Shown one piece after another: positions 1 through 36,873 of a stretch of 36,873 bases of DNA. The notes below the pieces were generated by a model, which was not told where the DNA came from, searched no databases, and worked only from the letters and a program-made list of their open reading frames with translations. The position numbers and the translations under genes were made by a program. The stretch lies in the NCBI GenBank assembly GCA_024281015.1, contig JAMXLL010000356.1, forward strand, positions 1 to 36,873, in the 5' to 3' direction. Within the stretch, counting starts at the first letter, position 1; every line of letters starts with the position of its first letter. The DNA comes from Candidatus Binataceae bacterium. GTDB lineage: Bacteria; Desulfobacterota; Binatia; Binatales; Binataceae.

Positions 1-664
1 CCCCCGCTTCGCGTGGATTGACCGGACGGCCGTACTGCTCGCCGAAACTGATCAGCTTGTCCATGTCGCGTTTGAATTCCTGTGGACTGGTTAACGCTGG
101 AAACCAGCCATCAGCCAGACGCACCACGCGTTTCAGAATGGCGTCGCTTTTGCCGCCGATCCAAATATCCAGCGAGCCCTTGCGCGGTTTCGGTTCAATC
201 GTAACGTCGTCGAACTGGTAATACTGACCGTGATGAGTGACGTGCGATTCGGTCCAGAGACGCCGCAGAATTGTTATACCTTCCTCGAGCCGCTTGCCAC
301 GTTCGGCCGGCGGCACACCGCAGGCTGCAAGGTCGCGTACATCGCTGCCGCTCCCGACCGCCATGATCATCCGCCCGTTTGAGATGTAATCGAGTGTGGC
401 GTAGGTCTTCGCCACATGCACCGGATGCCGGGCTGGCAGTGTGAGCACGCTGGGGCCCATTTTGAGCCGTTTGGTGCGACCGGCGATCATCGCGAACAGA
501 CAGCTGATATCCAGAGTCGGGTTGCGTGTGACTATATGATCGGATAGCCAGATGGAATCGAGGCCGACTGCCTCCGCCAACTCTGCATAGCTGCAAATGG
601 ACTCGGCGTTGGGCAGGCCGTAGTTCCACAAGCCAAACCCGATGCCGATTTTCACACCGCTCAT
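1..664 (-). CDS. LLM-class flavin-dependent oxidoreductase (partial, 3' end outside window)
   Basis: The reading frame runs from an ATG at 664 off the left edge without a stop; 221 codons are visible of a family usually 280-350 residues long. The product is a bacterial luciferase-like (TIM-barrel) oxidoreductase that uses FMN or F420. Visible family features are the N-terminal strand KIGIGFGLWNYG, GLDSIWLSDHI, the KMGPSVLTLPARHP strand, the TLDYISNGRMIMAVGSGSD segment, and DIWIGGKSDAILKRV. A good ribosome site (GAGGA, 4 bases before the ATG) supports the start. Its substrate cannot be told from sequence. It lies 90 bp downstream of the acyl-CoA dehydrogenase on the same strand, so the two may be cotranscribed. 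Family assignment is sure; FMN versus F420 is not decided. Confidence 0.88.
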   Translation of the reverse strand, partial: MSGVKIGIGFGLWNYGLPNAESICSYAELAEAVGLDSIWLSDHIVTRNPTLDISCLFAMIAGRTKRLKMGPSVLTLPARHPVHVAKTYATLDYISNGRMIMAVGSGSDVRDLAACGVPPAERGKRLEEGITILRRLWTESHVTHHGQYYQFDDVTIEPKPRKGSLDIWIGGKSDAILKRVVRLADGWFPALTSPQEFKRDMDKLISFGEQYGRPVNPREAG

Positions 665-754
665 TGTGTCCTCTCTTTGCTCGGCTCTGCATTGCCAGGA
701 ACTGTCCGGGACAGTATCGGCGGAATTCGCCGCAGATGATGTCCGCCGTTTTTG

Positions 755-1945
755 TTAGCGGGCCTTTGGCAAACCGAGCACACGTTCAGCAATAATATTG
801 CGCTGAATTTCCGAAGTTCCCGCCTCAATGGTATTGGCACGTGAACGCAAGAAGTGGTGCTGCCAGCGGCCACCTTCGATCGCATGCGGAGAACCACGCA
901 TTAGCTGGCTGGCCGGACCCTCTAGTGCCATCACCAGTTCCATCATGCGCTGATTAAGCTCCGACCAGGCTAGTTTGGAAATTGAACCCTCTGGTCCCGG
1001 GTCGCCACCCCTGAGAATCTTTGAAAAGGTGCGATAGGCGGTGAATCGCATCATCTCGAGGTCGACATAGAATTGGGCGAGCTGTTGCCGAATGACCGGA
1101 TCGCGGCTGGCAGGCTGGCCATTGCGTTGCGTCGAGCGTGCAAGGTCGACTATCTCCTCGAACATGATGCGGTAGCGCATTACGGTGGCGAGTGCACTGG
1201 TCCCCCGCTCGTTCATCAGGGTGGTAGTCGCTACCCTCCAACCCTCATTCAGCGGACCAAGCAGATTGGCGCGCGGCACCCGGACGTCGTCAAAAAACAT
1301 CTCATTGAATTCCGCCTCGCCGGTCATTTGCCGCAGTGGTTTTACGGTGATGCCAGGCGTGCGCATTTCGACCAACAAATACGATAGACCGCGGTGTTTC
1401 GGTGCTTCAGGATCGGTGCGCACCAGCAGCATGCACATGTCAGCAATGTGGCCGAGGGTTGTCCAGACTTTCTGGCCATTAACGATGAATTCGTCGCCCT
1501 TCAATTCAGCGCGAGTTTTTAGCGAAGCCAGGTCGGAGCCGGCATTGGGTTCCGAAAACCCCTGGCACCAAATCTCCTCACAATTCAGAATCTTGGCCAG
1601 GTAGCGCTTCTTCTGCTCTTCAGTTCCATGCGTGATAATGGTGGGGCCGGCCATCGAAAGCCCCAGGACGTTGAGCGGACCAGGGGCGCGAGAACGGGCG
1701 ACCTCCTCATTAAAGATCGCCATTTCCACCTGGCTGGCGCCCTGGCCGCCGTAGTCCTTGGGCCAGGCCAAGCCGAGCAAGCCGTTTTGATAGAGGCGCC
1801 GCTGCCAATCCTTAAGGAAATCGATCTGCGACACCCCGGGCGGTCGCCCGCCACCTTTGCCCCATCCAGGCGGCAGGTTCTCGCGCAGAAACTTCTGCAC
1901 CCGTTCGCGAAAATGTTCTTCGTCGGGACTGAAGCTCAGGTCCAT
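755..1945 (-). CDS. Acyl-CoA dehydrogenase family protein
   Basis: A 396-residue FAD flavoprotein of the acyl-CoA dehydrogenase fold, expected to catalyse alpha,beta-dehydrogenation of an acyl-CoA in the cytoplasm and pass electrons to ETF. The N-terminal helical domain begins MDLSFSPDEEHFRERV. The middle beta domain has the signature region QGFSEPNAGSDLASL, then GQKVWTTLGHIAD and the FDDVRVP strand. The C-terminal helical domain ends in IEAGTSEIQRNIIAERVLG, the conserved FAD/dimer region. Length matches the family. It resembles the FadE or steroid side-chain type more than short-chain enzymes, but chain specificity is inference. The GGGGA about 6 bases upstream supports the start. The neighbouring flavin oxidoreductase and serine hydrolase are compatible with lipid or xenobiotic breakdown. 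Confidence 0.93.
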   Translation of the reverse strand: MDLSFSPDEEHFRERVQKFLRENLPPGWGKGGGRPPGVSQIDFLKDWQRRLYQNGLLGLAWPKDYGGQGASQVEMAIFNEEVARSRAPGPLNVLGLSMAGPTIITHGTEEQKKRYLAKILNCEEIWCQGFSEPNAGSDLASLKTRAELKGDEFIVNGQKVWTTLGHIADMCMLLVRTDPEAPKHRGLSYLLVEMRTPGITVKPLRQMTGEAEFNEMFFDDVRVPRANLLGPLNEGWRVATTTLMNERGTSALATVMRYRIMFEEIVDLARSTQRNGQPASRDPVIRQQLAQFYVDLEMMRFTAYRTFSKILRGGDPGPEGSISKLAWSELNQRMMELVMALEGPASQLMRGSPHAIEGGRWQHHFLRSRANTIEAGTSEIQRNIIAERVLGLPKAR

Positions 1946-2043
1946 CGATCATCCCCGCAGGTTAGTTAGCTGCGGGCCCCTGGTTGCGGATTTTCGTTGC
2001 CGCTCTCCCATCTACCGGGATTTGGGCGATTGTAGTTGCGGAT

Positions 2044-2472
2044 TCATTCGAGGGCGCTCATCAGCCGGATTAACTCGGCACGGCCCCATTCGACCTCGAA
2101 ACGGTGGCGCCGGGCCATCTTCTGCAAGTAGTCGCGGACTGGCCCGGCAATCATTGCCAGAGAGAGGGCTTCTTCAATCTTACGCGCTACCCATTCTTCG
2201 CCATGAATCAGCAGCTGCAATTGTTGTGACAGTTGACCGGCGCCAGCGATTTTCGCGGCGAACGGTCCGACGCGTTGCGATGGAATGCCGCCTGCAGTCT
2301 GAATCAGGTTTTCAAGCTCGCGTACAGTTGCACTTTCGTCCTCGCACGAGGTGGTAAGAAGCCGTTTCAGGTCATCATTTTCGGCTTTACGAGCGAGACC
2401 GTCGAGCGCAACGACACCAGCGCGCTCAGATTCGAGCAGCACATTGAGAATTGCTTCGAGGGCAGGCTCCAC
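2044..2472 (-). CDS. Small ferritin-like helical protein (DUF6306-like)
   Basis: A 142-residue, almost wholly helical protein starting with GTG. Four helices can be drawn: residues about 3-28 (LNVLLESERAGVVALDGLA), 32-60 (with CEDESATVRELENLI), 78-103 (LLIHGEEWVARKIEEAL) and 110-140. Acidic residues sit in each helix, as in ferritin-like bundles, but there is no clear pair of ExxH motifs, so metal binding is uncertain. From memory the pattern (LLE.ERAG, then DE in helix 2, then GEEWVARK) resembles the uncharacterised DUF6306 group. Function is unknown. The ribosome site is weak. It lies between the acyl-CoA dehydrogenase and the serine hydrolase on the same strand. Confidence 0.65.
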   Translation of the reverse strand: MEPALEAILNVLLESERAGVVALDGLARKAENDDLKRLLTTSCEDESATVRELENLIQTAGGIPSQRVGPFAAKIAGAGQLSQQLQLLIHGEEWVARKIEEALSLAMIAGPVRDYLQKMARRHRFEVEWGRAELIRLMSALE

Positions 2473-2595
2473 GTCGTGAAATTACCCGTCGGAGCCGGCG
2501 TTCGCAAGGTAAGCTTCCACGCGAGATAAATGTGACTCGATAGCAGCCGCGGGACCTGGCGTTGACACCGAGGTCGCTTGGACCAGTCGGTTAGT

Positions 2596-3426
2596 TTAGC
2601 CGGCGCGTGCCATCGCGCGTAGCGGCTCCACGCGGCGGAAGGGGAGGATGAACTCCAGTGTTTCCTGCGCAACCCGGTCTCGTTCGCTATCTACCGTGAT
2701 TACATGGTAGCTCTCGTCGAGGCAGACCAGCCGCTTATCGGCGCTGCCCAGATGCTTCATCAAAAAATCGGTGTTTTTTTGGAAGGGGCATGTATGATCG
2801 CGGCGGCTATGGATCACAAGCGACGGCTGGACGAGTTCGGGCAAGCCAGGACGCACATGATCCACTAGCTCGATCAGGTTGAGCGCGGCTTGCAGCGGCA
2901 TAAGCCGGGTGGCCGGATGAATCCGGCAGGCTGCCGCGTCGTGCATGTCTGAACCGCTTTGCTGATGGATATAGACGCGGTTGGCAAGATTGATCGCAGG
3001 CCGCAGCACTCGCAGCGCCGTGCGCGTCCAGAACGGCAGATAGAAGGCTGGCGACAGCATCACCACTGCCGAAACCGCCTCGCGTTGGTCAATCGCCAGG
3101 CGCGCCGCCAACACTGCACCCATCGAAAGTCCAATCACAACATTCGGTTCATCGTGCGCCCGCAGCCGCTCGAAGCCTTCGACCACGCTTTCATACCAGT
3201 TGGCGTGTGTCACTTCGCCCAGTTCTTCGGGACCGGCACCATGGCCCGCCAAGCGAACACCGTGGACCCGGACACCCGCCGCCGCCAGCCGCTCGCCGAG
3301 CGGCCGCATCTCATAGGGTGTTCCGGTTAGACCATGTATGAGGAGGGCGCTCAGGCCCGAGCCGGGGAGGAAGAACTCGTTGGTATCAATTGGTAATGGG
3401 CCAGAATCGTCGTCGGACTTATTCAT
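2596..3426 (-). CDS. Alpha/beta-hydrolase (carboxylesterase / monoacylglycerol lipase-like)
   Basis: A 276-residue cytoplasmic serine hydrolase with no signal peptide. The oxyanion segment is HGLTGTPYEMRPLGERLA (residues 31-48). The nucleophile elbow GLSMG puts the catalytic serine at residue 101. The acid is probably Asp210 in HSRRDHTCP and the histidine His241 in DESYHVITVDSERDRV, a complete triad. The segment RLAGHGAGPEEL and the DSERDRV ending are typical of Est30-like carboxylesterases and bacterial monoacylglycerol lipases, so the likely reaction is hydrolysis of a carboxylic ester. Its substrate is not known. The ATG at 3426 is preceded by only a weak ribosome site. The 122 bp between it and the downstream ferritin-like gene holds nothing I recognise. 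Confidence 0.88.
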   Translation of the reverse strand: MNKSDDDSGPLPIDTNEFFLPGSGLSALLIHGLTGTPYEMRPLGERLAAAGVRVHGVRLAGHGAGPEELGEVTHANWYESVVEGFERLRAHDEPNVVIGLSMGAVLAARLAIDQREAVSAVVMLSPAFYLPFWTRTALRVLRPAINLANRVYIHQQSGSDMHDAAACRIHPATRLMPLQAALNLIELVDHVRPGLPELVQPSLVIHSRRDHTCPFQKNTDFLMKHLGSADKRLVCLDESYHVITVDSERDRVAQETLEFILPFRRVEPLRAMARAG

Positions 3427-3571
3427 AGATGATCGCCGCAGAATTGATTTTGCACCTGATCCGAGGAATTGGAATGCTGCTCTGAGCTAAGTTCTCGTTG
3501 CTCAATCAGGTCGGATTCATACGCCGCTCGGCCTGGAATGGCGAAGACTTGGACGGTGATTTGGCGTCCAG

Positions 3572-6783
<3,212 letters not shown>

Positions 6784-6815
6784 AGTAACTCCTGGTATGT
6801 GCTTACCGGCAGTAT

Positions 6816-6821
6816 AAGGAG
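6816..6821 (+). promoter_or_regulatory. Strong ribosome-binding site before mreC, with no usual start codon in place
   Basis: The sequence AAGGAG lies here, 33 bases after the mreB stop. The codon at the right distance in the mreC frame (6830) is GTT, not ATG, GTG or TTG. It overlaps the TAA of a 6-codon ATG mini-frame at 6797-6817. The site decides where mreC translation probably begins. Confidence 0.6.
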
Positions 6822-6874
6822 AATTCCCCGTTCCTAGCGCTAAGGTTAGAGGTTCCTTCCTGTGGCGCAACCGG

Positions 6875-7693
6875 GTGGTGCTCACCAGCGGTCTCCTATT
6901 GCTGTTCGCCCTGCACCTGCTGTCTACGGGAGTCCGGCCTGACGCTCGTGCGAGTAAGCCGTCACTGGTCTTGATGGAGGCGCTTAAGCCTCTGTTGACG
7001 GTCGAGTCAGACATGGCCGACGAGGGAAGTGATTTCCTGCATAATTATTTTGACCTTGTGGGGGTCCGCCAGGACAACCTGCACCTACAGCAGCAACTCG
7101 CGCAACTAGAGGGTCAGCAGCGCCGCATGGCCGAACTGGAGGCCGAGAACCGCCATTTGGCCGACTTGCTCGAGCTACGCGAGGCTTTGGCCACCACTGC
7201 TATCGCGGCCAATGTGATTGGCAGCGATGCTACCGGTCTGTCCCGAACACTCATGCTCTCCGCAGGAGATCTTCAGGGCGTGCAGCGCGGGATGGCGGTC
7301 ATCTCAATCGATGGGGTCGTCGGCAAACTGATAGCCGTATCCCATGATGCGGCGCGGGTGCTGTTAATCAGCGACCATAATTCGGCCTTGGATGCCTTTG
7401 ATCAACGCAGCCGTGCGCGCGGCATCATCGCGGGGGTGGTCGAAGACGGACTGGTAATGAAGTACGTAGACCGATCCGAGGACGTTAAACCCGGCGACAT
7501 GATCGTGACCTCGGGAATGGATGGGATCTTTGCACGCGGGCTGCTGGTTGGCACCGTCGCACGTGTCTCGCAGGAGGGCCCGGGCCTGTTCCTGAACGTT
7601 GAGGTCAAGGCCGCGGTAAACTTCCGTGAGCTGGAACAGGTGATGATTCTGACCGCGCGCCCGGCCGTCGCAACCATGCAGGCCAACGGTTGA
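6875..7693 (+). CDS. mreC: Rod shape-determining protein MreC (start uncertain)
   Basis: A bitopic inner-membrane protein that links MreB to PBP2 and RodA. From the GTG at 6875 there are 272 residues. A membrane helix covers residues about 2-17 (LTSGLLLLFALHLLS). A coiled coil spans about residues 55-105 (HLQQQLAQLEGQQRRMAEL and following), then the two-barrel periplasmic MreC domain with VIGSDATGLSRTLMLSAGD and GDMIVTSGMDGIFARGLLVG. The frame is open upstream to 6818, and the stretch coding KVRGSFLWRNR just before 6875 looks like the basic cytoplasmic tail of MreC. The true start is therefore probably near 6830 (GTT, beneath a strong ribosome site) or CTG 6860. Downstream, mreD begins 4 bases after the stop. 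Confidence 0.93.
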   Translation: MVLTSGLLLLFALHLLSTGVRPDARASKPSLVLMEALKPLLTVESDMADEGSDFLHNYFDLVGVRQDNLHLQQQLAQLEGQQRRMAELEAENRHLADLLELREALATTAIAANVIGSDATGLSRTLMLSAGDLQGVQRGMAVISIDGVVGKLIAVSHDAARVLLISDHNSALDAFDQRSRARGIIAGVVEDGLVMKYVDRSEDVKPGDMIVTSGMDGIFARGLLVGTVARVSQEGPGLFLNVEVKAAVNFRELEQVMILTARPAVATMQANG

Positions 7694-7697
7694 AGGG

Positions 7698-8207
7698 GTG
7701 GTGCGATTGGTCGTGCTGTTTGCGATTGCCACGTTTGTTGCACTGGTCCTGCAGACTACTCTTTCGCGATTATTGCCAATTGGAATGCTGGTGCCAAATT
7801 TGGTGTTGATCCTCGTGGTTGATCTTGGGATGCGGCATCCCGGGGCGCTCGCCGCCCTGATGGCATTCGCAATGGGCTATGCCGTTGACACCTTCTCCGG
7901 GGTAGAGCTCGGCCTGAACGCCCTTCTCTTGACCGTAGTATTCATCTTCGCCTATTGGCTGTCGCGGGTGCTGATCTCAAGCAGCACCGCGATTGGCGTG
8001 ATGGTCGTATTCGCGGGAGTTATTTTCAGCGATATCGGCAATTACCTGATTAGTTCAGGCTTTGCGCCTGCCGATCGGCTGCACGCCATCATGCCGCCGG
8101 TATTGATTCAGGCGGCCGTAACCGCATTATTAACGCCCTCGGTCTTTAGAATTGTCACCTGGGCCGCCCGCCGCATCGGATTGCGCGTGCAGAGCACGAG
8201 CCTATAA
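7698..8207 (+). CDS. mreD: Rod shape-determining protein MreD
   Basis: A small inner-membrane partner of MreC; 169 residues, the usual size. Five to six hydrophobic segments are visible, for example VVLFAIATFVALVLQTTLS, LVPNLVLILVVDLGM and VMVVFAGVIFSDIGNYLI. The pattern of an early LQTTL and a P-N-L in the second helix is typical of MreD. The start is GTG at 7698, only 4 bases after the mreC stop, with AAGGG just upstream, so translation is probably coupled. GTG at 7701 is an alternative. Membership rests on order and topology as much as on sequence, since MreD diverges quickly. Confidence 0.92.
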   Translation: MVRLVVLFAIATFVALVLQTTLSRLLPIGMLVPNLVLILVVDLGMRHPGALAALMAFAMGYAVDTFSGVELGLNALLLTVVFIFAYWLSRVLISSSTAIGVMVVFAGVIFSDIGNYLISSGFAPADRLHAIMPPVLIQAAVTALLTPSVFRIVTWAARRIGLRVQSTSL

Positions 8208-8225
8208 AATCTTACGCGCGCCACG

Positions 8226-10166
8226 ATGGCGAAATTTGCCACTGGAAAAAAGACCCGACCGGTTCCCAAACTGGAGCCACGCATTGTTGCGCTCATGTTT
8301 TTTATTGGCATGACGCTTAGTGCCGCAGCCCTGCGCTTGTACTATCTGCAAATCATCAAACATCATGATCTGTCGCAACTGGCAGATCGCAACCGGATCC
8401 GTATCCAGCGGATGCCCGCACTACGCGGACTGGTCTACGATGTCCACCATCGCGCGCTGGTAGATACCCGCCCATCCTTCGACGCTGTGATGGTGCCTGA
8501 AGATGCCCCCGACCTTGGCGGCACCGTGAATCGGCTTGAGCAGTTACTTGGCGAAGACGGAGCTGCCAAGCGGCTGGAGGATGCCCAGGAGCAGGGCCGG
8601 CCTGAGTTCGAACCCGTCACTGTCGAAGAGCGACTTAATTGGCAGCAGGTAGTAACTCTGGAGACCCATCAACTGGAACTTCCGGGAGTAAGTCTGCAGG
8701 TCAACCCTCAGCGCCACTATATCTATGGCTCGCTCGGCTCCCATCTGTTGGGGTATGTGGGCGAGGTGACGGTTAAGGATCTGGCGCGCCTACCCGAATA
8801 TCGCATGGGCGATGAGATTGGCAAATTTGGCCTCGAACGAAGTTGGGAGGACACGTTGCGGGGCGATAGCGGAGGCCAGGAAATTGAAGTCGATGCGGTC
8901 GGTCGCCGGCTGAGACTATTACGCGAAATCCCCGAGAAACCCGGCGACAGTATCAGGATGACCATCGATCTCGATCTTCAGCGGGTTGCCGAAGAAGCCA
9001 TCGGTGGCCGCGCCGGTGCATTGGTCGCCCTCGATCCCAATACCGGTTACGTTCTGGCGCTCGCGAGCCATCCGGCTTTCGATCCAAACGTCTTCGCCGG
9101 CGGGATCACCTCAGCCCAGTGGCGGGACCTCACAACTGATCCAGCTCACCCATTGCAGGATCGCGCCACGCAGGGAACGTATCCACCCGGATCGACGTTC
9201 AAAATCGTCGACTCAATTGCTGCGTTGTCAGATCGTACCCTCTCGCCACAGACCGCCTATTTCTGTCCGGGCGGGATGTATTTTGGCGGCCGCGAATATC
9301 GATGCTGGCGCAAACAAGGGCATGGCACCATCTCGGTCCACCGCGCGATCATCGAGTCATGCGACGTTTTTTTCTATAACGTCGGCCAACACCTTGGCGT
9401 TGACCGGCTCGCCGCCTGGGCCCATGCCCTCGGACTGGGTCAAAAGACCGGTATCGAACTTGACAATGAGAGGTCAGGGGTCATTCCGTCATCACAGTGG
9501 AAATGGCGGCGATACCGCGAGCGATGGTATCCAGCCGAAACTTTGTCGGTGGCCATTGGTCAGGGTTACGTTGTGGTAACACCGTTGCAATTAGCGGAGC
9601 TGGCCGCAGAAGTAGGTAATGGCGGCACCTTCTATCAGCCTCAATTTGTCAAAGAAATCGACTCGATTGACGGCACCCCTGTCAAAGTGTTTCCCCCAAT
9701 AATCCGCAGCCGTGTCCATATAGATCCGGCGGTGCTCGCGCAGGTGCGCTCCGGGATGGTTGGCGTGGTCAACGCCAGCGACGGGACGGCTCATGGCGCG
9801 CGGCTGGACGATGTAATCGTGGCAGGCAAAACCGGCACCGCCCAGGTCATCAAGGAAGCGCAGGGAGTTCGCGTCAAAGAAAACCAGGGTCCGGAGAGAT
9901 ACCGGGACCACGGCTGGTTTATGGCCTTCGCTCCGGTCGACCATCCGCGCATCGCAGTCGCGTGCATAATCGAGCATGGAGGGCACGGCGGTAGTTCGGC
10001 AGGACCTGTCGTCAAGGCAGTGATGCAGGAATTTTTCATGAAGAATCCGCCGCAGGGCACGACGCCGCTGAGGCAGAGGACAGACAGCGTTCGCCTGGCA
10101 TCCACGTCCGGCCATGGCGGGCCAGCAAGCGCAACGCATGAGCAATTGGACGCGCAAACCGAGTAA
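8226..10166 (+). CDS. mrdA: Penicillin-binding protein 2 (elongasome transpeptidase)
   Basis: A class B penicillin-binding protein of 646 residues that cross-links peptidoglycan during elongation, working with RodA. One membrane helix lies at residues about 20-42 (IVALMFFIGMTLSAAALRLY). The pedestal domain follows, including ELPGVSLQVNPQRHY and HLLGYVGEV. The transpeptidase domain has all three motifs: STFK with the nucleophile Ser323, SCD in place of SxN in IIESCDVFFYNVGQ, and KTG at 535-537 in AGKTGTAQV. The C-terminal 45 residues after the catalytic domain are polar and look disordered. It starts 19 bp after mreD. A 161 bp gap follows before rodA, unusual for this otherwise tight cluster. 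Confidence 0.97.
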   Translation: MAKFATGKKTRPVPKLEPRIVALMFFIGMTLSAAALRLYYLQIIKHHDLSQLADRNRIRIQRMPALRGLVYDVHHRALVDTRPSFDAVMVPEDAPDLGGTVNRLEQLLGEDGAAKRLEDAQEQGRPEFEPVTVEERLNWQQVVTLETHQLELPGVSLQVNPQRHYIYGSLGSHLLGYVGEVTVKDLARLPEYRMGDEIGKFGLERSWEDTLRGDSGGQEIEVDAVGRRLRLLREIPEKPGDSIRMTIDLDLQRVAEEAIGGRAGALVALDPNTGYVLALASHPAFDPNVFAGGITSAQWRDLTTDPAHPLQDRATQGTYPPGSTFKIVDSIAALSDRTLSPQTAYFCPGGMYFGGREYRCWRKQGHGTISVHRAIIESCDVFFYNVGQHLGVDRLAAWAHALGLGQKTGIELDNERSGVIPSSQWKWRRYRERWYPAETLSVAIGQGYVVVTPLQLAELAAEVGNGGTFYQPQFVKEIDSIDGTPVKVFPPIIRSRVHIDPAVLAQVRSGMVGVVNASDGTAHGARLDDVIVAGKTGTAQVIKEAQGVRVKENQGPERYRDHGWFMAFAPVDHPRIAVACIIEHGGHGGSSAGPVVKAVMQEFFMKNPPQGTTPLRQRTDSVRLASTSGHGGPASATHEQLDAQTE

Positions 10167-10327
10167 AAGCTAACGCTCGAATTCGCTGGCTGCAGGCTCG
10201 AAGGCTCTCATTTCTCCTCTTGATTAAAACTGAACACATCGCAAGTATGCTGACGGGTCACGAATACGCGTTCCCGCCGCTGGGATGGAGCCGCGCTCAG
10301 CTCTGGCTTCACCGAAGGACATTTTGA

Positions 10328-11431
10328 ATGGCGCTTGATCGCCGTATGCTGTTGCACTTCGATTGGACTGTGTTCACCGTCGCGCTGGCGCTTGGTGGTG
10401 TCGGTCTGGTCAGCGTGCTCAGCGCCACCTGGAACGGCGCCCATCATTCCCTGGATCCGCTGGTGGTTCGTCAGCTGATCTGGATCGGAGTGGGAGTCGT
10501 GTTGATGACTGCCGCAGCGTTGTTCGATTATCGGGCGTTGAATTCGTATGCCTATCCATTTTACGCAGTGACGCTCGCATTGTTGGGGGTGGTGGCGGTA
10601 GCCGGACAAAGTACCGGCGGTTCGCGCCGTTGGATCAATCTCGGCTTGCTCAAGTTGGAGCCGTCAGAACTTGCCAAACTAGCCGTGGTGCTGGTGATGG
10701 TGCACTATTTGCGCGAGGAGCCCCCGCGCGGCGGATGGCGGGCACACCAGATGCTGATTCCGGCAGTGATGGTCGCCGTTCCGGCGGGGCTGGTACTCAA
10801 ACAGCCAGACCTGGGCACCGCGCTTATTCTGATCATGATCACCGCCACATTGGTTTTCGTAAGCGGGCTCAATTGGCGAACTATGGCAGTCGTGGCTCTC
10901 GGCGCCGTGCTGGCCGCTCCGATGGCATGGCATTACCTCAAACCCTACCAGCGCGAACGGCTGGTGAGTTTCATTAATCCGCAGTCCGATCCGCTCGGCG
11001 CCGGTTATCACATTATCCAGTCTGAAATCGCGATCGGTTCAGGCGGTGCCTGGGGTAAAGGGATTTTCCAGGGAACCCAGGCGCGGCTGAATTTCCTGCC
11101 CGAGCAGACCACGGATTTCATCTTTGCTGTCTATGCCGAGGAATTCGGCTTTGCCGGTTCGATGCTGCTGCTTGGCTTGTATGCTGCACTGATTGCGCGC
11201 GGCGCCTGGATTGCGCGCCATGCGCGCGACCGCTTCGGTTCATTGCTCGCAATCGGGGTCAGCGGAATCATTTTCTGGCAGGTCGCGATCAACATCGGAA
11301 TGGCAAGCGGGATGCTGCCCGTGGTCGGTATTACACTGCCGTTGGTTAGCTATGGCGGTTCGTCACTAATAGCGATGATGGCGGCGGCGGGCGTGCTGAT
11401 CAGCATCAACATGCGCCGCTATCTGTTCTAG
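10328..11431 (+). CDS. rodA: RodA peptidoglycan glycosyltransferase (SEDS family)
   Basis: A polytopic inner-membrane enzyme of 367 residues that polymerises lipid II into glycan strands for side-wall growth; partner of PBP2. About ten membrane helices are seen. SEDS hallmarks are GSRRWINLGLLKLEPSELAK, the PDLGTALILIMI helix, GTQARLNFLPEQTTDFIFAV with the conserved acidic loop, AEEFGFAGSMLLLG, and LPLVSYGGSSLIAMM near the end. AAGGA 8 bases before the ATG supports the start. RodA rather than FtsW is chosen because it closes the mreBCD-mrdA cluster and lacks the FtsW neighbours (mur genes, ftsZ). The gene is also called mrdB. Confidence 0.96.
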   Translation: MALDRRMLLHFDWTVFTVALALGGVGLVSVLSATWNGAHHSLDPLVVRQLIWIGVGVVLMTAAALFDYRALNSYAYPFYAVTLALLGVVAVAGQSTGGSRRWINLGLLKLEPSELAKLAVVLVMVHYLREEPPRGGWRAHQMLIPAVMVAVPAGLVLKQPDLGTALILIMITATLVFVSGLNWRTMAVVALGAVLAAPMAWHYLKPYQRERLVSFINPQSDPLGAGYHIIQSEIAIGSGGAWGKGIFQGTQARLNFLPEQTTDFIFAVYAEEFGFAGSMLLLGLYAALIARGAWIARHARDRFGSLLAIGVSGIIFWQVAINIGMASGMLPVVGITLPLVSYGGSSLIAMMAAAGVLISINMRRYLF

Positions 11432-11478
11432 CACCATAACAGTCTCGGTTGGCTGTCATGCTCGGTTGAGGCATCTAC

Positions 11479-11721
11479 ATGGCACGCGCCGTCAAATTCA
11501 CCAATCCTCGCGACAAGGAAATTTTCGAGGCTCACCGCAAATACATCGAAGCGATGGAAGCCCGGCTGGACACCATCAGCGATGACACCAAAGGGCATTA
11601 TGCAAGGGTGCTGGTATCGCTGACCGAAAAGCTCACGATTCCTGGCAAGCCGCTGTCAGAAATCGTCGGCGAAATCATGAGCGAAGCCGCGCCGCTATTG
11701 TTCCAGGCAATGCAACGCTGA
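11479..11721 (+). CDS. Conserved-looking small protein, function unknown
   Basis: An 80-residue soluble, charged, mostly helical protein (MARAVKFTNPRDKEIFEAHR at its start). It has no signal peptide, membrane segment or cysteine. The first 40 residues could form one long helix, then a short proline-containing linker (IPGKPLSE) and a second helix. It follows rodA by 47 bp on the same strand, with a GAGG about 9 bases before the ATG, and base use is like the neighbours, so I believe it is real. It converges with topA. I do not recognise a family. A role in wall synthesis is only suggested by position. Confidence 0.65.
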   Translation: MARAVKFTNPRDKEIFEAHRKYIEAMEARLDTISDDTKGHYARVLVSLTEKLTIPGKPLSEIVGEIMSEAAPLLFQAMQR

Positions 11722-11722
11722 C

Positions 11723-11770
11723 GCCCGGCAAACCGTAGACGCCGCCGGGCATGCAGGGTTTGGTTTTGAT
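11723..11770 (+). terminator. Possible terminator of the rod-shape operon
   Basis: The arms GCCCGGC (11723-11729) and GCCGGGC (11744-11750) form a 7-bp stem with a 14-base loop, followed by a T-rich run (GGTTTGGTTTTGATTTT, from 11757). It sits between two converging genes, where a terminator is expected. The loop is long and the T run is interrupted, so this is a moderate call. Confidence 0.4.
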
Positions 11771-11771
11771 T

Positions 11772-14171
11772 TTACGCTTCGGCCTGAGGCGTCTGAACGT
11801 CACTTCCGGGAACGGCTGGTTCGGCGGCAACCTTGTAGCCGCATTCCTTGTTGGGACATTGCCAGCGCGCGCCTTCGCGTTTGGTTACTTTTTCGACCAG
11901 GTAGGCGGATCCACAATCGGGGCATGATTGCGGTACGACCCGATCCCAGCTCGCGAATTTACACTTCGGATAACGGCCACAGCCGAAGAAAATCTTGCCG
12001 CGACGGGTGCGGCGCTCCAGTATCTCGCCTTCCTTGCATTCGGGGCAGTTGACGCCGGTTTTGGTCGGTTCGGCCCTGAGCTTTTTGATGCCGTCGCATT
12101 CGGGATATCCCGAGCATCCGAGAAATTCACCGAACCGCGAGCGCTTGCGCACCATCGGCCGTCCGCATTTGTCGCATACCTCATCGCTTGGCGCCGGGGC
12201 CGCGGACTCCTGCGGAATAATGGTGCCCTGGTCGTCGCGGGTGAACTCCTTGGTGTTAGTGCATTTGGGGTAATTGGAGCAGGCCAGGAATTCGCCGTTG
12301 CGGCCCCATTTGATCACCATCGCCCCACCATCGACATCACACTTGAGCTCGGTCGGCACACCTTGCCGTTTGACAGTCGGCATCTTCTTCTTGGCCTCGC
12401 CCAGCCTTTTTTCGAACGGGCCGTAAAACCGTTTCAAGGTTTTAACCCAGTTCTCACGACCCTCCTCTACCTCATCGAGCTGTTCCTCCATTGCCGCGGT
12501 AAAGCCTATTTCGAAAATATCTGGAAAGCCCGCCAGCAAAAGCTCGCACACGACTCGGCCAAGGGAGGTGGGACGCAGGCGCTTGCTCTCGTCTTCATCA
12601 ACATAATCGCGGTTCAGAATGCTCGCCATAATCGACGCATAGGTCGATGGACGGCCGATACCTTTATCTTCGAGTTCTTTGATTAAGCTGGCCTGATTAA
12701 AACGGGGAGGAGGTTGGGTGAAATGCTGCTCGAGCCAGAAGCCAAGAGCCATCGCTGCGGCATCCGCCTTTTGGTCGGGCTTGCTGCCGTTGGCAGCTTC
12801 GACAGCTTGGGCAGCCAGACTGACGAGCCTCAGACGCTCACCCTCAGTCATCGCGGGCAACGAGCCGGCCTCGTCCTCCTCGACCTCATCCTGTCCTTCC
12901 AGGTAAACACGCATGAAGCCGTCGAACTTCATTACCTGGCCACTCGCGCGGAAAACGGCGCCATCGGCCTCGATATCCACCGACGTGCGGTCATAAACCG
13001 CCTGACTCATCTGGCTCGAGACAAAGCGGTTGAAGATTAAAGTGTAGAGCGCGAGTTCATCCTTGCCCAGGTAACGCGCGATTGAGTCGGGATCGCGCTC
13101 GACGGCAGTGGGCCGTATGGCTTCATGGGCTTCCTGGGCAGATTTGGCCGAACGATAGAAATTGGGCTTCTCAGGCAGGTAGTCCTTGCCATAGCGGCCA
13201 TCTACATATTTGCGGACCGAGGCCAGAGCGTCGTCGGATACGCGGGGCGAGTCGGTTCGCATATAGGTAATCAGGCCGATCGCGCCCTGGTCACCAAGTT
13301 CGATGCCTTCATACAGCTTCTGCGCAATTTTCATCGTGCGGGAAGGCGAGAAATATAGTTTGCGAGATGCCTCCTGTTGCAAACGCGAGGTAATGAATGG
13401 CGGAGCGGGACTACGGCGCACCTCCTTGCGTTCGATCTTGCGAATGACAAACGGTGCGTGCTGGCAGGCATTGATGATCTCATCGGCGAGCGGCTTCAGC
13501 AATTTGGTTGCTTTGTTGTCAATACGCCGGTCCTTGTAGCTGTAAAGACGTGCACGGAATTGGGGCGGATTTTGTGCGGCCAGATTCGCATCCAACGTCC
13601 AGTACTCTTCGGGCCGGAATGCCTCGCGCTGCCGCTCACGCTCTACGATTATGCGCAGCGCCACCGATTGTACCCGGCCGGCGCTAATCCCGCGCTTGAC
13701 CTTGTCCCACAGCAACGGACTGACCTGGTACCCGACCAGGCGATCGAGAACACGGCGGGCCTGTTGCGCCTCGAACAGGTTCTGGTCGAGCTGGGCCGGA
13801 TGCTCGATTGCCTGCTTAATCGCTCGTTCGGTGATTTCGTGAAGCAGTACCCTGTGAATGCCAGCCTTAAGCTTGCCGAGCCGATCGGCTATGTGCCAGG
13901 CAATGGCCTCGCCTTCGCGATCGGGGTCGGTGGCAAGATAGATGTTGTCCTTGTTTTTGGCGGCTGCCTTGATGCCTTCGACGACCTTGGCTTTGGCAGG
14001 AATGATCTGGTACTCCGGCTCGAAACCCTTCTTGATGTCGACCCCAAGCTTGCTCTTGGGCAAATCGACCACGTGGCCGACCGAGGGAGCGACCTGGAAA
14101 TCCCCACCCAGGTACCGCTTGATGGTTTTCGCCTTGGCTGGAGATTCAACGATAACGAGGTTTTTTGCCAC
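11772..14171 (-). CDS. topA: DNA topoisomerase I
   Basis: A type IA topoisomerase of 799 residues that relaxes negative supercoils by passing a strand through a transient single-strand break. The TOPRIM domain starts KNLVIVESPAKAKTI and has the metal motif DPDREGEAIAWH. The catalytic tyrosine is Tyr303 in LITYMRTDSPRVSD, close to E. coli Tyr319. The C-terminus carries four zinc-ribbon modules from about residue 600: the first keeps only three cysteines (CDVDGG, then CSNYPKC); the next two are CDKCG...CSGYPEC and CPECK...CGRYPKC; the last is CPDCG...CPNKEC. Its start lies 33 bp after dprA on the same strand, a common gene order. Confidence 0.97.
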   Translation of the reverse strand: MAKNLVIVESPAKAKTIKRYLGGDFQVAPSVGHVVDLPKSKLGVDIKKGFEPEYQIIPAKAKVVEGIKAAAKNKDNIYLATDPDREGEAIAWHIADRLGKLKAGIHRVLLHEITERAIKQAIEHPAQLDQNLFEAQQARRVLDRLVGYQVSPLLWDKVKRGISAGRVQSVALRIIVERERQREAFRPEEYWTLDANLAAQNPPQFRARLYSYKDRRIDNKATKLLKPLADEIINACQHAPFVIRKIERKEVRRSPAPPFITSRLQQEASRKLYFSPSRTMKIAQKLYEGIELGDQGAIGLITYMRTDSPRVSDDALASVRKYVDGRYGKDYLPEKPNFYRSAKSAQEAHEAIRPTAVERDPDSIARYLGKDELALYTLIFNRFVSSQMSQAVYDRTSVDIEADGAVFRASGQVMKFDGFMRVYLEGQDEVEEDEAGSLPAMTEGERLRLVSLAAQAVEAANGSKPDQKADAAAMALGFWLEQHFTQPPPRFNQASLIKELEDKGIGRPSTYASIMASILNRDYVDEDESKRLRPTSLGRVVCELLLAGFPDIFEIGFTAAMEEQLDEVEEGRENWVKTLKRFYGPFEKRLGEAKKKMPTVKRQGVPTELKCDVDGGAMVIKWGRNGEFLACSNYPKCTNTKEFTRDDQGTIIPQESAAPAPSDEVCDKCGRPMVRKRSRFGEFLGCSGYPECDGIKKLRAEPTKTGVNCPECKEGEILERRTRRGKIFFGCGRYPKCKFASWDRVVPQSCPDCGSAYLVEKVTKREGARWQCPNKECGYKVAAEPAVPGSDVQTPQAEA

Positions 14172-14204
14172 TCTTTGACTCCCACTTTTTCCGCCGCGCC
14201 GGCT

Positions 14205-15398
14205 TCAAACCGAACTAAGCGAGAAGAGCTTACCTGGGTGCTGGGTTACGATTCCCTTTAGCTCCAATTCCAAGAGCAATTTAAGCACCGTTGCTGCGGT
14301 CAGCCCTGAACCGTCGATAATCGAGTCAACATGGAGCTTATCAGCACTCTTTAAGCATTGTAATATAGTGGTAGCGTCAGCCTTTTCGATGCCGGAAAAT
14401 TGCCCATCGCGCTGGCGATTGGTAATCAACGGTTCGCTCGCGGACTGGAGGATAGGGACCTCCGCACCACAACTTGGGTCCCCGGTGGGTCGATCGGCGA
14501 CTGCCGTCCGGAGCTGGCCGACGAGCTGCGGGACCAACTCCTCGATAACGTCCTCCACGCACTCGACCAAGCGTGCACCTTCTTTCAGCAGGCGATTGCT
14601 GCCCCGGGTTTTGCCGGTCACGGGACTGCCTGGAACGGCAAACACCTGACGGTCCTGATCGAGTGCCATTCTGGCAGTAATCAGAGAACCGCTCCTTTCC
14701 GCCGCCTCCACAACCACAACGCCCAGGCACAGGCCTGAGATGAGGCGGTTGCGCGACGGAAAATTCTCCGGAATAGGCGGTGTGCCTAACGGCAGTTCAG
14801 ACATCAAACCCCCGCCGTTTTCAATCATCGCTTCGGCCAGTTTTCGATTTTCAGGCGGATAAACGATGTCAATTCCACATCCCATTACCGCTACCGTCTT
14901 GCCCCGGCCATCGAGCGCGCCCTGGTGAGCCTCGCAGTCGATTCCCCGTGCCAGGCCACTAACTACGGTAAAGCCTTTGCCTGCCAGCTCCAGTCCGAGC
15001 CGACGCGCCATACGGCGGCCTACGTCACTCGCTGCTCTGGCGCCGACGACTGCTATCAATTTGGGGTCTTCAGCAATCGTCCCGCGTAGCACGAAGTAAG
15101 GCGGTGGATCTGCAATTTGGCGCAAGTTGGCCGGATACTCGTGGTCGGTCCATCTGACCAGCCTGGCGCCGATGCGCGGCAATTCACATAGTTCTTTTTC
15201 AAGAGGCTCAAAATCAGTGAACTGGCGGACGCGTTGAGCGGTGTTACGGGGAATGCCAGCCCCAACCAGATCTGCCTCACTCGCTGCGAAAATCTGTTCG
15301 GCTGATCGAAAGCGCTCTAGCAGCAAGCGACTGATTCGGGGGCCAACCCCGCGCACCCGCCGTAAGGCGAGCCAGTACGTATCAGGCATGGAGACCAT
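14205..15398 (-). CDS. dprA: DNA-processing protein DprA (Smf)
   Basis: Loads RecA on incoming single-stranded DNA in natural transformation; also widespread in non-competent bacteria. Of 397 residues, the N-terminal SAM/helix-hairpin region is about 8-60 (RRVRGVGPRISRLLLERF). The extended Rossmann domain, about 85-300, has VVGARAASDVGRRMA, GFTVVSGLARGID, AVMGCGIDIVYPPEN and FPSRNRLISGL with the conserved R-N-R. A C-terminal winged helix (DprA_WH) covers about 335-395. The ATG at 15398 has GGAG 9 bases upstream; ATG 15389 is an alternative giving MPDTYW. It probably forms an operon with topA. No other competence genes are in the window, so a transformation role is inference from the family. 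Confidence 0.95.
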   Translation of the reverse strand: MVSMPDTYWLALRRVRGVGPRISRLLLERFRSAEQIFAASEADLVGAGIPRNTAQRVRQFTDFEPLEKELCELPRIGARLVRWTDHEYPANLRQIADPPPYFVLRGTIAEDPKLIAVVGARAASDVGRRMARRLGLELAGKGFTVVSGLARGIDCEAHQGALDGRGKTVAVMGCGIDIVYPPENRKLAEAMIENGGGLMSELPLGTPPIPENFPSRNRLISGLCLGVVVVEAAERSGSLITARMALDQDRQVFAVPGSPVTGKTRGSNRLLKEGARLVECVEDVIEELVPQLVGQLRTAVADRPTGDPSCGAEVPILQSASEPLITNRQRDGQFSGIEKADATTILQCLKSADKLHVDSIIDGSGLTAATVLKLLLELELKGIVTQHPGKLFSLSSV

Positions 15399-15775
15399 GC
15401 TATACAGCTCCGGTATCAGCGCCTCGCAAACCGGGCAGCCTTCCCCGATCCAGAGTTCATAGTTCTATGCCGAACTCTCGAAGCTTCAGTTATGATGAAG
15501 CTGAGGCTCCGCGATCCTCCATGGCCCAAAACCCTTATGCTGCTGACTTGGGTTATGCAACCTCTTATGTTTCGAGCGGTATGATAGGGGTGTGATTTGG
15601 CGAGAATTCGTAGTGGATAAGGAGTCAGAGAGCCAGGACTTCGATGTTGACCCGCCCAACTGGATCAAATAGTTAAACTAAAACCGCGTTGTTAGCTGAC
15701 CATTCATCGAGCTTTGCGTCGAAGCAGAATACAATCGAGAGAACAGCCGCCTGGCGGTGGGGAGAGCGTATATCA
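15399..15775. other. Gap between dprA and the ferritin-like gene
   Basis: This 377-bp stretch separates two divergent genes and must hold both promoters. I see a 7-bp inverted repeat AGCTTCA/TGAAGCT (15482-15488 and 15496-15502, 7-base loop), a TATGAT box at 15580-15585 with no convincing -35, and a 26-codon frame listed separately. It is slightly AT-richer than its flanks. No RNA gene is recognisable. Confidence 0.5.
15592..15672 (+). CDS. Possible 26-residue small protein
   Basis: A GTG-started frame gives a very acidic peptide that ends DFDVDPPNWIK and stops at TAG 15670. The frame is open back to 15547. AGGGG lies too close to the GTG to be a good ribosome site; a second GTG at 15613 lacks one too. 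The even acid/hydrophobic composition is the only reason to list it. It may be chance. Confidence 0.2.
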   Translation: MIWREFVVDKESESQDFDVDPPNWIK

Positions 15776-16336
15776 ATGGACCTGAGCGCATTGTCGCCCA
15801 GTGAGAAGCAAATCCTGATTTTCAGCTTTTATCGCGATGCTGAATTGCGTGGTGCTCGTTTGCTGTTCAACATGTTTGGCCATCTACAGGATGCCGATTC
15901 ACAGCTAAAGCTATCAAAACATCTCGCCGACGAAACTCGCCATGCATGGCTGTGGACGCGGCGCATTGCGGATCTTGGCGGCGCTCCGCTGATGCTAGCC
16001 GATGGCTACCAGCGCAGACTTGGTTCCCGATTGGGCATTGCCAAAGGGATTGTCGAGCTGCTCGGTCTGACGGTCGTGGTCGAGGAAAGGGCCCAGAGTC
16101 GCTACATGGCGCACGCTGCGCTACCCAATGTCGATCAAGACACGCGCGAGGTGCTGAAAGCGGTCACCGAAGACGAGACCTGGCATCTGTCATGGATCGA
16201 AAAGAAGATGCGAGAGATTGCTCGAGAGAACGGACGCGAGGCGGAAGCCGACGACATTCTTACCCGCTACCGCGAGATTGACCGCGAGGTTTACGCGACG
16301 CTCGCCGCAGACGAAGCAGCTTTGATGCGCGCCTGA
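15776..16336 (+). CDS. Ferritin-like diiron protein
   Basis: A 186-residue four-helix protein. I chose ATG 15776 because GGGGAGAG sits about 10 bases upstream and the 29 extra codons of a longer frame look non-coding. A full set of diiron ligands can be placed: Glu23 in helix A (YRDAELRGA), Glu53 and His56 in helix B (ADETRHAW), Glu103 or Glu104 in helix C (VVVEERAQSRY), and Glu134 with His137 in helix D (EDETWHLSW). This is the E, ExxH, E, ExxH pattern of ferritin-like oxidases and hydroxylases (MiaE, rubrerythrin, COQ7 types). Which of these activities it has cannot be told. Its stop lies 3 bp from the stop of convergent pyrF. Confidence 0.8.
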   Translation: MDLSALSPSEKQILIFSFYRDAELRGARLLFNMFGHLQDADSQLKLSKHLADETRHAWLWTRRIADLGGAPLMLADGYQRRLGSRLGIAKGIVELLGLTVVVEERAQSRYMAHAALPNVDQDTREVLKAVTEDETWHLSWIEKKMREIARENGREAEADDILTRYREIDREVYATLAADEAALMRA

Positions 16337-16339
16337 TCC

Positions 16340-17194
16340 TCAGCTCACTGCGCGAACTTGGTTTAATTCTATTCGCATAGCCTCAGCAGCGGCCGCCGCT
16401 GCTGCTGGCGGGTTGCTCCCCGCTTTCCCTCGATACGCGTAGAGTATGCTACGGCTCGCATTGACAATAACGCCGCTTCCGTCGCCACGCGCCGCCGTTA
16501 CTGCATCGATGGCACTGGCACCTTGGGCGCCATACCCCGGCACAAGGATCAAGTTGCTCGGCAACAGCTCGCGGGCGCGCCGCGCGTGCTCCGGGTAAGT
16601 AGCGCCAATTACGGCACCGATTGCCGAGAGTCCGCACTCGCCGAGAAAGTCGCTACCAATGCCGTGAATTCGACGGGCAACGCATTCCCAGAGCGGTCCT
16701 TGTGGCGTCGCGAGGTCCTGGAATTCGCCGGAGCTGGGATTTGACGTCTTGACGAGGGCGAAAATTCCCTTGCCCTGCGGAACCAAGCGCACAAAAGGCA
16801 TGATCGCGTCACTGCCGAGGTAAGGGTTTACCGTTACCGCATCACAGCCGAAATCGCCGTCGCCCAGAAAAGCTGTCGCATAAGCCGCTGAGGTCGGGCC
16901 GATATCACCCCTCTTGGCATCCGCGATTGTGAGCAGCTCCAATTTGCGGGCGAGCCTCAAGATGCCTGCGAACGCACGCATCCCTTCGACACCCCTTGCT
17001 TCGAAGAATGCGAGTTGCGGCTTGATTGCGATTATGGAAGCTGCGCAAGCCTCGACCATCTCACAACAGAAGCGCTCGAGCGTATAGCCAGTTGGCAAAC
17101 CCGGTTCCTTGCCGTCGAGGTGCGGATCCACACCGAGTATCACGATACTGTCCTTCTTGCGCTGCATTTCGAGCACTCGATCGGCGAAATTCAT
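16340..17194 (-). CDS. pyrF: Orotidine 5'-phosphate decarboxylase (type 2, long form)
   Basis: Last step of de novo UMP synthesis: decarboxylation of OMP to UMP in the cytoplasm. At 284 residues it is the longer form, found in mycobacteria, myxobacteria and others, rather than the roughly 235-residue E. coli type. It begins with the GVDPHLDGKEPGLP strand. The catalytic charge network is ADAKRGDIG (Asp92, Lys94, Asp97), followed by AVTVNPYLGSDAIMPF, FALVKTSNPSSGEFQ and the phosphate-binding LVPGYGAQGASA. An alanine-rich run near residue 265 is written with GCC/GCT codons that form a hairpin in DNA (16384-16404). The gene stands alone, convergent with the ferritin-like gene. Confidence 0.96.
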   Translation of the reverse strand: MNFADRVLEMQRKKDSIVILGVDPHLDGKEPGLPTGYTLERFCCEMVEACAASIIAIKPQLAFFEARGVEGMRAFAGILRLARKLELLTIADAKRGDIGPTSAAYATAFLGDGDFGCDAVTVNPYLGSDAIMPFVRLVPQGKGIFALVKTSNPSSGEFQDLATPQGPLWECVARRIHGIGSDFLGECGLSAIGAVIGATYPEHARRARELLPSNLILVPGYGAQGASAIDAVTAARGDGSGVIVNASRSILYAYRGKAGSNPPAAAAAAAEAMRIELNQVRAVS

Positions 17195-17406
17195 CTTTTT
17201 CTTCGATCCGATTGTGACCCGTGGCTGTTTCGCATTAGAGGAAACTCGCGTATCGTTTTCCCGGATCGCTTGGCGGGGCCGAGGAGCGGCAAGCCCCGCG
17301 ACATCTCATGAAATCATCGACTACGTTGATTTGCAATTTGACAGTATAGCTGGCGGGGTTGGAGTAGATTGCTCCGATGCCGCAGCATCGTTAGGCTGTA
17401 AGCGCT

Positions 17407-17898
17407 TTGAAACGTTACACACTTGTTTCCGGTCTCGTGATGGGACTCCTGGCACTGGTTCGAGTCGCTCCAGCGCACAGTGCTGATTCCGGCAAAATCG
17501 ACCTTGCGGTGGAGTGTCATTGCTCGGACACTGTGGGTCAGCAATTGTGCACAGAATTCAAAACTCAGGCCGCGGCCTCACCCGGCTACCATTTGAGCGA
17601 AGGTAACACCGGATATGGAATTGGTCTCCATTTCTCATGTGTTGACCTCTGGGCCGGCTTGGAGAATCGACTCGCGGGGCAGATGTCAGCAGTATCCGTC
17701 GCGTTCACAATCTACTCTGACAAACTGCCCGGCGAGATATATGAGGACTCATCAGTTTTCCGCGTCGGCAAGGATGCCACGGGCGAAATGTCACGTAAGA
17801 TCATCGCAGCAATTGGGCAATTGGTGAACGCCAACCAAACCCTGTTCCAGCATTTGCGCCAAGCCGAGCAGAAGCCGTCCCCCTCACCATCACCATAG
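17407..17898 (+). CDS. Small secreted cysteine-containing protein, function unknown
   Basis: The 163-residue product begins at TTG 17407 (MKRYTLVSGLVMGLLALV), a clear signal peptide with basic n-region and hydrophobic core; cleavage is likely after AHSA around residue 26. The mature part has four cysteines (37, 39 and 48 in VECHCSDTVGQQLC, and 78 in HFSCVDLW), which fits two disulfides in the periplasm. It ends in a serine-proline tail (PSPSPSP). A TTGACA at 17338 lies upstream but no matching -10 is seen at the right spacing. I do not recognise the family. Start choice is moderately sure, because only the TTG keeps the lysine and arginine before the hydrophobic core. Confidence 0.7.
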   Translation: MKRYTLVSGLVMGLLALVRVAPAHSADSGKIDLAVECHCSDTVGQQLCTEFKTQAAASPGYHLSEGNTGYGIGLHFSCVDLWAGLENRLAGQMSAVSVAFTIYSDKLPGEIYEDSSVFRVGKDATGEMSRKIIAAIGQLVNANQTLFQHLRQAEQKPSPSPSP

Positions 17899-17970
17899 TT
17901 TTGGACAGGTTCGTTTGGGAATGTTTCGCTTCCCTCGAAGAACAGGCCGAGGGATTACGACTGAAGGTAC

Positions 17971-19734
17971 ATGACGATGACAATGGCGCATCGGCGGGCC
18001 ACGCGGCCCTTACTCAATGAAGAGGTCTCACCGAGCGAGGCGATTGTCCGGGTACTGGAACAAGCCGGCATAAATCTGGTCTTCGGGATGCCTGGCGGCA
18101 ACATGGGTGCGGTCTTCAACGCCCTTTATGACCATCGGGAGACGGTGCGAAGCGTACTGGTTCGAGAGGAAGCCCGGGCTGGGGTTATGGCCGAGGTTTA
18201 CGGCAAATTGACCGGCAGACCCGGAGTGGTAATCGCGCAGGGGGCGTTTCTCGCCAACGTCACGCTTGGCGCGATTGAAGGTTATCTGTCCAGCTCGCCA
18301 ATGCTGCTGATGGGCGACCTGAGCGACCATTCACCATACTCGGCTCATTCGCCATATCAATCCGGGGCGGGTGAATATGGCACCTGGGACGCCAAGCAAC
18401 TCTTCGCGGCAATCACCAAACAGACCATGGTCGCGTACAACGGCGCTCATGCGGTGCAGTGCACCGAACTGGCTATCAAACATGCGCTCAGTGGGCAACG
18501 CGGTCCCGTTGCGGTGCTTTACCACAGCCAATCGTTGCGAGGACGCGTCGGTCCGGAGACGCGCCCGACGCTTTACGGGCTGGATTCATATCTGCCGCCT
18601 ACCACGTCACAGGCCGATGAGGGCGCGGTAAGCGAGGCTGCACGGGTGCTGGCCGGAGCCGAACGGCCTGTACTAATTGCCGGTAACGGGGTTCGCATCA
18701 GTCAGGCGTATGACGAACTGGCCAATCTGGCGATAAATTTGGGTGCAGGAGTGTCAACGACCGCGGGAGGAAAGGGGACGTTCCCCGAAACTCACGAGCT
18801 GGCCTTGGGGGTTTGTGGCAACTTCGGAACCACATTGGCCAACGCTGAAATCGCAGCCGCCGACGTAATCTTCGCCGTCGGCACCAAGCTCGGGGTTAGC
18901 GATTTCGCCAATCAGAATCCGAAGCTGATTGATCCACGCAGGCAGATCCTGATCCAACTTGATATTGAACCACGCAACGCCTCCTGGACTTTCCCGGCCG
19001 AAATCGTGTTGATCGGCGATGCCAAAGTGGCGCTGAGGCAGTTGATGGTCTCGGTTTCAGGCCAAGGCGGGTCTCCGCCTCAAAGAGTTGCGGCCGCGCG
19101 GCTGCGGCTGCAAAACTCGCGGCGCGAGTATGGATTCTTCGACGCTCCCGAATTGCGCTCCGAGGAGACTCCGATTCTGCCACAACGTGCTATCAGCGAG
19201 ATTCAACGGTGCGTACCCAACGACGCGATCATCACCTGCGATGCGGGTGAGAACCGGATCTTCATGACGCATTATTTTCAAACCAAGGGGTCCGGGACTT
19301 TTTTGCAGCCAAGCGGCGTGGGTGGCATGGGTTACGCCATTCCGGCAGCGATGGCCGCCAAGTTGGTTCATCGCGAGCGGAAGGTGATAGCTGTATGCGG
19401 TGACGGTGGCTTTGCCATCGGCATGAACGGACTGATGACGGCAGTGGCCGAGGACATTCCGATAACAGTCGTGGTCTTTAATAATGGCGCCCTGGGATGG
19501 GTCAAGCATGGCCAGGGGGACCGCAACATCGCTTGCGACCTCTCGAACTTCGATCATGCAGCTATCGCGCGCAGTATGGGATGCGACGGGATACGGGTCG
19601 AAGAACCCTCCGCAATGGGCGCGGCGCTAAGGCAAGCAATGGCGAGCGACAAACCTTCGGTCTTAGACGTCGATACGTCGCTTAAAGAGACCTACCGGCG
19701 GGTGACCTCGCCGCTGGCGATCGAACGCACATGA
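17971..19734 (+). CDS. Thiamine-diphosphate enzyme, acetolactate synthase-like
   Basis: A 587-residue member of the ThDP-dependent family of acetolactate synthase, benzoylformate decarboxylase and related lyases. The PYR domain is at about 20-190 with the probable catalytic Glu67 in VREEARAGVMAEVYGK. A central Rossmann domain is at about 215-350 (RPVLIAGNGVRISQA). The PP domain has the GDG...NN cofactor motif starting at GDGG 477-480 and ending FNNGALGW. Compared with true IlvB the glutamate context is REEA rather than RHEQ, and the GPGATN region is AQGAFLANV; no small subunit lies nearby. It is therefore probably not the biosynthetic enzyme; substrate unknown. The ATG has AAGG 5 bases upstream; two further in-frame ATGs follow within five codons. 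Confidence 0.85.
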   Translation: MTMTMAHRRATRPLLNEEVSPSEAIVRVLEQAGINLVFGMPGGNMGAVFNALYDHRETVRSVLVREEARAGVMAEVYGKLTGRPGVVIAQGAFLANVTLGAIEGYLSSSPMLLMGDLSDHSPYSAHSPYQSGAGEYGTWDAKQLFAAITKQTMVAYNGAHAVQCTELAIKHALSGQRGPVAVLYHSQSLRGRVGPETRPTLYGLDSYLPPTTSQADEGAVSEAARVLAGAERPVLIAGNGVRISQAYDELANLAINLGAGVSTTAGGKGTFPETHELALGVCGNFGTTLANAEIAAADVIFAVGTKLGVSDFANQNPKLIDPRRQILIQLDIEPRNASWTFPAEIVLIGDAKVALRQLMVSVSGQGGSPPQRVAAARLRLQNSRREYGFFDAPELRSEETPILPQRAISEIQRCVPNDAIITCDAGENRIFMTHYFQTKGSGTFLQPSGVGGMGYAIPAAMAAKLVHRERKVIAVCGDGGFAIGMNGLMTAVAEDIPITVVVFNNGALGWVKHGQGDRNIACDLSNFDHAAIARSMGCDGIRVEEPSAMGAALRQAMASDKPSVLDVDTSLKETYRRVTSPLAIERT

Positions 19735-19782
19735 AAGCCCAGGGCCGCATGCAATCTGCAATCATTGGCAACGAGCCCTAAG

Positions 19783-20199
19783 ATGCAAACTCTTAAGTAT
19801 GTCGCAGGCGCGGTCATCGTAATGCTCCTCGCTGTGAATGGCGGCGCGCAAGGGCCGCAGGGTATTACCGCCGACGCAGACCTAGAAGCGGCCAGACAAG
19901 TCAGGGACTATTACGCTGATTGGCTTTCTTCGATTCCCGGGGTCTCCGCGGTGCGAGCAGCAAACAACCAGCGGGGTGAACCAGAGATAGTTGTGGACGT
20001 CAGCCAGAGAACCCCCCAAATCAAGCAAATCCCCGACAAACTTAATGGGATTCCGGTCGTCGTCGAATCGCTGCCACAGGCCGAAGGGGAACAATTGTAC
20101 TCCCAGCCGGCGAACATTCGCGGTTACCTGCCAACCCCAACTCCGGAAGCCGAAATCAAACCGGTACCGACTCCGGCTGGCAATACCGGTTGGCAATAA
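19783..20199 (+). CDS. Small secreted protein, function unknown
   Basis: A 138-residue protein from ATG 19783, 48 bp after the ThDP enzyme on the same strand. The N-terminus (MQTLKYVAGAVIVMLLAV, then GGAQG) is a signal peptide with cleavage near residue 21. A compact domain follows with SSIPGVSAVRAANNQ, EPEIVVDVS and KLNGIPVVVESLP. This strand-helix-strand pattern (PGV..V, I.V.V, L.GIPV.V) resembles the small module at the N-terminus of some secreted trypsin-like proteins, a likeness drawn from memory only. It ends in a proline-threonine tail (PTPTPEAEIKPVPTP). A longer frame from TTG 19765 is possible. It may share a transcript with the ThDP gene. Confidence 0.7.
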   Translation: MQTLKYVAGAVIVMLLAVNGGAQGPQGITADADLEAARQVRDYYADWLSSIPGVSAVRAANNQRGEPEIVVDVSQRTPQIKQIPDKLNGIPVVVESLPQAEGEQLYSQPANIRGYLPTPTPEAEIKPVPTPAGNTGWQ

Positions 20200-20261
20200 A
20201 TTCTGGCCGACCCCGGTCAGTCAAGAGAACCAACTCCGTAATCGCGGGGAAGCTTTCACCT

Positions 20262-21047
20262 CTACTTTGCAGCCTGGCGAAACGGTGCCACAGCTTGGAC
20301 CGCACGCTCAGCTTCCCGCCTTATCATCACGAGGTCTGTGCCGTAGAGCAGGAACTGAGCGCCGCTGTCGATAACTGACTTCGCGTTCTCAGGCCGATTG
20401 ATGGCGCCTGCCGTTGCAATGCCTCGCGCTTTACACAGGGCCCGCACCCGGGCATCGGCGTCGCGCACGTGTGGGTGGCTATACTCACCCGGAACGCCAA
20501 GACTTTGCGCCAGATCCTGGTGGCCAACAAGCGCGAGATCGATGCCGGGGATCAGAATGTCGTCGAGGTTCTCGACCGCCTCGCGTGTTTCGATCAAGAC
20601 GGCAAGCAAGGTGTTGGCGTTGGCGTGAGCGACCGCGCGTGCCGGGTCGACATCTTCGTAAGCGGTGCTGGCCCCCTGGTAAATCGCCATCCCGCGCCGC
20701 CCTTCCGGGTGGTATTTCGCATACTCGACGAATCGCCGCACCTCCGCACCAGTTCTGACGTGCGGGACTATGAGGCTCTGGCATCCGGTATCGAGCATCC
20801 GAGTTACATATTGATACTGCAGGTCAGGGATACGAACGATGGGCGTAATACCGGCCGCATGCGCATGAGCGACCAGATTGACGACGGTTTCGAGATTGTA
20901 GGCGGAATGCTCGGTACAGATCATCACGAAATCCATCCCCGCCTGCGCCAGGGTGTGCACCACACCTCGTCCCTGGGTCTCCCACATAAGAGTTCCCAGG
21001 GCGATGCCACCGGACTTTAAGGTAGCTCGCAATCTATTGACCTGCAT
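20262..21047 (-). CDS. HpcH/HpaI-family aldolase
   Basis: A 261-residue class II pyruvate aldolase of the HpcH/HpaI (2,4-dihydroxyhept-2-ene-1,7-dioate aldolase) family, a TIM barrel that cleaves or forms 4-hydroxy-2-keto acids using a divalent metal. Visible motifs are GTLMWETQGRGVV, the general base His47 in ICTEHSAYN, PHVRTGAEVRRFVEYAKYHP then EGRRG, the metal glutamate in LIETREAVENLDDI, and the metal aspartate in IPGIDLALVGHQDLAQSLG. I chose ATG 21047 because GGAGGT stands 6 bases upstream; an ATG at 21074 would place that site inside the gene. It is divergent from the amidohydrolase at 21236, with a 188-bp shared upstream region. Confidence 0.92.
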   Translation of the reverse strand: MQVNRLRATLKSGGIALGTLMWETQGRGVVHTLAQAGMDFVMICTEHSAYNLETVVNLVAHAHAAGITPIVRIPDLQYQYVTRMLDTGCQSLIVPHVRTGAEVRRFVEYAKYHPEGRRGMAIYQGASTAYEDVDPARAVAHANANTLLAVLIETREAVENLDDILIPGIDLALVGHQDLAQSLGVPGEYSHPHVRDADARVRALCKARGIATAGAINRPENAKSVIDSGAQFLLYGTDLVMIRREAERAVQAVAPFRQAAK

Positions 21048-21235
21048 TGAAATACCTCCAAGGTACCTGCTCATTCGGAGCTTAGAAATTTGCGAAGATT
21101 CTAGTAAACGCCCTCCGAGAAATATTCAAAAAAAGATGTTAGTGTCGAGCGTCGGAGTTGGTCGACAGCAGCGCAGCAGCGGCGGAGCGAGTTACCTGAT
21201 CCTTACAGGGGTTATTTGGAAGGAGGGTCGGCGAG

Positions 21236-22927
21236 ATGGCCTACGATATCCTGATCGAAAATACCCAAATTTGTGATGGCTCGGGGGCACCCGCTTACCC
21301 TGGCTCGGTCGCAATTGAAGCAGGCAAGATTGCCGCGGTCGGGAAAGTCAGCGAAAGTGCCCGTCGCAAGCTTAACGGCCGCGACCTCGTCGTCGCGCCC
21401 GGTTTTATCGATCCGCACACCCATTATGATGCCCAGATCTGCTGGGACCCGCTGCTTACGTCATCGTGCTGGCACGGGATCACGACGGTCCTGATGGGAA
21501 ACTGCGGGGTAGGTATCGCCCCCTGCCGGCCGGCTGATAAAGAAGTCCTCGCCTGGGATTTGGTCAACGTTGAAGCACTGCCCTACGAGGTGCTGATTCA
21601 AGGGGCCTCGTGGGAATGGGAAAGTTTCGGCGACTATCTCGCATCCATCGCACGGCGCGGAACTGTCCTGAATACGGCTTTCCTGGTGCCGCTTTCAGCC
21701 TTGCGCTTCTACGTCATAGGCGAGCAGGCCTCGCAAAGAGCCGCAACGCCGGCGGAAATCGAACAGATGGTGCGATTGTTCCGGGAGGCGATGAACGCCG
21801 GCGCCTATGGCTTTTCGCTGAGCATGATCAAACGGCACATGGGTTTTCAGGGCAAGCCGCTTGCCAGCCGCCTGGCCGGCAAGGATGAACTGGCAGCCCT
21901 ATGCCACGTCATGAGGGAACTGAATCGCGGGGTTATCGAAATTGCCCTGATGAAGCAGATCGGGACGATGGCCGAGGATGAGCTCGATCTACTGCTTCAT
22001 CTGGCACGCGAAAGTTCCCGTCCCGTAACGTGGCTTGCGCTGCTCGACATGCCAGGACTGGGCGACGCCAACCAGCGGATCCTGGAACGCGTGCGCCCGT
22101 TTATGCAGCAAGGGCTGCGCATACCGCCCCAGGTAACGCCGCGTCCCGTCAAGATGTACTACGACCTGCGCACCCCGTCCTTGTGCGGTGAAATGCCCTC
22201 GTGGCGGCCGGCATTTAATCGTTCACGCGAGGAGCAGATCGCGCTTTATCGTTCGGATGCCTTCCGCGCGCAGTTTCGTGACGATCTGCAAGCGCGCCGC
22301 GGCGCTTTCTTCAATGGGCAGTGGGATGCAGTCACGGTCGCCAAGGTGAGCCGCAATGAGCATAAACCATTGCTCAACAAGAGCATTCGCGAGGTCGCTG
22401 AACTCCAGCGCAAGCACCCGGTAGACGCGTTTCTCGATCTCGCCATTGCGGAGAACCTGGAATTGGGCATAACCGTTCAGTTGATCAACGCCGATCAAAA
22501 CGCCGTCGCCAGACTGATTAACCAGCCAGAGGTGATGATCGGACTGTCCGATGCCGGCGCTCACGTCAGTCAGCATTGCGAAGCTGGTTCGCCCACTTAC
22601 ATGCTGCGGGAATGGGTCTACAACAATCCAGTGATGAGCTTGGAGACCGCCGTCAAGCGACTGACCTCCGAACCTGCGGATTTCCTGGGTCTGAGCAGCA
22701 AGGGGCGCGTTCGCCCCGGGCTGGATGCCGATCTCGTGATATTTGACCCGGCGAGCGTGGGGACCAAGCCATTGGAATGGGTAAATGATCTACCGGGCGG
22801 AGCGCCTCGCTTAATCGAACACTCGCAAGGAATCATCTGGAGCATAATCGGCGGCGAAGTGGTGTTCGCCAATAATGAGTATCAGGGCGTCAAGCCAGGT
22901 CGCGTGCTAAGGCCGACTGCTGATTGA
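21236..22927 (+). CDS. D-aminoacylase-like amidohydrolase
   Basis: A 563-residue metal-dependent hydrolase of the amidohydrolase superfamily, closest to N-acyl-D-amino-acid deacylases. The small beta-sandwich is built from both ends (DILIENTQICDGSG and GLDADLVIFDPASVG). The barrel has the metal motif DPHTHYD (His61, His63), the metal-bridging cysteine Cys90 in GNCGVG, and the catalytic Asp439 in SDAGAHVSQHCE. D-aminoacylases are usually 480-550 residues; this is slightly long, with an insert near residues 320-380. Many such genes in soil bacteria act on unknown amides, so the substrate is open. GGAGGG about 11 bases upstream supports the ATG. It is followed 43 bp on by a flavin monooxygenase. 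Confidence 0.9.
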   Translation: MAYDILIENTQICDGSGAPAYPGSVAIEAGKIAAVGKVSESARRKLNGRDLVVAPGFIDPHTHYDAQICWDPLLTSSCWHGITTVLMGNCGVGIAPCRPADKEVLAWDLVNVEALPYEVLIQGASWEWESFGDYLASIARRGTVLNTAFLVPLSALRFYVIGEQASQRAATPAEIEQMVRLFREAMNAGAYGFSLSMIKRHMGFQGKPLASRLAGKDELAALCHVMRELNRGVIEIALMKQIGTMAEDELDLLLHLARESSRPVTWLALLDMPGLGDANQRILERVRPFMQQGLRIPPQVTPRPVKMYYDLRTPSLCGEMPSWRPAFNRSREEQIALYRSDAFRAQFRDDLQARRGAFFNGQWDAVTVAKVSRNEHKPLLNKSIREVAELQRKHPVDAFLDLAIAENLELGITVQLINADQNAVARLINQPEVMIGLSDAGAHVSQHCEAGSPTYMLREWVYNNPVMSLETAVKRLTSEPADFLGLSSKGRVRPGLDADLVIFDPASVGTKPLEWVNDLPGGAPRLIEHSQGIIWSIIGGEVVFANNEYQGVKPGRVLRPTAD

Positions 22928-22970
22928 GCCACACAGCAGCCCGCTGAACCGCGGCAGAGAGCGCCAACTT

Positions 22971-24350
22971 ATGACGAAGGAAATTCGCCTCAACGCATTC
23001 GACATGAACTGCGTCGGCCACTTGTCGGCGGGCCTGTGGGCTCATCCGCGCGATCGCGCGTATACCTACAAAGATTTGAGCTACTGGATTGAACTCGCCA
23101 AGCTCCTGGAACGTGGCAAATTCGACGGCATCTTCCTCGCCGATGTGCTCGGCGTGTACGACGTTTATGGCGGCAATCCGAACGCCGCATTGCGGCAGTG
23201 CGCCCAGGTGCCAGTGAACGACCCGGTGCTGGTGATACCGGCAATGGCGAGTGTTACTGAGCATCTTGGCTTCGGGGTCACCTGTACACTCTCGTTTGAG
23301 CCGCCCTACCCCTTTGCACGGCGAATGTCCACGCTCGACCACCTGACCGGCGGTCGTGCCGGCTGGAATATCGTGACAGGCTACCTGGATAGCGCGGCGC
23401 GTGGTACCGGTCTCGACGCGCAGACCGCTCACGATTTGCGCTACGACATCGCCGACGAATACATGGAGGTCGTGTACAAGCTGTGGGAAGGCAGCTGGGA
23501 AGATGATGCGGTGGTCCGCGACCGTGAAAACGGGGTGTTCGCCCATCCGGAAAAGGTTCACGCCGTTAAACACGATGGCAAATATTATCGGGTAAATGCG
23601 ATCCATCTCTGCGAACCATCACCGCAGCGCACACCCGTGCTCTATCAGGCGGGAGCTTCGAGCCGTGGCCGCAGATTCGCAGCGAGGCATGCGGAGTGCA
23701 TTTTTCTTACTGGCTCAAAACGAATCGCGGCATCGACCGTTGCCGATATTCGCCGTCATGCGGTGCTTGACGGGCGCGATCCCGCGGAAATTCTGATGTT
23801 TGCCGGGATTAGCGTGATTGTCGGCCGCAGCGAGGCTGAGGCGCAGGCCAAGCTGGACGATTACCGCCGCTATATCAATCCCGAAGGCGCCCTCGCCCTG
23901 CTCTCGGGCTGGACCGGAATAGATTTTTCTAAATATGCCCTGGATGACCCGCTCAGCTATGTCAAAAACGACGCTGTAAACTCGATCGTCGAAGCGCTCA
24001 CACGTAAGGCCAACCGGAAATGGACCGTTCGCGAATTAGTTGAATATGGAGGTCTCGGAGGTCCGGCTCCGACAATTATCGGGTCGCCCAGCCAGGTGGC
24101 AGACGAGTTGGAATCTTGGATCGATGAAACAGGAGTCGACGGCTTCAACCTCGCCTACATAGTCACACCGGAAAGCTTCAGCGATTTCGTCGATCTCGTA
24201 GTGCCCGAGTTGCAGCGGCGCGGGATCTACAAACGTGAATACCGACCGGGCACACTGCGAGAAAAGCTATACGGCTCCGGCCGTTCGCGGTTGCCCGCCA
24301 ACCATCCGGCCGCCAGGCATCGTTATCCTCACGACGAGCCGCCTTGCTGA
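22971..24350 (+). CDS. NtaA/DszA/SnaA-type flavin-dependent monooxygenase
   Basis: A 459-residue FMN-dependent luciferase-like monooxygenase. Members oxidise nitrilotriacetate (NtaA), dibenzothiophene sulfone (DszA) or dimethyl sulfide (DmoA) with FMNH2 supplied by a separate reductase. Family signs are LNAFDMNCVGHLSAGLWAHP, GKFDGIFLADVLGVYD, HLTGGRAGWNIVTGYLDSA, YMEVVYKLWEGSWE and TPVLYQAGASSRGR. Length fits the subfamily (about 440-460), distinct from the short F420/FMN types in this window. No flavin reductase gene is present here. Spacing of 43 bp suggests cotranscription with the amidohydrolase, so both may act on one N-acyl or heteroatom-containing compound, which is inference. Confidence 0.93.
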   Translation: MTKEIRLNAFDMNCVGHLSAGLWAHPRDRAYTYKDLSYWIELAKLLERGKFDGIFLADVLGVYDVYGGNPNAALRQCAQVPVNDPVLVIPAMASVTEHLGFGVTCTLSFEPPYPFARRMSTLDHLTGGRAGWNIVTGYLDSAARGTGLDAQTAHDLRYDIADEYMEVVYKLWEGSWEDDAVVRDRENGVFAHPEKVHAVKHDGKYYRVNAIHLCEPSPQRTPVLYQAGASSRGRRFAARHAECIFLTGSKRIAASTVADIRRHAVLDGRDPAEILMFAGISVIVGRSEAEAQAKLDDYRRYINPEGALALLSGWTGIDFSKYALDDPLSYVKNDAVNSIVEALTRKANRKWTVRELVEYGGLGGPAPTIIGSPSQVADELESWIDETGVDGFNLAYIVTPESFSDFVDLVVPELQRRGIYKREYRPGTLREKLYGSGRSRLPANHPAARHRYPHDEPPC

Positions 24351-24433
24351 CAGTCATACTGGCGCGCGGGACATGTCGCTAGTACAGTCGCAATCACGGC
24401 ATGGGCTGTTGAGAGTGGCTGCTGACAGGTGGT

Positions 24434-24459
24434 GATGCAAGCGGCTCGCTCGCTGCATC
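24434..24459. repeat. Inverted repeat between the monooxygenase and the 1260-codon gene
   Basis: The arms GATGCAAGCG (24434-24443) and CGCTGCATC (24451-24459) pair with one bulged base around a 7-base loop. It lies just upstream of a candidate promoter. No T run follows, so it could be an operator or a weak transcript end. Confidence 0.35.
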
Positions 24460-24465
24460 CCCGGC

Positions 24466-24494
24466 TTGACAATTGGTCACGACCGCGCGATTAC
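24466..24494 (+). promoter_or_regulatory. Candidate promoter of the 1260-codon gene
   Basis: A perfect TTGACA (24466-24471) is followed at 17 bp by GATTAC (24489-24494), which matches the -10 consensus at only three bases. It is 49 bp upstream of the GTG start. This suggests the gene is transcribed on its own. Confidence 0.35.
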
Positions 24495-24542
24495 GCGCAG
24501 GAAAATTGGCTCGCAATCGATCCGAAATAAGGCGACGGGAAA

Positions 24543-27500
24543 GTGGCCGCTAGCAATGGCTCCTATCTCGGGCCGAATGCCCTTGTCCTGGCTCTGCTAG
24601 GGGCGCTCGGCGTCGGGCTCCCTGCTTTGAGATTCACCGGGGGCCTGCCGGTGAATGCCGCAGCGACTCCCGCCCCTTCAGTCGCGCCTACCCGCACGAC
24701 CGCTTCCTATTCGCACGGCGCTCTCGAACTGCTGGAACAATTTTTCGACACGGCCGCTCCACAACAAACCCGCGACAAGCCATGGCTCACGCAGGATCAG
24801 CCTGGGCTTGGGAATGAATCACTGCCGGAATCCGATCGCGAAAAACGTTTCCTCATTTCATTTCTGATTGAAACAGTGCCAGCTTCGGATTCCGCTTCGC
24901 TTCGCCATGAATTCGACACTTACTTAAATGCCATTCAAATGGCTGCCGGTCGTGCAGGTTACGTCCTGGACAGCTTCGACCTGCCGTGGCTCGGGCAGAA
25001 GGACCACAGCGGCGGCTTCCATCTCGAAGAACCGATTGAGCTTGACTTGCATGAGGCGGCAGCACCGCAAGTCAGCGGTGCAGGCAAGGGAAACTCGCCT
25101 ACGCGCCCGGGTCAAGCCGAAAACCAATCAAATCACCCTGACCCTATCGTTGCGGTGCGCCCGGCAACCAATGAGGCCAAGGCCGGGCGCGATCCTGGAG
25201 TATTGCTGTTTCGCGGCAATGGTAAGTTGAACCGCCTGCTGATCGTCTTCCTGGTAGATGAAACGCCGACTCGCGGCGTGAACAAGACGGCGCTGCGCGA
25301 TGCCCTCGACCAAATCGCATGGCTATCCGGCTGGATCAGCAGCGGCGCGCCTGCACCACAGTACCTGGTGAATGCGACCTGTAGCGCGAACCGCGCGGCA
25401 GTCGAGAGAGTCGCGGCGACCCCATGTCCTGCCGAGCATCGTGAGATTCGCATCATCGGCCCTACCTTCTCTGGGTCTGCGGTGTCGTTACGCAATAGTC
25501 TCATCGCCTGGCTTGGGGCGCACAGCATCGGCCAGGTGAAATTCAGCATTCTATCCGGCACCGCAACAGCCATCGGTGACAAGCTCGGTAGCACTCAAGT
25601 CGGAGACCCTTCCCTGGAATTCCATTCCGTGCGGATCGCGGATTCGGCAATTTGGCAATTCGTACATGGCTTTCTGCACGCTGGCGATGACGAGGCACAT
25701 CCTACGCTGGCCGTGCTTAGTGACGATACCAGCTATGGCGGGGCGGCGACGGGTCAGAAATCGGCAATCCTGCGCATAAGTTATCCCGTCCACATTTCCA
25801 ACCTCCGCGCCGCCCTGGATCGTACCGATCTGGCCAGTCCCCCCCCGGCACTCGAGCTGCATCGCCGTGACATTCCGATGACGGACGAAGGCGATCAGCC
25901 GGACAAGGATGTAATCCCTTTATTTTCAGGGCGATCCGCTACGTACGATGAACTCGTGCTCGAAAATTTACTGACAACACTGAATACGGAGCGCATCAAA
26001 TATATCGGCATTGTTGCCACCGACGTCGAGGATCTTGTTTTCCTCGCTCACGAAATCCGCCGCACGTGCCCGAACGCCGTATTGTTCACGACATCTGCCG
26101 ATCTGCGCTACGTCCACACCGATGTTAACGCTGATTTAATCGGAATGTTCGTCTTTTCGACTTATCCGTTGTTCGGATTGAATCAGGCGTGGACGTATCC
26201 GTTTACGGGCGCGTCGCAGCGGATCCTATTTCCGGGCGAGGATGCACAAGGTGTGTTCAATGCGACACTGGCGCAGCTCAACGATGTTGAGGGAATGGAA
26301 GAATACGGGGCACCATTCGCAACCAATCTTCGATCCTACAACCGTACACCCGCGCTCTGGGTCGGCGTGGTGGGTCGCGACGCTATCTGGCCGCTACGCT
26401 TCCAAATGGAGGAGGGGGTTGAGAACTTATACGCACCCCGAACCTTCCGCACCGGCACACCGGCGATGGAACTATTAAACTTTTACCCGCTGCCGTTCCA
26501 GATTGCCTTTCTCGTAATTTGCCTTGGATCTTTGATTCCCGCCGCCGCCATGCTTTGGCCGGAATTGTTTAAGGTAAGACCCATGCCACCCGGTTCTGGC
26601 CGGCCGTGGCCCGAAGCGCTGTTTGGTGATGCGGTGTTCCCGGAATTTCACCAAGAACGGTGGATGCGTGTCAGCGCTTTCCTGGGTGCCTTGCTGATCG
26701 CGCTAACAGTCGGTGTCGGCTATTTCCTCCTGCCGTTGTGCAGTGCCGGTCTGTTCGGCGGGCTGGCCCATACTATGTCACTGAGCCTGCCGGTCGCGCT
26801 GGCGACGATCCTGGCCATGCTCGTCACGATTCCCGCAACACTGGCCGCTATCACGGCGTCCCTGCGGCGAATCTGGAACGAGCCGCCCAAAACGGATCGA
26901 GGCGCTGAGCCACTTGCGAGTCTCACGCCGACCGGGGCGCAGTTCGCGCTGTTTGGCACTGCTGTCGGTTTCGTCCTGGTGGCGGCTTTCGCAATCAGTC
27001 AATGGCTGCAAGCGCCGGGTGTCACGCTGCTCAACTTCATACGAGCTTCAAATTTAGGCAACGGTGTATCTCCACTGACGCCCCTCATCTTCCTTGGGAC
27101 GGCAAATCTCTGCCTGATCGGCGGTGACTTATGGCGGCTGCGCCTCATCGAAGATTGCCGCGTCAAGTCTCCATTTCTGAACTTCGAGGCGGGGGCGCCA
27201 TCGTTCGGCGGCACGGACGCGCTTGAGGCGCGAGTAATTCATTTCCTCGAGTGTTCGCCCTGGGAATTACCTGGAACGTGGTTGCTGATTGCGTTGCTTA
27301 CCGTATCGTTCATCTATTTCGCATGCAGCCGCGGCTTACCGGTGGCTTCGATCGATGGGTGGAGTTTCAACCTGCTTTTTTTCCTTTCGGCCGGATTCAT
27401 CTATTTCTACTTCTCGATACAGCTGCTTCGATTCGGATGGTTATGGCATGCTTTGCACCGCCTTTTACGGCGTCTTTACTGGCATCCAACACGCGGTGCT

Positions 27501-28325
27501 TACTCATTGTTGCGCGTCCGCTCGCTACCGGAATCGGACACTCAGACCATCAGGCTGATTGAACCACGGCCGAGCTTGACTGCAACGGAATTTTGCCTGC
27601 AATGCGCCCGGGAAATTTTGTACCTCCTCGATCACCCGGCCGGCCAAGATGGGAACGAGGAGCGCACCTGGGGTGGACCGGAAACCGCCGAAACGCTGCG
27701 CAATAGCGTTCGTTTCGCAGAAGGTGAGATTGCCGCAGTACTGGCAGCGCAAAGGCGGCCGAACTGGCAGGCCGCAACCATGCTGCGATTGAGGGCGCAA
27801 GAAGCGATGGCGCACCTCTCGCAGCAGTTAACTAAATTGCTCGAACCGGCATGGCGATTGGTGCCGGATCGTCCGCAGCCAGGCCGCGCCGAGCGCGATC
27901 AGAAAGTTATAGAGTGGGGCAATCTGTTCGTGGCGGGCCGAGTGGTCGATTTCCTGCGCCAGGCGTTTCCGCAAATGCGGATCCTCGGTGGCTCCGCAAT
28001 GGCCGGTCTGCTCGCAATGATGCTTGCCGCCAGCGTTTATCCTTTCGTGCAGCGCGACTTGCTGTTGTGGATTAGTTGGTTCGTTTTGCTCACCGCGGTT
28101 GGAATCGGACTCACCATATTCGTTCAGATCGGGCGAAGCCGGATTATCAGCATGTTGTATGGCACTACGCCTGGCCGTTTCAATTGGGACAGTGCTTTTA
28201 CGATGCGCCTGTTGCTGTTTGGGATCATTCCGATCCTCACTTTGCTCGGTGCCCAGTATCCGAACGCGCTCGGGGGAGTCGTCTCATGGATCGGCAGACT
28301 CGTTGGCGGTGCTCCAGGTCACTAA
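24543..28325 (+). CDS. Large membrane protein with receptor-like ectodomain, function unknown
   Basis: A 1260-residue protein from GTG 24543 (GGGA about 4 bases upstream). One hydrophobic segment near residues 12-30 is a signal or anchor. Residues about 95-640 are soluble and probably extracytoplasmic. They contain two similar strands, RFLISFLIETVPA near 102 and RLLIVFLVDETPT near 230, then IRIIGPTFSGSAVSLRNSL near 302, LAVLSDDTSYGG near 390 and IKYIGIVATDVEDLVFLA near 485, the strand-helix rhythm of a type-1 periplasmic-binding-protein fold. About ten membrane helices follow (starting near 647, 708, 747, 801, 849, 912, 945, 1149, 1173, 1222), with a soluble loop at about 970-1145. No kinase, transporter or enzyme motif is seen. 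I faintly recall similar ectodomains in uncharacterised proteins of other soil bacteria. Confidence 0.85.
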   Translation: MAASNGSYLGPNALVLALLGALGVGLPALRFTGGLPVNAAATPAPSVAPTRTTASYSHGALELLEQFFDTAAPQQTRDKPWLTQDQPGLGNESLPESDREKRFLISFLIETVPASDSASLRHEFDTYLNAIQMAAGRAGYVLDSFDLPWLGQKDHSGGFHLEEPIELDLHEAAAPQVSGAGKGNSPTRPGQAENQSNHPDPIVAVRPATNEAKAGRDPGVLLFRGNGKLNRLLIVFLVDETPTRGVNKTALRDALDQIAWLSGWISSGAPAPQYLVNATCSANRAAVERVAATPCPAEHREIRIIGPTFSGSAVSLRNSLIAWLGAHSIGQVKFSILSGTATAIGDKLGSTQVGDPSLEFHSVRIADSAIWQFVHGFLHAGDDEAHPTLAVLSDDTSYGGAATGQKSAILRISYPVHISNLRAALDRTDLASPPPALELHRRDIPMTDEGDQPDKDVIPLFSGRSATYDELVLENLLTTLNTERIKYIGIVATDVEDLVFLAHEIRRTCPNAVLFTTSADLRYVHTDVNADLIGMFVFSTYPLFGLNQAWTYPFTGASQRILFPGEDAQGVFNATLAQLNDVEGMEEYGAPFATNLRSYNRTPALWVGVVGRDAIWPLRFQMEEGVENLYAPRTFRTGTPAMELLNFYPLPFQIAFLVICLGSLIPAAAMLWPELFKVRPMPPGSGRPWPEALFGDAVFPEFHQERWMRVSAFLGALLIALTVGVGYFLLPLCSAGLFGGLAHTMSLSLPVALATILAMLVTIPATLAAITASLRRIWNEPPKTDRGAEPLASLTPTGAQFALFGTAVGFVLVAAFAISQWLQAPGVTLLNFIRASNLGNGVSPLTPLIFLGTANLCLIGGDLWRLRLIEDCRVKSPFLNFEAGAPSFGGTDALEARVIHFLECSPWELPGTWLLIALLTVSFIYFACSRGLPVASIDGWSFNLLFFLSAGFIYFYFSIQLLRFGWLWHALHRLLRRLYWHPTRGAYSLLRVRSLPESDTQTIRLIEPRPSLTATEFCLQCAREILYLLDHPAGQDGNEERTWGGPETAETLRNSVRFAEGEIAAVLAAQRRPNWQAATMLRLRAQEAMAHLSQQLTKLLEPAWRLVPDRPQPGRAERDQKVIEWGNLFVAGRVVDFLRQAFPQMRILGGSAMAGLLAMMLAASVYPFVQRDLLLWISWFVLLTAVGIGLTIFVQIGRSRIISMLYGTTPGRFNWDSAFTMRLLLFGIIPILTLLGAQYPNALGGVVSWIGRLVGGAPGH

Positions 28326-28444
28326 ACTTTTAGCTCGCGCCCTTGAACACGGGCTTCGGCAGCGCCCCGCCATTGCCATCACTGCACCAGCTTAACGCAA
28401 CCGAACTTTTATCGTTCGGAGGCGATTGTGCTAAAGCTAAAATC

Positions 28445-28480
28445 TGGGCGGTGGGAACTTCATCCAGCCGAAACCGCCCA
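28445..28480. repeat. Inverted repeat upstream of the amidohydrolase
   Basis: TGGGCGGT (28445-28452) and ACCGCCCA (28473-28480) form a perfect 8-bp stem with a 20-base loop, 43 bp before the ATG at 28524. There is no T run. It may be a leader hairpin or the end of the upstream transcript. Confidence 0.3.
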
Positions 28481-28523
28481 AGCGAGTACGAAAAGTCGCC
28501 GTCAATGAAGCGAGGAACAGGCC

Positions 28524-29669
28524 ATGAACTACGAAGTCATCTCAGCCGATTGCCATATCGATTTGATTTGGCTGCCGCCCGACCTTTTTACCTCGAATGC
28601 GCGTAAGGAACTTAAGGAACGCATGCCTTATGTCGTGGATAGTTCCAAGGGTCCGCGATGGGTATCGAAGAACGGCGGCAATTTTGGCCTTATGAACGGG
28701 ATGGGTTCGGCGGGCCGGGAGTACGTACCGGGTCAGATCCATCGCTCCGATCGGATGGCTTCGACCGGCCTTTACGACGATGGCCGCAAAGGCATCCGCC
28801 GTCTGAGCGACCCGGAATTGCGCCTCAAGGATCAGGAGCGGGACGGTGTGCAAGCCGAGGTGCTCTACGGCATCCTGGGTGCCAGTATGCGTCTTAACGA
28901 TGACGAAGCGGCGACTGAGATGCTGCGGATCTATAACGACTGGCTTGCCGATTTCGGCCGCACACACCCTGACCGTTACGCCCCGCTCGCCTGCATCCCG
29001 AGTCACGACATCGATGCTGCGGTGGACGAGATAAAGCGAGTGGCCAAGCGTGGGGTGGTGCGTGGTCTTGAGATCGCCAATCGTGTCGGGATGAAAGCAC
29101 TGTACGACCCTTGGTGGAACCCGTTGTGGGAGGTCGCGGCTGAAACCCGCCTGCCTATACACTTGCACACCATCGGCGGCGGTTTGCCGGATTTCAACAA
29201 GCTGGAACCCAAGGTACAGCGGGCAGCCTTCGCTGCGGCCATTTCGAGTTTTCAGATGTATATGGCAATTCCGCTGATGTCGCTGATTTTTGCCGGGGTG
29301 TTGGAGCATCACCCGGAGATCCGGATCGTTATTGGCGAGAGTGGAATCGGTTGGATTCCCTATGTCCTCGACCACATGGATTTGGAATGGGAAGACCAGT
29401 TCAAAGATCTGGACCTCAAGATGCGGCCTAGTGAATATTGGCGGCGGCAAGGTTATGCCACGTATCAAAGCGATCGCATCGGTATCAAGATGATCGATGA
29501 GATCGGCGAGGATAACATCATGTGGGGTTCCGATTTCCCCCACCCCGACGGTGTGTGGCCGGATTCGCAGGAATATATCCAGCGCGAACTGGGCCATTTG
29601 CCCGAACGCGTGCGCCGCAAAGTGATTTGCGATAACGCAGGCAAACTTTACGGTTTCCTGCCAAATTGA
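28524..29669 (+). CDS. Amidohydrolase family 2 protein
   Basis: A 381-residue TIM-barrel enzyme of the amidohydrolase-related (Amidohydro_2; ACMSD-like decarboxylase or hydrolase) family. It starts with VISADCHIDL, giving His11 and Asp13 in the position of the HxH metal motif, so the first metal ligand pair is CHID rather than the usual HxH. Later motifs are RLPIHLHTIGG, HHPEIRIVIGESGIGWIPY and MWGSDFPHPDGVWP with Asp337. Homologues of this type are common in soil bacteria and mostly lack a known substrate. GAGGA lies 10 bases before the ATG. It stands alone on the plus strand and is followed by a strong hairpin. Confidence 0.9.
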   Translation: MNYEVISADCHIDLIWLPPDLFTSNARKELKERMPYVVDSSKGPRWVSKNGGNFGLMNGMGSAGREYVPGQIHRSDRMASTGLYDDGRKGIRRLSDPELRLKDQERDGVQAEVLYGILGASMRLNDDEAATEMLRIYNDWLADFGRTHPDRYAPLACIPSHDIDAAVDEIKRVAKRGVVRGLEIANRVGMKALYDPWWNPLWEVAAETRLPIHLHTIGGGLPDFNKLEPKVQRAAFAAAISSFQMYMAIPLMSLIFAGVLEHHPEIRIVIGESGIGWIPYVLDHMDLEWEDQFKDLDLKMRPSEYWRRQGYATYQSDRIGIKMIDEIGEDNIMWGSDFPHPDGVWPDSQEYIQRELGHLPERVRRKVICDNAGKLYGFLPN

Positions 29670-29930
29670 GCCGACCTTTATGGCGGGGTGACTGAGACGG
29701 CGCGAGAGGCGCGGCTGGACTTGCCGCGCCTCTCGGGCGTTTAGGGATTGTGCCCTGCTTGCGTCAACGGGTTTCCTGCCCCAGTTGTTGGACGCGAATG
29801 ACTGGAGACGAACGCATGATTCGGCAAGTTGCGGGCTTCTCTATCCTGCCGCTCCTTTTGTGATCGTGAGCGCCCTTAACGAGTTCCAGCGAAACATCCA
29901 CGCCCGTTTTAGCCCGGCGCGTCAACCCTG
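29670..29930. other. Gap between amidohydrolase and dioxygenase
   Basis: These 261 bp lie between converging genes. They contain the hairpin at 29703-29735 and, at 29816-29863, a 16-codon frame (MIRQVAGFSILPLLL) with GGAGA before its ATG. I take that frame as probably chance. Nothing else is recognised. Confidence 0.5.
29703..29735 (+). terminator. Strong hairpin after the amidohydrolase
   Basis: CGAGAGGCGCGGC (29703-29715) and its exact complement GCCGCGCCTCTCG (29723-29735) give a perfect 13-bp GC-rich stem with a 7-base loop, 34 bp past the amidohydrolase stop. It is followed by GGCGTTTAGG, a poor T run. Position and strength suggest a terminator, perhaps needing Rho or acting as a 3'-end stabiliser, and it may serve both converging genes. 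Confidence 0.6.
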
Positions 29931-30755
29931 CTAGGCGGCCTTGCGCATCACACGCGGTAAGCTGAAGTCATAAACCACTGAGTAATAAGGCTTGGCAAAT
30001 CCTTTGTTTTTCAAGTCTTTCGGATCCTCGTGCTTGGCCGGTGTTACGATCAATGATTGCTTGACCGCACCGACCACGTCTGAATCAATCCACGGGTCGC
30101 CGCTGAAGAAGAGCTGGGTGGTCAGCGTTTCACAAGACTCGTGAGTGATGCGCAAGTGTAGATGCGCGGGGCGCCATGCATGACGGCCAGTTCCTCGCAG
30201 CAATGCGCCGGTCGGGCCATCTTTGGGCACCTGATAAGGCGAAGGTACCCAGGTCTGCACCTCGAATCGTCCGCTCTGATCGGCAATCACGCGAGCGCGC
30301 AGATTCCAGGGCGCCTGATCGGCTGGAATATTGAAATGCGAGTATGCACCTTCGGCATCCGATTGCCACATATCGAGCATCGCACCGCTCAACGCGTCCC
30401 CCTCCACTGATCGAACGGTCCCCGATAGCAACAGTATGTCCCCTGGTTCATTGGCGCGATGTGGCAACACGCAAGGCGACCTCAGGAGCGGTGCTTCAGG
30501 AGCGTAGAACGGACCTTCAACCGAGGTCTCCGTGCCACCACGCCCGGCAGCATCAACCTGGTCAACGGTGGCTTCGAGAAAGACGTCAAACAGCAGCGGG
30601 ATTTCGCCTTTGGCGGCGGTTTCCATCATAAAGGCAATCGCACGCCGATATTCATCATGGCTGATCTGATGCTTGCGAATAAGTCCTCGCAGATTCGCCA
30701 GCAAGTCGTTGACCACCTCGGTAAGCCTGGCATCAGCCGTTTGTGTTCCAGCCAT
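29931..30755 (-). CDS. Intradiol ring-cleavage dioxygenase (hydroxyquinol 1,2-dioxygenase-like)
   Basis: A non-haem Fe(III) enzyme of 274 residues that opens catechol-type rings between the two hydroxyls. All four iron ligands are visible: Tyr138 (EGAYSHF), Tyr174 (PSPYQVP), His198 and His200 (RPAHLHLRI), with the spacing normal for the family. An N-terminal helical dimerisation domain (residues 10-75) and VEGPFYAPEAP precede the beta-sandwich. The layout fits hydroxyquinol or catechol 1,2-dioxygenases better than protocatechuate 3,4-dioxygenase. I chose ATG 30755, since GGAGG lies 5 bases upstream; an ATG at 30782 falls inside an inverted repeat. No maleylacetate reductase or muconate cycloisomerase gene is adjacent, so the pathway is incomplete here. 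Confidence 0.92.
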   Translation of the reverse strand: MAGTQTADARLTEVVNDLLANLRGLIRKHQISHDEYRRAIAFMMETAAKGEIPLLFDVFLEATVDQVDAAGRGGTETSVEGPFYAPEAPLLRSPCVLPHRANEPGDILLLSGTVRSVEGDALSGAMLDMWQSDAEGAYSHFNIPADQAPWNLRARVIADQSGRFEVQTWVPSPYQVPKDGPTGALLRGTGRHAWRPAHLHLRITHESCETLTTQLFFSGDPWIDSDVVGAVKQSLIVTPAKHEDPKDLKNKGFAKPYYSVVYDFSLPRVMRKAA

Positions 30756-30778
30756 AGCAGCCTCCGTATTTGTCTGAC

Positions 30779-30799
30779 TCATCCGGGGCGGCCGGATGA
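30779..30799. promoter_or_regulatory. Inverted repeat upstream of the dioxygenase (possible operator)
   Basis: TCATCCGG (30779-30786) and CCGGATGA (30792-30799) form a perfect 8-bp inverted repeat with a 5-base centre, 24 bp upstream of the chosen dioxygenase start. The size suits a dimeric regulator site, or a leader hairpin. Confidence 0.4.
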
Positions 30800-30943
30800 A
30801 CTGCTACGAAGATAATTACAACTTTCACCATTAGCGCGCGAACGCTCCGATTTGAACCCCATCAAACGGCGACATCGCGAAGGCGGAAAGTTAGAGAGAA
30901 CTCCGCCACTTTCATTTGCATTGATTACAACCCCCTTCTGAAG

Positions 30944-30958
30944 CTGGTTGGTAACCAG
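30944..30958. promoter_or_regulatory. Short dyad in the dioxygenase-ABC intergenic region
   Basis: CTGGTT-GGT-AACCAG is a perfect 6-bp dyad with a 3-base centre, lying 57 bp before the ABC ATPase start. It could be an operator in the divergent control region. Weak on its own. Confidence 0.25.
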
Positions 30959-31014
30959 GCGCGGTCAGACATTTGTCGAATGATATTTGGATGGCATTGG
31001 CCTAAAATCGTTAG

Positions 31015-31917
31015 GTGCGAGCACTGGAGTTAGAGTCAGTCCATAAATCGTTCGATGGTGTGATCGCGATCGATCGGCTCTCGATGGCGATTTCCGACGG
31101 CTGTATCTATGGCTTGTTGGGTCCGAACGGAGCCGGCAAAACTACCGCGATACGGATGATGGTGGGCATCCTCATGCCGGATCGGGGGCAGGTCCGTATT
31201 TTTGGCGAACGCTTCGAACGCCGTCACCTCAGACTAATCGGGTACCTGCCCGAAGAACGCGGCCTGTACCGGAAGGCCAAAATCGACGAATTATTACTCT
31301 ATTTGGGGGAACTCAAAGGACTACGCCGCTCGACAACGCATCGCAGGGTTGTGGAAATCGCTGAACGGCTGGGAATCCGCGCGGCGCTAACGCGGCGGAT
31401 CGAAGAACTCTCAAAAGGGATGGAGCAGAAAATCCAGCTCATCGCTGCGATGATTAATGATCCGCAATTATTGATCCTGGACGAGCCATTCGCCGGACTT
31501 GATCCGCTTAACAGCACCCTCCTGATGGAGTTGCTGCTCGAGTTGAAGCAGGCCGGCCACACGATTTTACTTTCGAGCCATCGCATGGACCGCGTCGAAA
31601 GTCTCTGCGATGAAATCTGCCTGATGAACCACGGCAAAAGCCTCTTGCAGGGTGGACTGGCAGAACTCAAGGCGCGCTTCGGCCGCCGAATACGTCTGGT
31701 CTATCGCGGCGAAGCGCCGCTTCTTCAACAGAATGGCGTCATCAAATCCCGCGGGCAGGGCGGAAACGTCGTGGAAGCGTGGTTAGGTCCAGGTACAGAC
31801 GGGCAGGAATTGCTGCAGACCGTCGCTACGACCGCAACGATTGTAAGCTATGAGGCGGTTGAGCCTTCATTGGAGGAGATCTTCATCGAAGCAGTGGGAA
31901 GCCATGATGGCGTTTGA
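31015..31917 (+). CDS. ABC transporter ATP-binding protein (NatA/DUF4162 type)
   Basis: The 300-residue ATPase of an ABC-2 export system. Walker A is GPNGAGKT at 36-43, the signature LSKGM at 132-136, Walker B LLILDEP at 152-158 with the catalytic Glu157, and the H-loop LLSSHRMDRVE near 187. A C-terminal domain of about 75 residues (from GGLAELKARFGRRIRLVY) matches the DUF4162 extension of NatA-like proteins. It starts with GTG at 31015; no strong ribosome site precedes it. It overlaps its permease partner by 14 bases, so the two are translationally coupled and form one exporter. Substrate unknown; NatAB sodium export is one family precedent. Confidence 0.94.
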   Translation: MRALELESVHKSFDGVIAIDRLSMAISDGCIYGLLGPNGAGKTTAIRMMVGILMPDRGQVRIFGERFERRHLRLIGYLPEERGLYRKAKIDELLLYLGELKGLRRSTTHRRVVEIAERLGIRAALTRRIEELSKGMEQKIQLIAAMINDPQLLILDEPFAGLDPLNSTLLMELLLELKQAGHTILLSSHRMDRVESLCDEICLMNHGKSLLQGGLAELKARFGRRIRLVYRGEAPLLQQNGVIKSRGQGGNVVEAWLGPGTDGQELLQTVATTATIVSYEAVEPSLEEIFIEAVGSHDGV

Positions 31918-33169
31918 GGAAATCCGTGCGGTGTGGCTGGTGCTCCGCCGCGAGTACGTTGAACGTGTAAAATCGTTCTCTTTTCTCGCCAGCACGTTTG
32001 CCGCACCCCTCCTGTTTCTGGCAGCCTCGGCGACGCCCGCGTTGTTCGCAACTCCGCACCCAGTCGCCCCGAAAAATGTCGTGATAGCCGGCGCCGCGCC
32101 GCAGGAGGCACGCCAGATTGCGGAGATGTTTCAGAGTTTCGGGCGCTATCGAGTCACTCTCGCGACCAACACGACGCCTGAGGAACATGCCGAACTGACC
32201 GCGATGGTACGGAATTCACAGATCGAGGGCTTTGTCTGGCTCGACGCGCCAGCGATAGCCAGTGGACGGGTTGTCTATACCTCGCGCTCGGGACTCGATG
32301 CCGATGGGCGCGACCGCCTGCGCCGCATCATTTATCTCGCCCTTCTTCGGACCCGTTTAGCCGCTCGCGGGCTGGCCCCAAGCGAGATAGAGCGCGCTCT
32401 GCAACCGGTTACATTCAGTGTAGTTGCCTTGCGCGGTAAGGGTTCAGGCAAATCGGAGGGCGACCCGATTGCCGTTATCGTGGTCACCGTCACGCTCATC
32501 ACGATACTCGAAATGAGCCTGCTGTCTTATGGGATAATCGTGATGCGGTCGGTACTTGAGGACAAGACCTCACGCATGGTGGAGATTCTGCTTTGCTCGG
32601 TAACGCCGCGTGCGCTCATGGCAGGCAAAGTCCTGGGCATCGGCGGTTTAAGTTTTACACAGGCGGTGATCTGGGGCGCGATGGCGGCCGGCGGGGTCAC
32701 TATGGCCTCCCGGATACCAGCTACCGGCGTGGCATCCGGTTTCACGCTGGGCCCCGGCTCATTAGCGGTCTTCACTCTTTTCTATGTGCTGGGTTACCTT
32801 TTGTACAGTTCACTGTATGCTGCCTTGGGCGCTGCATTTAACAGTGCCGATGACGCGCAATACTGGAGTTTCGTCCTGACCTTACCGCTGCTGTTCGCCG
32901 GAATGGCGGCCTGGTCGCTGTTTGAGCAGGCCGATTCGGCCATTGCCGTTGCCCTATCATTGGTACCGCCCCTTGCACCGGTAATGATGAGCATGCGAAT
33001 CGCGACAGGGGCGGCGCCCGGCTGGCAAATAGCCATTTCGGCGGTACTGATGATCGCCGCTATTTACGCGGCCTGGGTATTATCGGCCCGGATTTATCGG
33101 GTTGGTACTTTAATGTTTGGCAAAAAGCCGAGCTTGCGTGAAATCAGCCGATGGGTGCGCTACGCGTGA
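31904..33169 (+). CDS. ABC-2 type permease (NatB-like)
   Basis: A 421-residue membrane partner of the preceding ATPase. I chose ATG 31904 (or 31907) because MMAFEEIRAVWLVLRREYV is the usual cytoplasmic start of this family. The first membrane helix is about residues 25-48. A large extracytoplasmic domain follows (about 55-185). Then come about five helices beginning IAVIVVTVTLITILEMSLLS, with the family motif LEDKTSRMVEILLCSVTP between the first two of these. The last segment is MIAAIYAAWVLSARIYRVGT. Layout matches NatB/YhaP-type ABC-2 permeases. Coupled to the ATPase by overlap; no lone binding protein is nearby, consistent with export. Confidence 0.92.
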   Translation: MMAFEEIRAVWLVLRREYVERVKSFSFLASTFAAPLLFLAASATPALFATPHPVAPKNVVIAGAAPQEARQIAEMFQSFGRYRVTLATNTTPEEHAELTAMVRNSQIEGFVWLDAPAIASGRVVYTSRSGLDADGRDRLRRIIYLALLRTRLAARGLAPSEIERALQPVTFSVVALRGKGSGKSEGDPIAVIVVTVTLITILEMSLLSYGIIVMRSVLEDKTSRMVEILLCSVTPRALMAGKVLGIGGLSFTQAVIWGAMAAGGVTMASRIPATGVASGFTLGPGSLAVFTLFYVLGYLLYSSLYAALGAAFNSADDAQYWSFVLTLPLLFAGMAAWSLFEQADSAIAVALSLVPPLAPVMMSMRIATGAAPGWQIAISAVLMIAAIYAAWVLSARIYRVGTLMFGKKPSLREISRWVRYA

Positions 33170-33197
33170 GATAGTGGCCGCCCGTTGGACGCGTGCT

Positions 33198-33227
33198 TTG
33201 TCTGGTCGCGCACTAAGCTCATAAATT
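33198..33227 (+). promoter_or_regulatory. Candidate promoter of the flavin oxidoreductase
   Basis: TTGTCT (33198-33203) and TAAATT (33222-33227) are 18 bp apart, 23 bp upstream of the ATG at 33251. Fair match by eye only. Confidence 0.3.
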
Positions 33228-33250
33228 GAAGACCAAGCGGGGAGCCGGTC

Positions 33251-34636
33251 ATGATCGAAATAGGCGTATTCCATAACGGCGCTAGCGACCTCCCAACCAT
33301 TACTTCACCGGATGGGGTTGAGGTTAATGATGGTACACTCGCCGAAGTCCATGAGAGCAATCAGCGGGTATTGCTAGAGCAGATTCGTCAGGGAATTCTC
33401 GCCGACCGCCTCGGTTTTAACTACTTCTTCATGACCGAGCATCATTTCCAGCCAGAGGGCGCCGAGTTCAGTCCCAACCCGTTACTGGCGGAAACGGCCA
33501 TTGCTGCGCGCACCAATCAAATACGGCTCGGCCAAGCGGCGAATATCATTACCTGGTGGCATCCAATTCGAATTGCCGAGCAGGCGGCGATGCTCGACGT
33601 GATCAGTGGTGGCCGGCTGGAATTTGGTATCGGCCGCGGTTACCAGCCACGCGAAGCGGAAGTCTTCGGTTGGCCTTTTGCGACCATCCAGGACCAGGAG
33701 CGCAATCGCGCTTATTACCAGGAAGCCTACGAGATCATCATCAAAGCGTGGACACAATCCTCATTTTCGCATCAGGGCCAGTTTTTCACCGTCCCGCCGG
33801 TATTCACCCGCTGGAATCACAAACAAACCATCGCCTATTTCAAAATGCCCAAAGCCGGCCGCCCGCTCGAACAGGTGGTGCAACTGGGCCCGCCTGACCC
33901 GTACGGCGGAGCAAACCCGGTGACGCAAAGCGCGACCATTTTGCGAGAACTGCAGGTCTTCCCGCAGCCCATTCAAAAACCGCATCCGCAGGTCTGGGAA
34001 CCGCTCACGACAGAACGCTCTATTCGCTGGGCGGCGCAGCGCGGAGTCAACGGCTACTTCATCGTTGAGCCGATTTCGCGCCTGCGGCGCAACATCGAGA
34101 TCTATTACGAAGAAGCCGAGAAATGCGGATGGCCCGACAGGTTGGGCCGCGGCAAGTTCAAGTATGGTTGGGATTGCGAACGGCGACGCGGCATCATGAC
34201 TGGCCGTTATGTCCATCTGACGATGCCGGGCAAAAATCCCGACCGTGAGCGCCAGCGGTTCCTGCGCGCTCTCGAATTACAATGGGACTACTATGGACCG
34301 TTCGGCTTTGCCGCCGTGCTCGCCGACGAAAATGAGCCCTTGTACGACATCAGCAAGCGCGTGAGCGGCGAAACTCTGCTCAAAAAGGGTGTCGCGCTCG
34401 CCGGTCGCCCTTCGGACGTTGCGGAGGAACTTCTCAAAATCAAGGATCGTTGCGGCTACGAAGATTATATCGTCAATGCCTGGTTCGAGACCGGCGGTTT
34501 CGAGGGGCACGAGATCGAGGACCAGATGCAGTACTTCGCCGAAGAAGTATCGCCGCTGTTAAAGCGGGCTTGCGGCGGCCAAATTGAGAATCCGCCGGTG
34601 TCGGTGAGGCTCGACCCTCGCACCAGCAAGCATTAG
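33251..34636 (+). CDS. LLM-class flavin-dependent oxidoreductase (long form)
   Basis: A 461-residue luciferase-like oxidoreductase. The N-terminal half is typical: GILADRLGFNYFFMTEHHF, TNQIRLGQAANIITWWHP, MLDVISGGRLEFGIGRGYQP and YQEAYEIIIKAWTQSSFSHQ. The family's usual length is about 330-380; the extra residues lie in the middle (about 190-235, with AGRPLEQVVQLGPPDPYGGA) and near 295-350. Closest are the alkanal monooxygenase-like group-A enzymes, but the substrate is unknown. GGGGAG about 7 bases before the ATG supports the start. It probably has its own promoter and sits 81 bp after the ABC permease. Confidence 0.9.
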   Translation: MIEIGVFHNGASDLPTITSPDGVEVNDGTLAEVHESNQRVLLEQIRQGILADRLGFNYFFMTEHHFQPEGAEFSPNPLLAETAIAARTNQIRLGQAANIITWWHPIRIAEQAAMLDVISGGRLEFGIGRGYQPREAEVFGWPFATIQDQERNRAYYQEAYEIIIKAWTQSSFSHQGQFFTVPPVFTRWNHKQTIAYFKMPKAGRPLEQVVQLGPPDPYGGANPVTQSATILRELQVFPQPIQKPHPQVWEPLTTERSIRWAAQRGVNGYFIVEPISRLRRNIEIYYEEAEKCGWPDRLGRGKFKYGWDCERRRGIMTGRYVHLTMPGKNPDRERQRFLRALELQWDYYGPFGFAAVLADENEPLYDISKRVSGETLLKKGVALAGRPSDVAEELLKIKDRCGYEDYIVNAWFETGGFEGHEIEDQMQYFAEEVSPLLKRACGGQIENPPVSVRLDPRTSKH

Positions 34637-34769
34637 CTACTTTGGTTCATCAGGCATCGGCCTCCTACTTTTTTGCGGAGACATGACGCCAGGCCCACCG
34701 CATATGCGCCTCAGGTGCCCTGATTCACTTGGCAATGATTTTCGAGCGTCTTACGGAGAAGGTCGGAAG

Positions 34770-35324
34770 TCAGGTTGATTGCTTCCGCGTGACCGTTGTC
34801 ATCCATGGTGGCTTCAGGCGCACGATTTTCCCAAAAACGGGACAAGTCTTTTCATGGGCTCCCGGCAGATAGCCGATGCTCAGCAGGAATTCACCGGTTA
34901 TTTCTCCACCCGTGAAAAGGAAGGTCTTCTTGAATAGCTTAACCCAGTCAGGTTTGCTGAGCGGATGATGGCCTGCGAGCCATGCGGCGAACGCGCCGTG
35001 TTCAGCGCGTAATTGCCGAATTCGCCGCGCATTCTCGATAGCTGCGTCGATTTTCAGACGATTGCGAACAATGGCGGCATCATTGAGCAGGCGGTCTCGA
35101 TCCCGGCTCCCGTAATTTGCCACGCGGTCGACCTGGAAATTATCGTATGCAACGCGGAAACTGGAGCGCTTGGCCAGAATCGTCGTCCACGAGAGCCCGG
35201 CCTGATTGATTTCGAGCACGAGCCGCTCGAAGAGCGCCGACTCATCGCTGACAGGAAAACCGTATTCCCGCTCATGGTAAGGGCCATGCAAAGGATGTTG
35301 GGGCGCAATCTGGCAGTAGCTCAT
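34770..35324 (-). CDS. tag: DNA-3-methyladenine glycosylase I
   Basis: Removes 3-methyladenine from alkylated DNA by cutting the glycosidic bond. From ATG 35324 the protein has 184 residues, near the 187 of E. coli Tag. Numbering agrees closely: zinc ligands Cys4 and His17, substrate residues Tyr16, Glu38 and Trp46 fall at the same positions, and the C-terminal pair is His157 and Cys161 (AHEKTCPVF), with the same His-x3-Cys spacing as the E. coli pair. A longer frame to 35450 would overlap the divergent transporter and adds no Tag-like sequence. No ribosome site precedes the ATG, but TATACG lies 8 bases upstream, which fits a leaderless transcript. The start is 49 bp from the divergent MFS gene. 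Confidence 0.93.
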   Translation of the reverse strand: MSYCQIAPQHPLHGPYHEREYGFPVSDESALFERLVLEINQAGLSWTTILAKRSSFRVAYDNFQVDRVANYGSRDRDRLLNDAAIVRNRLKIDAAIENARRIRQLRAEHGAFAAWLAGHHPLSKPDWVKLFKKTFLFTGGEITGEFLLSIGYLPGAHEKTCPVFGKIVRLKPPWMTTVTRKQST

Positions 35325-35373
35325 GGGAGCTTCGTATAGCGAACTGGCCGACAGGTTAATAGGGTGCTTGCTG

Positions 35374-36633
35374 ATGGGGAGCAGGTCAAATTTGCCGGAT
35401 CCGGGGTTCGACTCTGCGCGCTCGTGGTTGATGGCCGCGCTTGCGTTCATGACTTGTCTGGTCGCATTCGGCGTCGTTTACAGTTTCGGCGACTTCTTCA
35501 AACCGATGGCGTCCGAATTCGGCGCGAGCCGCGCGACCACCTCGGCAGTCTTCGCGATTACTGCGGCAATGTACAATTTGCTTGGTGTTGTCGGCGGCCA
35601 TCTTTCCGACCGCTTTGGTCCGCGGCCTGTCATGTTAGCTGGTGCCCTTGCGATGGGGGCGGGCCTGCTTGCTACTTCGTATATCGATCGGCTCTGGATG
35701 ATTTATCTGACGTACGGTGTCGGGATCGGGTTTGGCGTTGCTCTCACGTACGTGCCGATGCTGGCTGTGGTTGGCGGATGGTTTGTGCAGCAGCGCAACA
35801 CCGCGATGGGAGTAGCGGTAAGCGGGATAGGATGCGGCACTCTGCTGTTCGCCCCGCTGGCGGCGTGGCTGATCGAGTTATATGGCTGGCGCCAGGCCTA
35901 TGCTCTGCTCGCGGCGTTTGCCTGCGCATGTTTGGCGATTTGTGCCCTGCTGGCCGAGAGTCCGCCCAATCCGATCACCACTGCGCGGCTGAACCTCTGG
36001 CAGGCAGCCCGGACGCCGAACTTCGGCCGCTTGTATCTTTCATCCGTGCTCATTTCCGTCGCGATCTACACTCCGTTCGTCTACCTGCCCGATTTCGCCG
36101 AGAGCCTTGGGATCGACGACATCCGCTCAGCCTCGCTGGTCGGCTTTATCGGAGCTGCCAGCATTGGCGGGCGTCTCGCTCTGGGGACCGCGGCCGATCG
36201 TGCCGGTATCATTCCGTTATACAAGTTCACCACAATTGCGCTGGCATTGAGCTACGTCATTTGGATCCTGTCGCATTCGTATCGCTCTCTAGTCATTTTT
36301 ACGGTCCTGATGGGAGCTGCATACGGCGGCCTGGTAGCTCTATCACCGGCGGTGGTGGCCGAATTATTTGGGGTCATTGGGCTCGGCGCGATGCTTGGCG
36401 CGCTGTTCACCAGTTCCGCGATCAGTTCATTGGCGGGCCCACCACTGGTTGGCTTTCTGATGGATTACAGTGGCAGTGCTATTTGGCCGCCGTTATTTGC
36501 GGGCGCCTCCGGAGTGCTCGCGTTTATCGTCCTGATGCCGCTCGGACGGGCAAAAAATAGTGCGCGGGGAATACACGGCCCGGAACGGTCTGCCGATTCG
36601 GGCGAGAGCCGTTCAACTCGGGTAAGCGGCTGA
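35374..36633 (+). CDS. MFS transporter (monocarboxylate / oxalate-formate antiporter-like)
   Basis: A 419-residue major facilitator with twelve membrane helices. ATG 35374 is chosen: AGGGTG lies about 8 bases upstream and the first helix (WLMAALAFMTCLVAFGVVYS) then comes after about 17 residues. Family signs are the loop 2-3 motif GGHLSDRFGPRPVM, SFGDFFKPMASEFGASRATTSAVF in helix 1-2 and the central loop at about 205. The pattern of GASR and GVVGGHLSDRFG is typical of the OFA and monocarboxylate porter branch, so a small carboxylate is a likely substrate, which is inference. The polar tail ends at 36633. Divergent from tag. Confidence 0.9.
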   Translation: MGSRSNLPDPGFDSARSWLMAALAFMTCLVAFGVVYSFGDFFKPMASEFGASRATTSAVFAITAAMYNLLGVVGGHLSDRFGPRPVMLAGALAMGAGLLATSYIDRLWMIYLTYGVGIGFGVALTYVPMLAVVGGWFVQQRNTAMGVAVSGIGCGTLLFAPLAAWLIELYGWRQAYALLAAFACACLAICALLAESPPNPITTARLNLWQAARTPNFGRLYLSSVLISVAIYTPFVYLPDFAESLGIDDIRSASLVGFIGAASIGGRLALGTAADRAGIIPLYKFTTIALALSYVIWILSHSYRSLVIFTVLMGAAYGGLVALSPAVVAELFGVIGLGAMLGALFTSSAISSLAGPPLVGFLMDYSGSAIWPPLFAGASGVLAFIVLMPLGRAKNSARGIHGPERSADSGESRSTRVSG

Positions 36634-36873
36634 GAGCCTTGAGCCCCTTCGTCGGAGATCCGAGCTCCGCGCCGGCCGCCGCGCCAGCGCCGCGCCATCA
36701 AGGATACTTTCAGGCACGATGCGGCCGTCAATTCACGTCCTCGGCACGTGAAGCGGCGGTCAAGCAAGGATCAAAGCGGAGACTTTCGAATCCTCAGCGC
36801 CGAAGGGCCATCGCGCTGGTGCGCGTCCACCAACTGCCCGGGGGGGTCGTCGCTTTTTTTCCCGGGCTCACCC
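36634..36873. other. Right-end region without a supported gene
   Basis: No frame with coding character or ribosome site is seen in these 240 bases. Very GC-rich at 36667-36700. The last 40 bases hold GCCCGGG and CCCGGGC (36836-36842 and 36861-36867) around an 18-base loop with G and T runs. This could be an end-of-contig artefact or a hairpin. Confidence 0.4.

Follow-up and report, generated by a model that had tools for sequence, protein, structure and literature searches.

Many neurotransmitter and taste receptors of animals are regulated or gated by Venus-flytrap domains; in bacteria such domains are known mainly as soluble transport proteins or ahead of kinases and cyclases. No description of a flytrap joined to a ten-helix membrane domain was found in the open literature searched. 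The gene considered here lies at 24543-28325 of the window, the whole stretch of DNA that was analysed, which is one entire 36.9-kb contig of a 4.83 Mb genome in 379 contigs. Within the scope of the databases and open literature searched, it belongs to an undescribed family in which a known ectodomain fold is joined to an undescribed membrane domain. We see about an even chance that the product is a stand-alone, receptor-like membrane protein, in which a ligand would drive a flytrap ectodomain followed by ten helices with a cytosolic helical loop. The further proposition, that these proteins form a partnerless, one-chain receptor family whose flytrap is coupled to a ten-helix domain of new fold in parallel to the class C GPCRs, is put forward somewhat more tentatively. 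A role in sensing or handing on a ligand can reasonably be inferred.

The gene and its predicted ectodomain

The frame is open across 1260 codons, and its earliest start is a GTG that follows a four-codon leader and has a plausible ribosome site, AAGGCGACGGG. The family is under purifying selection, with dN/dS values of 0.08-0.28 in close pairs of its members, and is thus kept for its protein; because homologues also align along its length, 24543-28325 can be taken as a genuine gene rather than a frame open by chance. The GC content of 0.58 equals that of the window, so a recent foreign origin is unsupported by composition. No useful match to the gene exists in Pfam, NCBIfam, PDB sequences, PADLOC or PHROGs, which bears out the remark of an earlier, sequence-only reading that no known motif is visible. 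The promoter proposed in the same reading is a weak candidate: a TTGACA with a 17-base spacer to GATTAC is present at 24466, but a consensus scan of 24200-28600 finds no promoter-like site, against 1.7 expected by chance. The features of the gene up to the end of the ectodomain are the following.

24466..24494, + strand: weak promoter candidate TTGACA-N17-GATTAC (perfect TTGACA; consensus scan negative)
24543..28325, + strand: whole gene, 1260 aa, GTG start (full-length homologues, dN/dS of relatives)
24573..24626, + strand: hydrophobic segment near the N-terminus (residues 11-28), either a signal peptide or a signal anchor (consensus hydropathy, 52 homologues)
24840..26432, + strand: predicted extracytoplasmic type-1 PBP / Venus-flytrap domain, residues 100-630 (AlphaFold2, Foldseek, weak colinear profile alignment)
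25458..25490, + strand: GPTFSGSAVSL, residues 306-316, matching the beta3-alpha3 turn of type-1 PBPs (conservation, profile alignment)
25551..25571, + strand: LSGTATA, residues 337-343, aligned to SPANTA of an LIVBP-like protein (profile alignment)
25728..25739, + strand: TSYG, residues 396-399, with invariant T396, aligned to TLYG of an LIVBP-like protein (52 homologues)
26016..26033, + strand: ATDVED, residues 492-497, with invariant D497, in the putative second-lobe cleft region (52 homologues, profile alignment)

The AlphaFold2 model of the ectodomain, built from a 19-sequence alignment, has a mean pLDDT of 70 and a pTM of 0.75, with a low-confidence, disordered insertion at about residues 154-212. 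In a Foldseek search against the PDB, all 32 of the 32 matches at E<=0.001 are type-1 PBP folds with a probability of 1.00, and they include SAR11_0655, LIVBP relatives, AmiC, the flytraps of T1R, CaSR and GABA-B, and the amino-terminal domains of iGluRs. The TM-scores are mostly 0.25-0.5 and the rmsd is large, as might be expected of a divergent two-lobed protein with insertions. Since only type-1 PBP/Venus-flytrap folds were returned at this threshold, the fold that had been guessed from the sequence is supported, and the modelled ectodomain appears to adopt it. The Pfam profiles Peripla_BP_6 and ANF_receptor do not match the gene, and ANF_receptor touches only one of 19 homologues, at E 0.25; for this reason it is the fold that is claimed here and not Pfam membership. 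A proof of PBP homology by sequence profiles was also tried, and the alignment of its profile with those of PBPs from related genomes is colinear and not significant (E about 0.005, probability 8%). The pairs that fall in register are GPTFSGS with GHFNSG, which is the counterpart of the longer GPTFSGSAVSL in the LIVBP-like protein, SGTATA with SPANTA, TSYG with TLYG, and ATDVED with the following second-lobe strand.

The ectodomain holds most of the conservation of the family, with at least 70% conservation in 13.6% of its columns versus 3.2% in helices 1-7 and 2.8% in the cytosolic loop. Among the 52 homologues T396, D497, G219, G245 and G311 are 100% conserved, and S315 and L316 are conserved at 94%; the GPTFSGSAVSL phrase, already picked out in the sequence-only reading, is thus a conserved motif of the family. 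The motifs that would line the predicted cleft suggest that a small, possibly amino-acid-like ligand may be bound there.

The membrane half and a possible mechanism

The hydropathy consensus of the 52 homologues gives one N-terminal hydrophobic segment and ten helices after the ectodomain, in agreement with the roughly ten membrane helices counted earlier, and the soluble loop then put at 175 residues is found again as residues 965-1145, or about 180 residues.

26496..26558, + strand: membrane helix 1 (consensus hydropathy)
26673..26735, + strand: membrane helix 2 (consensus hydropathy)
26790..26849, + strand: membrane helix 3 (consensus hydropathy)
26949..26999, + strand: membrane helix 4 (consensus hydropathy)
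27042..27083, + strand: RASNLGNGVSPLTP, residues 834-847, signature with invariant Arg834 on the predicted outer face before helix 5
27069..27119, + strand: membrane helix 5 (consensus hydropathy)
27279..27329, + strand: membrane helix 6 (consensus hydropathy, topology)
27375..27434, + strand: membrane helix 7 (consensus hydropathy)
27435..27977, + strand: predicted cytosolic helical loop, residues 965-1145, poorly conserved (positive-inside counts, all-helical model)
27978..28034, + strand: membrane helix 8 (consensus hydropathy)
28038..28046, + strand: YPF, residues 1166-1168, a conserved outer loop joining helices 8 and 9 (conservation)
28068..28121, + strand: membrane helix 9 (consensus hydropathy)
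28206..28253, + strand: membrane helix 10 (consensus hydropathy)

Lysine and arginine together make up 13-15% of the predicted inside loops and 7-10% of the predicted outside loops, a positive-inside pattern that fits an ectodomain on the outside and a cytosolic 965-1145 loop. Most of the conserved positions of the membrane part, R834, SGvSPLxP and YPF among them, lie on its predicted outer side, which is the face that the ectodomain would contact in the model, and some conserved residues, such as R1198 and W968, are found on the inner side. The family alignment shows no conserved charged or polar residue buried within the helices, which argues against ion-coupled transport. The AlphaFold2 model of this half is all-helical, with a pLDDT of 73.5 and a pTM of 0.77, and its best Foldseek match among solved folds is to a lyase at E 0.09, with TRAP, CHT and MFS matches at noise level. 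The membrane half is therefore possibly a new membrane fold, a designation that is provisional because the first helices of the model are of low confidence.

In the receptor-like mechanism that we propose, a small ligand, possibly amino-acid-like, would bind between the two lobes in the periplasm, and the closing lobes would press on the conserved outer loops (Arg834-SGvSPLxP and YPF). The helix bundle, together with the cytosolic loop between helices 7 and 8, might then switch state, and the output could be either a signal to a partner encoded elsewhere or an action within the membrane itself.

The family and its genomic surroundings

Homologues of 990-1464 aa, alignable along their length, are present in about 50 genomes of Binatota, Acidobacteriota and Planctomycetota, among them that of the isolate Zavarzinella formosa DSM 19928, and in one Deltaproteobacterium/Myxococcota MAG. 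A protein search of 57 relatives found them in four other genomes of the gene's own taxonomic family, with 28-32% identity in full-length alignments, and gave a fifth, weak match (G033) that is a short remnant. The Acidobacteriota, Planctomycetota and Myxococcota loci come from an alignment-based scan of GTDB contigs; single-sequence searches of genome contigs and plasmids returned no homologue, and an alignment query was required. Profile searches were positive in 6 of 41 genomes of the gene's own family (a count that takes in both the window's genome and the remnant), in 13 of 95 of the family of Z. formosa and in 39 of 250 of the order of a Bryobacterales MAG, usually with one copy per positive genome. 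The gene is thus patchily present: in several groups from soil and freshwater, roughly one genome in seven carries it. Split or interrupted copies occur in five genomes (G022, G271, G289, G354 and G413); that of G022, from the same family as the window's genome (L022 11052-14879), has an in-frame TGA and is probably decayed. Planctomycetota copies make up a single group in the tree, and those of Binatota lie within one well-supported set together with those of Terriglobia, another Acidobacteriota and the Myxococcota MAG. This pattern suggests either a long-standing presence followed by many losses or a transfer in ancient times, and not constant recent exchange.

An equally unnamed sister family of 984-1207 aa (L055 6797-10420, L056 6677-9679, L057 6683-9637) has members in G042 (twice) and G190 and partial ones in G635 and G065. 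It shares a homologous PBP region (hhalign probability 97.9, E 5.6e-13) and, by eye, a GVSxWP motif in the membrane part, whereas its linker and helix layout are different; the sole match of its profile in the window's genome is the gene at 24543-28325 (E 3.4e-5). Sister-family motifs are VSEWDTFYGR and TTDLDARxLHP. An Eco57I-like restriction-modification gene lies about 0.9 kb upstream of the L057 copy, and plasmid pMSC49b of Methylosinus sp. C49 (L150 8908-9366) encodes a 153-aa hypothetical protein with 29.8% identity to the sister-family N-terminus (E 7e-5); a repABC origin and a Fic gene are close by.

ORF clustering at 56 loci revealed no recurrent neighbour, and when 88 adjacent ORFs were scanned with Pfam, four was the most that shared any one family. 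The lack of an obvious partner gene, noted earlier for this locus, therefore extends to its relatives, and the conserved neighbourhood that had been looked to as support for a sensor failed to appear. Three loci of close relatives (L033, L037 and L032) carry genes about 75% identical and share no common flanking DNA, so the gene travels, or is kept, as a unit of its own. A Ser/Thr kinase was considered as a partner and rejected, as the kinase beside L033 and L110 sits in DNA that is syntenic in general, and those close to L037 share just 35-38% identity with it across the kinase domain.

A congeneric sister species (G001) is collinear with most of the window between 10.3 and 36.5 kb. The gene slot is flanked by an NtaA-type monooxygenase (22971-24350) and an amidohydrolase (28524-29669), two catabolic genes with orthologues in G001, and the variable part, 24326-28513, is apparently occupied in the sister species by an RND efflux pump and a membrane-fusion protein (L175 13357-17822; by eye). 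An ABC transporter 2.7 kb downstream of the gene is without equivalent in the collinear part of G001 and is not a shared neighbour. Likewise without counterpart in the collinear contig are a TPP-dependent acetolactate-synthase-like enzyme (17898-20273) and the 30769-34799 segment, with an ABC transporter pair and a luciferase-like monooxygenase. Degradation-type genes lie in 20262-30782, among them an HpaI-type aldolase, amidohydrolases, an NtaA/DmoA-family FMN monooxygenase and an intradiol catechol dioxygenase.

Alternative readings and comparison with known systems

The order of the ectodomain motifs, which is that of PBPs, counts for a receptor; against it count the lack of any output domain found and of a conserved partner gene, the missing Peripla_BP_6 match, profile scores short of significance, and the moderate confidence of the ectodomain model with its modest TM-scores. 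Type-1 PBPs are mostly transport proteins, and ABC solute-binding proteins are among the Foldseek matches of the ectodomain. Together with a permease-like number of ten helices and the missing signalling output domain, this would suit a transporter with a fused binding protein, in which the flytrap hands a solute to an ATPase-free ten-helix permease. We nevertheless regard such a transporter as unlikely, given that the membrane half matches no transporter fold (its best hit being the lyase at E 0.09), has no conserved polar or charged residue in its helices and is far less conserved than the ectodomain, and that neither an ATPase nor a transporter is a conserved neighbour. Glutamate receptors are regulated and gated by type-1 and type-2 PBP-like domains, and by analogy closure of the flytrap might open a pore in the helix bundle. 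A solo, partnerless gene suits a self-contained output of this kind, as do the iGluR amino-terminal domains among the Foldseek matches and the conserved entry motif SGvSPLxP, rich in Pro and Gly, at helix 5; a ligand-gated channel is all the same quite improbable, as the membrane half has no channel fold match in Foldseek and no selectivity-filter-like motif was recognised.

The invariant T396 and D497, at putative cleft positions, suggest a retained small-molecule site and speak against a periplasmic scaffold or regulator that would bind an envelope protein or polymer in place of a small ligand. Type-1 PBP folds have been repurposed for envelope binding, as in LpoA, and the high divergence from PBPs and the large insertions in the ectodomain could be understood in this way, but a presence in 14-16% of genomes in two groups is ill-suited to a core envelope role, and we hold a scaffold to be slightly more improbable still. 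The same patchiness of a single-gene unit, the 75% identical copies at different locations in close relatives and the several decayed copies might instead point to a selfish or conflict gene, for example in anti-phage defence, whose ectodomain would act as a sensor and whose bundle would disrupt membranes. Considering that PADLOC models do not match, that defence genes are absent from the neighbourhood and that the tree largely follows phyla and not rapid exchange, this reading has very little probability.

If the receptor-like reading is true, these proteins would represent an independent, partnerless way of coupling ligand capture to a membrane bundle, spread across several phyla, and the copy in the cultivated type strain Z. 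formosa DSM 19928 makes the protein testable. Among known systems, an ABC uptake system has a dedicated ATPase and permease alongside, which are not conserved at the about 55 loci here, and the known anti-phage systems in PADLOC include no model that the gene matches. The 7TMR-DISM receptors and sensor kinases with extracellular PBP domains (PMC1592074) likewise place a sensing domain outside and helices in the membrane; they carry a recognisable intracellular signalling domain, whereas no kinase, GGDEF, cyclase or other such domain was found in 19 homologues. LIVBP (Peripla_BP_6, PF13458) and AmiC resemble the ectodomain in fold and in the order and type of the GPxFSG, SGTATA and TSYG motifs, although the protein described here is not soluble, has ten membrane helices fused to it, lacks a Pfam match and stands outside any transporter operon. 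In the class C GPCRs T1R, CaSR and GABA-B, whose flytraps show 7-13% identity in the Foldseek alignments, the bundle has seven helices, whereas the bacterial protein has ten, its helices 7 and 8 set apart by a large cytosolic insert, with neither a 7TM fold match in Foldseek nor Pfam 7tm_3. The likeness, which holds at the level of fold only, is that both place a type-1 PBP fold ahead of a helical bundle in one chain, and by analogy a coupling of flytrap closure to the bundle is likely in both.
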